A DNA stretch of 64,000 nt, from positions 1 through 64,000 of the forward strand of contig NZ_WTVH02000008.1 of NCBI RefSeq assembly GCF_012910785.2. Reading direction: 5' to 3'. Origin of the DNA: Aromatoleum buckelii (lineage in GTDB: Bacteria; Pseudomonadota; Gammaproteobacteria; Burkholderiales; Rhodocyclaceae). The notes under the pieces are model-generated. The model was not told the origin of the DNA. It did no database searches and saw only the letters and a list, made by a program, of their open reading frames with translations. This document shows, one piece after another, positions 1 through 64,000 of this stretch; position 1 is the first letter of the stretch; each line of letters opens with the position of its first letter. The translations under genes and the position numbers were made by a program.

Positions 1-735
1 GAGCCGAAGCCCGAGCCGAAGCCCGAGCCGAAGCCCGAGCTGAAGCCCGAACCGAAGCCCGAACCGTCAAAGCCGGCTCCGACACCCGAACCGCCGAAAG
101 CCCCGGCAAAACCCGACATCGCCATGAAGGCGCCCGAGGCGAAGAAACCGGTCAAACCGGAACCCAAGCCCGAACCGCCCAAACCCGAACCGCCCAAGCC
201 CGAACCTCCAAAACCGGAGCCGAAGAAGCCGGAACCGAAACCGGAGCCCAAGCCGCCGGAGCCGAAGAAACCTGAACCGAAGAAACCGGAGCCGAAGCCG
301 GAACCGGCGAAACCGGAGCCCAAAAAACCCGAGCCGGTCGTGCCGCCGAAAGATGACTACATGGCGCAGCGCCTGGCGCAGGAAACCGAACGCACACAAC
401 TCGAACGGATGATGCGCGCCGACGCCGCTCGTGCGTCGGCCGCCCGTAACCGTGCCGCCGGCGACGCCTATGAGAATGCCGTGCGCACCAAGGTACGCGG
501 CAATCTGCTGCGCCCTCCCGGTCTGAGCGGAAACCCGGAAGCGGTTTTCGAGGTGGACCAGTTGCCGAGCGGAGAAGTGCTTGCGATCCGGCTCAAGCGC
601 TCGTCCGGCATCCCCGCGCTCGACGAGGCGATCGAACGCGCGATCCGCCGCTCGAGTCCGCTGCCGCTGCCCGAAGCGAAGGAACTTTTCCAGCGCACGC
701 TCGAACTGAAGTTCAAGCCTCTCGACGAGGACTAA
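1..735 (+). CDS. tolA: TolA, cell-envelope Tol-Pal protein (5' end missing)
   Basis: TolA spans the periplasm and links the inner-membrane TolQR motor to TolB and Pal at the outer membrane. The reading frame is open from base 1, so the N-terminal membrane anchor lies outside the window. About the first 115 residues are a proline-rich linker built of PEP, KPEP and KKPEP units. It is followed by a charged stretch and a C-terminal domain of about 85 residues ending FKPLDED, which fits TolA domain III (VFEVDQLPSGEVLAIRLKRS, then ALDEAIERAIRRSSPLP). The gene lies directly upstream of tolB-pal-cpoB, the standard order. The linker is unusual because the E. coli equivalent is a Lys/Ala/Glu-rich helix. 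Confidence 0.93.
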   Translation, partial: EPKPEPKPEPKPELKPEPKPEPSKPAPTPEPPKAPAKPDIAMKAPEAKKPVKPEPKPEPPKPEPPKPEPPKPEPKKPEPKPEPKPPEPKKPEPKKPEPKPEPAKPEPKKPEPVVPPKDDYMAQRLAQETERTQLERMMRADAARASAARNRAAGDAYENAVRTKVRGNLLRPPGLSGNPEAVFEVDQLPSGEVLAIRLKRSSGIPALDEAIERAIRRSSPLPLPEAKELFQRTLELKFKPLDED

Positions 736-781
736 AGAGGGCGTGTCATCTTGGTTGCGCCTGTTGTCCGGATTCGTTCGT

Positions 782-787
782 TATAAT
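782..787 (+). promoter_or_regulatory. Possible -10 element before tolB
   Basis: A perfect TATAAT lies 26 bases before the tolB start, in the tolA-tolB gap. No convincing -35 sits at 16-18 bases upstream, so this may be a weak or activator-dependent internal promoter. Confidence 0.35.
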
Positions 788-813
788 CGCTAATTGACGG
801 CCACCCCCACGCC

Positions 814-2094
814 ATGAATATCCTCTTCTCCCGTTTCCGCCTGCTGCTCGCCGCCACCGTTGCGACCCTCTCGTGGGCCGCTCATGCCCAGCTTTCGATC
901 GAAATCACGGGCGCGGGCGCAACGCGGTTTCCGGTCGCCATTCCGCTGTTCGAGAACGAAGGATCCCTGCCGCGGGGCATCACGGATGTGGTGCGCGCGG
1001 ACCTGGAGCGCAGCGGGCTGTTCAGCCTCGTCGACATGGGCCTCGTCACGCTGCCCGCCACGGCAGTGCCGGATCTTGCCGGCGTGCGCGCCCGCGGCGC
1101 CGACGCGGTGCTCGCGGGGAGCCTCTACCCGCAAGCCGACGGGCGCTACGACGTGCGCTTCCGCTTGTTCGACACGCAGAAGCAGACTGAACTCGGCGGG
1201 CTGTCGCTGCGCATGACACCGGCGCAAAACCGCGCGACGGCGCATCGCATTGCCGACTTCGTGTATGAAAAGCTCACCGGCCAGCCGGGCTATTTCGCGA
1301 CCCGCATCGCCTACGTCGTGAAGAGCGGCCCGCGCTACGAGTTGCAGATCGCCGACGCCGACGGAATGAACGCGCAGACCGCGCTCGCGTCGCGCGAACC
1401 GATCATCTCGCCGGCCTGGGCGCCGGACGGCCAGCGGCTCGCCTACGTGTCGTTCGAGGCCAAGAAGCCCGTCGTATATGTGCATACGCTGGCAACGGGC
1501 CAGCGCCAGGTGGTCGCGAACTTCAAGGGCTCGAACTCGGCGCCGACGTGGGCACCCGACGGTCAGCGGCTCGCGGTCGTGCTGACGAAGGACGGCCAGT
1601 CCCAGCTGTATGTCCTCAACGCGGACGGCTCCGGCCTGCGGCGGATGGCGACCTCGCCAGGAATCGACACCGAACCGGCGTGGTCGCCCGATGGAGAATG
1701 GATCTATTTCAGCTCCGATCGCGGCGGCAGCGCGCAGATCTACCGGATTCCGGCATCGGGCGGCAGTGCCCAGCGGGTGACTTTCGAAGGCAATTACAAC
1801 GTCACGCCGCGCCTGTCCCCGGACGGGCGCAGCCTCGCCTTCATCACTCGCAACAACGGACGCTTTCAGGTCGCGGTGATGGACCTCGCGACCCGTCAGA
1901 CCACGATCCTCACCGACTCGTCACGCGACGAGTCACCCAGCTTCGCTCCCAACGGCCGCATGATCCTGTACGCCACCGAAAGTGGCGGACGTGGAGTCCT
2001 CGCGGCAGTGTCGTCCGACGGCCGGGTGAAACAGCGTCTTTCGGTGCAGGCGGCCGATGTGCGCGAACCCTCATGGGGACCGCTCACTAGGTAA
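814..2094 (+). CDS. tolB: TolB, periplasmic beta-propeller of the Tol-Pal system
   Basis: TolB is a periplasmic protein that binds TolA and Pal and helps outer-membrane constriction during division. The product has 426 residues, the usual size. A Sec signal peptide covers residues 1-25 (hydrophobic LLLAATVATL, cleavage after AHA). An N-terminal domain carries the pattern FPVAIPLFENEGSLPRGITD. A C-terminal beta-propeller follows, with repeated WAPDGQRLAYVS, WAPDGQRLAVV, WSPDGEWIYFSSDRGG and LSPDGRSLAFI blades. It sits between tolA and pal. Confidence 0.97.
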   Translation: MNILFSRFRLLLAATVATLSWAAHAQLSIEITGAGATRFPVAIPLFENEGSLPRGITDVVRADLERSGLFSLVDMGLVTLPATAVPDLAGVRARGADAVLAGSLYPQADGRYDVRFRLFDTQKQTELGGLSLRMTPAQNRATAHRIADFVYEKLTGQPGYFATRIAYVVKSGPRYELQIADADGMNAQTALASREPIISPAWAPDGQRLAYVSFEAKKPVVYVHTLATGQRQVVANFKGSNSAPTWAPDGQRLAVVLTKDGQSQLYVLNADGSGLRRMATSPGIDTEPAWSPDGEWIYFSSDRGGSAQIYRIPASGGSAQRVTFEGNYNVTPRLSPDGRSLAFITRNNGRFQVAVMDLATRQTTILTDSSRDESPSFAPNGRMILYATESGGRGVLAAVSSDGRVKQRLSVQAADVREPSWGPLTR

Positions 2095-2130
2095 CAACCA
2101 CTGCTGTTCGTCTCATTACAAGGAAAATTC

Positions 2131-2658
2131 ATGAAGAAATTCGTTCTGCCCGCACTGCTCGTCACATTGCTGGCCGCTTGCAGCAGCACCGGGACTTTCG
2201 ACCAGGCAGGCGGCACCGCTGTCGAAGACCGCTCGACAGGCGCCCCCGGCGTGGCCACCGTAACCGCACCGAGCATGGCCGGTTCGGGCATCGCCGCCCT
2301 GACCGACCCGAACAACATCCTGTCGAAGCGCAGCGTGTTCTTCGACTTCGACCAGTTCGTCATCAAGCCCGAAGCCCGTCCGCTGGTCGAGGCCCATGCA
2401 CGTTTCCTCGTGCAGAACCCGCAGATGAAGATGCTGATCCAGGGCAACACCGACGAACTCGGCAGCCGCGAATACAACCTCGCGCTGGGCCAGAAGCGGG
2501 CCGACGCGGTGCGTCAGGCGCTGACGCTGCTGGGCGCGAAGGAATCGCAGATCGAATCGGTCAGCCTCGGCGAAGAAAAACCGCGTTGCGGCGAAAGCAA
2601 TGAATCGTGCTTCGCGCAAAACCGCCGCGGTGACATGCTGTATTCGGGCGAGTTCTGA
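2131..2658 (+). CDS. pal: Pal, peptidoglycan-associated lipoprotein
   Basis: Pal is an outer-membrane lipoprotein that binds peptidoglycan and is the distal partner of TolB/TolA. The 175-residue product begins with a lipoprotein signal ending LLAACSS, so Cys17 would be lipidated. The C-terminal OmpA-like domain is recognised by VFFDFDQFVIKPEARPLVE, then GNTDELGSREYNLALGQKRADAV, which holds the diaminopimelate-binding residues. The ribosome site AAGGAA lies 8 bases before the start. The stop overlaps the cpoB start (TGATG), which suggests translational coupling. Confidence 0.97.
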   Translation: MKKFVLPALLVTLLAACSSTGTFDQAGGTAVEDRSTGAPGVATVTAPSMAGSGIAALTDPNNILSKRSVFFDFDQFVIKPEARPLVEAHARFLVQNPQMKMLIQGNTDELGSREYNLALGQKRADAVRQALTLLGAKESQIESVSLGEEKPRCGESNESCFAQNRRGDMLYSGEF

Positions 2659-3398
2659 TGAAACGCCTCCTGCCGCTGGCAATGCTCGTCGCATTGTCGT
2701 CGATGGGGCCCGCGCAGGCGGGTCTTTTCACCGACGACGAGGCGCGGCGTGCGATATTCGACATGCGGATGGAATTGAACGGCCGCCTCGAGCGGCTGGA
2801 GGCGAGCAGCCGCGGGCAGCTCGAACTGGCAAGCCAGAACGAGCTGCTGAAGACCGAGATTTCCCGGTTGCACGGGCAACTCGAAGTCCTGCTGCACGAA
2901 GTCGAATCACTCAAGCAGCGCCAGCGCGATTTCTACGTCGATCTCGACACTCGCGTGCGCCAGATCGAAAGCAACCGCACCGCGTCCGCCGCCCTGGCGC
3001 CGAATGCCCCTCCCGCCGATCCTGCTGCCGAGTCGGCCCAGTACGAGGCCGCGCTGAATCTCCTCAAGGAGGGCCGGTACAAGGACGCGCTGACCGCTTT
3101 CGAGCAGTTCATCAGACAGCACCCGCAAAGCACCTTCCTGCCCGGCGCGCACTTCTGGGCCGGCAACGCCGCGCTACAGGCCAAGGAAGTTGCCGCGGCA
3201 AGCACTTATTTCAACACCGTCCTTAAAACCTGGCCGCAGGACGCCGCCGCACCCGATGCGATGCTCGGCCTGGCGAACAGCCAGCAGGCACTCGGCGATG
3301 CGAAGACCTCGCAGGAAACCCTGAAAAAACTCGTCGAGCAGTTTCCCGACAGCTCCGCCGCACAGGCGGCCCGTCAGCGGCTCGGCGTAAAGCGTTAA
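2658..3398 (+). CDS. cpoB: CpoB/YbgF, Tol-Pal coordinating periplasmic protein
   Basis: CpoB links the Tol system with PBP1B-driven septal peptidoglycan synthesis. The 246-residue product has a Sec signal at 1-21 (LLPLAMLVALSSMGPAQA), a coiled-coil segment at about 30-100 (repeated NGRLERLEASS, NELLKTEISRLHGQLEVL) and a C-terminal TPR region at about 125-246 with SAQYEAALNLLKEGRYKDAL and related repeats. It starts inside the pal stop codon and closes the tol-pal operon. Confidence 0.94.
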   Translation: MKRLLPLAMLVALSSMGPAQAGLFTDDEARRAIFDMRMELNGRLERLEASSRGQLELASQNELLKTEISRLHGQLEVLLHEVESLKQRQRDFYVDLDTRVRQIESNRTASAALAPNAPPADPAAESAQYEAALNLLKEGRYKDALTAFEQFIRQHPQSTFLPGAHFWAGNAALQAKEVAAASTYFNTVLKTWPQDAAAPDAMLGLANSQQALGDAKTSQETLKKLVEQFPDSSAAQAARQRLGVKR

Positions 3399-3409
3399 AC
3401 CGTTCCACG

Positions 3410-4075
3410 ATGCAGCACGCAAGCGACAGCCACGACGCGAAGGTGCGGCTAACCGAGATCTTCGCGTCCCTCCAGGGAGAATCGACGCGAGTCGGCCTGC
3501 CCACCGTTTTCGTGCGGCTGACCGGATGTCCGCTGCGCTGCGTGTGGTGCGATACCGAGTACGCATTCCAGGGCGGCGAGAGCCGCAGCATCGCGTCGAT
3601 CGTCGAAGAAGTCCTCGGGCACGGCATCGAACACGTCTGCGTCACCGGGGGCGAACCACTGGCGCAGAAAGGCTGCCTCGCGCTACTCGCCGCGTTGTGC
3701 GACGCCGGTCTTTCAGTGTCGCTCGAAACGAGCGGCGCACTCGACATCGCCGCGGTCGACCCGCGCGTGTCGCGCGTCATGGACCTGAAAGCCCCCGGCT
3801 CGGGCGAGGTCGCGCGCAATCGCTGGGACAACCTCGCGCACCTGAACGAGCGCGACGAAGTGAAGATCGTCCTCGCCGACCGACGCGACTACGAGTGGGC
3901 CATCGAGTGCCTCGCCGAGCGTCAGCTGGCGCAGCGCTGCACGGTCCTGCTGTCGCCCGTACAGGGAAAACTCGACCCCGCGCAGCTCGCCGAATGGATC
4001 GTGGGTGACCGCCTCCCCGTGCGCTTCCAGCTTCAGCTGCACAAGATTCTCTGGAACGACGCCCGCGGGCGATAG
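3410..4075 (+). CDS. queE: QueE, 7-carboxy-7-deazaguanine synthase
   Basis: QueE is a radical-SAM enzyme that converts 6-carboxy-tetrahydropterin to 7-carboxy-7-deazaguanine in queuosine synthesis. The 221-residue product has the QueE iron-sulfur motif Cys-x3-Cys-x2-Cys in [16 protein letters not shown], the preceding substrate/SAM segment [20 protein letters not shown] and the downstream [11 protein letters not shown] typical of SAM binding. It follows cpoB by 11 bases and is followed by queC, so the two queuosine genes probably ride on the tol-pal transcript. Confidence 0.96.
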
Positions 4076-4175
4076 CGCGGATGCCGACCGAAGGGTCGCC
4101 GCCCGTGCTGCGAGCGGAACGATCCGCGATCCGCCGTGCCGCATTCTACCCAACCGCTCGATGCGAACTTTCAAC

Positions 4176-4856
4176 ATGACTGAACCGAAACGCGCCGTCG
4201 TGCTGCTCTCCGGTGGCCTGGACTCCGCGACCTGCCTCGCGATCGCCCGCGACGCGGGCTTCGATTGCTACGCACTGTCGATCGCTTACGGGCAGCGCCA
4301 CACTGCCGAACTTGCCGCGGCAGGGCGCGTCGCGCACAGCCTCGGCGCCTGCGAGCACCGGCTCGCCCACGTCGGCCTCGGCGAATTCGGCGGCTCGGCA
4401 CTGACCGATTCGTCGATCCCGATGCCGGTCGAAGGCGCGGTCGGCGGCATCCCCGTCACCTACGTGCCGGCCCGCAACACCGTGATGCTGTCGATCGCGC
4501 TCGCGTGGGCGGAAGTCCTGGAGGCCCATGACATCTACGTCGGTGTCAACGCCGTCGATTACTCCGGCTACCCGGATTGCCGCCCGGAATTCATCGCCGC
4601 CTTCGAGGCAATGGCCAACCTCGCGACCAAAGCGGGCGTCGAAGGCGCACCCATCACGATCCACGCACCGCTGATCCGGCTGTCGAAAGCCGACATCATC
4701 CGGCGGGGAACGGCACTCGGCGTCGACTACGCCCGGACCGTCTCATGCTATCAGGCCGACGACGCCGGTCGTGCGTGCGGCGTGTGCGACGCATGTCGCC
4801 TGCGCAAAGCCGGCTTCGAAGCTGCGGGCCTTCCGGATCCGACTCCCTACCAGTAG
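4176..4856 (+). CDS. queC: QueC, 7-cyano-7-deazaguanine synthase
   Basis: QueC performs the ATP-dependent conversion of 7-carboxy-7-deazaguanine to preQ0. The chosen start ([11 protein letters not shown]) gives 226 residues, the usual length; an ATG at 4161 would add five. A longer frame back to 4005 overlaps queE and reads as non-protein-like. The PP-loop SGGLDSATC binds ATP near the N-terminus. The C-terminal zinc knuckle is visible as [21 protein letters not shown] with four cysteines. It is adjacent to queE. Confidence 0.95.
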
Positions 4857-5010
4857 CCCGCCTGCGTCACAGGTCTCCGCATTGCGGCCCGCCTGCCGCA
4901 GTCGGCCTGCGTCTGATCAGGCTGACCGGCCCTTTCCCCATACACAGCAACATAGCGCGTTGCGAAAATGCCATCGAGAAAAAGGTTTATCACGCTTTAT
5001 CACCGATAAC

Positions 5011-5039
5011 TTGACGCGCCCGACAGCATTCCATAGAAT
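5011..5039 (+). promoter_or_regulatory. Sigma-70 promoter of the tRNA-Lys pair
   Basis: A -35 box TTGACG (5011-5016) and a -10 box TAGAAT (5034-5039) are separated by exactly 17 bases. The predicted start is about 10 bases before the first tRNA. This is the best promoter match seen in the window. Confidence 0.75.
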
Positions 5040-5057
5040 CGCAATCCTTCTAGGTTT

Positions 5058-5133
5058 GGGTCGTTAGCTCAGCTGGTAGAGCAGCGGACTTTTAATCCGT
5101 TGGTCGCAGGTTCGAATCCCGCACGGCCTACCA
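5058..5133 (+). tRNA. tRNA-Lys (anticodon TTT)
   Basis: A 76-base cloverleaf with encoded CCA. The acceptor GGGTCGT pairs with ACGGCCT (one G-T at the first pair). The D-arm contains AGCTCAGCTGGTAGAGC, the anticodon loop CTTTTAA gives TTT, and the T-arm has GGTTCGAATCC. Confidence 0.97.
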
Positions 5134-5146
5134 AAAACACAGAACC

Positions 5147-5222
5147 GGGGGTATAGCTCAGTTGGTAGAGCAGCTGACTCTTAATCAGTAGGTCGTAGGT
5201 TCGAATCCTACTGCCCCCACCA
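5147..5222 (+). tRNA. tRNA-Lys (anticodon CTT)
   Basis: A 76-base cloverleaf with encoded CCA. The acceptor GGGGGTA pairs with TGCCCCC, the anticodon loop CTCTTAA gives CTT, and the T-arm is GGTTCGAATCC. It lies 13 bases after the TTT isoacceptor. Its 3' end is duplicated at 8691, making it a likely integration target. Confidence 0.97.
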
Positions 5223-5265
5223 GTGGATTCAAACACTTAGGCCAGTCGCGACGACTGGCCTTTTT
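5202..5265 (+). repeat. Direct repeat, copy 1 (tRNA-Lys 3' end plus terminator; attL-like)
   Basis: This 64-base segment begins in the T-loop of tRNA-Lys(CTT) and runs to the T-run of the following terminator. It matches 8691-8754: both begin CGAATCCTA, continue with a C-run and ACCAGT, then GATTCAA, TTAGGCCAG and a GGCC-T5 hairpin end. Copies of a tRNA 3' end flanking foreign DNA are the usual mark of site-specific integration. Confidence 0.75.
5240..5265 (+). terminator. Intrinsic terminator after the tRNA-Lys pair
   Basis: A perfect 9-base stem GGCCAGTCG / CGACTGGCC with loop CGA, followed by five T residues. Confidence 0.92.
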
Positions 5266-5739
5266 GCGTTTGGCGCCCCGTGTAGCCGCGGTGTAGCCAA
5301 ATCCGCGGACACCGCGTGGAATTGATTTGTGCTGGGCCTCTGATCGTCATGAGGGGAGTGGGCGCGGATGGGAAGTCCGCGAAAGTGGTGCAGCGAGCCG
5401 AGCGTATGCTCGACGAGCAGCGGCCTTTACCGAGGTCTCCGGTGCTGCTCCCCGTTTCGGGCAAGCTGGGTTTCCATTGGCAAGGGCGCCAGTTGATCTC
5501 GGGCTAGACGCGACTGCCCCGTCCTGCGTACCATGCATGGGGTAGTTTGAACGCGATCAGCGGCGCCGCACCTCCTCACCCTGGGCTTGCAAGCCGTGAC
5601 TCGGGTCGAATTGTCCGGCGGCAAAGGGCTGCTGCCGACGCGAGCGACACAGGCCGGAGAGCGTTTGGGCGCCGACATCAGTGATGCAGGTCTAAATTCA
5701 CCCCGATCAAGCGGGGTCCAGCGAAGGGGAACACGAGGG
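5266..5739. other. Gap without a recognised gene (left part of the tRNA-Lys islet)
   Basis: About 470 bases between the tRNA terminator and the sensor gene. A short direct repeat TGTAGCC-GCGG-TGTAGCC lies at about 5281-5298. Small open frames on both strands (for example 5316-5507 plus and 5237-5464 minus) resemble no family I recognise. This is where decayed integrase sequence would be expected, but I cannot identify any. Confidence 0.5.
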
Positions 5740-8607
5740 ATGGCAGAGCGCGTCGCCGTATTGGCCGTCGACGATCGGCCGGTAAACCTGTCCGCCATCG
5801 AGGCGCTTCTCGACGACCAGGAGGTCGATGTGGTGAAGGCGCTGTCGGGAAACGACGCGCTGCGCCACACGCTCACGCGAGAATTCGCGCTCGTGCTCCT
5901 CGACGTGCAGATGCCCGGCATGGACGGCTTCGAGACCGCCGAACTGATGCGCGCCAATCCGAAGACGCGCCATCTGCCGATCATTTTTGTCACGGCCGGC
6001 ATTTCCAACAGGGGTATGCAGTTCAAGGGCTACGAGCTCGGCGCGGTCGACTACCTGATCAAACCCTTCGAGCCGCACGTGCTGCGCGGCAAGGTTATGG
6101 TCTTCTGTGACCTCTTCCGCCAACGCCGCGAACTCGAAGCGGCGAAAGCGCTGCTGGAGGCGAGGATCGAAGAGCGGGTCGAGCAGTTGCGGGAAAGCGA
6201 GGAGCGCTTCCGCCTGCTCGCTACCCATGCGCCGGTCGGCATCTATCAGCTCGACCGCGACGGTAATTGCTTGTCCGCGAATCCCCGTTGGTACGAGCTC
6301 TGCGGCCTCGCGCCGGAAGCTGCTGCGGGCCAAGGGTGGCGGGTCACGCTCCATCCCGACGATCAGCTGCTGGTCGACGCGGCAACTCGGAACGCCTTCG
6401 AGCACGATACCGGATATGCGCTCGAATACCGCATCGTGAGCGGAAGCGGGCCTACGCGGACCGTCCTTGCCCGGGCCGAAATGATCCGGGATCACAACCG
6501 CCGGCCGCGGCACCTTTTCGGGACGCTACTCGACATCACGGAGCAAAAGACAGTCGAAAACGAACTGGTGCTGGCCAAGGCTGAGGCCGAGCGGGCGAAC
6601 GAAGCCAAGTCGCGCTTTCTGGCCGCCGCGAGCCACGACCTGCGTCAGCCCTTGGCGGCTATGACGTTGTACCTCGACGTTCTGCGACAGGAAGTGCCGG
6701 CGAGCAGCCAGAAGCTCGTCGGGAATCTGCGCCAGTGCGTCAGCAGCTTGAGCAAGCTGCTGACTGACCTGCTGGACATGAGCAAACTCGAAGCTGGCGT
6801 CGTGACGCCCACGATCTCGGATTTTCCGATCAACGACATCCTTGCGAGCGTGCTCGCAGTTCATGCGCCGGAAGCACGCCTTAAGGGCCTGTGGCTGACC
6901 TATGTATCGACGCGCCTCACGGCCCGCACCGACGCCGTCCTGTTCCAGCGCATGCTCGGCAACCTGATCGCCAACGCGGTCCGCTACACCGAGCACGGCC
7001 GAATTCTGGTCGGCTGCCGGCGCCGAGGTGGCAAGGCGTGGGTCGAGGTCTGGGATACCGGGGTCGGTATTCCGGAAAACAAAATGAGCGAGATTTTCGA
7101 GGAGTTCAAGCAGTTGGGCGACGGTGCCCGCACCCGCGGTAGCGGCCTCGGACTTGCGATCGTTGCCAAAACCGCCGCGCTGCTTGGTTTGCAGATTCGG
7201 GTCGGATCGCGACTTGGACGCGGCTCCATGTTCGCGCTCGAATTGCCGCTCGGCAAAGCGCCCCGCCAACTGCCGCAGCAGCCGGGGCCGCAGCGCCGTT
7301 CGCTACGCATTGCGCTCGTTGAGGATAACCCCGCCGTTCTGGACGCCGTGAAGTGCGCGCTGGAGTCCGTCGGACACGAGGTCATCGCGGCACAAAGCCG
7401 CCACGAAATGCTCGAGGCGCTCGGCGAGCGCCGCCCGGACGCCGTGGTGTCGGACTATCGGCTCATGGATGGCGAAACGGGCCTCGACGTCATCGAGTCG
7501 GTGTGGGAACTGCACGACAGTATGATCCCGGCCCTCGTTTTGACCGGGGAAACCGCTCCCAGCTTCATCCGCAATATGGCAGATCGTGCGATCGCGGTGC
7601 AGCACAAGCCATTGGATCTCGAGGCGTTGCAGGTCTGTCTGGCCAATTTGGTCGCCGCTGTCTCCGGAATCGATCCGTTGACGGGTGTCCGGAACCTCCG
7701 GCGCATCGAGTACGCTTCGCGCCATGCCATTCGCACCGGAGCCCGGCGTGACCAAGCGCCGTCGCTGATCTTGTTTGACATCGATTGCTTCCAAGATTTC
7801 GCCGGCGAGTTTGGTTCCCAGCGCGGGGACGATGTTCTGCGCGAGATTGCGCGACGAGCGGGCGCCACCCTGCGCGAGGGCGACGAACTGGGGCGCAAGG
7901 GGGGCGCAGCGTTCCTCGTACTTGCCCAAAATACTTCCCCCGCGGCCGGCGAGACGCTCGCCGAGAGTCTGCGCCGCGCCATCGAGGCCGAGCCCTGTCC
8001 GACCGTCGGCAAGGTCACCGCGAGCTTTGGCGTAGCCGAACACCTAGCCGGCGAGCCGTTCGAGGAATGGCTGGCACGTGCCGATGACGCCGTACGCCTC
8101 GCGAAGAACGCCGGCGGTAACTGCGTACGCCTGCATCCGGCTAACCTCTTGTGGAAGCCGCGGCGACCGGTCGACGGGCAGTTCGTCCAGCTCGTTTGGC
8201 ATGAACACTACTGCTGCGGGGAGCCGACAATCGACGCCCAGCACCGAGCTCTGGTCGAACAGGCTAATGCGCTGCTGACGGACCTTATGGGGGGAAGGTG
8301 CCCGACGCCCGAACTCGTGCTGACGGCGCGGCGCGTTTTGAGCGAAGTGGCGCAGCATTGTCGCGACGAAGAACAGATTCTCGAAGCGGCCGCTTATCCC
8401 GACCTCGACTGCCACCGGGCCGAACACGCCGCCCTGCTGCGCAGAGCAGAGAATTTCCTGGCACGCCTCGGGAATGGCGCGCAGAACGTAGCCGGGCTGC
8501 TCGAGTTCATCGCCTACGAATTCGTCGCGTTGCACATGCTCGGCACCGACCGGGAGTACGCAACTCACCTCGGAGCAAATTCAATGGCAAGCAGTTCGCC
8601 CGTTTAG
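5740..8607 (+). CDS. Hybrid sensor: REC-PAS-histidine kinase-REC-degenerate GGDEF-hemerythrin
   Basis: A 955-residue cytoplasmic signalling protein with no membrane segment. Domains in order: receiver at 1-125 (Asp55, KPF at 108); coiled coil and PAS at about 130-270; HisKA with SHDLRQP (His299); HATPase at about 395-505 (GTGVGIPE-like, GSGLGLAI); second receiver at 522-640 (Asp572); GGDEF-family domain at 643-800 whose signature reads RKGGAAF instead of GGDEF, so it is probably not a cyclase; C-terminal hemerythrin at about 815-945. All seven expected di-iron ligands are present (His835, His873, Glu877, His892, His896, His932, Asp937). The start at 5740 follows GAAGGGGA; an upstream in-frame extension to 5587 lacks protein character. 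Oxygen or redox sensing is an inference from the hemerythrin. It lies alone between two tRNA-derived direct repeats. Confidence 0.88.
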   Translation: MAERVAVLAVDDRPVNLSAIEALLDDQEVDVVKALSGNDALRHTLTREFALVLLDVQMPGMDGFETAELMRANPKTRHLPIIFVTAGISNRGMQFKGYELGAVDYLIKPFEPHVLRGKVMVFCDLFRQRRELEAAKALLEARIEERVEQLRESEERFRLLATHAPVGIYQLDRDGNCLSANPRWYELCGLAPEAAAGQGWRVTLHPDDQLLVDAATRNAFEHDTGYALEYRIVSGSGPTRTVLARAEMIRDHNRRPRHLFGTLLDITEQKTVENELVLAKAEAERANEAKSRFLAAASHDLRQPLAAMTLYLDVLRQEVPASSQKLVGNLRQCVSSLSKLLTDLLDMSKLEAGVVTPTISDFPINDILASVLAVHAPEARLKGLWLTYVSTRLTARTDAVLFQRMLGNLIANAVRYTEHGRILVGCRRRGGKAWVEVWDTGVGIPENKMSEIFEEFKQLGDGARTRGSGLGLAIVAKTAALLGLQIRVGSRLGRGSMFALELPLGKAPRQLPQQPGPQRRSLRIALVEDNPAVLDAVKCALESVGHEVIAAQSRHEMLEALGERRPDAVVSDYRLMDGETGLDVIESVWELHDSMIPALVLTGETAPSFIRNMADRAIAVQHKPLDLEALQVCLANLVAAVSGIDPLTGVRNLRRIEYASRHAIRTGARRDQAPSLILFDIDCFQDFAGEFGSQRGDDVLREIARRAGATLREGDELGRKGGAAFLVLAQNTSPAAGETLAESLRRAIEAEPCPTVGKVTASFGVAEHLAGEPFEEWLARADDAVRLAKNAGGNCVRLHPANLLWKPRRPVDGQFVQLVWHEHYCCGEPTIDAQHRALVEQANALLTDLMGGRCPTPELVLTARRVLSEVAQHCRDEEQILEAAAYPDLDCHRAEHAALLRRAENFLARLGNGAQNVAGLLEFIAYEFVALHMLGTDREYATHLGANSMASSSPV

Positions 8608-8690
8608 AACCTCCAGCATCAAGAATCGGGCGACGGAAGCGGAAGCGACGTTCGACGAGATGTTCGGCCGGATGAGCAACCGGACGTGCG

Positions 8691-8754
8691 CGAATCCTAG
8701 TGCCCCACCAGTCGATTCAAGTATTTAGGCCAGCTCTTGCGAGTTGGCCTTTTT
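8691..8754 (+). repeat. Direct repeat, copy 2 (attR-like)
   Basis: Imperfect copy of 5202-5265, also 64 bases. It keeps the last ~20 bases of tRNA-Lys(CTT) including CCA, the spacer GATTCAA and the terminator. The rest of the tRNA is absent, so it does not encode a tRNA. It marks the right edge of a 3.4-kb insertion carrying the hybrid sensor. Confidence 0.75.
8728..8754 (+). terminator. Intrinsic terminator downstream of the hybrid sensor
   Basis: Stem GGCCAGCTC / GAGTTGGCC (one G-T pair), loop TTGC, then five T residues. It is the second copy of the tRNA-Lys terminator and ends transcription from the left before convergent rtcB. Confidence 0.85.
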
Positions 8755-8779
8755 GCTTCTTCAGGCCCGGCAACGACTA

Positions 8780-9976
8780 CTAGCCTTTGACGCATACCAC
8801 CTGCTTCAAGGTGTGCAACACGTCCGTGAGGTCGTTCTGGTTGGCCATTACCGCGTCGATGTCCTTGTAGGCAGCGGGAATCTCGTCGAGGACGCCCTTG
8901 TCCTTGCGGCACACGACACCGGCCGTCTGCCGCACGAGATCCGCCTCGGTGAATTGCTTTTCTGCCGTGGTGCGGCTCATCCGGCGCCCGGCGCCGTGGG
9001 CGCTCGAACAGAAGCTTTCCGCGTTGCCCTTGCCGCGCACGATGTAGCTGCGCGCACCCATGCTGCCTGGGACGATGCCCAAATCGCCCTCGCGCGCGCG
9101 AATCGCCCCCTTGCGCGTCACCCACACGTTCGCACCGAAGTGATGTTCCTGGGCGACGTAGTTGTGGTGGCAGTTGACCACTTCGCTCGTCACCACGAAC
9201 GACGGCAAATGCCGGGCCAGCGCGGAGAGCACCAGATCCAGCATGCACTGCCGGTTCTGTCGCGCATACTCCTGCGCCCACTGCAGTGCCTCGACGTAAT
9301 CGTCGAAGTGCTCGCTGCCTTCCGCGAAGTACGCCAGTTCGCGATCCGGAAGCTGGATCATCCGGCGTTCCATGTCCTTGCGCGCGAGTTGGATGAAGTA
9401 GTCGGCCATCGCGTTGCCGATACCCCGGCTGCCCGAATGGAGCATGACCCACACGCGGTCGGCCTCGTCGAGACATACTTCTATGAAGTGATTGCCGCCG
9501 CCCAGCGTCCCCATTTGGTGTGTCCATTTCGAGGCTTTGCCGAATGCCTTGAGAAGCTGCGGATGGCGTGCGCTGAGCGCCTTGAGCCCGGCTTCGAAAG
9601 GCCGCACCGCGTCCGCGAGCACCGTATCGTCGCGGTGTTGCGCGCGCCCGACCGGAACGCCATGGCTGATCTGCCCGAAAACGGCCTTGAGAGACTTTTC
9701 GTCAATGTCGTTGGCCGTCAGCGAGAGCCTGGCGGCAACCATGCCGCAGCCGATATCGACACCGACCGCAGCAGGGATGATTGCCTTGTGGGTGGCGATG
9801 ACCGAACCGATGGTCGCACCGATTCCGACGTGGGCATCGGGCATCGCGGCGACATGATGATGAATGAAGGGCATCTGCGCGAGATTCGCGAGTTGGGCCT
9901 TCGACTTCTCGTCGACGTCATCGGTCCAGATCTTCACCGGCACACGTTGGCCGCTCAGCACTTGTTTGATCGGCAT
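8780..9976 (-). CDS. rtcB: RtcB, RNA 3'-phosphate/5'-hydroxyl ligase
   Basis: RtcB joins RNA ends bearing 2',3'-cyclic phosphate or 3'-phosphate to 5'-hydroxyl ends, using GTP and Mn2+, in RNA repair. The start MPIKQVLSG (398 residues) is preceded by GGGAG at good spacing; an upstream ATG at 9994 adds six residues. Family marks include MPDAHVGIGATIGSV, VGVDIGCGMVAARL (metal ligands), GGGNHFIEVCLDEA, HSGSRGIGN and a C-terminal segment with the guanylylated His in the SSAHGAGRRMSRTTA region. It is followed by no archease gene and preceded on the same strand by a VOC protein. Confidence 0.95.
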   Translation of the reverse strand: MPIKQVLSGQRVPVKIWTDDVDEKSKAQLANLAQMPFIHHHVAAMPDAHVGIGATIGSVIATHKAIIPAAVGVDIGCGMVAARLSLTANDIDEKSLKAVFGQISHGVPVGRAQHRDDTVLADAVRPFEAGLKALSARHPQLLKAFGKASKWTHQMGTLGGGNHFIEVCLDEADRVWVMLHSGSRGIGNAMADYFIQLARKDMERRMIQLPDRELAYFAEGSEHFDDYVEALQWAQEYARQNRQCMLDLVLSALARHLPSFVVTSEVVNCHHNYVAQEHHFGANVWVTRKGAIRAREGDLGIVPGSMGARSYIVRGKGNAESFCSSAHGAGRRMSRTTAEKQFTEADLVRQTAGVVCRKDKGVLDEIPAAYKDIDAVMANQNDLTDVLHTLKQVVCVKG

Positions 9977-10006
9977 GACAAGCTCCCGTCGCATCCTCGC
10001 TGGGTA

Positions 10007-10384
10007 TCACGTCCACTCGTTCGCCTCTTGCTCGAACCTGCCCCGGTACGGCTTTCCGACGCAGAACCGGTGCCCACTCGGTGCTTGCATGACCGTCCAG
10101 CCGTCATTGCAAGATACCTGGACCGCTCCCAACTTCTCCAGGCGATTTACTTCTTCTTCGATTGAATCCGTCTCGATATCGAGATGGGCTCGCGGATCGT
10201 GATCGACGCGTTGAATGATGACCTGGACGTCACCCGGCTGCGTCATGAGTTGAATGAATTTGTCGCGAACCTGGGCCTCCTGCGGCAGTGGACAACCGAG
10301 CGCAGCACTCCAGAACTTCGCCTCTCGCATCAAATCGTCGGTATCGCAATCAATGACGATGTTCCCAAGACGGCTCTTGTGCAT
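10007..10384 (-). CDS. VOC-family (glyoxalase/bleomycin-resistance fold) protein
   Basis: A 125-residue single VOC protein with the paired beta-alpha-beta pattern: NIVIDCDTDDLMREAKFWSAALG at the N-terminus, then HLDIETDSIEEEVNRLEKLGA and QAPSGHRFCVGKP. These proteins are small metalloenzymes or resistance proteins; the substrate cannot be told. It is 30 bases upstream of rtcB on the same strand and probably cotranscribed. Its ATG shares an A with a stop codon of an upstream open frame (TGATG). Confidence 0.8.
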   Translation of the reverse strand: MHKSRLGNIVIDCDTDDLMREAKFWSAALGCPLPQEAQVRDKFIQLMTQPGDVQVIIQRVDHDPRAHLDIETDSIEEEVNRLEKLGAVQVSCNDGWTVMQAPSGHRFCVGKPYRGRFEQEANEWT

Positions 10385-10704
10385 CAGTCCGACTCCTCAT
10401 GCCAACCGGTGTTTACGCAGAGCACTTGAACGCCAGTGCCCGACAGCCTCGGCATTTTTTCCATCGCCGCAAGCGTTCCTCCCGTCCGCAAGCCTGCAGC
10501 CTTCGCAAGGTCGTGCAATAGGACATCTGCCGCAGGCTCGAGTTTGCAGTTCTTCCAATGTGCGGTCTGCGTCTCGATCGCCCGCCCGACGCATTGCAGC
10601 GTTCGTCGCCGAATCGGTCTGGCCGAAGCTGCGGGAGACGCGATTCCATCGTTGCCCGCAGCTCGATGCCTCCACGCCTGCGCCTGGCACGCAGCAGGAC
10701 CGCG
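10384..10704 (-). pseudogene. Possible 5'-truncated coding remnant coupled to the VOC gene
   Basis: An open frame of 106 codons, bounded upstream by TGA at 10705-10707 and ending in a TGA that overlaps the VOC start. The C-terminal half reads like protein (HWKNCKLEPAADVLLHDLAK, then AAMEKMPRLSGTGVQVLC). The first ATG comes only at residue 81. It looks like the tail of a gene whose front was lost. I do not recognise the family, and the frame could be chance. Confidence 0.3.
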
Positions 10705-10829
10705 TCAGTTTTTACACGGGCCGATGGTCGTTCGGTAGCTTTTACAGCGCGCGCTGCCAACGCCTCGGGGGCTCTTCCCGGCACCCGCCTTGCAGGCCGG
10801 TCCCAACACGGTCGGGACGGAGAACGATC
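10705..10829. other. Non-coding gap upstream of the TPP-enzyme remnant
   Basis: Together with the doubtful remnant at 10384-10704, this makes about 445 bases without a secure gene between divergent transcription units. The promoter of the 10.8-25 kb gene run must lie here, but no convincing -35/-10 pair is visible. Confidence 0.4.
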
Positions 10830-11540
10830 ATGAGCGACACAGTCGGCGACTTCCTGCTCCAGCGCCTGTCGGCATGGGGGGTCAAGAGGGTGTTCGGCTA
10901 TCCCGGCGACGGCATCAACGGCATCATGGGGGCGTTCGGCCGGTACGGCGAAGGGCTGCGCTTCGTGCAGGCGCGTCACGAGGAGCTCGCCGCGTTCATG
11001 GCGTGCGCGCACGCGAAATTCACCGGCGAAGTCGGCGTGTGCCTGGCCACTTCGGGCCCCGGGGCGATCCATCTCCTGAACGGCCTCTACGACGCGAAGC
11101 TCGACCACCAGCCGGTGTGGCGCGAGTGGACTGACCCGCGCCTCGTGGTGATGGTGCTCAACAACGGCGACCTCAACCAGGTGACGTGGGAGCAGCGCGC
11201 CATGGAAGGCGACCCGAAGTTCATCGACGCGCAGGCGGTGCCCGATTTCCCGTACGCCGAGTACGCGCGGCTGCTGGGCCTGGGCGGCATGCGCGTCGAC
11301 GACCCGAGAGAAGTGGGCACGGCGTGGGACGCGGCACTCAGTGCGGAGCGCCCGACGCTCCTCGAGATGGTCACCGACCCGGACGTGCCGCCGCTGCCCC
11401 CGCACATCAGCGCGAAGCAGGCCAAAGCGTACCTGTCGGCGCTGCTGCACGGCGACCCCGACTCGCTCGGCATCGTCGTTGCGAGCTTCAAGGAAAGCTG
11501 GGATAGCCTGTTCCCGCCGGACAAATCGTCAGCGGGGTGA
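10830..11540 (+). pseudogene. Thiamine-pyrophosphate enzyme with its middle deleted in frame
   Basis: Encodes 236 residues where the pyruvate-oxidase/acetolactate-synthase-like family has roughly 580-600. Residues 1-92 match the family N-terminus (FLLQRLSAWGVKRVFGYPGD, catalytic-type Glu in ARHEELAAFMA, TSGPGAIHLLNGLYDAKL). After DHQPV the frame jumps directly to the C-terminal third (WTDPRLVVMVLNNGDLNQVT, then TDPDVPPLPPHIS). The central domain and the GDG part of the TPP-binding motif are absent, so no catalysis is expected. Start codon, ribosome site (GGACGGAG) and stop are intact. It opens the run of same-strand genes. Confidence 0.85.
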
Positions 11541-11547
11541 ACGCGAC

Positions 11548-11931
11548 ATGGCCCTTGTGGACAGCACGGCCCCGATCGAATCGGTCACGGTCGCGAGCTA
11601 CACGATCCCGACCGATGGGCCCGAGTCCGACGGCACGCTCGAATGGGACGCGACGACGCTCGTGGTGGCCCACGTCACCGGCGGCCGCCGAACCGGCCTC
11701 GGCTACGGCTACACGGACACCGCCACCGCGCGACTGATCCACGATCGGCTCGCGCCGCTGCTGCACGGGCGCGACGCACTCGCGACGAACGCGCGCTGGC
11801 AGGACATGGCGGTCGCGATCGGCGACGGCGCGCCCGACCCGGTCGACGGCCGCCTCGCTCCGGCCGACGACCGCCCCGGCTTCGGCCTGGTGTTCAAGGA
11901 ACAGGACGCCCGATGCTTCGAAAACCCCTGA
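11548..11931 (+). pseudogene. Enolase-superfamily (mandelate racemase/muconate cycloisomerase) enzyme with its middle deleted
   Basis: Encodes 127 residues where the family has about 360-380. The N-terminal capping segment is present (IESVTVASYTIPTDGPESDG, TTLVVAHVTGG, TGLGYGYTD) and so is the very C-terminus (GDGAPDPVDGRLAPADDRPG, FGLVFKEQDARCFE). The whole catalytic barrel with its metal ligands is missing. The join falls near residue 93, after MAVAI. It follows the TPP remnant by 7 bases and overlaps the likely start of the FAD/Fe-S gene. Confidence 0.8.
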
Positions 11932-14858
11932 ACGGCGCCGATGAAACGCGCCCCGCCATGCCCGTCGACACCACGGCGCTGTCGCGGCGCGCCGGCGTCG
12001 ATTTCGCCGCGCTCGAACACGATCTGCGCGAGGTCCTCGCCGGCGAAGTGCGCTTCGACGCGGGCAGCCGCGCGCTGTATGCGACCGACGCGTCGAACTA
12101 CCGCCAGGTGCCGATCGGCGTCGTGATCCCGCGCTCGACCGACGACGTCGTGCGCACGGTGGAGATCTGCCGGGGCCACCACGCGCCGATCCTGTCGCGC
12201 GGCGCCGGCACGAGCTTGTGCGGCCAGTGCTGCAACATCGCGGTGGTGCTCGATTTCTCGAAATACCTCAACCGCATCATCGACATCGACGCCGAAAAGA
12301 AGATTGCGCGCGTCGAGCCCGGCGTCGTGCTCGACGAGCTGCGCGAGGCGGCCGAAAAAGTCGGCCTCACGTTCGCCCCCGACCCGGCGACCCACAGCCA
12401 CAACACGCTCGGCGGCATGATCGGCAACAACTCCTGCGGCCCGCACTCGGTGATGGGCGGGCGCACCGAGGAGAACGTGCTCGAGCTCGACATCCTCACC
12501 TACGACGGGCTGCGCTGCCGCGTCGGCACGACGGACGCGGAGACGTTTGCGCAAATCGAGGCTGAAGGCGGCCGTCGGGCCGACATCTACCGCCGGCTGC
12601 GGGCGCTCGGCGAACGGTACGCCGAGCCGATCCGCCGCTGCTACCCTGACATCCCGCGCCGCGTGTCGGGGTTCAACCTGCGCGCGCTGCTGCCCGGGAG
12701 CAGCTTCGATCTCGCCCGCGCGCTGGTCGGCTCCGAAGGCACGTGCGTCGTCGTGCTCGAAGCGACCGTGCGCCTCGTGGACAGCCCGCCGGCGCGCACG
12801 CTGCTGGTGGCGGGTTTTCCCGACGTGTATGCGGCTGCGGACGCCGTACCCGAAGTCATGGCGGCCGGCCCGATCGCGCTCGAAGGCATGGACGATCGGC
12901 TGGTCGGCGACATCGAGTCGATGGGGCTCGCGCCGGGCAACGTCGGGCTGCTGCCCGAAGGCGCCGGCTGGCTGCTGGTCGAGTTCGGCGGCGCCGACCG
13001 GGACGAGGCCGAGGGCCGGGCCCGCGCGCTGATGGAACGGCTCGAGCGCGCCGAGCCGAAGCCGTCGATGAAGCTGTACGCCGACGCGGCTGAAGCACAG
13101 CGAGTGTGGAAGATCCGCGAATCGGGTCTGGGCGCGACCGCCCACGTGCCCAACGAACGGCTGACCTGGGAAGGCTGGGAAGACTCCGCGGTCGCGCCCG
13201 AGAACCTCGGCCGCTACCTGCGCGAGCTGCGCGCGCTGCTCGACCGCCACGGCTATCGCGGCGATTTTTACGGTCATTTCGGCCAGGGCTGCCTGCACAC
13301 TCGCATCGACTTCGACCTAGAAACGGCCGACGGCATCGCCCGCTACCGTGCCTTCATCCACGAGGCCGCGCGCCTGGTGTCGGGGCTGGGCGGCTCGATC
13401 TCCGGCGAACACGGCGACGGCCAGTCCAAGGCCGAGCTGCTGCCGATCATGTTCGGCGACGAGGTGGTGCAGGCCTTTCGCGAGTTCAAGGCGATATGGG
13501 ACCCGGACAACCGCATGAACCCGGGCAAGGTCGTCGATGCGTTCCGCGTCGACGAGAACCTGCGCCTGGGCACCGGCTACGATCCGCGGCCAGTCGAAAC
13601 CCGCTTCGCCTACACGTCGGACAACGGCGACTTTGCGCGCGCGATGCTGCGCTGCGTCGGGGTCGGCGCCTGCCGCAGCAAGAAAGGCGTAATGTGCCCG
13701 AGCTACATGGCCACCGGCGAGGAGATGCACTCGACACGCGGGCGCGCGCATCTGCTGTTCGAGATGCTGCGCGGCGAGACGCTGACGGGCGGCTGGAAGG
13801 AGCCGGCGGTCAAGGAAGCGCTCGACCTGTGCCTGTCGTGCAAAGGCTGCAAGGGCGAATGCCCGGTGCGCGTCGACATGGCGACCTACAAGGCGGAGTT
13901 CTTCTCGCACTACTACGAAGGCCGCCTGCGCCCGATCTCGGCCTATGCGTTCGGGCTCATCGACGTGTGGTCGCGCGCCGCGTCCCACGCGCCCGGCGTC
14001 GCGAACTTCTTCTCGCGCACCGAACCGTTCGCGGGCTTCGCCAAATGGCTCCTCGGCATTCATCCCGCGCGGCGTCTGCCGGCGTTCGCGATGGAAGCTT
14101 TTGCGCCGGCCTTCCGCCGCCGGCGGCCGCCCGCCGCAGCGGGAAAGCCGTTGATCCTGTGGCCGGACACGTTCAACAACCATTTCCACCCCGAGGTGGC
14201 GCTGGCCGCGGTGCAGGTGCTCGAGCACGCCGGCTTCGAAGTGCGCCTGCCGCCGGTGCGGCTGTGCTGCGGCCGCCCGCTGTACGAGTTCGGCATGCTC
14301 GACCGGGCCCGGCGCTACCTGCTGCGCATCCTCGACGCGCTCGACACGCAGATTCGCGACGGCCTGCCCGTCGTCGTCCTCGAACCGGCCTGCCTCACCG
14401 TTTTTCGTGAGGAACTGCCGCAGATGCTGGCCGGCAACGAGCAGGCCAGGCGGCTGAGCAGCCAGGTCTTCCTGCTGAGCGAATTTCTCGAGCAACGCGC
14501 CCCGCACGCGCGCTTCGGCACCCTCGCGCGCCGCGCGGTGGTGCACGGCCACTGCCACCACCAGGCAGTCATCGGCATGGACGCGGAAGCCGCGGTACTG
14601 AAAAAACTCGGCCTCGACTACGAAATCCTCGACTCCGGCTGCTGCGGCATGGCCGGCGCGTTCGGCTTCGAAAAGGACAAGTACGACGTGTCGATGCGCT
14701 GCGCCGAGCGCGCGCTGCTGCCTGCGGTGCGCGCGGCCGCCGACGACACGCTGCTGATCGCCGACGGCTACAGCTGCCGCGAGCAGATCGTGCAGAGCAC
14801 CGCCCGCCGGCCGCTGCATCTCGCCGAAGTGCTGCGCCTGGCCCTCAAAGGAGAATGA
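11913..14858 (+). CDS. FAD/Fe-S dehydrogenase (D-lactate/glycolate dehydrogenase type)
   Basis: A large single-chain oxidoreductase expected to oxidise a 2-hydroxy acid and pass electrons through FAD and Fe-S clusters to the membrane chain. About 981 residues from ATG 11913, which has AGGA at good spacing; ATG 11958 would give 966. An N-terminal FAD-binding domain (PILSRGAGTSLCGQCCN, HNTLGGMIGNNSCGPHS) and FAD-oxidase C domain (ISGEHGDGQSK) occupy about 30-560. A ferredoxin-like part follows, with CVGVGACRSKKGVMCP and CLSCKGCKGECPV near residue 640, and a CCG-type domain with LCCGRP and DSGCCGMAGAFGFE. It appears intact, unlike its two upstream neighbours. The exact substrate is unknown. Confidence 0.88.
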   Translation: MLRKPLNGADETRPAMPVDTTALSRRAGVDFAALEHDLREVLAGEVRFDAGSRALYATDASNYRQVPIGVVIPRSTDDVVRTVEICRGHHAPILSRGAGTSLCGQCCNIAVVLDFSKYLNRIIDIDAEKKIARVEPGVVLDELREAAEKVGLTFAPDPATHSHNTLGGMIGNNSCGPHSVMGGRTEENVLELDILTYDGLRCRVGTTDAETFAQIEAEGGRRADIYRRLRALGERYAEPIRRCYPDIPRRVSGFNLRALLPGSSFDLARALVGSEGTCVVVLEATVRLVDSPPARTLLVAGFPDVYAAADAVPEVMAAGPIALEGMDDRLVGDIESMGLAPGNVGLLPEGAGWLLVEFGGADRDEAEGRARALMERLERAEPKPSMKLYADAAEAQRVWKIRESGLGATAHVPNERLTWEGWEDSAVAPENLGRYLRELRALLDRHGYRGDFYGHFGQGCLHTRIDFDLETADGIARYRAFIHEAARLVSGLGGSISGEHGDGQSKAELLPIMFGDEVVQAFREFKAIWDPDNRMNPGKVVDAFRVDENLRLGTGYDPRPVETRFAYTSDNGDFARAMLRCVGVGACRSKKGVMCPSYMATGEEMHSTRGRAHLLFEMLRGETLTGGWKEPAVKEALDLCLSCKGCKGECPVRVDMATYKAEFFSHYYEGRLRPISAYAFGLIDVWSRAASHAPGVANFFSRTEPFAGFAKWLLGIHPARRLPAFAMEAFAPAFRRRRPPAAAGKPLILWPDTFNNHFHPEVALAAVQVLEHAGFEVRLPPVRLCCGRPLYEFGMLDRARRYLLRILDALDTQIRDGLPVVVLEPACLTVFREELPQMLAGNEQARRLSSQVFLLSEFLEQRAPHARFGTLARRAVVHGHCHHQAVIGMDAEAAVLKKLGLDYEILDSGCCGMAGAFGFEKDKYDVSMRCAERALLPAVRAAADDTLLIADGYSCREQIVQSTARRPLHLAEVLRLALKGE

Positions 14859-14859
14859 C

Positions 14860-15231
14860 ATGGACCCGATCGGAAAACGCCGCTGGGCGATCGCCGAAGG
14901 CTATATTCCGCCGTCGAGCACCGACGCGAGCTACGAGCTGAAAAGCCACGAGGCCGCGTGCATCCTGAACGCGGGCGACCGGCTCGCGCAGATCGAAATC
15001 ACGATCTTCTTCACCGACCGGGAACCGGCCGGCCCTTACCTGCTGACGGTGCCGCCGCGGCGCACCTGCCATCTGCGCTTCGACGAACTCGACAACCCGG
15101 AGCCGATCCCGGTCAACACCCCCTATTCGAGCGTCATCGAATCGACGGTGCCGATCGTCGTCCAGCACACCCGGCTCGACTCGCGCCAGGCGGCGCTCGC
15201 GCTGCTCACGACGATCGCGTACGCCGATTAG
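14860..15231 (+). CDS. Sensory-rhodopsin-transducer-like (ASRT family) protein
   Basis: A 123-residue soluble protein closely fitting the family of the Anabaena sensory rhodopsin transducer. Hallmarks are GKRRWAIAEGYIPPSS, ITIFFTDREPAGPYLLTVPP, RRTCHLRFDEL and SVIESTVPIVVQHTRLDSRQ. The Anabaena protein forms a tetramer and binds a microbial rhodopsin and DNA; relatives without a rhodopsin have no settled role. No rhodopsin is encoded in the window. A good ribosome site (AAAGGAGA) precedes the start, which lies one base after the FAD/Fe-S stop. Full length for the family. Confidence 0.87.
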   Translation: MDPIGKRRWAIAEGYIPPSSTDASYELKSHEAACILNAGDRLAQIEITIFFTDREPAGPYLLTVPPRRTCHLRFDELDNPEPIPVNTPYSSVIESTVPIVVQHTRLDSRQAALALLTTIAYAD

Positions 15232-15241
15232 CGCGCCGGCA

Positions 15242-16660
15242 ATGTCCCCGGCCGAACACGATGAACACATGGCGCAGATGCGCGAGATGCACGGCCGCAT
15301 GCTGTGGACGCATTTCGCGATCATCACGCTCGGCCTCTGGTGCCTGACCGCGCCGGCGATCCTCGGCTACATGGAACCCGGCAACTGGGGGGCCGGCGCC
15401 GAGCAGGTGACGACCGAGCGCGCGCTCGCGCCGCTCGCCTCGCGCGCCGCGGCGCTCGCGTGGAGCGACATCGCCAGCGGTGCGCTGCTCGTCGTGTTCG
15501 GCACGCTGTCGCTGTTCTGGCGCCACCGCTGGGCGCAGTGGGGCAGCTGTTTCACCGGCATCTGGCTGCTCGCCGCGCCGCTGGTGTTCTGGTCGCCCGA
15601 GCCCGCGTCCTATGCCAACGACACGCTGGTCGGCGCGCTCGCGATCGCGTTTTCGATCCTCGTGCCGATGATGCCGGGCATGAGCATGGAAGCGATGCAC
15701 GACGAGCGCGACATCCCGCCCGGGTGGAGCTACTCGCCGTCGGCGTGGTCGCAGCGCCTGCCGATGATCGCGCTGGCCTTCGTCGGCTTTTTCATCGCCC
15801 GCTATCTCACCGCCTACCAGATGGGCCACGTCTCCACGGTGTGGGACCCGTTCTTCGACGACGGCACCGCCCGCATCATCACTTCCGACGTGTCACGCGC
15901 GTGGCCGATCCCCGACGCGGGGCTCGGCGCGATGAGCTATCTGCTCGAAGCGCTGTCCGGGATGATGGGCGGACGCCAGCGCTGGCGCACGATGCCATGG
16001 ATGGTCGCGATGTTCGGCGTGCTGGTGATCCCGCTCGGCGCGGTGAGCATCTTCTTCATCATCATCCAGCCGATCGTCATCGGCACCTGGTGCACGCTGT
16101 GCCTCGCGTCTGCCGCGGCGATGGTGTTCATGCTGCCGTACGCGATCGACGAAGTGGTCGCGATGACCCAGTTCCTGATCGGTGCGAAACGCGCCGGGCA
16201 ACCGCTGTCGAGGGTTTTCTGGCACGGCGGCGTCATTGATGGCGCGGGCCGCGACGAGCGCCCGCCGCTCGCGATCGACGCGACCGCACTCGACCGGCTG
16301 CGCGATCAGGCCCGCGTGCTGCCCAAGGCGCTGATCCTCGCCACCGCGCTCGGCATCTGGCTGATGTTTACCCGCACGATTTTTGGTACCGACGGGGCGA
16401 TGGCCGACAGCGATCACCTGATCGGCGCGCTGGTGTTTACCGTGTCGATCACCGCGTACGCCGAGACGGCCCGGCCGCTGCGGGCGCTGAACATGGTGTT
16501 CGGTGCGTGGCTGATCGTCGCACCGTGGGTGCTCGACGGCGGCTCGGCAGCGGCCGACGTCGCCGGCATCATCGTCGGCGCGTTGCTGATCGTGCTCGCG
16601 ATCCCGCGCGGGCCCGTCGTGCGCTCGTATGCCGGCTGGGACCGCTACCTCGTGTGGTGA
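15242..16660 (+). CDS. SPW-repeat / vitamin-K-epoxide-reductase-like membrane protein
   Basis: A 472-residue polytopic membrane protein. The N-terminal ~150 residues and the C-terminal ~100 look like SPW-repeat membrane hairpins (FTGIWLLAAPLVFW; NMVFGAWLIVAPWVLDG). Between them lies a VKOR-like segment with GTWCTLCLASAAAMVFMLPY, whose Cys284-x2-Cys287 is the expected quinone-linked active-site pair. VKOR proteins supply oxidising equivalents for disulfide formation or reduce quinones. The partner here could be the downstream oxidase, but that is inference. It lies 10 bases after the ASRT gene. Confidence 0.78.
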   Translation: MSPAEHDEHMAQMREMHGRMLWTHFAIITLGLWCLTAPAILGYMEPGNWGAGAEQVTTERALAPLASRAAALAWSDIASGALLVVFGTLSLFWRHRWAQWGSCFTGIWLLAAPLVFWSPEPASYANDTLVGALAIAFSILVPMMPGMSMEAMHDERDIPPGWSYSPSAWSQRLPMIALAFVGFFIARYLTAYQMGHVSTVWDPFFDDGTARIITSDVSRAWPIPDAGLGAMSYLLEALSGMMGGRQRWRTMPWMVAMFGVLVIPLGAVSIFFIIIQPIVIGTWCTLCLASAAAMVFMLPYAIDEVVAMTQFLIGAKRAGQPLSRVFWHGGVIDGAGRDERPPLAIDATALDRLRDQARVLPKALILATALGIWLMFTRTIFGTDGAMADSDHLIGALVFTVSITAYAETARPLRALNMVFGAWLIVAPWVLDGGSAAADVAGIIVGALLIVLAIPRGPVVRSYAGWDRYLVW

Positions 16661-16676
16661 GCGAAGGCCCGGACAG

Positions 16677-17474
16677 ATGAACCTGTTCAGGGAGCGGATC
16701 CAGTGGATGAAGGAAAACAGGCCGCTCAGGCGGCTCGAGCGCTGGATCGAAGGGCCGATGGTCTTTCTCGCCTTCGTCTGGATCGGACTGCTGATCGTGG
16801 AGTTCGTCGGCGGCCCGCGTGACTGGCTCGACACGGCGAGCAACCTGATCTGGGCCGTTTTCATCGGCGACTTCGTGCTGCGCTTCGCGCTGGCCAAGGG
16901 CAAGCTCGCCTACATCAGCCAGAACTGGCTCACGCTCGTGTCGCTCGCGCTGCCGGCGCTGCGCGTGTTCCGCCTGACCCGCGTGCTGCGGCTCACGCGT
17001 GCGACCCGCGGGCTGCGGCTGGTGCGCCTGACCACGTCGCTCAACCGCAGCATGCGCGCGCTCGCGCGCAGCATGGGCGGCAAGGGCGCCGGCTACGTCG
17101 TGGCGCTGACGCTGGTCGTGACGTTTTCCGGCGCAGCCGGCATGTATGTGCTCGAGGAAGGGGCGTTCACGAGCTACTGGGATGCGCTGTGGTGGACCGC
17201 GATGATCGTCGCGACGATGGGCAGCGACTTCTGGCCCCGCACGCCGGAAGGCCGCGTGCTGTGCCTCGCGCTCGCGATCTACGCGTTCTCGGTGTTCGGC
17301 TACGTCACCGCCGCGCTCGCGTCGTTCTTCGTCGAGCGCGGCGGCCTGCCCGACCCCGGCGGCCCGGACGCGCTGCGCGCGGAGCTGGCCGCGCTGCGCA
17401 AGGAAACCGCGCGTCTCACCGAGGCCCTCGGCAGGCAGGCCGGACAGGCGGCCGGCGCGAAACGCCCGCCGTGA
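16677..17474 (+). CDS. Voltage-gated-type ion channel with atypical selectivity filter
   Basis: A 265-residue six-helix channel. S1-S3 cover about 26-95. S4 is arginine-rich (LRVFRLTRVLRLTRATRGLR, 95-114). A pore loop and S6 follow at about 140-205, and a short C-terminal coiled coil at about 217-255. The filter reads TMGSD (180-184) instead of the potassium-channel TVGYG, so ion selectivity is uncertain. The start at 16677 has weak ribosome-site support. It shares the direction and tight spacing of the flanking genes. Confidence 0.8.
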   Translation: MNLFRERIQWMKENRPLRRLERWIEGPMVFLAFVWIGLLIVEFVGGPRDWLDTASNLIWAVFIGDFVLRFALAKGKLAYISQNWLTLVSLALPALRVFRLTRVLRLTRATRGLRLVRLTTSLNRSMRALARSMGGKGAGYVVALTLVVTFSGAAGMYVLEEGAFTSYWDALWWTAMIVATMGSDFWPRTPEGRVLCLALAIYAFSVFGYVTAALASFFVERGGLPDPGGPDALRAELAALRKETARLTEALGRQAGQAAGAKRPP

Positions 17475-17575
17475 CGCGCACGATCCGGAGCAATCCGCCA
17501 GTCCGCATCGTCCGGCAGGGCACCCCGATTGCTTTCGCAGCCGATGCGATCCGATTCGTCCCGGGAGGCAGCAAT

Positions 17576-17653
17576 ATGGCAAGAGCACATCCGTCGATTC
17601 CCCGCCGGTCCTTCCGTCGATCTCCCGCGCCCCCGGCTCTGCGCGAGCCCTGA
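17576..17653 (+). CDS. Possible 25-residue leader peptide before the oxidase genes
   Basis: A short frame with a strong ribosome site (GGGAGGC, 5 bases before ATG) encodes an Arg/Pro-rich peptide starting MARAHPSIPRRSF and ending 14 bases before coxB. It may be a translated leader, a remnant of a deleted gene, or chance. Confidence 0.3.
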   Translation: MARAHPSIPRRSFRRSPAPPALREP

Positions 17654-17667
17654 TCGGCGGCGCGCCC

Positions 17668-18600
17668 ATGCTCGACAACATCCAGTCGGCTCTCGCCCCG
17701 CGCGGCCCGGAAGCGGCCGGAATCCTCGAGATCACCTGGGTGCTCGTCGTCGGCGGGGCGCTGATATTCACGCTGGTCCTCGCGCTGACCGCGCTGGCCT
17801 TTTTCGCCCCACCGCGCTGGCTTGCCGGCAAGGGCCTGATCATCGGCGCCGGCATCGTTTTCCCGGTGATCACGCTCGCGGCATTGCTGATTTACACGCT
17901 GCTCGCCGCGCCGCGGCTTTCGGCAGTGGAGCCGGCCGACGTGACGATCGAAGTGGTCGGGCATCAGTGGTGGTGGCGGGTGAATTATCTCGACGCGCGC
18001 GGTGAAGTCGATTTTGCGACCGCGAACGAAATCCATCTGCCGGTCGGCCGGACGGTCGAGTTGCGGCTGCGCTCGGCCGACGTGCTGCACAGCTTCTGGG
18101 TGCCGTCGCTTGCCGGCAAGCTCGACCTGATCCCGGGCAAGGACAACCGGCTGCGTCTGGCCGCCACCGAGGCTGCGGTGCTGCGCGGCCAGTGCGCCGA
18201 GTACTGCGGCGGCCCGCACGCGCAGATGGCACTGTTCGTCGTCGCCGAGGCGCCGGAGCGCTTCGAGGCGTGGCGCGCGGCGCAGCGCCAGCCTGCCGCC
18301 ATCGCGGCCGAGGACGCGGCCGACAGCGAAGCGGCGAGCGGCCGGCGGCTGTTCCTGTCGCACTGCACGACCTGCCATACCGTGCGCGGCACCCGGGCCG
18401 AAGGCGAGCTCGGGCCCGACCTGACCCATTTCGCGAGCCGGCTGTCGCTCGGCGCCGGCATCCTGCCGAACAACCGCGCGACCGTTGCAGGCTGGATCGC
18501 CGGCAACCAGCACCTGAAACCGGACAACCTGATGCCCGAGTTCCGTTTCGACAGCGGCGAACTGCGCACGCTCGCGCACTGGCTGGAGACGCTCGAATAA
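17668..18600 (+). CDS. coxB: Cytochrome c oxidase subunit II with fused cytochrome c (caa3 type)
   Basis: Subunit II accepts electrons from cytochrome c and passes them through CuA to subunit I. The 310-residue product has two N-terminal membrane helices (20-80) and a cupredoxin domain with a complete CuA site: His141, Cys176 and Cys180 in QCAEYCGGPHAQM, His184 and Met187. The aromatic electron-entry segment HQWWWRVNY is at 99-107. A C-terminal class I cytochrome c carries CTTCH at 233-237 and a distal Met in NLMPEF. Fusion of cytochrome c is the caa3 hallmark. The stop directly abuts the next ATG. Confidence 0.93.
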   Translation: MLDNIQSALAPRGPEAAGILEITWVLVVGGALIFTLVLALTALAFFAPPRWLAGKGLIIGAGIVFPVITLAALLIYTLLAAPRLSAVEPADVTIEVVGHQWWWRVNYLDARGEVDFATANEIHLPVGRTVELRLRSADVLHSFWVPSLAGKLDLIPGKDNRLRLAATEAAVLRGQCAEYCGGPHAQMALFVVAEAPERFEAWRAAQRQPAAIAAEDAADSEAASGRRLFLSHCTTCHTVRGTRAEGELGPDLTHFASRLSLGAGILPNNRATVAGWIAGNQHLKPDNLMPEFRFDSGELRTLAHWLETLE

Positions 18601-18852
18601 ATGTTCAAGGACCTGCCCCTCCCGATCAACGTCGCCGTGTTCCTGGCCGCCGGGGTCGTCGTGTGGCTGGCCGGCACGCGGGTGGCGCACTTCGCGACTT
18701 TCGCCGCGATCCTCGGCATCGCCGTGACCGGGCTGTTCATCGCCGGCCTGCTCGAGCGGCGCCACGTCATGATCCTGCGCCTGGGCAGCGACTCGCTGCT
18801 CGTCCTCGCGATCTACGCGGCGGGGCTCACGGTGCTCTACACGCTCAGATGA
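18601..18852 (+). pseudogene. Na+/Ca2+-exchanger-family protein with its middle deleted
   Basis: Encodes 83 residues where the exchanger family has about 330-370. The first ~32 residues resemble the first helix of CaCA-type exchangers (INVAVFLAAGVVVWLAGTRV). The remainder resembles the last helices (ILGIAVTGLFIAGLLERRH, then ILRLGSDSLLVLAIYAAGL). Both ion-binding alpha repeats are absent. The join falls at about residue 32. Start and stop are intact, and the stop overlaps the next start (ATGA). It could instead be a genuine two- or three-helix small protein. Confidence 0.65.
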
Positions 18853-21365
18853 CCGCGCTGCCGAATCCGGGCGTTCGCCCCGAGGGTGAAGTCGACGAAC
18901 TGCGCCGGCTGTGGCGGCGGCCGCAGGGGCTGCGCGCGGTCACCGTCATCAACAACAACTACGTCGGCGTGCTCTACGTCGGCGCCGCTTTCCTGTTCTT
19001 CGTGCTGGCCGGCATCCTCGCGCTCGTGATGCGCGTGCAGCTGGCGGTGCCCGAGAACGACTTCATCGGTCCGGCACTGTACAACCAGCTGTTCACGATG
19101 CACGGCACCGTTATGATGTTCCTGTTCGCCGTGCCGGCGGTCGAGGCGATGGGCATCCTGCTGCTGCCGAACATGCTCGGCGCACGTGACCTGCCGTTCC
19201 CGCGGCTGTCGGCGTATGCGTTCTGGGCCTACCTGGTCGGCGGGCTGGTATTCTTCGCGAGCATTTTTGTCGGCTGGGCGCCTGACGGCGGCTGGTTCAT
19301 GAATCCGCCGCTGACCACCGAAACCTACTCGCCCGGCTACAACGCCGATTTCTGGCTGCTCGGCATCGGCTTCATCGAAATTTCCGCGATCGCCGGCGCA
19401 ATCGAAATCATTGTCGGCATATTGCGCACCCGCTCTCCCGGCATGACGTTGGGCAGGATGCCGGTATTCGCGTGGGCGATGCTGGTGTTCGCGCTGATGA
19501 TCGTCTTCGCGTTTCCGGCGGTGATCCTCGCGACCGCGCTGCTCGAACTCGAGCGCGCTTTCCACTGGCCGTTCTTCGCCGCGCATCTCGGCGGCGACCC
19601 GCTGCTGTGGCAGCACCTGTTCTGGTTCTTCGGCCATCCCGAGGTGTACATCATTTTCCTGCCCGCGGCGGGCATGGTGTCGATGATCGTGCCGACGATG
19701 GCGCGCACGCCGCTCGTCGGCTACCGCTTCGTCGTCCTGGCGCTGGTCGGCACCGCGTTCCTGAGCTTCGGGCTGTGGGTGCACCACATGTTCACAACCG
19801 GCATCCCGCAGCTGTCACTGTCGTTTTTCCAGGCCGCGAGCACTGCGGTCGCGATCCCCTCGGGCATCCAGGTCTTCGCGTGGATCGCGACTTTTGCGCG
19901 CGGTCGCGCGACCGGACGGGTGCGGATCGCGACGCCGACGCTGTTCATCCTCGGCTTCCTGTTCATCTTCGTGCTCGGCGGGCTCACCGGCGTGATGGTC
20001 GCGGTGATCCCGTTCGACTGGCAGGCGCACGATAGCTATTTCATCGTCGCCCACCTGCATTACGTGCTCGTCGGCGGCATGGTGTTTCCGCTGTTCGCGG
20101 CGTTCTACTACTGGATGCCCTACACCAGCCGGCACGCGCTGTCCGAGCGGCTCGGGCGCTGGGTGTTCGGGCTGATGTTCGTCGGCTTCAACATCACGTT
20201 CTTCCCGATGCATTTCACCGGGCTCGCCGGCATGCCGCGCCGCGTCTACACCTACGCGGCAGGCTACGGCTGGGAGAGCCTGAACTTCGTCTCGACCGTC
20301 GGCGCGTTCATGATCGCCGCCGGCGTGCTGATCTTCATCATCGACGTCGCGCGGCGCTTTCGCATGTCGGCCGAGGACAACGCGGGCAACGTCTGGCACG
20401 CCGGCACGCTCGAATGGCTGCCGAACGGCAATTACTCGAACCGCAGCATTCCGGTCGTCACCAGCCGCGAGCCGCTGTGGGACCAGCCGGACCTGGCGCG
20501 CGACGTCGAAGCCGGCCACTACTACCTGCCGGGCGCGCCGACCGGCGGGCGCGAGACGATCGTCACGAGCCCGCTCGACGCACGGCCCGAGTTCGTGCTG
20601 CGCATGCCGATGCCCGGCTGGGCGCCGGTCGTCGCGGCGTGGTTCACCGCCGGCTTCTTCCTGCTGCTGACGGTCAAGCTCGTCGTGCCGGCTTTCATCT
20701 CGGGCGTTGTCGCGGTCGGCGCGCTGCTGCACTGGGGCTGGAGCCTCGATCCCGAGCCGCTCGACGAACCGGTCGACATCGGCGGCGGCATCGTGTTGCC
20801 GAGCTACATGAGCGGGCCGCGCTCCCAGGCCTGGTGGGCGATCGGCGTGCTGATCCTGGTGTCGGGTTCGCTTTACGGCTGTGCCGTGTTTTCGTATCTC
20901 TACCTGTGGACCGTGTCGCCCGAAGTCTGGCCCGCACCCGCGCAGGTCGCCGGCATCGGCTATCCGCTCGCCGAAGCGGCCCTGCTCGTCGCCAGCAGCC
21001 TCGCGCTGGGGCTCGCGAACCGACAGCTCGGCGCCGGCCGGCGCCGCGCGATGGCGCTCGCGGTTGTGGCCGGCCTGGTCCTGCTGGTCGCAGCGGTCGG
21101 GCTGGAGTTTTTCGCGCAGGGCGAGCTGTCGCCGAGCGCGTCGAGCTACGGCGCCGCAGTCTATCTGCTCGCATCGATCGCCGGCTTCTTCACGCTGGTC
21201 GTGCTCGTGATGGGGCTGTTCGCGCTCGCCCGCGCTGCGACCGGCAAGCTCGGCCCGGTACGCCGCGTGACTTTCGACAACATGCGCCTGTTCTGGCACT
21301 ACACCGTCGGCCAGAGCTTGGTCGGCGTCGCGCTGGTGCACGGCTTTCCGAGGTTCGCGGGATGA
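18849..21365 (+). CDS. Cytochrome c oxidase, fused subunits I and III
   Basis: An 838-residue fusion. The subunit I part (to about residue 530) has heme-a ligand His85 (TMHGTVMMF), CuB ligand His263 with the crosslinking Tyr267 (GHPEVYI), CuB ligands His312-His313 (HHMFTTGIP) and the heme ligands in AHLHYV (His402, His404). Glu265 of GHPEV marks an A-type proton channel. The remainder is subunit-III-like (RPEFVLRMPMPGWAPVVAAW, then seven-helix character). Fused I+III chains are known in other caa3/A-type oxidases. Its ATG overlaps the preceding stop. Confidence 0.93.
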   Translation: MTALPNPGVRPEGEVDELRRLWRRPQGLRAVTVINNNYVGVLYVGAAFLFFVLAGILALVMRVQLAVPENDFIGPALYNQLFTMHGTVMMFLFAVPAVEAMGILLLPNMLGARDLPFPRLSAYAFWAYLVGGLVFFASIFVGWAPDGGWFMNPPLTTETYSPGYNADFWLLGIGFIEISAIAGAIEIIVGILRTRSPGMTLGRMPVFAWAMLVFALMIVFAFPAVILATALLELERAFHWPFFAAHLGGDPLLWQHLFWFFGHPEVYIIFLPAAGMVSMIVPTMARTPLVGYRFVVLALVGTAFLSFGLWVHHMFTTGIPQLSLSFFQAASTAVAIPSGIQVFAWIATFARGRATGRVRIATPTLFILGFLFIFVLGGLTGVMVAVIPFDWQAHDSYFIVAHLHYVLVGGMVFPLFAAFYYWMPYTSRHALSERLGRWVFGLMFVGFNITFFPMHFTGLAGMPRRVYTYAAGYGWESLNFVSTVGAFMIAAGVLIFIIDVARRFRMSAEDNAGNVWHAGTLEWLPNGNYSNRSIPVVTSREPLWDQPDLARDVEAGHYYLPGAPTGGRETIVTSPLDARPEFVLRMPMPGWAPVVAAWFTAGFFLLLTVKLVVPAFISGVVAVGALLHWGWSLDPEPLDEPVDIGGGIVLPSYMSGPRSQAWWAIGVLILVSGSLYGCAVFSYLYLWTVSPEVWPAPAQVAGIGYPLAEAALLVASSLALGLANRQLGAGRRRAMALAVVAGLVLLVAAVGLEFFAQGELSPSASSYGAAVYLLASIAGFFTLVVLVMGLFALARAATGKLGPVRRVTFDNMRLFWHYTVGQSLVGVALVHGFPRFAG

Positions 21366-21661
21366 ACTTCGTTGCGACCAGCCTGCGCCTGTCCGCCGGA
21401 GTCATCGTCTGGGCGCTGCATTTTTCCGTGATCTACGGCCTGAGCGCACTGGCCTGCGCGCGCAGCGCGCCGCAGGCCGTACCGTGGGTGATCGGCGTCG
21501 CGACTCTCGTCGCGATCGGAGCCTGCGTTGCGATCATCGTCCGGGAGCTCGGCCAAGGGCCGGGCTTCGAGCCGTGGCTCGCCGCCGGGCTCGCGGTGCT
21601 CGCGCTGCTCGCGATTCTGTGGGAAGCGCTGCCGGTGCTGATGGTGGCGCCATGCGTGTGA
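21362..21661 (+). CDS. Small membrane protein of the oxidase cluster
   Basis: A 99-residue protein with three predicted membrane helices (VIVWALHFSVIYGLSAL, PWVIGVATLVAIGACVAII, LAAGLAVLALLAILWEALPV). The start overlaps the fused-subunit stop (ATGA) and its end overlaps the next gene. It may be an accessory or subunit IV-like component of the oxidase; no specific family is recognised. Confidence 0.75.
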   Translation: MNFVATSLRLSAGVIVWALHFSVIYGLSALACARSAPQAVPWVIGVATLVAIGACVAIIVRELGQGPGFEPWLAAGLAVLALLAILWEALPVLMVAPCV

Positions 21662-22011
21662 CCGCCCTCCTCGCGCTCGCCTGGGTGGCCCTGCTGGCCG
21701 GCTGCAGCGATGAGTCTCGCCCCGTGCTCGGCGGCGATGCGGAAAACGGACGCCTGTTGCTGCGGCAGTTCGGCTGCATCGGCTGCCATCGCATCCCCGG
21801 CGTCGCGGGCGCGACCGGCAACGTCGGCCCGCCGCTGGACGGCGTCGGCCGCCGGGTGTACCTGGCCGGCGTGCTGCCGAATTCGCCGGCCAACATGATG
21901 CGCTGGATCCGCGATCCGCAGTCCTTCGGCTTCGAAACCGCGATGCCCGACCTGCAGGTCACCGAAAGCCAGGCTCGCGACATGGTCGCTTATCTCCAGG
22001 AGCTGAAGTGA
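21652..22011 (+). CDS. Lipoprotein c-type cytochrome
   Basis: 119 residues with a lipoprotein signal (LAWVALLAGCSDES), so it is probably membrane-anchored and periplasmic. One heme motif CIGCH lies near residue 43, with HRIPGVAGATGNVGPPLDG after it and a distal Met in TAMPDLQV. The layout matches the second heme domain of the next gene, which suggests duplication. It overlaps its upstream neighbour by 10 bases. Confidence 0.88.
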   Translation: MRVTALLALAWVALLAGCSDESRPVLGGDAENGRLLLRQFGCIGCHRIPGVAGATGNVGPPLDGVGRRVYLAGVLPNSPANMMRWIRDPQSFGFETAMPDLQVTESQARDMVAYLQELK

Positions 22012-22012
22012 A

Positions 22013-22846
22013 GTGAAAAAGATCCTCCTCACCGTCGTCGCGCTGGCGACTGCGGCCGGGCTCGCGGGCGCGGCAGTGGTCTATGGAGGCTTTTACGACA
22101 TTTCCGCGACCGACCAGCACCTCGCGCCGACCTACCGGCTGCTCGACATCGCGATGCGCCGTTCGATCAAGCTGCGCGCGGCATCGGTCACCGTCCCGTC
22201 GCTCGACACGATCGGCGCACTGGAACACGGCGCGCCGCTCTACCGGGACCACTGCGCGCAGTGCCACGGCGCGCCGGGCGTCGCTCCCGAACCTTTCGCG
22301 CTCGGCCTGACGCCCGCGGCGGCCAACCTCGCGCACACCGGCCGGGCGTGGCCAGCCGAGGAGATTTACTGGGTCGTCCGGCACGGCATCAAGATGACCG
22401 GCATGCCGGCCTGGGAGCAGCGCCTGAGCGAAAGCGAACTCTGGGCGGTCACTGCGTTCGTCAAGAAGCTGCCCGAGCTCTCGCCGCCGGACTACCGCCG
22501 GCTGGTCGCCGACATCCCGCCCCACGACCATGCCCACGACCACGGCGAGGAGCCGGCACCGCAGCGGCCGGATGCCGAGCGCGGCAGGCGGATCATCCAA
22601 CAGTACGCCTGCGTCACCTGCCACCGGATTCCCGGCATCGTCGGCCCGAACGCGCCGGTCGGTCCGCCGCTCGATGGCATCGCCACGCGCGCGTTCATCG
22701 CCGGTGCACTGCGCAACGAGCCGGCGCACATGGTGCGCTGGCTGCGCTCGCCGCAGGAGGTCACGCCGGGCAGCGCGATGCCGGATCTCGGTGTCGACGA
22801 GCGCGACGCGCACGACATTGCCGCCTACCTCGCGACGCTGAAATAG
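22013..22846 (+). CDS. Membrane-anchored diheme cytochrome c
   Basis: 277 residues from a GTG start with AGGAG upstream. An N-terminal helix (LLTVVALATAAGLAGAAVVY) is an uncleaved anchor or signal. The first heme site is CAQCH with distal Met in TGMPAWEQ; the second is CVTCH followed by RIPGIVGPNAPVGPPLDG and distal Met in SAMPDLGV. A histidine-rich linker (PPHDHAHDHGEE) joins the two and could bind metal. It is likely an electron donor to the caa3 oxidase. Confidence 0.88.
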   Translation: MKKILLTVVALATAAGLAGAAVVYGGFYDISATDQHLAPTYRLLDIAMRRSIKLRAASVTVPSLDTIGALEHGAPLYRDHCAQCHGAPGVAPEPFALGLTPAAANLAHTGRAWPAEEIYWVVRHGIKMTGMPAWEQRLSESELWAVTAFVKKLPELSPPDYRRLVADIPPHDHAHDHGEEPAPQRPDAERGRRIIQQYACVTCHRIPGIVGPNAPVGPPLDGIATRAFIAGALRNEPAHMVRWLRSPQEVTPGSAMPDLGVDERDAHDIAAYLATLK

Positions 22847-22940
22847 CCCCGCGACGCGGCCCGGCGCGAATGCGGGCGATCACCCACGGAAGGGCCGTCG
22901 CCTACGCCTGCTGCCGAGGCGGTTGCCCCCGGCCTCCGGG

Positions 22941-23654
22941 TCACTGCGCGGAAACAGGCTGCGTAACGATCCCGTCATCGCGCACGGTGTAGCGCGTGCC
23001 GTCCTCGATAGTGGCGGTAAATGGCGCGTCATTCGCCGGAAGTGCAATCGAGAGTCGTCCCGGGCGGCATGTGCGATGCCTTCGCAACTCGCGCGGCCGA
23101 AGCGAAAAATCACGCTCGCCGGTCGTCCGATAAGCGACGCGTTCCCCGCTGCGGTTCTGCACCTCGAAGCGGATCGATGCGCTTTTCGGTCGGCCGAACA
23201 TCTGCACGCCGAAAAAACGTCCGTCCTCGCCCTGCGCGAGGCCGACGCCCGTCTGCGTGACGGCCGGCGCGAGCATGTTCTCGCGGTGCTCGGGCGAATT
23301 TTTCCAGCCTTCGACGAAGGCCTCGGCAAGCTCCGCGGACGAGCCGAAACCGTCGGAGCGGTACTGGTAGCCGATGTTCTCGGCGACGATGCAGTACTCG
23401 TAGCCTTCGGCCAGCGCCCGCTCGGACGGGCGGCGCCCGTCGGCGTTGTGGCCGTAGCGCCCGGTCTTCGCCATGAAGCGGGCGAAGTCGCGCGCGGTCC
23501 GCTCGAGCGCCGCATCGCGCTCGACCGGCGCGAGCCCCTGCGCTTCGCGAAAAACGTTCGTTCGCGAAACGATCTCCGCCGCCGTCTCGCCGACGTCCGC
23601 CGCAGCGAAGCCCAAGGCCGGACCGGCGAGGATCGCCGCCAGCAGTCCTCTCAC
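22941..23654 (-). CDS. Secreted CAP-domain (SCP/PR-1-like) protein
   Basis: 237 residues from a GTG start chosen because it opens a good signal peptide (RGLLAAILAGPALGFAAA); the open frame extends to 23720. The CAP domain is recognised by TNVFREAQGLAPVERDAALE, the His in GRYGHNADG, YCIVAENIGYQYR and FVEGWKNSPEHRENMLAPAV. A C-terminal beta-rich extension of about 70 residues follows. CAP proteins are extracellular with varied roles; function here is unknown. It is convergent to the cytochrome genes. Confidence 0.82.
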   Translation of the reverse strand: MRGLLAAILAGPALGFAAADVGETAAEIVSRTNVFREAQGLAPVERDAALERTARDFARFMAKTGRYGHNADGRRPSERALAEGYEYCIVAENIGYQYRSDGFGSSAELAEAFVEGWKNSPEHRENMLAPAVTQTGVGLAQGEDGRFFGVQMFGRPKSASIRFEVQNRSGERVAYRTTGERDFSLRPRELRRHRTCRPGRLSIALPANDAPFTATIEDGTRYTVRDDGIVTQPVSAQ

Positions 23655-23724
23655 CGCGCCACGCCTTCGCGCGCAACCGAACGCGTCGCCCGGGCAGCCG
23701 CCCGCCTCGCTCCCGCGCACGGCG

Positions 23725-23790
23725 TCACCCGGCCTGTGCCACGAGCGGCGCGGCGGGCAAAAGCGCGACGTGAAGTCCGATGGTCTTCAT
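23725..23790 (-). CDS. 21-codon frame with signal-peptide-like sequence (gene remnant?)
   Basis: A strong ribosome site (GAAGGAGAT) precedes ATG and a hydrophobic stretch (LHVALLPAAPLVAQA), then stops after 21 codons. It looks like the start of an exported protein whose body was deleted. Upstream of the CAP gene on the same strand. Confidence 0.35.
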   Translation of the reverse strand: MKTIGLHVALLPAAPLVAQAG

Positions 23791-23929
23791 GACGGTGATC
23801 TCCTTCGAATCGACGTGGCCGCAGACGCAAGGCGCATTCCCGCACGCATTGGGCGCGCCGCGGCGTGCGGCGTGGGTATGGCGATTGCCTTGCCGATCGA
23901 GCCCGTTTCATTTTTCCTGGAGGAGCCAC

Positions 23930-24016
23930 ATGCCGCCGCCGATTCTGCCGTCACTCAGAGTCCTCGCCGTGGCGCTCGCGGTCGCGAGGCGCCAGGAATC
24001 CCATGAAGCCGCGTAG
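23930..24016 (+). CDS. 28-codon frame with signal-like N-terminus (gene remnant?)
   Basis: A near-ideal ribosome site (TGGAGGAG) precedes ATG. The peptide begins MPPPILPSLRVLAVALAVA and ends at 24016, overlapping the start of the aminotransferase remnant. It fits the local pattern of genes that keep their ends but lose their bodies. Confidence 0.35.
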   Translation: MPPPILPSLRVLAVALAVARRQESHEAA

Positions 24017-24386
24017 CGCGTCGCCACGGACTCGGCCGACGAACCGCCGGCAGTTTCTCGTGCACAGCGGCCTTGCTTTGGCTGCCGTCGCGACCGGCAC
24101 CGGCTGCGGGCCCTCCAGTCGGCAGGCCCCATCGTCGGCGTCGCCCGCCACCACGGCAGCTCGCCGACCGGGCGACGGTGAGTGGGACGCGGTGCGCGAG
24201 CAGTTCGCGCTGGCCGACGACTACATCCACATGTCCGCGCTGTATGTCGCGTCGCACCCGCAACCGGTGCGCGAAGCGATCGAACGGCACCGGGGCGCGC
24301 CGGGCGACGAGATCGTGACCACCGAGCACGACTACTACGCGACCCAAGTCGACGCGGCGCTCGCAGCGATCGGCGAGCTGGGCTGA
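24003..24386 (+). pseudogene. Class V aminotransferase (isopenicillin-N-epimerase-like) with two internal deletions
   Basis: Encodes 127 residues where the family has about 400-430. A twin-arginine-like signal (NRRQFLVHSGLALAAV) leads into a normal N-terminus (EQFALADDYIHMSALYVASH, PVREAIERHRG). The frame then jumps to PGDEIVTTEHDYYATQ, an internal family motif, and jumps again to the C-terminal tail VDAALAAIGELG. The PLP lysine region is gone. Start and stop are intact and in frame. Confidence 0.75.
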
Positions 24387-24391
24387 GTCTG

Positions 24392-25435
24392 ATGAGCCCG
24401 GATTCCGGCACCGCCGTCTTCATCCAGCGCGTGCTGATCGTGCTCGGGCTGGTCGTGCTCGGGCTGTTCCTGTGGCGCATCGCCTACGCGCTGCTGCTGG
24501 GCTTCGGCGGGGTGCTGGTGGCGGTCTTCCTGCGCGGACTCGCCAGCAAGCTGCATCAGTGGACCGGACTGAGCATGGGCTGGTCGTTGGCACTGATCAG
24601 CATCGGGCTGGTCGGGCTGCTGGGGCTCACCGCCATGCTGATCGGCCCTTCGATCGCCAGCCAGTTCCGCGACCTGAACGACACCCTCACGCAGGGCATC
24701 GAGCAGGTGCGCGGGTTTCTCGCACAGCAGCCGTGGGGCCAGCGGCTGCTGCGCAGCGTCACCCAGAATGCCTCGCAAGGCGGCGACCTGCTGCGCAGCG
24801 CCGCCAAAGTCTTCGCAGGCGCGGCCGACGCGCTGCTCGCCTTCGTGCTGGTGCTGTTCGCCGGCGTCTATTTCGCGCTCAGGCCGGACACCTACGCCGA
24901 CGGCCTAGTGCGCCTCGTGCCGAAACCACGGCAGGCGCGCGCACGCGAAGTGCTCCAGGCCACTGGCAACGCGCTATGGCTGTGGCTGCTCGGTCAGTTC
25001 GTCGTGATGGCAATCGTCGGCGTGCTGACTACCGTCGGGCTGCTCCTCGCCGGCGTGCCGCTCGCACCGGCGCTCGGGCTGATCGCCGGCCTGCTCGAAT
25101 TCGTCCCGTTTCTCGGTCCGATCGTCGCCGCGGTGCCGGTCCTCCTGGTAGCGCTCACCGTCGACCCGCAGACCGCGCTCTACGCGATGCTCGTGCTGCT
25201 GGTGATCCAGCAGACTGAAAGCAACCTGCTCGAGCCGGTGGTCGAGCGCAGGGCGGTCGCGCTGCCGCCGGTGCTGGTGCTCGTCGGCACGATCGCCTTC
25301 ATGCTGCTGTTCGGCGTTCTCGGCGCGGTGTTCGCGACCCCGCTGCTGGTCGTCACGCTGGTGGCGGTGAAGATGCTGTACATGGAAGACGCACTGGGCG
25401 AACCGGTGCACCTCCCCGGGGAGCGCTCGCCGTGA
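24392..25435 (+). CDS. AI-2E-family (PerM/TqsA-like) membrane transporter
   Basis: 347 residues, the usual size, with about eight membrane helices. Family marks are the N-terminal helix pair (VLIVLGLVVLGLFLWRIAYA), a soluble helical segment at about 85-150 and the C-terminal block LGLIAGLLEFVPFLGPIVAA followed by QQTESNLLEPVVERRAVALP. Members export autoinducer-2 or other small molecules, or exchange sodium for protons; substrate unknown. It begins 6 bases after the aminotransferase remnant and looks intact. Confidence 0.87.
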   Translation: MSPDSGTAVFIQRVLIVLGLVVLGLFLWRIAYALLLGFGGVLVAVFLRGLASKLHQWTGLSMGWSLALISIGLVGLLGLTAMLIGPSIASQFRDLNDTLTQGIEQVRGFLAQQPWGQRLLRSVTQNASQGGDLLRSAAKVFAGAADALLAFVLVLFAGVYFALRPDTYADGLVRLVPKPRQARAREVLQATGNALWLWLLGQFVVMAIVGVLTTVGLLLAGVPLAPALGLIAGLLEFVPFLGPIVAAVPVLLVALTVDPQTALYAMLVLLVIQQTESNLLEPVVERRAVALPPVLVLVGTIAFMLLFGVLGAVFATPLLVVTLVAVKMLYMEDALGEPVHLPGERSP

Positions 25436-25524
25436 GGCTTGGGCGCGGTGACGCTGAAGCTTTACCGGCCCGCGGCACGCTGGTTGCAAGGGTTTGGCGG
25501 TGAACAACGCGAGGAGACAAGACC

Positions 25525-26862
25525 ATGGCAGATCGCGAAATCACCGACGCCGTGGCGCGCGCTGCGCAGCCGCTCACCGACACGGCCGGACGGTTCGACC
25601 GCGTGCTCGAGCTTGCCGGCGAATTTCGGCTGGTGCTGCTCGGCGAGGCGAGCCACGGCACGCATGAGTTCTACGAAGCGCGCGCGGAAATCACGCGCCG
25701 GCTGATCAGCGAAAAAGGCTTCGACGCGGTCGCGGTCGAAGCCGACTGGCCCGACGCATTGCGGGTGAGCCGATATGTCCAGGGCGGCGGCGACGACGCG
25801 GACGGCAATGCTGCGCTCGGCAGCTTCCAGCGGTTTCCGCGCTGGATGTGGCGCAACCGCGAAGTGTGCACGTTCGTCGACTGGCTCAGGCAACGTAACG
25901 ACACCTGCCCGCCGGACGCGCGCGCCGGCTTCTACGGCCTCGACCTGTACAGCCTGCGGGCGTCGATGGACGCCGTCGTGCGCTACCTCGCGGGCGTAGA
26001 CCCCGAGGCGGAACGACGGGCACGTGCCCGCTACGCGTGCTTCGACCACATCGCGGACGATCCGCAGCGCTACGGCTTCGCCACCACCTTCGGCATGTCC
26101 GATCCGTGCGAGCAAGCGGTGCTGCGCCAGCTCGCCGAGCTGTCGCGGGACACGACGCGCTTTTTGCGCCACGACGGCGTCGCCGCCGCCGACGAGCTGT
26201 TTTACGCGCAGCAGAACGCCCGCGTCGCGGTGAATGCCGAGGCCTATTACCGCAGCATGTTCGCCGGCCGCAACGAGTCGTGGAACCGGCGCGACGCGCA
26301 TATGGGCGAGACGCTGCAGGCGCTGGCGAACCACCTCGGCGAGCGTCTCGGCCGGCCGGCGAAGATCGCCGTGTGGGCGCACAACTCCCATCTGGGCGAC
26401 GCGCGCGCGACCGAAATGGGCGAAGCCGGCGAACTGAACCTTGGCCAGCTCGCGCGCGAGCAGTTCGGCGCCGGGAACGTGCTGCTGGTCGGCTTCACGA
26501 CCCACACCGGCAGCGTCACCGCGGCGTCCGAGTGGGACGCGCCGGCCGAACACAAGCGCGTGCGCGAGTCGCACCCGGACAGCTTCGAGCGCGTCTTCCA
26601 CGACTGCGGCATCGAGCGCTTCGTGCTCGAACCGGGCCGCGTGCCGGCGCTTCGTGGCGCGCGCCGGCTCGAACGCGCGATCGGCGTGATCTACCTGCCC
26701 GACACCGAGCGCCTGAGCCATTATTTCCACGCGCAGCTCGCGAACCAGTTCGACGTCTTGATCCATCTCGACCGCACGCGCGCGCTCGAGCCGCTCGAAC
26801 CGCCCGAGGACTGGACGCGCGGCATGTCGCGCGAGATGGAAACCTATCCGACCGGGATCTAG
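25525..26862 (+). CDS. Erythromycin-esterase-like hydrolase
   Basis: 445 residues of the EreA/SuccA-like family. Key segments are LLGEASHGTHEFYEARAEI (catalytic His region), AVEADWPDALRVSRYVQG, WMWRNREVCTFVDWLR, KIAVWAHNSHLGDARATEMG and LVGFTTHTGSVTAASEWD. Most members are not antibiotic-resistance enzymes; many sit in stress clusters. The ribosome site GAGGAG precedes the ATG. It appears intact. Confidence 0.85.
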   Translation: MADREITDAVARAAQPLTDTAGRFDRVLELAGEFRLVLLGEASHGTHEFYEARAEITRRLISEKGFDAVAVEADWPDALRVSRYVQGGGDDADGNAALGSFQRFPRWMWRNREVCTFVDWLRQRNDTCPPDARAGFYGLDLYSLRASMDAVVRYLAGVDPEAERRARARYACFDHIADDPQRYGFATTFGMSDPCEQAVLRQLAELSRDTTRFLRHDGVAAADELFYAQQNARVAVNAEAYYRSMFAGRNESWNRRDAHMGETLQALANHLGERLGRPAKIAVWAHNSHLGDARATEMGEAGELNLGQLAREQFGAGNVLLVGFTTHTGSVTAASEWDAPAEHKRVRESHPDSFERVFHDCGIERFVLEPGRVPALRGARRLERAIGVIYLPDTERLSHYFHAQLANQFDVLIHLDRTRALEPLEPPEDWTRGMSREMETYPTGI

Positions 26863-27165
26863 GGGCGCCTGCGCGCAGCTGCCCTGCCTGCGTCCCGCGC
26901 CGCCTCGTGAACGACCGTGGCGCGCTGCTCGTCGCCCGAATGGCGTCGGACGGTGTCGCCGGGTGGTGCCCCGGCAGTCGTGCGCGCGAGTTCTTTCAAT
27001 GACCCGTAGTTTTTGCATACGCCCGGTCACCGCGGGCTGCGCAGGCCTGCGTTCGGGGCGAGGCACAGCACTTGCTGAAATCAGCCGGCAGTTCAGGCGC
27101 AGACCCGTGGCAGCCCCGTTGTCGGCGCGACTGGCCGGCTGCCTGAGTCGATGGAGGTCCGACCG
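26863..27165. other. Intergenic gap, no gene seen
   Basis: About 300 bases between the esterase-like gene and the glycosyltransferase. No protein-like frame, clear terminator or promoter pair was found, apart from the ribosome site GGAGG at 27153-27157. Confidence 0.5.
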
Positions 27166-28218
27166 TTGAGAATCGCGCAGGTCTCCCCCCTGTTCGAAAG
27201 TGTCCCGCCGAAGTACTACGGCGGAACGGAACGGGTCGTGTCGTACCTCACCGAAGAGCTCGTCGCGCAGGGGCACGACGTGACGCTGTACGCGAGCGGC
27301 GACTCGCAGACCCGCGCAAGGCTGCGGCCGATCGGGCGCCAGAGCCTGCGGCTCGACCCCGAATGCATCGACCAGATCGCGCACCACGTGCTGATGCTCG
27401 AACACGTCGCGCGCGAGGCGCACACCTTCGACCTGATCCACTTTCACATCGATTATCTGCATTTCCCGCTGTCGCGCCGCTTGCCGGTGCCGCACGTCAC
27501 GACGCTGCACGGGCGGCTCGACATTCCGGACCTGGTGCCGCTGTACCGCGAATTCGGCGAAGTGCCGGTGATCTCGATTTCGGACAGCCAGCGGCGCCCG
27601 CTGCCGTGGCTCAACTGGCAGGCGACCGTGCATCACGGGCTGCCGGCGACGCTGCTGCCGTTCTCGCCCGGACCCGGGCGCTACCTCGCGTTTCTCGGGC
27701 GCATCTCGCCGGAGAAGCGCGTCGACCGGGCGATCGAGGTCGCGCGCCGGATCGGGATGCCGCTGCGCATCGCGGCCAAGGTCGCGCCCGTCGACCAGCG
27801 CTACTTCGATGAGCAGATCGAACCGCTGCTCGCGCAGCCGCACGTCGAGTACCTCGGCGAGATCGCCGAAGCGGAAAAAGCCGCGTTCCTCGGCGGCGCC
27901 GCGGCGCTGCTGTTCCTGATCGACTGGCCCGAACCGTTCGGCCTGGCGATGATCGAGTCGCTCGCGTGCGGCACGCCGGTCATCGCGTGGCATTGCGGCT
28001 CGGTGCCCGAAGTGCTGCGCGAGGGCGTCAGCGGCTTCGTCGTCGGCAGCCTCGACCAGGCCGAACGGGCGGTCGCGTCCATCGACATCATCGACCGCAA
28101 GGCCTGCCGCAAAGCGTTCGAAGAGCGGTTCACCGCGTCGGCGATGGCGGGCAACTACCTGCGCGTCTATCGTGAATTGATAACACAGCAACTGAAGGCC
28201 GCACCGGCCGGGACATGA
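27166..28218 (+). CDS. Family 4 glycosyltransferase
   Basis: 350 residues from TTG 27166, chosen because GGAGG lies 8 bases upstream; the ATG at 27151 would place that site inside the gene. GT-B fold features are PPKYYGGTERVVSYLTEELV (donor/acceptor loop), FLGRISPEKRVDRAIEVARR and the E-x7-E nucleotide-sugar motif in EPFGLAMIESLACGTPVIAW. Acceptor unknown. It is followed after 9 bases by a debranching-like glucosidase, so a joint role in a glucan or compatible solute is plausible. Confidence 0.87.
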   Translation: MRIAQVSPLFESVPPKYYGGTERVVSYLTEELVAQGHDVTLYASGDSQTRARLRPIGRQSLRLDPECIDQIAHHVLMLEHVAREAHTFDLIHFHIDYLHFPLSRRLPVPHVTTLHGRLDIPDLVPLYREFGEVPVISISDSQRRPLPWLNWQATVHHGLPATLLPFSPGPGRYLAFLGRISPEKRVDRAIEVARRIGMPLRIAAKVAPVDQRYFDEQIEPLLAQPHVEYLGEIAEAEKAAFLGGAAALLFLIDWPEPFGLAMIESLACGTPVIAWHCGSVPEVLREGVSGFVVGSLDQAERAVASIDIIDRKACRKAFEERFTASAMAGNYLRVYRELITQQLKAAPAGT

Positions 28219-28227
28219 AGGCTTCCG

Positions 28228-30387
28228 ATGCAGGACGCAATCCAGATCGACGACCGATGGTACGTGCTCGCCACTTCATCGCTGGCCGACGACCGCACCC
28301 GCGTGCTCAAGCAGGGCGACACCTTCGCGCTGTTCGACCGTTATGGCGACGTGCGCCACATCGGCATCGCCGAGCAGGGGCTCTACCATGGCGGCATGCG
28401 CTTCCTGTCGCAGCAGCGGCTGCTGCTGAACGGCGTCAGGCCGATGTTGCTCAACTCGACGATGAAGCAGGACAACAGCCTGCTCGCGGTCGACCTGACC
28501 AACCCCGACCTCAGCGTTGGCGGCCGGGCGATCGACAAAGGCACTGTGCACGTGTTTCGCGGCAAGCTGCTGTGGGAGGCGGTGCTCCACGAGCACCTGA
28601 GAGTGATGAACTACGGCCGCGAACCGCTCGACCTGACGCTGACCCTGGAATTTGCCGCCGACTATGCGGACATTTTCGAGGTGCGCGGCTTTCAGCGCGC
28701 GCAAGTCGGCGAGCTGGCGGCGCCGACGGTCGGCGCTCGCGAGATCGTGCTCGGCTATCGCGGGCGCGACGGGCTGACGCGCCATACGCGGATCGAAGTC
28801 GATCAGCAGCCGTGCAGCGCCGACGCGTCGCAGCTGACGTTCGCGTTGCGGCTCGAACCGCAGCAGTCGCGTGACCTGTTCGTGTCGGTGACCTGCGAAG
28901 TCGAAGGCGAATGCACGGTGTGCAGCTACGACCAGGCTTACGCACTCAACAAGCAGCAGCTGCACGCGTGGGACGAGACCGACTGCGCGATCCACACTTC
29001 GAACGAGCAGTTCAACAGCTGGCTGAACCGTTCGTTCGCCGACCTGCGCATGCTGACGACCGAAACCGCCGACGGCCCTTACCCGTACGCCGGCGTGCCG
29101 TGGTTCAGCACGCCGTTCGGGCGCGACGGCATCATCACCGCGCTGCAATATTTGTGGGTCAATCCGCAGCTCGCCAAAGGGGTGCTGCAATTCCTCGCCT
29201 CGACCCAGGCGCAGAAAAAAAACCCCGAACGCGACGCCGAGCCGGGCAAGATCCTGCACGAGACCCGCACCGGCGAACTGGCCAACCTCGGCGAGATCCC
29301 GTTCGACCGCTACTACGGCAGCGTCGATGCCACTCCGCTGTTCGTCGTGCTCGCCGGCGCCTACTGGGAGCGCACCGGCGACCGCGATCTGATCGCTGCG
29401 TTGTGGCCGAACATCGAGCGCGCGCTCGCGTGGATCGACACCTACGGCGACGCCGACGGCGACGGCTTCGTCGAATACGCGCGCCACAGCAGCAAGGGGC
29501 TGCAGCAACAGGGCTGGAAGGACTCCGACGACTCGGTGTTCTACGCCGACGGCCGGCTCGTCGAACCGCCCGTCGCGCTGTGCGAAGTTCAAGGCTACGT
29601 CTACGAGGCCAAACGCTACGCTGCGCGCTTCGCTGCACTGCTCGGCGACCCGCAGCGCGCCGCGGCGCTCGAACGACAGGCCGAGGCGCTCAGGACGCGC
29701 TTCGATCAGGCGTTCTGGATCGAGGCGCTCGGCACGTACGCGATCGCGCTCGACGGCACCAAGCGCCCGTGCCGCGTGCGTTCGTCGAACGCCGGTCACG
29801 CACTGTTTTCCGGCATCGCGGGCGTCGATAGAGCTGCCGCAGTGGCGCGCACGTTGCTCGCCGAGGACATGTTCTCGGGCTGGGGCATCCGCACGCTGTC
29901 GAGCCGCGAAGCGCGCTACAACCCGATGTCCTACCACAACGGCTCGATCTGGCCCCACGACAACGCGCTCGTCGCAGGCGGTTTCGCCCGCTATGGGCTC
30001 AAGCGTGAGGTGCTGCGAGTCATGGAAGGGATGTTCGAGTCGAGCGTCTTCATGGATCTGTACCGCCTGCCCGAGCTCTTCTGCGGCTTCGGCCAGCGCC
30101 CCGGCGAAGGCCCGACGCTGTACCCGGTGGCCTGCTTGCCGCAGGCCTGGGCGAGCGCGACGGTGTTCTACCTGCTGCAGTCCTGTCTCGGCCTGTCATT
30201 CCGGCCGGAAACCGCAGAGATCGTGTTCGACAACGCCGCGCTGCCCGGCTTTCTCGACCGCGTCACGATCCGGGGCCTTCACATCCCCAGCGGCTCGGTC
30301 GATCTGACGCTCTATCGCCGCGCCCAGGACGTGACGCTGCATGTGACGCGCAAGCAGGGCGAAGTGCGCGTCGTGTCGATGAAGTGA
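28228..30387 (+). CDS. Amylo-alpha-1,6-glucosidase / glycogen-debranching-like enzyme
   Basis: 719 residues. The N-terminal beta-sandwich (about 1-240, FALFDRYGDVRHIGIAEQGL) matches the bis-domain at the start of bacterial debranching-like enzymes. The C-terminal (alpha/alpha)6 barrel carries GVPWFSTPFGRDGIITALQY, DADGDGFVEYARHS and NPMSYHNGSIWPHDNALVAG, typical of the glucosidase active site. It appears complete. It lies downstream of the glycosyltransferase and ends just before a long hairpin. Confidence 0.87.
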   Translation: MQDAIQIDDRWYVLATSSLADDRTRVLKQGDTFALFDRYGDVRHIGIAEQGLYHGGMRFLSQQRLLLNGVRPMLLNSTMKQDNSLLAVDLTNPDLSVGGRAIDKGTVHVFRGKLLWEAVLHEHLRVMNYGREPLDLTLTLEFAADYADIFEVRGFQRAQVGELAAPTVGAREIVLGYRGRDGLTRHTRIEVDQQPCSADASQLTFALRLEPQQSRDLFVSVTCEVEGECTVCSYDQAYALNKQQLHAWDETDCAIHTSNEQFNSWLNRSFADLRMLTTETADGPYPYAGVPWFSTPFGRDGIITALQYLWVNPQLAKGVLQFLASTQAQKKNPERDAEPGKILHETRTGELANLGEIPFDRYYGSVDATPLFVVLAGAYWERTGDRDLIAALWPNIERALAWIDTYGDADGDGFVEYARHSSKGLQQQGWKDSDDSVFYADGRLVEPPVALCEVQGYVYEAKRYAARFAALLGDPQRAAALERQAEALRTRFDQAFWIEALGTYAIALDGTKRPCRVRSSNAGHALFSGIAGVDRAAAVARTLLAEDMFSGWGIRTLSSREARYNPMSYHNGSIWPHDNALVAGGFARYGLKREVLRVMEGMFESSVFMDLYRLPELFCGFGQRPGEGPTLYPVACLPQAWASATVFYLLQSCLGLSFRPETAEIVFDNAALPGFLDRVTIRGLHIPSGSVDLTLYRRAQDVTLHVTRKQGEVRVVSMK

Positions 30388-30399
30388 CTGCGTCACCCC

Positions 30400-30441
30400 C
30401 AAGCATTCAGGCCAGTTCTCGCGAACTGGCCTCAATGCTTG
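30400..30441 (+). terminator. Long hairpin after the debranching gene; third copy of the tRNA-Lys terminator motif
   Basis: An inverted repeat CAAGCATTCAGGCCAGTT / AACTGGCCTCAATGCTTG with loop CTCGCG (one C-C mismatch). No T-run follows. It aligns over 42 bases with 8718-8759 at 32 identical positions by eye. It may act as a bidirectional terminator and as a degenerate island boundary. Confidence 0.6.
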
Positions 30442-30518
30442 CGTTGTACCGCGACGGCGGCAAAAACCGGCTGACGCACCTGCACGAGCCTGCTGTGCCC
30501 GATGCGCCGCGCACCCGC

Positions 30519-30719
30519 TCACGGGAACGTGCCGCGGTGCTTCTTCTCCATGTCTTCGGTCTTGTGCTCGGGCGTCACGCCCATGCGCTGCTGATTCTCG
30601 CGCTGCTTTTCCTTGTCGCTCCGCGCATCGTCACCCTGCGTGCCGGGCTTCGGCGGGTTCGCCGCGGAGGACTGGGGATTGTCGGCAGTGTCCGACTTTC
30701 GCGTGTGAGGTTCGGCCAT
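30519..30719 (-). CDS. Small hydrophilic stress-type protein
   Basis: 66 residues from ATG 30719, preceded by AGGAGG; the frame is open to 30779. Composition is very polar and proline/glutamine-rich (DNPQSSAANPPKPGTQGDDA, KEKQRENQQRMGVTPEHKTE), so it is probably disordered. No family recognised. It is the second gene of a pair with the zinc-finger miniprotein 16 bases upstream. Confidence 0.6.
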   Translation of the reverse strand: MAEPHTRKSDTADNPQSSAANPPKPGTQGDDARSDKEKQRENQQRMGVTPEHKTEDMEKKHRGTFP

Positions 30720-30735
30720 TTCTGCTTCCTCCTGT

Positions 30736-30912
30736 CTATGCTCCCCCGATTCCTTCAATGACCACGCCGGTGCCGCCACATTCGCTGCAGGGTTTGTCGT
30801 CGACGACTCCTGTTCCCTTGCATGCGCGACAGGTGTTCTCGCCGGTTCCGGGAGTTCCGGGAGGGGCCTGGTCGCCTGGATGAGTCTCGGGTCGAGCCGG
30901 TTCGGTGTCCAT
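30736..30912 (-). CDS. DnaJ-type zinc-finger miniprotein
   Basis: A 58-residue frame with a strong ribosome site (AAGGAG, 5 bases before ATG). The C-terminal half carries CRACKGTGVVDDKPCSECGG, two CxxCxGxG-like half-sites as in the DnaJ cysteine-rich domain, enough for one zinc. The N-terminal half is proline-rich and disordered. It lies between the response regulator and the small hydrophilic gene on the same strand. A role in folding or redox sensing is only a guess. Confidence 0.75.
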   Translation of the reverse strand: MDTEPARPETHPGDQAPPGTPGTGENTCRACKGTGVVDDKPCSECGGTGVVIEGIGGA

Positions 30913-31023
30913 CGCGAACTCCTTGGTGGGATCGGTCAGAATTCGACGGGACGCAAAGAGGCGGGTTCCGGCGCGTACATGTCGTTACATCCGACGGAAA
31001 ACGCGACCCGGCCCGCGGCGCCT

Positions 31024-31743
31024 TTACCGCCAGTCCACGTTCGACGAGAACAGGTAGCCGGCGCCGTAGACGGTCTTGATCAGCCGCGGGTGAAGCGGAT
31101 TTTCTTCGAGTCGCTTGCGCAGCCGCGAGATGCGCAGGTCGATGCTGCGGTCGAGCGCCGCGACGTCGCGCCCGCCCAGCAGCTGCTCGCGGGTGAGGAT
31201 CTGGTTGGGACGCTGGAGCAACGCGCCCAGGAGCCGGGCTTCGGCCATGCTCAGCGTCTCGGTTTCGCCTTCGGGAGAAGTGAGGGCGTTGTTGCCGGGT
31301 TCGAAGCGCCAACCGGCGAATTCGGCGACGCGCACGCCGTTCGCTGCCGCGTTGGTGGCAGGCGGTTCGCGATAGCGCCGCAGGATGCTGCGCACCCGGG
31401 CGATGAATTCGCGCGGCTCGAACGGCTTGACCATGTAGTCGTCGGCCCCCAGTTCGAGGCCCGTCACACGGTCATGGGTGTCGCCGCGGCCAGTGACGAT
31501 CAGCAGGCCGAAGCCGTGACGGGCGCGGACATGACTAAGGATGTCGAGGCCGTCCATGTCGGGCAGGCCGAGATCGAGAACGCACAGCCGCGGAGGGTCG
31601 GAATCGAGCCGCCGCAGGAAATCCGCGCCGGTCGCGAAAAATTGCGCCTCGAAGCCGAATTTCTCGAGCGTCTGGGCCATCAGCCGGGCGACCGCAGGGT
31701 CGTCCTCGACGACGTGGATCGTTTCCTTCGGCTTGTTCGGCAC
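31024..31743 (-). CDS. OmpR-family response regulator
   Basis: 239 residues: an N-terminal receiver (VVEDDPAVARLMAQTLEKFG, phosphoacceptor Asp in VLDLGLPDMDGLD, KPFEPREF) and a C-terminal winged helix (LSMAEARLLGALLQRPNQIL, then SIDLRISRLRKRLEENPLHP and VYGAGYLFS). It binds DNA when phosphorylated. It sits 21 bases downstream of a hybrid kinase on the same strand, its likely partner. Confidence 0.93.
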   Translation of the reverse strand: MPNKPKETIHVVEDDPAVARLMAQTLEKFGFEAQFFATGADFLRRLDSDPPRLCVLDLGLPDMDGLDILSHVRARHGFGLLIVTGRGDTHDRVTGLELGADDYMVKPFEPREFIARVRSILRRYREPPATNAAANGVRVAEFAGWRFEPGNNALTSPEGETETLSMAEARLLGALLQRPNQILTREQLLGGRDVAALDRSIDLRISRLRKRLEENPLHPRLIKTVYGAGYLFSSNVDWR

Positions 31744-31764
31744 GGCACGGACTCCGCAGTTCGG

Positions 31765-33306
31765 TCAGCGACAGATTGCGTCCAGCATAGCCGACAGTCT
31801 CTCCTTGCTGAAAGGCTTCGCGAGCAGCGGGACGCCGAGATCCCTGGTGATCGCATCGGCCCTGTCCACGTAGCCGCTCATGAGGATCACCGGGAGGCCG
31901 GGCCGAAAGCGGCGAATGAAGCGCGTCAGCCCGCACCCGTCGAGCCCACCGGGCATCACGACGTCCGACAGCACGAGCGAGATGGCCGCGACGTTCTCGA
32001 CGATGTCGGCCGCTTCCTGGCCGTTTTCGGCTTCCAGCACCGAACAGCCGAGCGCGGCGAGCTGCTTGCGCACGATGGTGCGCACCTCCGGGTCGTCCTC
32101 GACGAGCAGTACCAGCTGCCCGGCAAGAGGCGTCACGGGCGCCGCAGTGCCCGCTTCCCCGGCTGCGGCAGGACTCGCGACGGTGCGCGGCAGCAACAGC
32201 GCGACCGCGGTGCCGCAGGCCTGGCGGCTGCGGATGCGTACCGCTCCGCCCGACTGACGCGCGAAACCATACACCATCGGCAGGCCCAGCCCGCTTCCCA
32301 TGCCGAAACGCTTCGTCGTGAAGAAAGGTTCGAACACGTGCGCGACGGTGGTCGCATCCATCCCGGTGCCGGTATCGCGGACCGTCACCTGCACGTAGTC
32401 GCCCGGCGGAATATCCAGCTCCGCGGCAGCGGTCGCATCGAGCGTCTCGACTGCGGACTCGATGCGCAGCTCCCCGCCTTCGGGCATCGCGTCGCGTGCG
32501 TTGAGGGCAAGGTTGAGCAGCGCGCTCTCGAGCTGGTGCGCGTCGGTCATCGCCACCAGTTCGGCATTGCGGCTCGCCGTGTGCAGAGCGATGGTTTCGG
32601 GCAGCGAGCGCCGGATCAGCTTCGCCATGCCCAGAATCAGCTCGTTGACTTCGACCGGGCGCGGCGCGAGCGGCTGCTGGCGCGAGAACGTCAGCAGCCG
32701 CTCGATCAACTGCGCGCCGCCCTGCGCGGCCTGCATCGCCGGGGCGACGAATTCCTCGATCGCGGCGTCGTCCGGGCGCGCTTCCCGCAGGCCCGCGAGA
32801 TTGCCTATGACGACGGTCAGCATGTTGTTGAAATCGTGCGCGAGCCCGCCGCTGAGCTGGCCGATCGCCTCCATTTTCTGCGCCTGCGCAAGCGCGTGCT
32901 GCGTCCGGCGCTGCTCGGTGATGTCGACCGCGTGCACGTAGCAGCCGAGCACTTCACCGGTGGCGCCGAACTCGGGCACCAGCGTGCGGCGCGCGTATAG
33001 CGTGCGCCCTGCCGCGTCGCTCATCGTGTATTCATAGGTGAGCCGCTCGCCGCCCAGCGCCCGGGCGAGCGGCTCGCGCACCGCGTCGAAAACCTCCGCG
33101 GGCACGACATCCACGATGCGCTGCCCGACGACCTGGTCGCTTTCCCGTCCGAACCATGCCGCATATGCCTTGTTCGCGTAGCGATACGTCCAGCTGTCGT
33201 CGAAATAGGCGATATGCGCCGGAATCGCATCCATGATGTCGCGCAGGCGCCGGTTCTCGGCATTCCGGTCCCCGGGCTGCGCCGATGGCCTGTCCTCGAT
33301 GTCCAT
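31765..33306 (-). CDS. PAS hybrid histidine kinase
   Basis: 513 residues, no membrane segment, so a cytoplasmic sensor. PAS at about 18-135 (DIMDAIPAHIAYFDDSWTYR), HisKA with GGLAHDFNNMLTVVIGNLAG (phospho-His), HATPase (NLALNARDAMPEGG, TGTGMDATTVAHVFEPFFTT, GSGLGLPMVYGF) and a C-terminal receiver with phosphoacceptor Asp in LVLSDVVMPGGLDG. The start MDIEDRPSAQ at 33306 was chosen because the open frame further upstream runs through the acyl-CoA synthetase antisense strand. Confidence 0.9.
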   Translation of the reverse strand: MDIEDRPSAQPGDRNAENRRLRDIMDAIPAHIAYFDDSWTYRYANKAYAAWFGRESDQVVGQRIVDVVPAEVFDAVREPLARALGGERLTYEYTMSDAAGRTLYARRTLVPEFGATGEVLGCYVHAVDITEQRRTQHALAQAQKMEAIGQLSGGLAHDFNNMLTVVIGNLAGLREARPDDAAIEEFVAPAMQAAQGGAQLIERLLTFSRQQPLAPRPVEVNELILGMAKLIRRSLPETIALHTASRNAELVAMTDAHQLESALLNLALNARDAMPEGGELRIESAVETLDATAAAELDIPPGDYVQVTVRDTGTGMDATTVAHVFEPFFTTKRFGMGSGLGLPMVYGFARQSGGAVRIRSRQACGTAVALLLPRTVASPAAAGEAGTAAPVTPLAGQLVLLVEDDPEVRTIVRKQLAALGCSVLEAENGQEAADIVENVAAISLVLSDVVMPGGLDGCGLTRFIRRFRPGLPVILMSGYVDRADAITRDLGVPLLAKPFSKERLSAMLDAICR

Positions 33307-33516
33307 ACTTTTTCCCGTTGCGCACCGCCGCTTGCCGCGCAGCGCTTCATAGCTGTTCGGCCCGATTCTAGCGCCCGTCCCGACGCCGCTGGAGCGACGA
33401 CAAGATTGAGTACATTCGCGCGCAATTTGCGACAAGGTTTGCTGCGATGCTTGATCGTGCACGCTCACGTTCGCGCTCGCGTGGGCCCATCGGAACGATC
33501 GCCCCAGGAGAAAGAA

Positions 33517-35157
33517 TTGTCGAATAGCCCGTATGCCCAAGGTCTGGCAAAGAACGCCGCGAACTACGTCCCACTGTCGCCGCTGAGCTTCATCGAACGC
33601 TCGGCCCAGGTGTACCCGCAGCGCACCGCGGTAATCCACGGCGCCCGCCGCTTCACGTGGCAGGAAACCTATGCGCGCTGCCGCCGTCTCGCGAGCGCGC
33701 TGGTGCAGCACGGCATCGGCCGCGGCGATACGGTCGCGGTGATGCTGCCGAACGTCCCGGCGATGTTCGAAGCGCACTTCGGCGTGCCGATGATCGGCGC
33801 CGTGCTCAACACCCTCAACACCCGCCTCGACCCGGAAGCGATCGCCTTCATGCTCGCGCACGGCGAAGCGAAAGTGCTGATCACCGACCCCGAGTTCGCG
33901 TCGCTCGTCGGCCCCGCGCTGGAGCGGCTCGACGGGCCGAAGCCGCTCGTCATCGATGCGCTCGACGCCGAATACCCGGGCACCGACCGGCTCGGCGCGA
34001 TCGAGTACGAAGAATTCCTCGCCGCCGGCGACCCGGAGTTCGCGTGGAGCCTGCCGCCCGACGAATGGGATGCGATCGCGCTGAACTACACGTCCGGCAC
34101 CACCGGCAACCCGAAGGGCGTCGTCTATCACCATCGCGGCGCGTACCTCAACGCGGCATCGAACATCATCAGCTGGGGCATGCCGCAGCACGCGGTGTAT
34201 CTGTGGACGCTGCCGATGTTCCACTGCAACGGCTGGTGCTTCCCGTGGACGATGGCCGCCAACGCCGGCATCAACGTGTGCCTGCGCAAGATCGATGTCG
34301 CGCTGATCTACGAGCTGATCCGCACGCACAAGGTGAGCCATTTCTGCGGGGCACCGATCGTCCACGGCATGCTGATCAACGCGCCCGCGGGCATGCGCGA
34401 CGGCATCACGCACAAGGTCTCGGCGCTGATCGCCGGCGCCGCGCCACCGGCGGCGATCATCGAAGGCATGGAGCGCATCGGTTTCGACATCACGCACGTC
34501 TACGGGCTGACCGAGACTTACGGTCCGGCGTCGGTGTGCGCGAAGCACCCGTCGTGGGACGAGCTGCCGATCGACCGCCGCGCCGAGCGCAACGGCCGCC
34601 AGGGCGTGCGTTACCACATGCAGGAAGCGATCGCGGTGCTCGACCCGGAAACGATGGTGCCGGTGCCGGCCGACGGCGAGACGATGGGCGAGATCATGTT
34701 CCGCGGCAACCTCGTCATGAAAGGCTACCTGAAGAACGAGAAGGCGAGCGACGAAGCCTTCGCCGGAGGCTGGTTCCACACCGGCGACCTCGCGGTGATG
34801 CACCCGGACGGCTACGTCAAGATCAAGGACCGCTCCAAGGACGTCATCATCTCGGGCGGCGAGAACATCTCGTCCCTCGAAGTCGAGGAAGCCCTGTACC
34901 GCCACCCGGCAGTGATGACGGCCGCAGTCGTCGCGAAACCCGACGAGAAATGGGGCGAAGTGCCGGCGGCATACATCGAAGTCAAGGACGGCGCCGCGGT
35001 CACCGCCGACGACATCATCGCCCACTGCCGCGAGCATCTCGCCCGCTACAAGGTGCCCAAGCACATCGAGTTCTGCGTGCTGCCGAAGACCTCAACCGGC
35101 AAGATCCAGAAATTCGTGCTGCGCGAGCAGGCCAAATCGACCTTGGCGATCGACTGA
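33517..35157 (+). CDS. Acyl-CoA synthetase (AMP-forming)
   Basis: Activates a carboxylic acid through an acyl-adenylate to its CoA thioester. 546 residues from TTG 33517, chosen because AGGAGA lies just upstream and the product then begins SNSPYAQGLAKNAANYVPLS. Motifs: P-loop YTSGTTGNPKGV, VYGLTETYGPA, GGWFHTGDLAVMHPDGYVKI, DRSKDVIISGGENISSLEVE and the C-terminal catalytic Lys in TSTGKIQKF. Close to the medium/long-chain DmdB-like group. The neighbouring Liv transporter could import its substrate, but that is inference. Confidence 0.92.
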   Translation: MSNSPYAQGLAKNAANYVPLSPLSFIERSAQVYPQRTAVIHGARRFTWQETYARCRRLASALVQHGIGRGDTVAVMLPNVPAMFEAHFGVPMIGAVLNTLNTRLDPEAIAFMLAHGEAKVLITDPEFASLVGPALERLDGPKPLVIDALDAEYPGTDRLGAIEYEEFLAAGDPEFAWSLPPDEWDAIALNYTSGTTGNPKGVVYHHRGAYLNAASNIISWGMPQHAVYLWTLPMFHCNGWCFPWTMAANAGINVCLRKIDVALIYELIRTHKVSHFCGAPIVHGMLINAPAGMRDGITHKVSALIAGAAPPAAIIEGMERIGFDITHVYGLTETYGPASVCAKHPSWDELPIDRRAERNGRQGVRYHMQEAIAVLDPETMVPVPADGETMGEIMFRGNLVMKGYLKNEKASDEAFAGGWFHTGDLAVMHPDGYVKIKDRSKDVIISGGENISSLEVEEALYRHPAVMTAAVVAKPDEKWGEVPAAYIEVKDGAAVTADDIIAHCREHLARYKVPKHIEFCVLPKTSTGKIQKFVLREQAKSTLAID

Positions 35158-35592
35158 TCGCAGCTTCCGCAGGAACCGGGCCGGGAATCCTTTCCGCGGG
35201 CCCGGCCCGGCACTGGCCGGCGAATTTCATTCGCATGGCGCCTTTCCGCGAGTTCGAACAGTGCGTCGGCGCCGCCGGCACTTGGCCCCTAATGCACGGC
35301 CGCCTGAGTCCCAAGCAAACGGCATGCCCTCGGGGAGTGCCGGCAACGCCGCCCGCGGCAGCCTGCAAACCGCCGGGCGATGCGGGTTCACCCCTATCCT
35401 CGTCGCGTTGACGCCCCCCTACCCGGGTGTTAGCTTAGTCCCGCCTTGAATTGAATTCCCATATACGTTGAGCATCAAGATTCATCGCCGGCGGGACCTT
35501 GCGTCCTGCCCGGGATGAAGCGGTTTGGCGTCGGCGCGGGCTCGCCGGCACAGTTCAGCTTCCCACGAGTGAGGCAGGATCTGTCAGACGCG
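35158..35592 (+). other. Intergenic region with possible liv promoter
   Basis: About 435 bases before livG. Besides the GC hairpin it holds TTGACG (35408-35413) 17 bases before TAGCTT (35431-35436), a fair sigma-70 match. A frame open from 35515 extends livG but does not look like protein. Confidence 0.4.
35176..35210 (+). terminator. GC-rich hairpin after the acyl-CoA synthetase
   Basis: A perfect 10-base stem CCGGGCCGGG / CCCGGCCCGG with a 15-base loop, 18 bases after the stop. No T-run follows, so any termination would be weak or factor-assisted. Confidence 0.4.
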
Positions 35593-36348
35593 ATGAGCAC
35601 GGACTTCATTCTCCAAACACGAGACCTGACGAAGGAGTTCAAGGGTTTCGTCGCCGTCGACAAGGTCAATCTCCAGGTGCGACGCGGCTCGATCCACGCA
35701 CTGATCGGGCCGAACGGAGCGGGCAAGACGACCGTCTTCAACCTCCTCACGAAGTTCCTCACGCCGACCCGCGGCACGATCCACTACAACGGGCAGGACA
35801 TCACGCACGAGAAATCGGCGCAGATCGCGCGGCGCGGAATCGTGCGATCGTTCCAGATTTCGGCGGTGTTCCCGCACCTGAGCGTCCGCGACAACGTGCG
35901 CGTCGCGCTGCAGCGCAAGCTCGGCACGACTTTCCATTTCTGGCGCTCGGAGAAAAGTCTCGACGTCCTCAACGAGCGCGCGATGGAACTGCTCGAAGCG
36001 GTCGACCTGCAGTCGTTCGCCGACGCGACCACCGTCGAACTGCCTTACGGGCGCAAGCGCGCGCTGGAAATCGCGACCACGCTCGCGCTCGAACCCGAAA
36101 TGATGCTGCTCGACGAACCGACGCAGGGCATGGGCCACGAGGACGTCGGCCGCGTCGCGGACCTCATCAAGCGCGTGTCGGCGAACCGCACGGTGCTGAT
36201 GGTCGAACACAACCTCAGCGTCGTCTCGCACATCTGCGACACGATCACCGTGCTGCAGCGGGGCGCGGTGCTCGCCGAAGGACCGTACGAGCAGGTGTCG
36301 CGGGATCCCCGCGTGCTCGAAGCGTACATGGGCACCGAACATGTCTGA
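35593..36348 (+). CDS. livG: LivG-type ABC transporter ATPase
   Basis: One of two cytoplasmic ATPases of a branched-chain amino-acid type (HAAT) importer. 251 residues from MSTDFILQTRDL. Walker [11 protein letters not shown]-loop region SFQISAVFPHLSVRDNV, a diverged signature LPYGRKRALEIA, Walker B MMLLDEPTQGMG and switch His in MVEHNLSVV. First gene of livG-livF-livK-livH-livM; its end overlaps livF by 8 bases. Confidence 0.93.
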   Translation: MSTDFILQTRDLTKEFKGFVAVDKVNLQVRRGSIHALIGPNGAGKTTVFNLLTKFLTPTRGTIHYNGQDITHEKSAQIARRGIVRSFQISAVFPHLSVRDNVRVALQRKLGTTFHFWRSEKSLDVLNERAMELLEAVDLQSFADATTVELPYGRKRALEIATTLALEPEMMLLDEPTQGMGHEDVGRVADLIKRVSANRTVLMVEHNLSVVSHICDTITVLQRGAVLAEGPYEQVSRDPRVLEAYMGTEHV

Positions 36349-37072
36349 CGCCAGCACCCGCAACAATCCCGACGTCGAGATGCTGCGGGTCAGCGACCTG
36401 CACGCGTTCTACGGCGAATCGCACATCCTGCACGGCATCGATTTCAGCGTGAACCGCGGCGAACTCGTGACGCTGCTCGGACGCAACGGCGCCGGGCGCA
36501 CGACGACGCTGAAAGCCATTCTCGGGCTCACCGGCCGGCGCACCGGCTCGATCATGATCAACGGCCGCCAGGTCATCGACCTGCCGACCCACCGCGTCGC
36601 CCACCTCGGCGTCGGCTATTGCCCCGAGGAGCGCGGCATCTACGCGAGCCTGTCCGCCGAGGAGAACCTGCTGCTGCCACCCGCCGTGAACAGCAGCGGC
36701 ATGTCCCTCGACGAGATCTACGAGATGTTCCCGAACCTGCAGGAGCGCCGGCACAGCCCCGGCAGCCGGCTCTCGGGCGGCGAACAGCAGATGCTGGCGA
36801 TGGCGCGCATCCTGCGCACCGGCGCGCGGCTGCTGCTGCTCGACGAGATCACCGAAGGCCTTGCGCCGGTGATCGTGCAGACGCTCGGCCGCGTCATCAC
36901 GAGCCTGAAGGCGAAGGGACTCACGATCATCATGGTCGAGCAGAACTTCCGCTTCGCCGCGCCGCTCGCCGACCGGCATTACGTCATCGAGCACGGCCGC
37001 ATCGTCGAGACGGTGACGAAGGATGAACTCGATTCGAAGATGCAGCTGCTGCAAAAACTGCTGGGCGTGTGA
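36341..37072 (+). CDS. livF: LivF-type ABC transporter ATPase (Walker A Arg variant)
   Basis: Second ATPase of the importer, 243 residues. Signature LSGGEQQMLAMARILRTGAR, Walker B LLLLDEITEGLAP and switch segment MVEQNFRFAAPLAD, where the usual His is replaced by Gln as in other LivF proteins. The Walker A motif reads GRNGAGRTT: the invariant Lys is Arg. Overlaps livG. Confidence 0.93.
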   Translation: MSDASTRNNPDVEMLRVSDLHAFYGESHILHGIDFSVNRGELVTLLGRNGAGRTTTLKAILGLTGRRTGSIMINGRQVIDLPTHRVAHLGVGYCPEERGIYASLSAEENLLLPPAVNSSGMSLDEIYEMFPNLQERRHSPGSRLSGGEQQMLAMARILRTGARLLLLDEITEGLAPVIVQTLGRVITSLKAKGLTIIMVEQNFRFAAPLADRHYVIEHGRIVETVTKDELDSKMQLLQKLLGV

Positions 37073-37100
37073 GCACGGTGGACCAACAAGGAGGATAAAA

Positions 37101-38318
37101 ATGAAACCCAGGACTCTGGCATCAGCGATCGCCGCGGCAGCGCTGGCCGCGCAACCGATGCTCGCGCAATCGGCGACGATCAGCGACGGCGTCGTCAAGC
37201 TCGGCGTGCTGACCGACATGTCGGGCACGTATTCCGACCTGGCCGGCCCCGGCGCGGTCGAGGCGACCAGGATGGCGATCGAGGACTTCATCGCGAACGA
37301 GAAACCGGACTTCAAAATCGAGATGGTCTCCGCCGACCACCAGAACAAGGCGGACATCTCGGCGAACAAGGCGCGCGAGTGGATCGACACGCAGAAGGTC
37401 GACGCGATCGTCGACCTCGTCACGACTTCAACCGCGCTCGCCGTGATGAAGGTCGCGAACGAGAAGAATCGCATCTCGCTCGTGACCGGCGCGGGCTCGA
37501 CGCCGATCACCAACGAGCAGTGCAACGACACGACGGTGCACTGGGCCTATGACACCTATTCGCTGCCGGTCGGCACCGCGAAAGCGGTCGTGCAGCAGGG
37601 CGGCAAGAACTGGTACTTCATCACTGCCGACTACGCGTTTGGCCACTCGCTCGAGAAGAACACCGCCGACGTCGTGAAGAAGAGCGGCGGCAAAGTGCTC
37701 GGCAGCGTGCGCCATCCCTTCCCCGGCAGCGATTTCTCGTCCTTCCTCCTGAGCGCGCAGGCTTCCGGCGCGCAGGTCATCGGCCTGGCCAACGCCGGCA
37801 ACGACACGATCAATTCGATCAAGCAGGCGCGCGAGTTCGGCATCACGCCGAAGCAATCGCTCGCCGGGCTGCTGATGTTCATATCGGACGTGCATAGCCT
37901 CGGGCTCGACGCGACCGCCGGGATGTACTTGACGACCGGCTTCTACTGGGACCGCGACGACGAGACGCGCGCCTGGTCGAAGCGTTATTTCGACAAGATG
38001 AAGCGCATGCCGACGATGGTGCAGGCGGGCGACTATTCGGTCGTCTATCACTACCTGAAAGCGGTCAAGAGCGCGGGCACCGACGAAGCGAAAGCGGTGA
38101 TGGCGAAGATGCGCGAGACTCCGGTCAATGACTTCTTCGCGAAGAACGGCCAGGTACGCGCCGACGGCCGCATGGTCCATGACATGTACCTCGCGCAGGT
38201 GAAGAAGCCGTCGGAGTCGAAGTATCCGTGGGACTACTACCACATCCGCCAGGTGATCCCGGGCGCGGAGGCGTTCATCCCGCCCGCGGAAAGCACCTGC
38301 CCGCTGATGAAGAAATAG
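37101..38318 (+). CDS. livK: LivK-type periplasmic substrate-binding protein
   Basis: 405 residues with a Sec signal (ASAIAAAALAAQPMLAQS). The type I periplasmic fold is recognised from VVKLGVLTDMSGTYSDLAGP, MVSADHQNKADISANKAREW and NWYFITADYAFGHSLEKNTA. A perfect ribosome site (AAGGAGG) precedes the start, suggesting high expression as is usual for binding proteins. The ligand is unknown; related proteins in aromatic degraders bind aromatic or short organic acids rather than leucine. Confidence 0.9.
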   Translation: MKPRTLASAIAAAALAAQPMLAQSATISDGVVKLGVLTDMSGTYSDLAGPGAVEATRMAIEDFIANEKPDFKIEMVSADHQNKADISANKAREWIDTQKVDAIVDLVTTSTALAVMKVANEKNRISLVTGAGSTPITNEQCNDTTVHWAYDTYSLPVGTAKAVVQQGGKNWYFITADYAFGHSLEKNTADVVKKSGGKVLGSVRHPFPGSDFSSFLLSAQASGAQVIGLANAGNDTINSIKQAREFGITPKQSLAGLLMFISDVHSLGLDATAGMYLTTGFYWDRDDETRAWSKRYFDKMKRMPTMVQAGDYSVVYHYLKAVKSAGTDEAKAVMAKMRETPVNDFFAKNGQVRADGRMVHDMYLAQVKKPSESKYPWDYYHIRQVIPGAEAFIPPAESTCPLMKK

Positions 38319-38409
38319 CTTTCCGACCCGGCTTCCGGCGTCCGGCCTGCGGCGCGCATCGCGCGCGCGTCAGGGCCCGACGTCCGGTGCCGCAACCAGG
38401 CCGCCCGCT

Positions 38410-39294
38410 ATGGACATTTTCGGCATTCCGATCCAGGCCCTGATGGGGCAGCTGCTGATCGGGCTCATCAACGGCTCGTTCTATGCGATCCTGAGCCTCG
38501 GGCTGGCGATCATTTTCGGTCTGCTCAACATCATCAACTTCTCGCACGGCGCGCTGTACATGATGGGCGCCTTCGGCGCGTGGATCGGGCTGACCTACCT
38601 CGGCATCAACTACTGGGTCGCGCTGGTCGCGGTGCCGGTGGTCGTCGGCATTTTCGGCATGATCATCGAGCGCACGATGCTCAAGCACCTGTACCGGCTC
38701 GACCACCTGTACGGGCTGCTGCTGACTTTCGGCCTCGCGCTGATCATCGAAGGCCTTTTCCGCTACCGCTTCGGCATTTCCGGCGAAAGCTACCCGGTGC
38801 CCGAACTGCTTTCGGGCGGCTTCAACCTCGGCTTCATGTTCCTGCCGAAATACCGCGCGTGGGTCATCGCCGTGTCGCTCGTCGTGTGCTTCGGCAGCTG
38901 GTACATCATCGAGCGCACGAAGCTCGGCTCGTACCTGCGCGCCGGCACCGAGAACCCGCAGCTGCTGCAGGCCTTCGGCATCAACGTGCCGCTGATGATC
39001 ACGCTGACCTACGGCTTCGGCGTCGCGCTCGCCGCGTTTGCCGGCGTGCTCGCCGCGCCGGTGTTCCAGGTGAACCCGGTCATGGGCTCGAACCTGATCA
39101 TCGTCGTGTTCGCCGTCGTCGTCATCGGCGGTATGGGCTCGATCATGGGCTCGATCGTCACCGGCCTCGGCCTCGGTCTCGTCGAAGGGCTGACGCGCGT
39201 GTTCTATCCGGAAGCGTCCGCGGTCGTGATCTTCGTGATCATGGGAATCGTGCTGCTGCTGCGGCCCGCCGGCCTGTTCGGCCGCGAGCGTTAG
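38410..39294 (+). CDS. livH: LivH-type ABC permease
   Basis: 294 residues and about eight membrane helices. Family marks: LIGLINGSFYAILSLGLAII FGLLNIINFSHGALYMMGAF split over the first two helices, NPQLLQAFGINVPLMITLTY and VFAVVVIGGMGSIMGSIVTG. Full length for LivH. 91 bases after livK. Confidence 0.93.
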   Translation: MDIFGIPIQALMGQLLIGLINGSFYAILSLGLAIIFGLLNIINFSHGALYMMGAFGAWIGLTYLGINYWVALVAVPVVVGIFGMIIERTMLKHLYRLDHLYGLLLTFGLALIIEGLFRYRFGISGESYPVPELLSGGFNLGFMFLPKYRAWVIAVSLVVCFGSWYIIERTKLGSYLRAGTENPQLLQAFGINVPLMITLTYGFGVALAAFAGVLAAPVFQVNPVMGSNLIIVVFAVVVIGGMGSIMGSIVTGLGLGLVEGLTRVFYPEASAVVIFVIMGIVLLLRPAGLFGRER

Positions 39295-39358
39295 GCCGCG
39301 CGGCGCCCGGCTCTTTATCGTCCCCCGTCACTCCATCATCCAGACCAGGATCGGCGCA

Positions 39359-40288
39359 ATGAAAGGCAAAAACATCGGCTGGATCGTCCTGCTCGTTCTC
39401 GGGCTCATCGCGCCGTTCCTCGTCTACCCGGTGCTGGTGATGAAGATCCTGTGCTTCTCGCTGTTCGCCTGCGCGTTCAACCTGCTGCTCGGCTATACCG
39501 GGCTGCTGTCGTTCGGCCACGCCGCGTTCCTCGGCTGGGCGGGCTACACCTGCGGCTACGCGATGAAGGAACTCGGGCTGTCGCCCGAACTGGGGCTACT
39601 CGCCGGAACCGCGGCCGCCGCGGCGCTCGGTTTCGTCTTCGGCAGTCTCGCGATCCGCCGCTCCGGCATCTATTTCGCGATGGTGACGCTCGCGCTCGCG
39701 CAGCTGATGTATTTCCTCGCGCTGCAGTTCCCCTTCACCGGCGGCGAGGACGGCCTGCAGGGCGTGCCGCGCGGGCGGCTGTTCGGGCTCGTAGATCTCG
39801 CGGACACGATGAACATGTATTACTTCGTGCTCGCGGTGTTCCTCGGCGGATTCTGGGTCATCGACCGTGCGATCCACTCGCCGTTCGGCCAGGTGATGAA
39901 GGCGATCCGCGAGAACGAGCCGCGCGCGATCTCGCTCGGCTATGACGTCGACCGCTACAAGCTGCTCGCCTTCGTGCTGTCTGCCGCGCTCTCCGGCCTT
40001 GCCGGGGCGACCAAGACGCTGGTGTTCCAGCTCGCATCGCTGACCGACGTGCATTGGCACATGTCGGGCGAGATCGTGCTGATGACGCTGCTCGGCGGCA
40101 TGGGCACCGTGTTCGGCCCGATCGTCGGCGCGACGGTCGTCGTCGGCCTGCAGAACTACGGCGCGGAGCTCGGCCAGTGGGTCAACGTGCTGACCGGCGT
40201 GATCTTCGTCATCTGCGTGCTCGCGTTCCGCCGCGGCATCGTCGGCGAGCTGGCGGCGCTGATCCGGCGCTCGGGGATCCGGATGTAG
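39359..40288 (+). CDS. livM: LivM-type ABC permease
   Basis: 309 residues. Typical LivM segments are FNLLLGYTGLLSFGHAAFLG, SLAIRRSGIYFAMVTLALAQ, FTGGEDGLQGVPRGRLFGL, AIRENEPRAISLGYDVDRYK and MTLLGGMGTVFGPIVGATVV. It completes the importer and pairs with LivH in the membrane. Confidence 0.93.
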   Translation: MKGKNIGWIVLLVLGLIAPFLVYPVLVMKILCFSLFACAFNLLLGYTGLLSFGHAAFLGWAGYTCGYAMKELGLSPELGLLAGTAAAAALGFVFGSLAIRRSGIYFAMVTLALAQLMYFLALQFPFTGGEDGLQGVPRGRLFGLVDLADTMNMYYFVLAVFLGGFWVIDRAIHSPFGQVMKAIRENEPRAISLGYDVDRYKLLAFVLSAALSGLAGATKTLVFQLASLTDVHWHMSGEIVLMTLLGGMGTVFGPIVGATVVVGLQNYGAELGQWVNVLTGVIFVICVLAFRRGIVGELAALIRRSGIRM

Positions 40289-40395
40289 AATGTAGCGACG
40301 ATCGGCCGGCCGTGCGGGCGTCCGGACGAGGCTTTTCGGCACCCAGGTGTTGTTTCGACCCACTGCGGTGCCGGCTGTCATAGAACTGCCCGATA

Positions 40396-43300
40396 ATGCA
40401 TGCATTACAACAATCGGGCGGAAACGTGTCCGAAACGATTTTGAAGAAAACGCCCCGGCGCCCCTGGCTGAAAATCCTCACGCGCCTGTTTCTCGTCCTG
40501 CTCTTCCTCGCGCTGATCGCGTCAGCCGCATTCCTGGTCTTCGAAGTGCGCAGTTCCTGGCTCCAGGCGCGCGAAGTCTCGCGCTACGCCGAGAACCTCC
40601 GGTACCACGTCGAAGCCGGGCCGAGCGATTCGGTCCGCTTTCCGGCGCACGGCCCGTCCGACCTTCGCCTCGGTTACGCGAAGCTGCCCCGCTTCATCGA
40701 CCGGCTGCAGGCGCGCGACATGACGATCGTGAACCAGACGCGGTTCTCGCCGCAGCTCGTGGATTTCACCGAACGCGGCTATTTCCCGCCGTATCGCGAG
40801 AAGACTCGCGCGGGACTGGAGATCGAAGGCGCCTACGGCGAATCCGTATACCGCTCCTCATACCCGGTGCGCAGCTATCCCGCGTTCGAGCAGATCCCGA
40901 CGCGCGTCGTGCAAAGCCTGCTTTTCATCGAGAACCGCAACCTGCTCGACCCGGCACGTCCCTACCTGAACCCGGCCATAGACTGGATGCGTTTTGGCCA
41001 GGCCGCGCTGGCACAGCTCATGAAAGTCGTCGATGACGACCTGAACACACCGGGCGGCAGCACACTTGCGACGCAGATCGAGAAATACCGTCACTCGCCC
41101 GACGGCATCACGCATTCACCGCAGGAGAAGCTGCGCCAGATGATCTCGGCGACGATGCGTGCGTACCGCGAAGGGCATGAAACCCTCCCCGTGCGGCGCG
41201 ACCTCGTGCTTCACTACCTGAACACCGTGCCGCTGTCCGCTGCGCCGCTGTACGGCGAAGTCCACGGGCTCGGCGACGGGCTATGGGTCTGGTTCGGCGC
41301 CGATTTCGCACACACCAACGGGCTACTCGCCGCGGCCGAGGCCGAAGGCGCGCTCCTCGATGAACAAGGGCTCGCGCTGCGCCAGGTGCTCGCGCTGATG
41401 ATCGCCCACCGGCGCCCGTCACACTACCTCGGGCTCGGCCGCGACGACCTCGCTCGACTCACCGACGCCCACTTGCGCATCCTCGCCGAGGCGCGCGTCA
41501 TCGGCCCCGGCCTGCGCGACGCCGCGCTTGCCGCGCGGCTCGCATTCCGCGATCCGCACCGCGCCCGGGCGCGCGCGCCGGTCGAAGCGGACAAGGGCGC
41601 GACGCTGATCCGTACGCGTCTTGCCGGGATGCTCGACGTCTCGCTCTACGATCTCGACCGGATCGACCTCAAGGCTTCTGCGACCCTCGACCAGAAGCTC
41701 CAGCAGGAAGTCAGCGCCTACCTCGAGCGGCTGCGTGACGTCGACTTCGCGCGCCAGACCGGGCTGATCGGCGAGCGCCTGCTGACGGCCAGCCAGGTGC
41801 CGACGGTGAACTACAGCTTCACGCTGTTCGAGCGCACGCCCGACGGCAACCGCGTGCGAGTGCAGACCGATACCACTGACCAGCCGCTCGACATCAACGA
41901 GGGCAGCAAGCTCGAACTGGGCTCGACCGCCAAGCTGCGCGTGCTCGCGACCTATCTCGAACTCGTCGCCGAACTGCACCAGCGCTACGCCAACCAGCCG
42001 GTGCAGGTGTTGCGCGAAACCACCGTCGACCGGCATGACAGGCTCACACGCTGGGCGCTCGACTATCTGCTTGAAACCAAAAACCGCGACCTGCCGACGA
42101 TGCTGCATGCGGCTCTCGAGCGCCGCTATTCGGCCAGCCCCGGCGAATCGTTTTTCACCGGTGGCGGGCTGCACACGTTCAACAACTTCCGCCCCGAGGA
42201 CAACGGCCGCACGGTGACGCTGCGCGAAGCGCTGCAGGCGTCGATCAACCTGCCGTTCGTGCGCCTGATGCGCGACATCGTTCGCCACACGATGTATCAG
42301 GTGCCCGGCAGCACTGCCAAGCTGCTCGAAGACGACAGCGACCCGCGCCGCAGCAAGTATCTGTCGCGCTTCGCCGACCGCGAGGGCCAAGTATTCCTGC
42401 GCCGCTTCTGGCGCAAATACCAGGACCAGAACGCGAACGAGATCCAGGCGACGCTGCTCGACGGGCTGCGTCCCACCGCCGACCGCCTCGCCGCGGCGTT
42501 CCGCTATCTGAACCCCGACGCGGATGCCGAGCGCTTCGGCGCGTTCATGCGCAGTCGCCTGCCCAATTCCGAGCTCGGCGACACCCGCCTCGCGAGTCTT
42601 TACCGGCGTTACGCCCCGGGCACTTTCGACCTGCCCGACCAAGGCTATATCGCGCGCGTGCACCCGCTCGAACTGTGGCTCGCCAGCTACCTGATGGCGC
42701 ATCCCGAAGCGAGCTTCGGCGACGCCGTCGAAGCGAGCAGCGAAGAACGCCAGGCCGTGTACCGCTGGCTCTTCCGCACGCGGGCGAAAAGCGCACAGGA
42801 TCAGCGCATCTACACGATCCTCGAAGTCGAAGCCTTCCTCGAGATCCACCGGCGCTGGGCGCTCCTCGGCTACCCGTTCAATCACCTCGTGCCGTCCTTG
42901 GCGACCGCGCTGGGCAGCGCCGGCGACCGTCCGGCTGCGCTCGCCGAGCTGATGGGGATCATCGTCAATGACGGCGTGCGCCAGCATACCGCGCGCGTCG
43001 AGCGGCTCCACTTCGCCGCGGGAACTCCGTATGAAACGGTCCTCGCGCTGCCTCCCGCCAAAGGCGAACGCGTGATGGCGCCGGAAGTCGCAGCGGCACT
43101 GCGCAGCGCGTTGTCCGAAGTCGTCGAAGGCGGCACGGCGCGGCGTCTCGCAGGTGCCTTCGCGCTGCCGGACGGCACGCCGCTCGCGGTCGGCGGCAAG
43201 ACCGGCACCGGCGACAACCGCATCGTCACTTCCCGCGGGCGCGGCGGGATCGCGCTCAACCGCACCGCGACGTTCGTGTTCCACCTCGGCCCGCGGCATT

Positions 43301-43479
43301 TCGGCACGCTGACCGCTTATGTCATCGGCCCGGACGCCGCCGCGTACCGCTTCACGTCGGGGCTGCCGGTGCAGATCCTGAAGTCGATGGCGCCGATCCT
43401 ACTGCCGTCACTGCACCAAGCGGCGCGTCCCGTGCAGACGGCGCAGCGCGGCGAGTCGGCAACGTTACCGGCCCCGTGA
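40396..43479 (+). CDS. Divergent class A penicillin-binding protein (GT51 + transpeptidase)
   Basis: 1027 residues, one N-terminal membrane anchor (LKILTRLFLVLLFLALIASA). A GT51-like domain follows at about 150-300 (LLFIENRNLLDP, PGGSTLATQIEKY). Glu179 sits at the usual first catalytic position. In LVLHYLN (270-276) the position of the usual second glutamate is Leu272. The transpeptidase part keeps STAK (Ser510, Lys513) and KTGTG (Lys935), with a long insert between them. It is larger than standard PBP1A/1B. Likely a periplasmic peptidoglycan enzyme; whether glycosyl transfer is active is uncertain. Not linked to a cell-wall operon here. Confidence 0.82.
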   Translation: MHALQQSGGNVSETILKKTPRRPWLKILTRLFLVLLFLALIASAAFLVFEVRSSWLQAREVSRYAENLRYHVEAGPSDSVRFPAHGPSDLRLGYAKLPRFIDRLQARDMTIVNQTRFSPQLVDFTERGYFPPYREKTRAGLEIEGAYGESVYRSSYPVRSYPAFEQIPTRVVQSLLFIENRNLLDPARPYLNPAIDWMRFGQAALAQLMKVVDDDLNTPGGSTLATQIEKYRHSPDGITHSPQEKLRQMISATMRAYREGHETLPVRRDLVLHYLNTVPLSAAPLYGEVHGLGDGLWVWFGADFAHTNGLLAAAEAEGALLDEQGLALRQVLALMIAHRRPSHYLGLGRDDLARLTDAHLRILAEARVIGPGLRDAALAARLAFRDPHRARARAPVEADKGATLIRTRLAGMLDVSLYDLDRIDLKASATLDQKLQQEVSAYLERLRDVDFARQTGLIGERLLTASQVPTVNYSFTLFERTPDGNRVRVQTDTTDQPLDINEGSKLELGSTAKLRVLATYLELVAELHQRYANQPVQVLRETTVDRHDRLTRWALDYLLETKNRDLPTMLHAALERRYSASPGESFFTGGGLHTFNNFRPEDNGRTVTLREALQASINLPFVRLMRDIVRHTMYQVPGSTAKLLEDDSDPRRSKYLSRFADREGQVFLRRFWRKYQDQNANEIQATLLDGLRPTADRLAAAFRYLNPDADAERFGAFMRSRLPNSELGDTRLASLYRRYAPGTFDLPDQGYIARVHPLELWLASYLMAHPEASFGDAVEASSEERQAVYRWLFRTRAKSAQDQRIYTILEVEAFLEIHRRWALLGYPFNHLVPSLATALGSAGDRPAALAELMGIIVNDGVRQHTARVERLHFAAGTPYETVLALPPAKGERVMAPEVAAALRSALSEVVEGGTARRLAGAFALPDGTPLAVGGKTGTGDNRIVTSRGRGGIALNRTATFVFHLGPRHFGTLTAYVIGPDAAAYRFTSGLPVQILKSMAPILLPSLHQAARPVQTAQRGESATLPAP

Positions 43480-43554
43480 GTCGGACGCGTCGCAATCCCC
43501 GGAGAGGGCCCGGAGGTTGCGGCGCGTGAAAGTGCTTCAGGCGGTGGGACCGGC

Positions 43555-44193
43555 TCAGGACCGTCTTCTGCGGCCCCCCGCCGCGAGGCCAGCGAGGCCG
43601 ATGCCGAGCAGGGCCAGCACGCCCGGCTCCGGTACTGCATTCTCCTCCACTTGCGTCGGATCCTCCGGCAAAGCGTCTGCCTCGAACAGGAACAGGTGAT
43701 AAGTTGCGTGGAAGACTCCCTGGGTCACGCTCTCCACCCAACTCGTGCGATCTTCGGCATCCTGCGCGAGTGCGAGCGCGCTCGCAATGTCACCGATCGA
43801 CGGCCCGGTGAAGTCCAAGTCGTCGGGATCGACGTTGGCCGGAGCGAGCCCCAGGTTGAAGACGTGCGTTCCGAGGCTAGATGGCGCCCTCCCCGCGAGC
43901 ATCGTGCCGAAATCGACTGCAAAGAACGGTCCCCCGGAGCCCTCCGCAAGCGGATAGGCGTGCGCAGCGCCGCCGCCCGTCCAGCCCATCGCAAACGTCG
44001 CATTCCCGCTCGCGCTGCCCGTGCCCGAGCGCGTCGCCGGCGTGGTGGGCCCCTGCCGGCTGATCGTGACGGTGGCCAGACCGGCGTAGCTCCCGAGGCT
44101 TTCCAGGTCGGTCAGCATCAGCGCATTGGCCGCGGAAGGCACGATCGCTGCCAAGGCGATTCCGGCAACCCCGATGTGTGTTCGCATTGTCAT
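43555..44193 (-). CDS. PEP-CTERM sorting-signal protein
   Basis: 212 residues. N-terminal signal (HIGVAGIALAAIVPSAANAL) and a C-terminal PEP-CTERM tripartite tail: VPEPG, a hydrophobic helix (VLALLGIGLAGLAAG) and basic end GRRRRS. Such proteins are processed by exosortase and exported, often linked to exopolysaccharide. The middle has no known domain. The exosortase gene is not in this window. Divergent from the FecR-like gene. Confidence 0.9.
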   Translation of the reverse strand: MTMRTHIGVAGIALAAIVPSAANALMLTDLESLGSYAGLATVTISRQGPTTPATRSGTGSASGNATFAMGWTGGGAAHAYPLAEGSGGPFFAVDFGTMLAGRAPSSLGTHVFNLGLAPANVDPDDLDFTGPSIGDIASALALAQDAEDRTSWVESVTQGVFHATYHLFLFEADALPEDPTQVEENAVPEPGVLALLGIGLAGLAAGGRRRRS

Positions 44194-44587
44194 TGTTATT
44201 TTCCTTGCATTTTTTCGGATGAATTATATGCAGGCTCCCCTGCCGGGTTCTCAAAGCACTTTTTGCGCCCGTGCCAGTTTTGCTTTTTTTAACAAACCTT
44301 TACGGATCAGCAGCGCAATATCGGCGGGGAAAGTGTAAATGTCGTCGACAAATCGTAACAGCGGCTTATGCCTTCTCACCACGCCAAGCTCGCAATCCTC
44401 CGACCCAACCTCTGATCCAATTGCAAACAATTGTGCGCCTCGTCATCGTCCGACTCCCCCATACGTTGAATCCGGTACGACGGCGGCCAAAACGTCACGT
44501 CTGCCCGCAGTGAACGCGGCAACCTCGACCGGCACGCTGCTCACCGCCGTTTCCCCTGTCGCAGGGATTTTCGGGAGGCTCGACAAG
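44194..44587. other. Divergent intergenic region
   Basis: About 390 bases between the PEP-CTERM and FecR genes. AT-rich patches lie near 44200-44345. An open frame runs through it into the FecR gene but lacks protein character. A canonical -24/-12 promoter was looked for and not found. GGGAGG at 44572 is the FecR gene's ribosome site. Confidence 0.45.
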
Positions 44588-47065
44588 ATGTTCCACGCTC
44601 TTCGCTTCATGTTCGTGCTGCCGCTGGTCCTGCTTGCGGCGGGCAGTGCGTGGGCCGACCCGCCCGCCCGCGTCGGGCGCCTGGCGCTGCTCGACGGGGA
44701 GGTGTCGCTGCGTCCAGCCGACAGCCGGCGGTGGGAAAGCGCCAGCCTGAACTGGCCGCTGACTTCGGGCGATGCCCTCGGCACCGAAGAAGGCAGCCGC
44801 GCCGAAATCCGGATCGGATCGAGCGTGCTGCGCCTCGCCGGCTCGACCTCCATCGACATCCGCCAGCTCGATGACGAACGTATCCGCATCGAGCTCGAAC
44901 GCGGCAGCGTCGCGATACGGATCCGGAGCCGCGAAGCGGCCGCGGCGATCGAAGTCGAGACCCGCGACGGCTTGGTCGTCGCCGACAAGCCGGGTCAGTA
45001 CCGCGTCGATTACGAGGACGCGACGACGGTCCTGACGAACTACCGCGGTGGCGAGCTCGATTTCCGCTCGGAGGACAGCGACGTCGTCGTCATTGAAGGA
45101 CGACGCGCGCACGTGCTGTATTCCGACCACACCGAAGTGCGCTGGAGCGACCCCGAGCGGGACGATTTCTCCGACTGGACGCTGGCCCGTGACGAGCATG
45201 ACGACCGGCTCGGCGAGCCGCGCCACGTGTCGCCCGAGATGACCGGGGCCGAGGACCTGCATGAATACGGCGACTGGCGAACGGTCGACGACTACGGGCC
45301 GGTGTGGTACCCGCGCAGCGTGCCGGCCGGCTGGGCCCCCTATCGTTCGGGGCGCTGGGTGCTGGTCCAGCCGTGGGGCTGGACGTGGGTCGACGACGCA
45401 CCGTGGGGCTTCGCCCCGTTCCATTACGGCCGCTGGGTGATGGTCGGCGGAACATGGGGCTGGGTGCCGGGCACCTACGTTGCGCGGCCGGTGTACGCAC
45501 CTGCGCTCGTCGTGTGGATGGGCCTGCCGGGCGTGAGCATCAGCCTCTCGTCCGGTTCGCTGCCGCGCATCGGCTGGTTCCCCCTCGGCCCGCGCGAAGT
45601 CTACGTTCCGAGCTACCGCCACAGCACGACCTACGTGCGGCGGATCAACATCACCCACGTCACCAACGTCGTCCACATCGACCGGACGGTGCGGGAACCG
45701 CGGCACGTCCGCTATGCGCATCGCGACCGGCACGACGCGGTAACGGTCGTGCCCGGCGAAGTCGTCAGGCATTCCCGCCCGGTCTTCCGCCATGCGGTGC
45801 GCGACGACGAGCGCAAAGGGCGCCTGCCGCGCGCGGCGACCCCTGTCCCGCCGCTCGACCCGCGTCTCGTCGTCGAACATGACCGCATCGACCGCGCCGC
45901 TCGACCCCGGGACGAGGAGCGGCTGCGCGACGAGCAGGCGCGGCGCGCCGCGCGTCTGCGCGACGCGGTCGAAGAGCGCCGGCAGCGGGAGCGCACAGGG
46001 GCGGAAGAACGGCGATTGCGCGACCTGCCCGAAGACGGACGCGGTCGTGAATCCTTCCCCGGACGCCGCATCGACGGCAGGGAACAGGGACGACCCGGGA
46101 CGGACAGCGAGCCGCGAGTCGAACGCGAACGTCGCCCCCCTTCCGCCCCGGAAGCGCAGCCGCGGGGCCCGGTCCCGGCAATGCCTCAGCACGCCCCGCA
46201 GCAGCAGAACGCGCGGGAGATGCAACAGCGCCAGCAGGAACAGGATCAGCAGCGCCAGCAACGGATACAACAGCGACGGGACCAGGAACAGCAGCAACAG
46301 GAACGCGCCGGCGAACAGGGGCAGCGGCAACGCGCGCTGGAGCAGCAGGAACAGCAGCGCCGCCAGACCCTGGAGCGGCAGGAGGAACTGCGGCAGCGCC
46401 ACTCGCAACGCGAACGTCAGCAGCAGGAACAGCTCCAGCGCCAGCAGCAGGAGCAGGAGCGGATGCAGCGGCAACAACGGGAACCGGAGCAGCAGCATCA
46501 GCTGCGGATGCAGCAGCAACAAGAACAGCAGCGGCAGCAGCGGATACAGCAGCAACGGGATCAGGACCGGCAGCAACAGGAGCGCGCGCGCGACGAGTTG
46601 CAACGCCAGCGCGCGCTGGACCAGCAGGAACAGCGCCGCCGTCAGACCCTGGAGCGGCAGGAAGAGCTACGGCAGCGCCAGTCCCAGGATCGCGAACGCC
46701 AGCAGCAGGAGCAGCTCCAGCGCCAGCAGCAGGAGCGGATGCAACGGCAGCAACGGGACCTGGAGCAACAGCGGATGCAGCAGCAACAGGAACAGGGGCT
46801 GCAGCGCCGCCAGGCCATGGAGCGACAGGAGGAACTGCGGCAGCGCCAGTCACAGGAACGCGAACGCCAGCTGCGCGACCACCAGAATCAGCAACAGGAC
46901 GCGTTGCAGCGACAGCAACGACAACTGGAACGGCAGCGCGAGATGCAGGAGCGACAGCAGAGCGAGCAGCGCAGGCAGATCGAGCGACGGGCAACGGGGA
47001 ATGAAGGCGATGCGTCGCGCGGCGAGCGGCGACACGCGGGCGACGAAGGCAGGCCCGGCAATTGA
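44588..47065 (+). CDS. FecR-domain protein with tryptophan-rich and long glutamine-rich repeats
   Basis: 825 residues from ATG 44588 with GGGAGG upstream. A Sec signal (FVLPLVLLAAGSAWAD) is followed by a FecR-like domain at about 35-130 (GEVSLRPADSRRWESASLNW, GSSVLRLAGSTSIDI). A Trp/Gly-rich segment lies at about 235-310 (SGRWVLVQPWGWTWVDDAPW), as in DUF6600-type proteins. A charged segment follows, then about 270 residues of Gln/Arg/Glu-rich imperfect repeats (core RQTLERQEELRQRQS) predicted as coiled coil. Exported; function unknown. Confidence 0.82.
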   Translation: MFHALRFMFVLPLVLLAAGSAWADPPARVGRLALLDGEVSLRPADSRRWESASLNWPLTSGDALGTEEGSRAEIRIGSSVLRLAGSTSIDIRQLDDERIRIELERGSVAIRIRSREAAAAIEVETRDGLVVADKPGQYRVDYEDATTVLTNYRGGELDFRSEDSDVVVIEGRRAHVLYSDHTEVRWSDPERDDFSDWTLARDEHDDRLGEPRHVSPEMTGAEDLHEYGDWRTVDDYGPVWYPRSVPAGWAPYRSGRWVLVQPWGWTWVDDAPWGFAPFHYGRWVMVGGTWGWVPGTYVARPVYAPALVVWMGLPGVSISLSSGSLPRIGWFPLGPREVYVPSYRHSTTYVRRINITHVTNVVHIDRTVREPRHVRYAHRDRHDAVTVVPGEVVRHSRPVFRHAVRDDERKGRLPRAATPVPPLDPRLVVEHDRIDRAARPRDEERLRDEQARRAARLRDAVEERRQRERTGAEERRLRDLPEDGRGRESFPGRRIDGREQGRPGTDSEPRVERERRPPSAPEAQPRGPVPAMPQHAPQQQNAREMQQRQQEQDQQRQQRIQQRRDQEQQQQERAGEQGQRQRALEQQEQQRRQTLERQEELRQRHSQRERQQQEQLQRQQQEQERMQRQQREPEQQHQLRMQQQQEQQRQQRIQQQRDQDRQQQERARDELQRQRALDQQEQRRRQTLERQEELRQRQSQDRERQQQEQLQRQQQERMQRQQRDLEQQRMQQQQEQGLQRRQAMERQEELRQRQSQERERQLRDHQNQQQDALQRQQRQLERQREMQERQQSEQRRQIERRATGNEGDASRGERRHAGDEGRPGN
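46200..46990 (+). repeat. Imperfect in-gene repeats of the glutamine-rich region
   Basis: Units encoding RRQTLERQEELRQRxSQ recur at about 46355-46415, 46635-46695 and 46805-46865, embedded in CAGCAG-rich sequence. The two longest blocks also share the flanking QQQERA and RQRALxQQEQ text, indicating a duplication of roughly 280 bases. Confidence 0.75.
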
Positions 47066-47121
47066 TGGACTCGCTTGGTTGCGCTGGCTGCGGCGAGGCT
47101 CTATCTTTGCCGGCTCCACGA

Positions 47122-47616
47122 ATGTCGTCGCCCATGTCACCTCACCCCTCCGGACTCCGACCTCCGCTGCGCTCCGTCCGCGACCGGATCCGCCAAGTCG
47201 TGCTGTTCGAGTTGGGCGGGCTGGCGCTGGTCACTCCGCCTTTCGCGTGGGCGAGCGGCGTGCCGCTGTCCGACTCGATCGGCCTGCTGGCGCTGATCTC
47301 GCTGCTCGCGGCGGCGTGGAATGCCACGTACAACACCTGTTTCGACCGCATCGAGGCGAAGCTCGCCGGCCGGCCCGCCGATCGCCGGCCGCTCCCGCTG
47401 CGCGTCGCGCACGCGATCGGCTTCGAAGGCGGCCTGCTGCTGATGAGCCTGCCGATCATCACGGCCTGGACGGGCATGAGCTGGTTCGAGGCACTGCTCG
47501 CGGACCTCGGGCTCGCGACGGCCTACGTGCTGTACGCCTTCGCGTTCAACCTCGGCTACGACCGCGCGTTCCCGATCGAACCGCAGCGTTGCGAGTCGCT
47601 TTCCAGTGCCCGGTAA
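47122..47616 (+). CDS. PACE-family (chlorhexidine-type) efflux membrane protein
   Basis: 164 residues from ATG 47122 (47134 is also possible). Two tandem bacterial transmembrane pairs: [20 protein letters not shown] with [20 protein letters not shown], and [20 protein letters not shown] with [20 protein letters not shown]. The acidic residue in the first helix (FELGG) and the N-x-x-Y-D/F-D-R motifs match AceI-like transporters, which export biocides or short diamines. It overlaps murB by 11 bases. Confidence 0.85.
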
Positions 47617-48652
47617 TAGCGGCGCCGCGCCGCTGCCGGCGCTCGAAACTCACGCCGACCTGCAGGCTCTCAATACTTTCGGGCTCCCGGCGCAGGCCGA
47701 CCGCCTCGCGATCATCGAGCATCCGGCGCAACTCGCCGCGCTGCTCGCGCAACCCGACTGGGCCGACGCGCCACGGCTCGTGCTCGGCGGCGGCAGCAAC
47801 CTGGTGTTGACCGGCGACTTCCACGGGCTCGTACTGAAAGTCGCGATCGGCGGACGCCGGCTCGTCCGCGACGACGACGACGCGTGGTACGTCGAGGCCG
47901 GCGCCGGAGAGAACTGGCACGACTTCGTGCGCTGGACGCTCGCGCAAGGGTGGCCGGGGCTCGAGAACCTGTCGCTGATTCCCGGCACTGTCGGCGCGGC
48001 CCCGATCCAGAACATCGGCGCGTACGGGCTCGAAATCGCCGAACGCTTCGCGTCACTCGCCGCCGTGTCGCTGGAAACCGGCGCGAGCTTCCGGCTGGAT
48101 GCCGCCGACTGCCACTTCGGTTATCGCGACAGCATTTTCAAGCACGACCTGGCGGACCGCGCGCTCGTCACGTCGGTCACTTTCCGCCTGCCCAAGCGCT
48201 GGCTGCCGGTCACCCGCTACGCGGACGTCGCCGAAGAGCTCGCCGCGCGCGGCAGCGTCGCCCCAGGTCCGCTCGACATTTCCGACGCCGTGATCGCGAT
48301 CCGCCGGCGCAAGCTGCCCGACCCTGCAGCGCTCGGCAATGCCGGCAGCTTCTTCAAGAACCCCGTCATCGATGCGGCCACGCTCGAGCGCCTCGTCGCC
48401 AGCCACCCCGGACTGCCGCACTACCTCCAGCCCGACGGCAGCCTGAAGCTCGCCGCCGGCTGGCTGATCGACCGCTGCGGCTGGAAGGGGCGCGACCTCG
48501 GGCCGGTCGGCGTGTATGAAAGGCAGGCGCTGGTGCTCGTCAATCGCGGCGGAGCGACCGGCGCGGATGTCAGCCGCATCGCGCAGGCGATCCGGGACGA
48601 CGTTTCGCGGCGCTTCGGCGTCGATCTCGAACCGGAGCCCGTCTTCGTCTGA
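47606..48652 (+). CDS. murB: MurB, UDP-N-acetylenolpyruvoylglucosamine reductase
   Basis: Reduces UDP-GlcNAc-enolpyruvate to UDP-MurNAc using FAD and NADPH in peptidoglycan synthesis. 348 residues from GTG 47606. FAD domain: [20 protein letters not shown] and [20 protein letters not shown]. The catalytic serine sits in [10 protein letters not shown], and the C-terminal glutamate in LEPEPVFV. The E. coli-type (type I) layout is clear. The start lies inside the PACE gene. Confidence 0.96.
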
Positions 48653-48740
48653 AACGCGGCGTTCCCGGCAAAGCGGGTTTGAGTATCCGAATGTAATGGG
48701 CTCTTGAATGTAACCGGGTCTCTTCCATACTCTGAGCCCT

Positions 48741-49412
48741 ATGGATACGCTCCAATGCTCATTCTGTAGCCACGAGAACCCGGCAAGCGCGAAATTCTGC
48801 AATGCCTGCGGTTCCTTGCTGAACCTGCAGCTGTGCAAGCATTGCGGCGCCATCGATCACGCGTCGGCGACCACTTGCTACAAGTGCGGCGCGTCATTCG
48901 CAAGCGGCGACGAGCCGAGCGTGCCGCCCGAAGCGACCGACGATGAAGCCGCCGATACGACGATGAACCCAGGTTTCGCGCACGAACCCGGCCCGCCGGA
49001 AGCGGCGAGCAGCGCGAAGCCGGCCGGCGCTCCCGGGGACCCCCTCTCCAGCCCTTGGACGAGAGCGCTGGCGCTGGTGATTTTCGTCATCGGCGCCGTG
49101 ATTCTTTACCGCATCTACCTGAGCGGCGACGCGACGACGAGCGTCGCGCAGGACGCCGCATCGCCTTCCATCCCCGCAGTCGACGCCACACTCAGGGCCG
49201 TCCCGCCATCTTCCGCGCCGGCCGACGAGGTCGACGCGGTGCCGGTCACACCTGCGCCGGTCCCGCCGGAAGCATCGGCGAACGAGGAAGCGCTTGCGGC
49301 CGAGCCGGCGGCGCCCGCGGCCGCGACAGAACCTTCGGCACCAGCCGACGACGCCCGGGCGCAGCCATATTCCTGCACTCCTGCAGTCGCCGCACTCGGA
49401 CTATGCAACTGA
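48741..49412 (+). CDS. Double zinc-ribbon, single-pass membrane protein
   Basis: 223 residues. Two N-terminal zinc ribbons (CSFCSHENPASAKFCNACGS and CKHCGAIDHASATTCYKCGA), an acidic linker, one membrane helix at about 110-126 (ALALVIFVIGAVILYRIYL), then an Ala/Pro/Glu-rich periplasmic tail. The tail ends CTPAVAALGLCN, a Cys-bounded cap closely like the end of the next gene's product. Function unknown. The stop lies within the first of three 10-base repeats. Confidence 0.75.
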   Translation: MDTLQCSFCSHENPASAKFCNACGSLLNLQLCKHCGAIDHASATTCYKCGASFASGDEPSVPPEATDDEAADTTMNPGFAHEPGPPEAASSAKPAGAPGDPLSSPWTRALALVIFVIGAVILYRIYLSGDATTSVAQDAASPSIPAVDATLRAVPPSSAPADEVDAVPVTPAPVPPEASANEEALAAEPAAPAAATEPSAPADDARAQPYSCTPAVAALGLCN

Positions 49413-49433
49413 GTGCAATTGAGTGCAACTGAG
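49404..49433 (+). repeat. Three tandem 10-base repeats
   Basis: TGCAACTGAG, TGCAATTGAG and TGCAACTGAG follow each other without spacing, starting in the last codons of the zinc-ribbon gene and ending 26 bases before the TAXI gene. Could be a binding site for a regulator of the downstream gene, or simple slippage. Confidence 0.7.
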
Positions 49434-49459
49434 CATTCACGCTAAAAAGGGGAAATGAA

Positions 49460-50509
49460 ATGCGATTATCGGCGATCGGCATCGTTGCAGGAATTCTCCT
49501 GGCCCTCCAGGTTCCGGCAGCATCGGAGGCGGCAGAGTTCAAGATCGTGACCGCCTCGGAACGCGGCACCTATATCCAGATCGGCCGCGACATCGCGAAA
49601 TTCGTCGCTCCGGAGGCGAACATCGCGCTCGAGGTGCTGCCGTCGGCCGGCTCGGCTGAAAACGTGCGGCGCCTGCGCTACGAGCCCGGCGTGAAGTTCG
49701 CGATGGTGCAGTCGGACGTCTATCAGGCGTTCCTCGATCAGGCGCAGGAAGGCAACGTCGCAGCGGCCCGCATGCTGCACCCGCTGCGCGTGATCATGCC
49801 GCTGTACAACGAGGAGATCTACTTCATCACGCGCGCCGACACCCCGGCCGAATTCATCCACGAAATAAAGGACGCGAAAATCAATGTGGGCCCGGTCGGC
49901 AGCGGCACCGCGCTGTCGGCGACGACGCTGTACCGGCTGATGTTCGGCAAACCGATCGCCGAGGAAAACACCAGCTACCTTTCGAACGAGGACGCGCTCG
50001 TCAAGCTGCTGACCGAAAAGACGCTCGACGTCGTCGTCGTCGTCGCCGGGCAGCCGGCCAAGCTCCTGACGGACATGAAACCGGAGGCGCGGCAGTTCAT
50101 CAAGCTGCTCAAGCTCGATCCGAACCACAGCACGACCCGCGCCGCGCTGCGCACGTACTTTCCGGCGACCGTGCGCGCCGCCAACTATCCCAACGTGCTG
50201 ACCGAGGACGTCCCCGGCATCGCCGTCAAGGCGTTCCTCGTGACCTACAATTACAACCGCCCCGAGACGATCCGCTACCTGACGAAGTTCGCCGAATCGC
50301 TGTGCCACAATTTCCCGCGGCTGCGCACCGAAGGCCATCCGAAGTGGAATGAAGTCGAGCTCTCGCTGCCGGCGCTGGGCAAGGGCTGGTCCTACTTTCC
50401 GCCAATGGAGCGACATCTGCGCGCCTGCCCGGAGATGACGGCGGCGTCGCCGGCCGTCGAGCAGAGCCAGTGCACGCAGCAGGAAAAAATTCTCGGCCTG
50501 TGCGAGTGA
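49460..50509 (+). CDS. TAXI-family TRAP transporter solute-binding protein
   Basis: 349 residues with a Sec signal (VAGILLALQVPAASEAAE). The TAXI fold is recognised from IVTASERGTYIQIGRDIAKF, PSAGSAENVRRLRYEPGVKF AMVQSDVYQAF and DAKINVGPVGSGTALSATTL. No TRAP permease gene lies beside it, so it may serve a distant transporter or act as a sensor. The C-terminus CTQQEKILGLCE resembles the end of the upstream zinc-ribbon protein. Confidence 0.87.
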   Translation: MRLSAIGIVAGILLALQVPAASEAAEFKIVTASERGTYIQIGRDIAKFVAPEANIALEVLPSAGSAENVRRLRYEPGVKFAMVQSDVYQAFLDQAQEGNVAAARMLHPLRVIMPLYNEEIYFITRADTPAEFIHEIKDAKINVGPVGSGTALSATTLYRLMFGKPIAEENTSYLSNEDALVKLLTEKTLDVVVVVAGQPAKLLTDMKPEARQFIKLLKLDPNHSTTRAALRTYFPATVRAANYPNVLTEDVPGIAVKAFLVTYNYNRPETIRYLTKFAESLCHNFPRLRTEGHPKWNEVELSLPALGKGWSYFPPMERHLRACPEMTAASPAVEQSQCTQQEKILGLCE

Positions 50510-50625
50510 GCGGGGACCCGCCGGAGAAATCCCGCAGCCGCGGAAAATAGTTCGGGCAGCCAGGGGCGGCCGGGTTAAGCTTTTCGACCCGATGAGCCGC
50601 TCCATTCTGCCTGCGCTGCGCCGCG

Positions 50626-51585
50626 ATGCCTTCCGAATTCGACCTGATCCGCCGCCACTTCACCCGCCCCGCCCGCCACACCGAGCTCGCCGTCGGCGAT
50701 GACGCGGCGCTATTCACGCCGGCCCCGGGCATGCAGCTCGCGACCTCGACCGACATGCTCGTCGCCGGCACGCATTTCTTCGCCGATGCGGATCCCGAGG
50801 CGCTCGGCTGGAAAGCGCTGGCGGTCAACGTCTCCGATCTCGCGGCGATGGGAGCCGAACCGCGCTGGGCGCTGCTCGCGCTCGCGCTGCCGGCCGCCGA
50901 CGAAGCGTGGATCGAGGCGTTCGCGCGCGGTTTCTTCGCGTGCGCCGGGCAATTCGGCGTCGACCTCGCCGGCGGCGACACGACGCGCGGCCCGCTGAAC
51001 CTGTGCGTGACGGTCATCGGTGAAGTGCCGGCAGGCTCGGCGATCACTCGCGCCGGCGCCCGTCCGGGCGACGACATCTGGATCACCGGCGAACCCGGCC
51101 GCGGGGCGCTCGGCCTCGCGTTCCTGCGCGGCGAGACGGCGCTCGATGCCGCCGCGGTCGCGCCGTGCCTCGACGCGCTGCACCGTCCGCAGCCGCGCGT
51201 CGCCGCTGGCCTCGCGCTGCGCGGGGTCGCCGATGCGATGCTGGACGTCTCCGACGGACTGGTCGGCGATCTCGCGCACATCCTCGAGGCTTCCGGCACC
51301 GGCGCGGTCCTCGAGCTCGCCGCGCTGCCGCTCGGCGCGCTGCTCGCGGCCGGCGCCGACGTCGAATTCGCGCAGCGCTGCGTGCTTGGCGGCGGCGACG
51401 ACTACGAGCTGCTATTCACCGCCGCCGCCGCGCAACGCGAGCCCCTCGGCGCGCTCGCCCGGCGGCTGGATCTGCCGTTCACGCGCATCGGCACGATCAC
51501 CGGCGACACCGGCCGCCTGCTGCTGCGGCACCCGGACGGCAGCGAACGCCCGCCGGCGTACCGCAGCTATGATCATTTCGCCTGA
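50626..51585 (+). CDS. thiL: ThiL, thiamine-monophosphate kinase
   Basis: Phosphorylates thiamine monophosphate to the active diphosphate using ATP. 319 residues. Motifs: N-terminal EFDLIRRHF, VGDDAALFTP, TSTDMLVAGTHFFADADPEA, GWKALAVNVSDLAAMGAEPR, DLAGGDTTRGPLNLCVTVIG and LDVSDGLVGDLAHILEASG. Followed by pgpA, a common neighbour. Confidence 0.95.
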   Translation: MPSEFDLIRRHFTRPARHTELAVGDDAALFTPAPGMQLATSTDMLVAGTHFFADADPEALGWKALAVNVSDLAAMGAEPRWALLALALPAADEAWIEAFARGFFACAGQFGVDLAGGDTTRGPLNLCVTVIGEVPAGSAITRAGARPGDDIWITGEPGRGALGLAFLRGETALDAAAVAPCLDALHRPQPRVAAGLALRGVADAMLDVSDGLVGDLAHILEASGTGAVLELAALPLGALLAAGADVEFAQRCVLGGGDDYELLFTAAAAQREPLGALARRLDLPFTRIGTITGDTGRLLLRHPDGSERPPAYRSYDHFA

Positions 51586-51603
51586 TTTTCATTGGCGCTC
51601 CCG

Positions 51604-52122
51604 ATGCCGTCACCTTCCCCTGCGCGACAAGGGCCCACGATGATGCCCCCCACGTACCGGCTGCTCCTCAGCCATCCGGCCCATTTCATTTCGCTGGGCT
51701 TCGGCGCAGGGCTCGCGCCGCGCGCTCCCGGCACTGCCGGCACGCTCGCCGCCTGGCTGCTGTACCCGCTGCTGCGGGCACCGATCTCGGACTTCGTGTT
51801 CCTCGCGCTGCTGGCGAGTTTCTTCGTCGCCGGCCTGATTGCCGCCGAGCGCACCGGCCGGGCCCTCGGCGTGCCCGACCACGGGGCGATCGTGTGGGAC
51901 GAGATCGTCGCTTTCTGGCTGGTACTATTCTTCACTCCGGCGAACCTGCTCTGGCAGAGTCTCGCGTTCGTGCTGTTCCGCTTTTTCGATATCGTCAAGC
52001 CGCAACCAATCCGGTGGGTGGACAGTCGCATCAAGGGTGGCCTGGGCGTGATGCTCGACGACGTGATCGCGGCCGGCTACGCCATTCTCGCGCTGGCTCT
52101 GCTGGTGCGTTTTTCTGGGTGA
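51604..52122 (+). CDS. pgpA: PgpA, phosphatidylglycerophosphatase A
   Basis: Dephosphorylates phosphatidylglycerol phosphate in the inner membrane. 172 residues from ATG 51604; ATGs at 51640 and 51643 would shorten the N-terminus by 12-13 residues and are equally possible. Family marks: FGAGLAPRAPGTAGTLAAWL, DHGAIVWDEIVAFWLVL and FRFFDIVKPQPIRWVDSRIK GGLGVMLDDVIAAGYAIL. Between thiL and pncC. Confidence 0.93.
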   Translation: MPSPSPARQGPTMMPPTYRLLLSHPAHFISLGFGAGLAPRAPGTAGTLAAWLLYPLLRAPISDFVFLALLASFFVAGLIAAERTGRALGVPDHGAIVWDEIVAFWLVLFFTPANLLWQSLAFVLFRFFDIVKPQPIRWVDSRIKGGLGVMLDDVIAAGYAILALALLVRFSG

Positions 52123-52123
52123 G

Positions 52124-52624
52124 ATGATGGACAGGGAACTGGCTGCACTGTCGGCGGAAACCGGCGCGTGGCTCGGCGCACGGGGCATGCGCCTGGCGAG
52201 TGCCGAATCGTGCACCGGCGGCTGGATCGCCGAAGTGGTCACGGCGACGGCCGGCAGCTCGGCGTGGTTCGACTGCGGCTTCGTGACGTACTCCAACGAG
52301 GCCAAGCAGGATCTCCTCGGGGTGGCGGCGGCGACGCTGGCGGACTTCGGCGCGGTCAGCGAGGAAACCGTGCGCGAGATGGTTGGCGGTACGCTCGCGC
52401 GCAGCCGCGCCGATGTCGCGCTGGCGGTATCCGGCGTCGCCGGCCCGGGCGGCGGCAGCGCGGCCAAGCCGGTCGGCATGGTGTGTTTCGCGTGGGGTCG
52501 GCGCGGGGCCGGGATCGACAGCGAAACGCGGCATTTTTCCGGCGATCGGGAAGCGGTGCGGCGCCAGGCGGTGATCCGGGCACTGCGCGGGATAATGACA
52601 TATGATTTACCGGCGGGCCGCTGA
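52124..52624 (+). CDS. pncC: PncC/CinA-C nicotinamide-nucleotide amidase
   Basis: Deamidates nicotinamide mononucleotide in the pyridine nucleotide cycle. 166 residues, a stand-alone CinA C-terminal domain. Marks: [20 protein letters not shown] (catalytic Ser), [19 protein letters not shown] and [20 protein letters not shown]. Immediately upstream of recA, as in many proteobacteria. Confidence 0.94.
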
Positions 52625-52656
52625 AGCAGTACCCTGCGTACCAGCAATCTCTGTGC

Positions 52657-52662
52657 CATAAT
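52657..52662 (+). promoter_or_regulatory. Possible recA -10 element
   Basis: CATAAT lies 24 bases before the recA ATG, with only a weak CTGCGT at the -35 position. No CTGT-N8-ACAG SOS box was seen. Confidence 0.35.
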
Positions 52663-52686
52663 TCGCAAAGTTTGAAAGGACAGGAC

Positions 52687-53727
<1,041 letters not shown>

Positions 53728-53735
53728 GCGGCACG

Positions 53736-54185
53736 ATGGCTGAAATCAGCTTGCGGGAACGGGCGATACGCCATCTGGCACGACGCGACCATTCCCGCGC
53801 CGAGCTCGCCCGCAAGCTGGCGCCATACGGCACCGCCGAGGAAATCGACGACGTCCTGAACCGCATGCACGAACTGGAACTGCTCTCCGACCGGCGCTTC
53901 GCCGAAGCCTGGGTGCGTGGCAAGGCCACCCGCTTCGGCACCGCCCGCCTGCGCCACGACCTGGCGCAGCGCGGGGTCGCGCGCGAGACTGTCGATGCGG
54001 CGCTGGCGGCCGAAGGCGGCGGCGACGAGCTCGGCCGCGCCCGCCAGGTCTGGACGGGCAAGTTCGGCATCGCCCCGGCCGATGCCCGTGAATGGGCGAA
54101 GCAGGCGCGCTTCCTGCAGAGCCGGGGATTCGGCGGCGACGTGATCCGCAAGGTACTGAACGAGACGCCCGATGAGTCTGCTTAA
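53736..54185 (+). CDS. recX: RecX, RecA regulator
   Basis: Modulates RecA filaments. 149 residues in three-helix repeats: [40 protein letters not shown] and [20 protein letters not shown]. The start MAEISLRER lies 8 bases after recA. Its end overlaps lptB by 14 bases. Confidence 0.94.
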
Positions 54186-54894
54186 GGTTGCCGGGCTGCA
54201 GAAGCGCTACAAGGCGCGCACGGTCGTCCACGACGTCGGCTTCGAAGTCGGCAGCGGCGAAGTCGTCGGGCTGCTCGGGCCGAACGGCGCCGGCAAGACC
54301 ACCTGTTTCTACATGATCGTCGGGCTGGTGCGGGCGGACGGCGGCGACATCACGCTCGACGAGGCGCTTCTCACGCACCTGCCGATCCACGCCCGCGCGC
54401 GTCTCGGGCTGTCCTACCTGCCGCAGGAGATGAGCGTCTTCCGCAAGCTCACCGTCGCCGAGAACATCCGCGCGGTGCTCGAACTGCAGGCGCTCACCGA
54501 AGAAGAGATCACCGCGCGACTCGAACAACTGCTCGACGAGCTCGGCATCGCGCACCTGCGCGACAACACCGCGATCTCGCTGTCCGGCGGCGAGCGGCGG
54601 CGCTGCGAAATCGCCCGCGCGCTCGCCACCGACCCGCGCCTGATCCTGCTCGACGAGCCGTTCGCCGGCGTCGACCCGATCGCGGTGCTCGACATCCAGA
54701 AGATCATCCGTTTTCTCAAGGACCGCGGTATCGGGGTGCTGATCACCGACCACAACGTGCGCGAGACGCTCGGCATCTGCGACCGCGCCTACATCATCAG
54801 CGAAGGCCGCGTGCTCGCCAGCGGGCGGCCCGGCGAAATCGTCGCCAACGAAAAAGTCCGCCAGGTCTATCTCGGCGAACATTTCCGCCTCTGA
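54172..54894 (+). CDS. lptB: LptB, lipopolysaccharide-export ATPase
   Basis: Cytoplasmic ATPase that with LptFG extracts LPS from the inner membrane. 240 residues. Walker [11 protein letters not shown]-loop region [20 protein letters not shown], signature [20 protein letters not shown], Walker [21 protein letters not shown] and switch His in [10 protein letters not shown]. Followed by rpoN as usual. The customary upstream lptC-lptA pair is replaced here by recX. Confidence 0.96.
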
Positions 54895-54915
54895 GCCAGA
54901 TCGAGCCGCCTCACG

Positions 54916-56349
54916 ATGAAGCCGACCCTCCAGCTCAAACTCTCCCAGCACCTCACGCTGACGCCGCAACTGCAGCAGTCGATCAAGCTGCTGCAGCTAT
55001 CGACGCTCGAACTGAACCAGGAACTCGAACGCTTCCTGCTCGAGAACCCGATGCTCGAACGCGAGGACGGCGACGGCAGCGATTTTGCCCCTCCGCCCGC
55101 CACCGCGGCGGCAGCCGGCGGCGAGAGCGAAAATCCTCCCGCCGCGAACGAACAGCACGCCGAAGCGGGACCGGCGAACCTCGACGAAGCCGGTGAATGG
55201 TCGAGCGCCGGAAGCGGCTCGTCGAACCGCGACGACGAGGACGACAGCGACTACCAGGAGTTCCAGGCCGCCGAGACCAGCCTGCGCGATCACCTCGACC
55301 AGCAGGTCAGCCTGTCGCCGCTGTCCGATCGCGACCGCGCGCTGGTGCGCTTCATCATCGAGGCGCTCGACGACGACGGCTATCTGAACCAGTCGCTCGA
55401 AGAGCTGCTGCCGCTGCTGCCGCCGGAACTCGAATACGAGCTCGACGACCTGTCGATCGCGCTGCACCATGTGCAGAACCTCGACCCTGCGGGCGTCGCG
55501 GCGCGCACGCCGCAGGAATGCCTCAGCCTGCAGCTGCGCGCGATGCGGCCGAGCCCGACGCGCGAGCTCGCGCTGAAGATCGTCGACCATCACCTCGAAC
55601 TGCTCGCCGAACGCAATTTCGTCCGCCTCAAGCGCCTTCTCGCCTGCGACGACGATGCGCTGCGCTGCGCACACCTGTTGATCTGCAGTCTCGACCCGCA
55701 CCCGGGCTCGCAGCATTCGGTGCAGGAAACGCGCTACATCATGCCCGACGTCGTCGTGCGCAAGCAGCGCGGGCGCTGGGTCGTCACGCTGAACCCCGAA
55801 GCGATGCCGAAACTGCGCATCAACTCGCTATACGCGAACATCCTGCAGCAGAACCGCGGCTCCGGCGGGGCCTTGACGAGCCAGTTGCAGGAAGCGCGCT
55901 GGCTGATCAAGAACGTGCAGCAGCGTTTCGACACGATCCTGCGTGTCTCCCAGGCGATCGTTGACCAGCAGCGGCAGTTCTTCGATTATGGCGAGGTCGC
56001 GATGCGCCCGCTGACGCTGCGGGAAATCGCGGACCAGCTGGAACTGCACGAATCCACCGTGTCGCGGGTCACGACACAGAAATTCATGGCCACCCCGCGG
56101 GGCGTGTTCGAACTCAAGTATTTTTTCGGCAGTCACGTCGCCACCGATACCGGTGGAGCGGCATCCTCAACGGCGATTCGCGCGCTGATCCGCCAGTTGG
56201 TCGAAGCCGAAGACAGAAAGAAACCTCTGTCCGACGCAAAGATTGCCGAATTGTTGGGCCAGCAGGGTATCGTGGTGGCGCGGCGCACCATTGCAAAATA
56301 CCGCGAATCACTCAATATCCCGCCGGTCAGCCTGCGCAAGACGATCTGA
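54916..56349 (+). CDS. rpoN: RpoN, RNA polymerase sigma-54 factor
   Basis: 477 residues. Region I (LKLSQHLTLTPQLQQSIKLL QLSTLELNQELERFL), an acidic Ser/Glu/Asp-rich region II at about 50-125, the core-binding region III and the C-terminal DNA-binding part with the RpoN box ARRTIAKYRE. Works with AAA+ activators at -24/-12 promoters. Heads the rpoN-hpf-ptsN-hprK group. Confidence 0.97.
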   Translation: MKPTLQLKLSQHLTLTPQLQQSIKLLQLSTLELNQELERFLLENPMLEREDGDGSDFAPPPATAAAAGGESENPPAANEQHAEAGPANLDEAGEWSSAGSGSSNRDDEDDSDYQEFQAAETSLRDHLDQQVSLSPLSDRDRALVRFIIEALDDDGYLNQSLEELLPLLPPELEYELDDLSIALHHVQNLDPAGVAARTPQECLSLQLRAMRPSPTRELALKIVDHHLELLAERNFVRLKRLLACDDDALRCAHLLICSLDPHPGSQHSVQETRYIMPDVVVRKQRGRWVVTLNPEAMPKLRINSLYANILQQNRGSGGALTSQLQEARWLIKNVQQRFDTILRVSQAIVDQQRQFFDYGEVAMRPLTLREIADQLELHESTVSRVTTQKFMATPRGVFELKYFFGSHVATDTGGAASSTAIRALIRQLVEAEDRKKPLSDAKIAELLGQQGIVVARRTIAKYRESLNIPPVSLRKTI

Positions 56350-56363
56350 AAAGAGGAACGATC

Positions 56364-56687
56364 ATGAATCTCAACATCACCGGACATCACGTCGAAGTCA
56401 GCCCCGCGATCCGCGAATATGTCACGAACAAGCTCGACCGCGTGATCCGCCATTTCGACAACGTGACGAGCGTCGGCGTGATTCTGTCGGTGGAGAAGCT
56501 CAAGCAGAAGGCGGAAGTAACCCTGCACGTGCGCGGCAAGGACATCTACGTCGAGAGCGACGACGTCGACCTGTATGCGGCGATCGACGCGATGGTCGAC
56601 AAGCTCGACCGGCAGGTCATGAAGTACAAGCAGAAAGCGTTCGACCACAACCACGACGCGCTGAAGCATCAAAGCACGGAACTCTGA
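56364..56687 (+). CDS. hpf: Ribosome hibernation-promoting factor (HPF, short form)
   Basis: 107 residues, the short HPF/YfiA class that promotes 100S ribosome dimers in stationary phase. Marks: LNITGHHVEVSPAIREYVTN KLDRVIRHFDNV and the C-terminal DLYAAIDAMVDKLDRQVMKY. AGAGGA precedes the start. 14 bases after rpoN. Confidence 0.95.
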   Translation: MNLNITGHHVEVSPAIREYVTNKLDRVIRHFDNVTSVGVILSVEKLKQKAEVTLHVRGKDIYVESDDVDLYAAIDAMVDKLDRQVMKYKQKAFDHNHDALKHQSTEL

Positions 56688-56722
56688 TCGAGTCCCTCTC
56701 TCTTCCCGCTCCAGGGTGTGTC

Positions 56723-56728
56723 TATAAT
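56723..56728 (+). promoter_or_regulatory. Possible -10 element before ptsN
   Basis: A perfect TATAAT 82 bases before the ptsN start, within the 122-base hpf-ptsN gap. The -35 position holds only a poor match. Confidence 0.35.
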
Positions 56729-56809
56729 TCGTGGGCATCCGTCCCACGCCTGCGACACTCCCCACGACTTTTCCCGCGCGCGCGGCACCCCTGCGGCGCC
56801 GCGCGCGTC

Positions 56810-57304
56810 ATGAGCAGCATGAGCCTCATTGCCGAACTCCTGCCACCTTCAAACGTGGTCATCGACCTCGACGCGAGCAGCAAGAAGCGCGTCTTTGAAC
56901 AGGCTGGCCTGCTGTTCGAGAACAACCACGGCATCGCCCGCAGCGTGGTATTCGACAGCCTGTTTTCACGCGAACGCCTCGGTTCGACCGGGCTCGGCCA
57001 GGGGATCGCGATTCCCCACGGCCGCATCAAGGGCCTGAAGGACGCGGCGGGCGCGTTTCTGCGTCTCGCAACGCCGGTGCAGTTCGATGCGCCGGACGGG
57101 CGGCCAGTCAATATGCTGTTCGTGCTGCTGGTGCCGGAGCAGGCGAACGAGCGCCACCTGCAGTTGCTCTCCGAACTCGCGCAGATGTTCAGCGACCGCG
57201 ATTTCCGCGAGCGCCTGCTCAATGCGCCCGATGCCGCCACGATCCACTCCCTGTTCGCCTCCTGGGGGCCCCATGCGACAGACGAACGTCGCGCTGCTGT
57301 ATGA
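56810..57304 (+). CDS. ptsN: PtsN, nitrogen-PTS EIIA protein
   Basis: Regulatory phosphoacceptor of the nitrogen PTS. 164 residues from ATG 56810 (56819 also possible). The active His lies in GIAIPHGRIKGL. Other marks are VFEQAGLLFENNHGI and NMLFVLLVPEQANERHLQLL SELAQMFSD. It overlaps hprK by 32 bases. Confidence 0.93.
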   Translation: MSSMSLIAELLPPSNVVIDLDASSKKRVFEQAGLLFENNHGIARSVVFDSLFSRERLGSTGLGQGIAIPHGRIKGLKDAAGAFLRLATPVQFDAPDGRPVNMLFVLLVPEQANERHLQLLSELAQMFSDRDFRERLLNAPDAATIHSLFASWGPHATDERRAAV

Positions 57305-58214
57305 AGCCCAGCGCGAGAGACTGGCGCTGACGCACGTCAGCGGACAGCTCGACCGCACGATCTCGGTCACCGAAGACCGCATCTGGCCGGCAGACCTGAT
57401 CGGGCACCTGAACCTGGTCCACCCCGCCCGGCTGCAGGTCCTCGGGGCCGCGGAGCTGGCCTGGGCGCAGCGTCAGTCGCGCGAAAAAGTCGGTCATCAT
57501 GTCACCGAGATCATCAACGCCCGCCCACCGGCGATCATCGTCGCCGACAAATGTGAAATCCCCCCGATCCTGCGCACGATCTGCGAGAACGCCGACATCG
57601 CGCTGTTCACCACGCCTCATCCGGCCGCCAGCGTCATCGACCAGCTCCGCCTGTACCTGTCGCGCGAGCTCGCCGAGAAAATCTCGCTGCACGGCGTGTT
57701 CATGGATGTGCTCGGACTGGGCGTGTTCATCACCGGCAATTCCGGCGCCGGGAAGTCCGAACTCGCGCTGGAGCTGATCTCGCGCGGGCACGGCCTGGTC
57801 GCCGACGACATCGTCGAATTCTCGCGCATCGCGCCGACCGTGCTCGAAGGCCGCTGTCCCGAAATGCTGAAGGATTTCATCGAGGTGCGCGGCCTGGGCA
57901 TCCTCAATATCCGCACCATCTTCGGCGAGACCGCGTGCCGCCGGAAAATGCGCCTGCGCCTCGTGGTCCATCTCGAGCGGCGCCTGCCCGGCCAGACCGA
58001 TCCTTCCCGGCTGCCGATGCACCGCGAAACCCAGGAGGTGCTCGGCGTGCCGATCATCCGCGCGATCCTGCCGGTCGCGGCCGGACGCAACATCGCGGTG
58101 CTGCTCGAGGCGGCCGTGCGCTCGACGATCCTGCAGCTGCGCGGGATCGATTCGACGCAGGAGTTCATCGACCGGCAGCAACGCATGCTCGAAGGCGAGC
58201 CGGACCGGAACTGA
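57273..58214 (+). CDS. hprK: HprK, HPr kinase/phosphorylase
   Basis: Phosphorylates and dephosphorylates HPr on serine. 313 residues from ATG 57273, the usual size. Walker A GNSGAGKSELALELISRGH, His138-type segment, and the HprK signature EMLKDFIEVRGLGILNIRTI FGETACR. The next stages of the PTS pathway (HPr, EI) are not in the window. Confidence 0.96.
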   Translation: MRQTNVALLYEAQRERLALTHVSGQLDRTISVTEDRIWPADLIGHLNLVHPARLQVLGAAELAWAQRQSREKVGHHVTEIINARPPAIIVADKCEIPPILRTICENADIALFTTPHPAASVIDQLRLYLSRELAEKISLHGVFMDVLGLGVFITGNSGAGKSELALELISRGHGLVADDIVEFSRIAPTVLEGRCPEMLKDFIEVRGLGILNIRTIFGETACRRKMRLRLVVHLERRLPGQTDPSRLPMHRETQEVLGVPIIRAILPVAAGRNIAVLLEAAVRSTILQLRGIDSTQEFIDRQQRMLEGEPDRN

Positions 58215-58298
58215 TCCCGCTGGACTGATCCCGCTTGCCGCCGTGCCGCACCGGCTGCTACGCTCGTTGCCTTTGCTTCTCCCGCTCAGGGACCGTCG

Positions 58299-59819
<1,521 letters not shown>

Positions 59820-59829
59820 AACCCGCGCT

Positions 59830-60435
59830 TCAGGCAGCGTGCGGCTGGGCCGGGAAAGCTCCTGCTTCGGTCACGATCCACTGCATCGGGCGGTCATGGG
59901 GCTGCGGATACACCGTTTCGGCCCGCCCCAGCTCGAAACCGACGCCGACCGCGACCGTGTCGATCAACGCAAGCGTGCGATCGAAATAGCCGCCGCCGTA
60001 GCCGAGCCGGTAGCCGGCGGGGTCGAACGCGTTGCACGGCACCAGCACCGCGTCTGGTACGAGCGCCTCGCCGTCGGGGGGATGCGGGATGCCGTGGCGA
60101 TCGAAGACCATTTCCATGCCCGGCGTCCACCTGCGGAACACCAGCGGCGTGGCCTTTGCCAGCACCACCGGCAGCGCCGCGACGCGCGAGGGTCCGCCGG
60201 CGAGCCAGCGGCACATCCATGCGCGCAGATCGGGCTCGGCACGGTACGGCCAGCAGAACGCCAGCACTCGCGGAGCAAGTCGCCCGACCAGCCCGTCCAG
60301 ATGCGCTTCGAGCTGCTCCGTGAGGGTCGCACGGTGCTCGTCCGGCAGCACCAGCCGCTCGGCGCAGGCGCGCTCGCGCAGCACCCGCCGGATGCGGTCC
60401 GCGTCGTCGTCGGCAGGGGAAACGGGGGTCGTCAC
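59830..60435 (-). CDS. 5-formyltetrahydrofolate cyclo-ligase
   Basis: Converts 5-formyl-THF to 5,10-methenyl-THF with ATP. 201 residues from GTG 60435, just inside the divergent slt upstream region; the open frame continues to 60786 without protein character. Marks: FCWPYRAEPDLRAWM, VPCNAFDPAGYRLGYGGGYF DRTLA. Convergent with ilvA, 10 bases between stops. Confidence 0.9.
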   Translation of the reverse strand: MTTPVSPADDDADRIRRVLRERACAERLVLPDEHRATLTEQLEAHLDGLVGRLAPRVLAFCWPYRAEPDLRAWMCRWLAGGPSRVAALPVVLAKATPLVFRRWTPGMEMVFDRHGIPHPPDGEALVPDAVLVPCNAFDPAGYRLGYGGGYFDRTLALIDTVAVGVGFELGRAETVYPQPHDRPMQWIVTEAGAFPAQPHAA

Positions 60436-60475
60436 TGTGCTAAGGTGAATCGAATCAAAAACAGGATGGTAAGGG

Positions 60476-62410
60476 ATGATCAAGGGATTGTGGGCGGGCG
60501 TGGCCGTGGCGTTGGCGGCGCTGAGCGCGGGGGTGCACGGCGACCCGGGGGATGAACGGATCCTGGCGGCGCGGGAGGCGCTGCGCACCGGCGACCGGGA
60601 CGCGCTGGAGCAGCTCGATACGCAACGCGCGTCGCACTCGCTCGACTCGTACGTCAAGTACTGGCTGCTGTCGAACAAGCTTGCGCGCCCCGACCCGGCG
60701 CCGATCATCGAGTTGACCGAGTTCCTGCTGCAGGATCCCGACAGCCTGCTTGCCGAACGCCTGCGCGCCGACTGGCTGCGCCGCACGGTGCGCGACGAGG
60801 ACTGGCCGGGATTCCTGCGCCTGTACGCCGACCTGCGGGAACCGGACGCCGAGCTGCGCTGCCATTACCGCACTGCCCGGCTCAACCTCGGCGACCCCGC
60901 AGTGCTGGCCGAGACTCGCGCCCAGTGGATGGAACTGACCGACAGCCACATCGCCTGCGAGCCGGTGCTGCGCGCGCTCGCAACCGGCGGCGCGGTCGGC
61001 GCGGACGAGCTGTGGTGGCGATTCCGCCGGCAGATCGAGAACCGCAGCTTCACCGCGGCGCGCAGCACGCTCGCCTGGCTCGCGGCCGGCGAAATGCCGA
61101 AGCTGGCCAGTTTCGACCACGCGGTGAAGTCCCCCGAAGCGTACCTCGACCGCCTGCCGGCGAACTTCGCCGCGACGCGGCCCGGCCGCGAGCTCGCCTT
61201 GACGGCGCTGATCAGCCTCGCGCGCAAGGACGACCCGCGCGCCGCGCAGGTCCGCCTCCAGCGCATCAGCGACCGGCTCGATCACGACGAACGAGCCTAC
61301 GCCCATGCAATCCTCGGCCATTACGGCGCGCTCGCGCGCCTGCCGCAGGCCTCCGAGTGGTATCGCGCCGCCGGCGACGTGGCGATGAGCAGCGAGCAGC
61401 GTGCGTGGCGGGTGCGCGCAGCGCTGCGAGTCGAGGACTGGCGCATGGTGGAATCCTCGATCGAGGCGCTGCCGGCGGCCGAGCAGGCCAGCGCGGAGTG
61501 GATCTACTGGCTGGGCCGCGCACGGGCAGCACTCGGGCGCGCGGACGAGGCTGCGGCGCTCTACCGGCGCATCGCCGGCGAACCGCATTTTTACGGCCTG
61601 CTCGCGGCCGAAGAAGGCGGCGAGCTTTTTTCCGCGCCCACCGTCAACGGTGTGGTGTCGGCGGGCGACACCGCGCGGGCTGCGGCCGATCCCGGCCTGC
61701 AGCGCGCCCTCGCGCTGTACCGGCTCGACCTGCGCACCGAAGCGGCGCGCGAATGGAACTGGGCCCTGCGCGGCCAGGATGAAGGCTTCCTCGTCGCCGC
61801 CGCACGCCTCGCGCTCAGCCACGAGATCTTCGACCGCGCGATCAACACCGCCGAACGCACCGATGCGCGCGCCAACTTCGACCTGCGCTATATCACGCCG
61901 TATCGTCCGCTGATCGAGCCGCAGGTGCGCGAGCGCGGGCTCGACATGGGCTGGGTATACGGGCTGATGCGCCAGGAAAGCCGCTTCATCGCGCCAGCGC
62001 GCTCGAGTTCCGGGGCGCAGGGGCTGATGCAGGTGATGCCCGCGACCGGCAAATGGGTCGCGGGCAAGATCGGCCTGCCGGACTACCACGCCGGCATGCT
62101 CACCGACCCCAACACCAACGTCCTGCTGGGCACGAGCTACATGCGGCTGATCCTCGACGGACTCGACAATCATCCGGTGCTCGCATCGGCCGGCTACAAT
62201 GCAGGGCCGAGCCGGGCCCGACGCTGGCGCGACCAGCGCTCGCTCGAAGGCGCGATCTATGCCGAAACGATTCCTTTCGACGAGACGCGCGACTATGTCA
62301 AGAAGGTGATGTCCAACGCGGTCATTTATGCGGCGATGCTCGAAGGCCGACCCCAGTCGCTGAAGCAGCGGCTCGGCACGATCGCTCCCCGACCCGCCGA
62401 GGACCAGTGA
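60476..62410 (+). CDS. slt: Soluble lytic murein transglycosylase (Slt70-like)
   Basis: Periplasmic enzyme cleaving peptidoglycan with formation of 1,6-anhydro-MurNAc. 644 residues with a signal peptide (GLWAGVAVALAALSAGVHG). A superhelical alpha-domain fills about 25-470. The C-terminal goose-lysozyme-like domain carries the catalytic Glu in LMRQESRFIAPARSSSGAQG LMQVMPATG, then NVLLGTSYMRLILD and AGYNAGPSRARRWRD. Confidence 0.94.
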   Translation: MIKGLWAGVAVALAALSAGVHGDPGDERILAAREALRTGDRDALEQLDTQRASHSLDSYVKYWLLSNKLARPDPAPIIELTEFLLQDPDSLLAERLRADWLRRTVRDEDWPGFLRLYADLREPDAELRCHYRTARLNLGDPAVLAETRAQWMELTDSHIACEPVLRALATGGAVGADELWWRFRRQIENRSFTAARSTLAWLAAGEMPKLASFDHAVKSPEAYLDRLPANFAATRPGRELALTALISLARKDDPRAAQVRLQRISDRLDHDERAYAHAILGHYGALARLPQASEWYRAAGDVAMSSEQRAWRVRAALRVEDWRMVESSIEALPAAEQASAEWIYWLGRARAALGRADEAAALYRRIAGEPHFYGLLAAEEGGELFSAPTVNGVVSAGDTARAAADPGLQRALALYRLDLRTEAAREWNWALRGQDEGFLVAAARLALSHEIFDRAINTAERTDARANFDLRYITPYRPLIEPQVRERGLDMGWVYGLMRQESRFIAPARSSSGAQGLMQVMPATGKWVAGKIGLPDYHAGMLTDPNTNVLLGTSYMRLILDGLDNHPVLASAGYNAGPSRARRWRDQRSLEGAIYAETIPFDETRDYVKKVMSNAVIYAAMLEGRPQSLKQRLGTIAPRPAEDQ

Positions 62411-62444
62411 CCCATCGCATCGTTGCCTGCACGGGAGCCTCACC

Positions 62445-63410
62445 ATGAAAATCGAACGCGTCGTGCTCATCGGCGGCTCCGGCTTCGTCGGCAGCGCCGT
62501 TGCCAACCGGCTTGTCGGAGCCGCTGTCGAGGTCGTCGTTCCGACTCGCCGCGCGAGCCGCGCGCGGGATCTGCTGCTGCTGCCGACCGTCGAAGTCGTC
62601 GAGGCGGATGTGCATGATCCGGCGACGCTCGCCCACCTCGTCAGCGGCGTCGATGCGGTCATCAACCTCGTCGGGATCCTGCATTCCCGGTCGGGCTCCC
62701 CGTACGGCCGGGATTTCGCGCGCGCCCATGTCGAGTTGCCACAAAAAATCGTCGCGGCGTGCCAGGCCGCGCGAGTTCCCCATCTCGTGCATGTGAGCGC
62801 GCTCGGCGCCTCGCCGGACGGTCCGTCCGAATACCTGCGCTCGAAAGCCGCCGGCGAAGCGGCAGTGCGCGCCGGCGGTAACGCCCCCGCGTGGACCGTG
62901 CTGCGTCCGGCAGTAATGTTCGGCCGCGGCGACCACTTCACGAACCTCTTCGCCAAGCTGGCGAGGCGATTTCCGGTTTTGCCGCTGGCCGGCGCGCGCG
63001 CGCGATTCCAGCCCGTGTACGTCGAAGACGTCGCTGCGGTCATCTGCCACTGCCTGCGCGAGTCGGCTGCCGCCGGCGAAATGTTCGAACTCGCCGGGCC
63101 GCGCGTCTATACGCTGCGCGAGCTGGTCGAATACATCAGCGATCTGGCCGGCGCACCGCGCCCGATCCTCCCGCTGCCGAACGGGCTCGCGATGATGCAG
63201 GCGGCGCTGATGGAATGGCTGCCGAACCCGATAATGAGCCGCGACAACCTGCGCTCGATGCGCGTCGACAACGTCGCGAGCGGCGCGCCGCTGCCGTTCG
63301 GCATGACACCGACGCCGCTGGAGGCCGTCGCACCGTCATATATCGGCGACAGGTCGCAGCGCGCCCGCTACTATTCGATGCGTAGCCACTCCGGCCGACC
63401 CCACGGCTGA
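62445..63410 (+). CDS. NDUFA9-like NAD(P)-binding atypical SDR protein
   Basis: 321 residues. N-terminal Rossmann motif LIGGSGFVGSAVANRL, DVHDPATLAHLVSGVDAVIN, HVSALGASPDGPSEYLRSKA and FGRGDHFTNLFAKLARRFPV. Matches the complex-I NDUFA9 subfamily of atypical SDRs, which in bacteria are not complex I subunits and have no settled substrate. A ribosome site GGGAG precedes the start. Confidence 0.88.
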   Translation: MKIERVVLIGGSGFVGSAVANRLVGAAVEVVVPTRRASRARDLLLLPTVEVVEADVHDPATLAHLVSGVDAVINLVGILHSRSGSPYGRDFARAHVELPQKIVAACQAARVPHLVHVSALGASPDGPSEYLRSKAAGEAAVRAGGNAPAWTVLRPAVMFGRGDHFTNLFAKLARRFPVLPLAGARARFQPVYVEDVAAVICHCLRESAAAGEMFELAGPRVYTLRELVEYISDLAGAPRPILPLPNGLAMMQAALMEWLPNPIMSRDNLRSMRVDNVASGAPLPFGMTPTPLEAVAPSYIGDRSQRARYYSMRSHSGRPHG

Positions 63411-63448
63411 ACGGCCGGACGATTTTCCACCCGACGGAGACTTCGCGC

Positions 63449-64000
63449 ATGAAACTGATCATCGGCAACAAGAACTACTCGTCCTGGTCGTTGCGTGCGT
63501 GGCTCGCGGCGAAGGCCAGCGGGCAGCAGTTCGAGGAGATCCGCATCGCGCTGTTCATCCCCGGCAGCCGCGAACGCATCCTGTCGCATTCGCCGTCCGG
63601 TAAAGTGCCGTGCCTGATCGACCACGGCCTGGCGATCTGGGATTCGCTCGCGATCTGCGAATACCTCGCCGAAAAGGCGCCGGGGCTGTGGCCGGCCGAC
63701 ACGGCGGCGCGCGCGATCGCCCGGGCAGTCAGCGCCGAGATGCATTCCGGCTTCACCGACCTGCGCCAGCACATGACGATGAACATCCGCAAGGACTACA
63801 CCGGCCAGGGACACAACGCGGCGGTCGATGCGAACATCGCGCGCATCGAGGCGATCTGGAACGACTGCCGCGAGCGTTTCGGCACGCGCGCGAACCCCGC
63901 CGGGCCGTACCTGTTCGGCGCGTTCTCCGCAGCCGATGCGATGTACGCGCCGGTCTGCTTCCGCTTCAAGACCTACGGCGTGCGACCCGCCGCGGCCGCG
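63449..64000 (+). CDS. Glutathione S-transferase family protein (3' end missing)
   Basis: 184 codons are visible and the frame is still open at the window end. The thioredoxin-like N-terminal domain reads MKLIIGNKNYSSWSLRAWLA (catalytic-type Ser/Tyr region), SGKVPCLIDHGLAIWDSLAI CEYLAEKAPG, followed by the helical domain (AVSAEMHSGFTDLRQHMTMN). The ribosome site CGGAGA precedes the ATG. Close to YfcF-like GSTs. Confidence 0.9.
   Translation, partial: MKLIIGNKNYSSWSLRAWLAAKASGQQFEEIRIALFIPGSRERILSHSPSGKVPCLIDHGLAIWDSLAICEYLAEKAPGLWPADTAARAIARAVSAEMHSGFTDLRQHMTMNIRKDYTGQGHNAAVDANIARIEAIWNDCRERFGTRANPAGPYLFGAFSAADAMYAPVCFRFKTYGVRPAAAA

Follow-up and report, generated by a model that had tools for sequence, protein, structure and literature searches.

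In-frame loss of gene middles in an accessory stretch of Aromatoleum buckelii and a proposed filter by downstream genes

Introduction

How can several neighboring genes lose their middles and still be read as continuous open frames? This question is raised by a 13.6-kb stretch within the window analyzed here, that is, the 64,000 nucleotides comprising bases 1-64000 of contig C5 from the 4.16-Mb genome of A. buckelii (G000; 10 contigs). A first-pass annotation had proposed that four genes of this stretch are gutted in frame at five joins, and had considered three causes: recombination between short repeats combined with selection against polarity, a retained role of the short products, and an assembly artefact. 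The comparison with related genomes described below favors the first cause, which is partly supported, over the weaker two. With a probability only slightly above one half (about 0.53), the stretch was shaped by short-homology deletions of dispensable genes, with selection against polarity acting as a filter in coupled operons.

Results

Four genes are reduced to their ends

The homologous locus was sought in 61 genomes, of which 60 are relatives and one is the window's own. The sister species G007 of the same genus carries the same locus and matches the window on both flanks of the alignment. The only other members of the genus with parts of the locus are G005 and G010. G007 was the reference for the joins in the TPP enzyme, the enolase-superfamily enzyme and the aminotransferase, and a 352-aa protein of G010 was used for the CaCA exchanger. 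These alignments established that all five proposed joins are real and correctly placed. Full-length copies do exist in relatives: the TPP, enolase and aminotransferase genes are intact in G007 and CaCA is complete in G010. The family names assigned to the remnants were upheld on these full-length proteins by matches to the Pfam families TPP_enzyme N/M/C, MR_MLE, Aminotran_5 and Na_Ca_ex.

All features described here lie on the forward strand. The TPP-enzyme remnant (10830..11540) has 236 aa compared to 599 in full length. Relative to G007, 1089 bp (0 mod 3) have been lost at 11115-11117 with a junction homology of 2 bp, and the N-terminal 95 codons are joined to the C-terminal 140. According to Pfam, TPP_enzyme_N is largely preserved and TPP_enzyme_C is represented by its second half; the first half of this C-terminal domain is absent, as is the central domain. 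The enolase-superfamily (MR_MLE) remnant (11548..11931; 127 instead of 368 aa) was delimited by its join, the Pfam match of the G007 protein and a gene call; it lacks 723 bp (0 mod 3) at 11823-11824, with 1 bp of homology. The class V aminotransferase remnant (24003..24386; 127 instead of 457 aa) contains two joins, the first at 24296-24301 (168 bp lost, 5-bp homology CGCGC) and the second at 24346-24347 (822 bp lost, 1-bp homology); both losses are 0 mod 3 relative to G007. Finally, the CaCA exchanger remnant (18601..18852; 83 instead of 352 aa) matches both ends of the G010 protein and lacks about 266-269 residues. Its join lies near 18682-18697, the exact position being blurred by divergence. 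The reading frames stay open across each of these joins. At the four base-resolved joins of the window, where a check for short direct repeats had been suggested, the junction homologies are short (2, 1, 5 and 1 bp).

The conserved functional core is missing from all four proteins. The TPP remnant is devoid of its central domain, and the enolase, CaCA and aminotransferase remnants gave no match to a Pfam family at E 0.01. The lost regions have catalytic roles.

The genes between the remnants are intact in the window, as had been proposed, according to Pfam matches and gene calls. They code for an FAD-linked oxidase / Fe-S protein (11913..14858; Pfam, gene call), a member of the Anabaena sensory rhodopsin transducer family (ASRT; 14860..15231; Pfam), an SPW/VKOR membrane protein (15242..16660; Pfam), an ion channel (16677..17474; Pfam; a longer reading begins at 16629) and CoxB, the cytochrome oxidase subunit II with a cytochrome c domain (17668..18600; Pfam, gene call). 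The gene called at 18849..21365, which is intact and which we take to code for a coxA-type oxidase subunit, has relatives at 77 of 80 coxB loci. An intact transporter gene of the AI-2E family (24392..25435; Pfam) follows the aminotransferase remnant. One additional event had been overlooked: compared to G007, a loss of 415 bp has removed most of a BON-domain gene just 5' of the aminotransferase and left a stub (23930..23994). It extends past the stop codon and out of the gene, and is neither internal nor 0 mod 3.

Every gutted gene is followed on the same strand by a gene that overlaps it or begins at most 16 bp downstream, except that enolase and FAD/Fe-S are 26 bp apart by an alternative start. 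The TPP stop and the enolase start are separated by 7 bp. For FAD/Fe-S the candidate starts are ATG 11913, which is the called one and overlaps the 3' end of the enolase remnant, and ATG 11958, which gives the 26-bp spacing. There is no gap (0 bp) between the coxB stop and the CaCA start, the CaCA stop and the coxA start overlap by 4 bp, and AI-2E begins 5 bp past the aminotransferase stop codon. The SPW-channel spacing is 16 bp in the window; the gutted copy of SPW/VKOR itself is that of G007 (see below). The gene 3' of the gutted TPP gene is the gutted enolase, and the next intact gene is FAD/Fe-S. It is common to the remnants that the start signal lies beside the preceding gene and that the 3' end holds or touches the start of the following one.

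A full-length TPP copy is also present elsewhere in the window's genome (C2:979216-981079, gene 979238-981019). Its ends match the window remnant at 92-95%, and its middle is the part that the remnant lacks. This copy adjoins another SPW/VKOR-cox cluster. G007 likewise possesses a second full-length TPP gene (C2:289618-291414). The two G007 copies are 98% identical and the TPP ends of the window differ by 5-8% from their own paralogue; gene conversion may have occurred between the G007 copies. Short TPP homologues conserved in other genera, which had been named as a finding that would speak against gene loss, were not detected in a search of 300 genomes from the order with a cut-off of E 1e-60, below which a diverged short form could fall. 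Close matches (at least 62% identity) occurred in nine other genomes and were all near full length. A conserved family of short TPP proteins was rejected on the basis of this search.

The CaCA gene was gutted in two lineages

The 83-aa CaCA form is common to three species (those of the window, G007 and G005). In G010, the fourth species of the genus, the 352-aa gene lies between coxB and coxA. From this distribution, the CaCA loss is older than the window-specific joins and was inherited. Homologues of the same short length therefore exist for CaCA within the genus, where they reflect inheritance, and not across genera, where they had been expected to argue against gene loss.

In order to assess the locus in other bacteria, the best 80 of 566 named coxB loci were inspected, and the coxB-coxA spacing was measurable in 77. 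At 19 of these 77 loci a CaCA gene is located between coxB and coxA; 17 are approximately full length and two are short. The short ones belong to Nitrosovibrio sp. Nv4 (L122) and Nv6 (L094). Compared to the full-length gene of Nitrosospira briensis (L099), both have lost 618 bp, and Nv6 has lost a further 249 bp; both lengths are 0 mod 3. The start and stop are retained, the positions of the joins are not those seen in the window's genus, and the junction homologies are 0 and 2 bp. The gutting in Nitrosovibrio is independent of that in the window's genus. At three of the 77 loci, spacers of 163, 220 and 359 bp contain no recognizable CaCA; if these spacers were decayed CaCA genes, the frame would not have been kept there.

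Two further surveys counted CaCA genes irrespective of their linkage to coxB. Among 125 genomes of the Nitrosovibrio family, this type of CaCA (at least 37% identity) was found eight times in full length, the query's own included, and twice in short form (Nv4 and Nv6). A few weak matches of low identity lie in short open frames in G714, G779 and G817. A class-wide search of 369 genomes yielded mostly distant homologues, and among the matches listed the only short frame of high identity was that of the window.

Losses are clustered and mostly in frame

The comparison of the window's genome with G007 comprised a 484-kb region surrounding the window, a 400-kb region surrounding the paralogous locus and a short extension. 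The aligned lengths were 385.8, 373.3 and 54.4 kb, about 813 kb in total. Counted were clean losses of at least 150 bp with at most 20 bp of slop that lay wholly within a gene called by codon usage. The survey covers gaps between aligned blocks, so that smaller losses may have been missed. One event of 91 bp and one of 69 bp were below the limit. A 276-bp difference (0 mod 3) within one gene at 44510-47065 of the window was set aside, because its overlapping matches look like a tandem repeat. An apparent internal loss of 64 bp on C2 was also set aside, since it reflects a tandem repeat that differs at the end of a gene. The two cleanest gaps of the 54-kb extension were inspected and comprise entire genes or spacers.

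Seven losses were counted in this way. The 13.6-kb stretch contains five of them, of which four belong to the window and one to G007. All five are in frame, in contrast to none of the two elsewhere (778 and 466 bp; Fisher p=0.048). The gene next to the 778-bp loss is on the opposite strand, and the one next to the 466-bp loss is 227 bp away. The clustering is clearer than the in-frame excess.

A chance of one third for each deletion to stay in frame, as previously assumed, is too low. When identical short words of these GC-rich genes are separated by at least 100 bp, they share the same codon phase in 37, 41, 45, 55 and 59% of cases for lengths of 1, 2, 3, 5 and 6 bp. Short-homology deletions are therefore biased towards keeping the frame, with actual odds from 37% (1 bp) to 59% (6 bp). 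The eight joins of the window, G007 and G005 have a summed homology of 20 bp, which is longer than for random joins (p=0.001); the Nitrosovibrio joins are outside these eight. For five of five losses in frame, p is 0.004 at one third each and 0.011 with phase-biased odds, and the latter odds give p=0.029 for the four joins of the window.

A broader count comprised ten events, namely the losses in TPP, enolase, aminotransferase (two) and SPW, the ancestral CaCA loss, two CaCA losses in Nitrosovibrio and two FAD losses in G005. Nine of the ten are in frame (p=0.002 with the measured Nitrosovibrio junctions, p=0.003 if the CaCA events are assigned average odds of 0.41). Losses that have taken a gene start or stop were not counted; these are the BON loss of the window and the TPP/enolase, FAD-front and channel losses of G005. 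Two small SPW differences in G005 (60 and 75 bp) were likewise left uncounted. Four of the five events that had not been seen in the first-pass annotation are in frame (p=0.11-0.12), and if the true phase bias were 60%, nine of ten would correspond to p=0.05. With p about 0.002-0.01 and small numbers, the excess of in-frame losses is suggestive but falls short of being conclusive.

Neighboring genes decay differently in related species

G007 lacks 1266 bp (0 mod 3) of the SPW/VKOR gene that the window retains intact; the G007 remnant is diverged and its start codon is gone. In G005, the TPP gene and about half of the enolase gene are missing and no original start is left. The FAD gene of G005 has lost its front and two further segments, one of 234 bp (in frame) and one of 796 bp (out of frame); as a result of the latter loss, the FAD remnant now reads in frame into ASRT. 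Furthermore, the channel gene is lost and SPW has a 60-bp in-frame loss plus a stop codon. In view of the out-of-frame loss in G005, in-frame loss is frequent but not universal.

The stretch lies at a different genomic place in G005 (window 10694-22853 versus G005 C1:2686560-2694530), and no match flanking the G005 copy was found in the 120 kb fetched. The block therefore seems to have moved as a unit. In a plasmid collection search with 23 records, none covered most of the query, and the 20 matches listed were single genes. In G007 (C2 ~1353784-1355276; L053:16784-18276), only the beginning of the AI-2E transporter gene follows the aminotransferase, and an unrelated stretch that carries a gene on the opposite strand takes the place of the remainder. 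As the aminotransferase is gutted in the window, each of the two species has broken a different member of this pair.

Protein changes differ between the remnants

Changes on the window branch were polarized with G010. The enolase remnant has accumulated 6 silent and 8 altering changes (6 and 2 in the intact G007 copy), the aminotransferase remnant 5 and 11 (2 and 2 in G007), and the TPP remnant 14 and 4 (13 and 5 in G007). The counts are small, and the difference between remnant and G007 copy yielded p=0.16 for enolase, 0.44 for aminotransferase and 0.08 for both together. The enolase and aminotransferase remnants thus lean towards relaxed change, which is not significant. When the TPP remnant was compared to four intact copies, 12 silent and 2 altering changes were unique to the window. 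Since the changes in TPP are mostly silent, either the loss is probably recent or the protein may still be constrained.

Pairwise comparison of the window with G007 gave dN/dS values of 0.10 (TPP ends), 0.17 (enolase ends) and 0.33 (aminotransferase), as compared to approximately 0.12-0.26 for ten intact neighbors. Automatic dN/dS values for coxA-G5, SPW-G5 and SCP-G7 were dropped as out-of-frame alignments. For CaCA, the three species pairs gave 0.31-0.56; with 17-22 site changes per pair, the CaCA frame is open and without indel in all three species. With respect to relaxed change, CaCA takes an intermediate position, and TPP shows no such tendency.

Discussion

A filter imposed by downstream genes

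The reading that we favor starts from an accessory run of tightly packed genes, from TPP through coxA and then the aminotransferase and the AI-2E transporter, some of which would be dispensable to individual species. Illegitimate recombination at homologies of 0-6 bp would remove DNA from this run. A loss that takes the end of a gene together with the ribosome-binding region of the next one would silence a useful downstream gene. A frameshifting loss would have the same effect, as ribosomes would stop early and translational uncoupling and Rho-dependent polarity would follow. The deletions that survive would be those that keep the start, the 3' end and the frame, and leave downstream translation untouched; codon-phased microhomology would help them to stay in frame. 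This presupposes that the genes, which are closely spaced, are co-transcribed and translationally coupled, and that the frame is maintained by selection and not just by phase-biased microhomology. Several events count against such a filter: the frame-breaking 796-bp loss, the lost start codons, the lost channel and the SPW stop in G005, and the lost SPW start in G007. The relaxed change in the remnants, being non-significant, slightly lowers our confidence as well. In the case of TPP, the loss may have occurred too recently for the frame to have been broken.

It is doubtful, though worth serious weight, that the dispensable island simply decays neutrally, its in-frame joins owing to codon-periodic microhomology and luck, and its remnants remaining open as a result of few stops in GC-rich DNA and of the young age of the losses. 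With phase-biased odds, luck of this kind is not extreme for four of four (p=0.029) or five of five losses (p=0.011), nor for the events detected only in this analysis (p about 0.11), and G005 decays in places without regard to frame. Neutral decay accounts less well for nine in-frame events out of ten and for the two outside losses, both out of frame. Moreover, CaCA has stayed open without indel in three species despite the changes accumulated between them, and the independent CaCA losses in Nitrosovibrio kept the frame with homologies of only 0 and 2 bp.

We consider it improbable that the short products are functional in themselves, for instance as a small membrane protein derived from CaCA. 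A retained role could hold for CaCA, whose dN/dS is below 1, and for TPP, whose ends are as conserved as an intact copy. For enolase the dN/dS of the ends resembles that of intact neighbors, but altering changes outnumber silent ones on the window branch, as they do for the aminotransferase, and a role of either remnant has little support. In addition, three remnants match no Pfam family and TPP has no middle, and the TPP, enolase and aminotransferase joins were absent from G005, G007 and G010, the other members of the genus with parts of the locus.

An assembly artefact, or a mixture of mis-joined strains, is very improbable, even though a single assembly is the source of the four window-specific deletions. 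The CaCA remnant is present in three separate assemblies (G000, G005 and G007), in-frame CaCA losses recur in Nitrosovibrio, and no N occurs in the 484 kb examined. Collapse between repeats was rejected, as joins with only 1-5 bp of homology are hard to obtain in this way. Locus-specific cutting, for example by a self-targeting nuclease with end joining, would make repeated deletions and thus match the clustering in one stretch in three species, but relaxed selection on accessory genes explains this equally well and the idea has next to no probability.

Relation to known systems

The locus represents natural gene loss in an accessory stretch, probably filtered by neighboring genes, and not a new system. 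It resembles bacterial pseudogenes under deletional bias, where dispensable genes lose DNA by short-homology illegitimate recombination. Pseudogenes are, however, usually recognized by frameshifts, stop codons or missing ends, whereas here the start, stop and frame are kept and the middle is gone. In-frame, non-polar knockouts are laboratory practice, and the resulting scars are similar in that they retain the start, the end and the frame, so that translation of the downstream gene continues; the present ones are natural, several occur in one stretch, and that of CaCA arose independently in a second lineage as well. Translational coupling and transcriptional polarity are established properties of operons, in which genes overlap or abut and early stops harm downstream expression. 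They have usually been demonstrated with laboratory mutants, whereas here they are proposed as a filter on gene loss. The recurrent in-frame gutting of operon genes, above all of CaCA between coxB and coxA, is unusual; among the open-access articles listed, no title or beginning of an abstract was found that describes it.

If selection for downstream translation shapes the death of operon genes, in-frame scars would arise instead of classical pseudogenes. Annotation would then list the scars as genuine short genes, and where they lie would provide a natural record of translationally coupled operon genes. The coxB-CaCA-coxA arrangement, which was gutted independently in two lineages, offers a ready model. 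As a tentative generalization, operons might accumulate scar genes whose product is irrelevant and whose frame is kept so that ribosomes reach the next gene. CaCA would be a long-lived example in two lineages, and many short hypothetical genes of operons might be such translational linkers.

Sequences upstream of the stretch

Two observations concern the DNA that precedes the TPP gene. Positions 10507-10658 of the window match C1:107484-107639 at 81%; as similar pieces occur in G005, G008 and G011, this segment resembles a small dispersed repeat located 5' of the TPP gene. Positions 8500-8693, at the end of a hybrid histidine kinase-GGDEF-hemerythrin gene, match C1:271910-272107 in the window's own genome at 95%.
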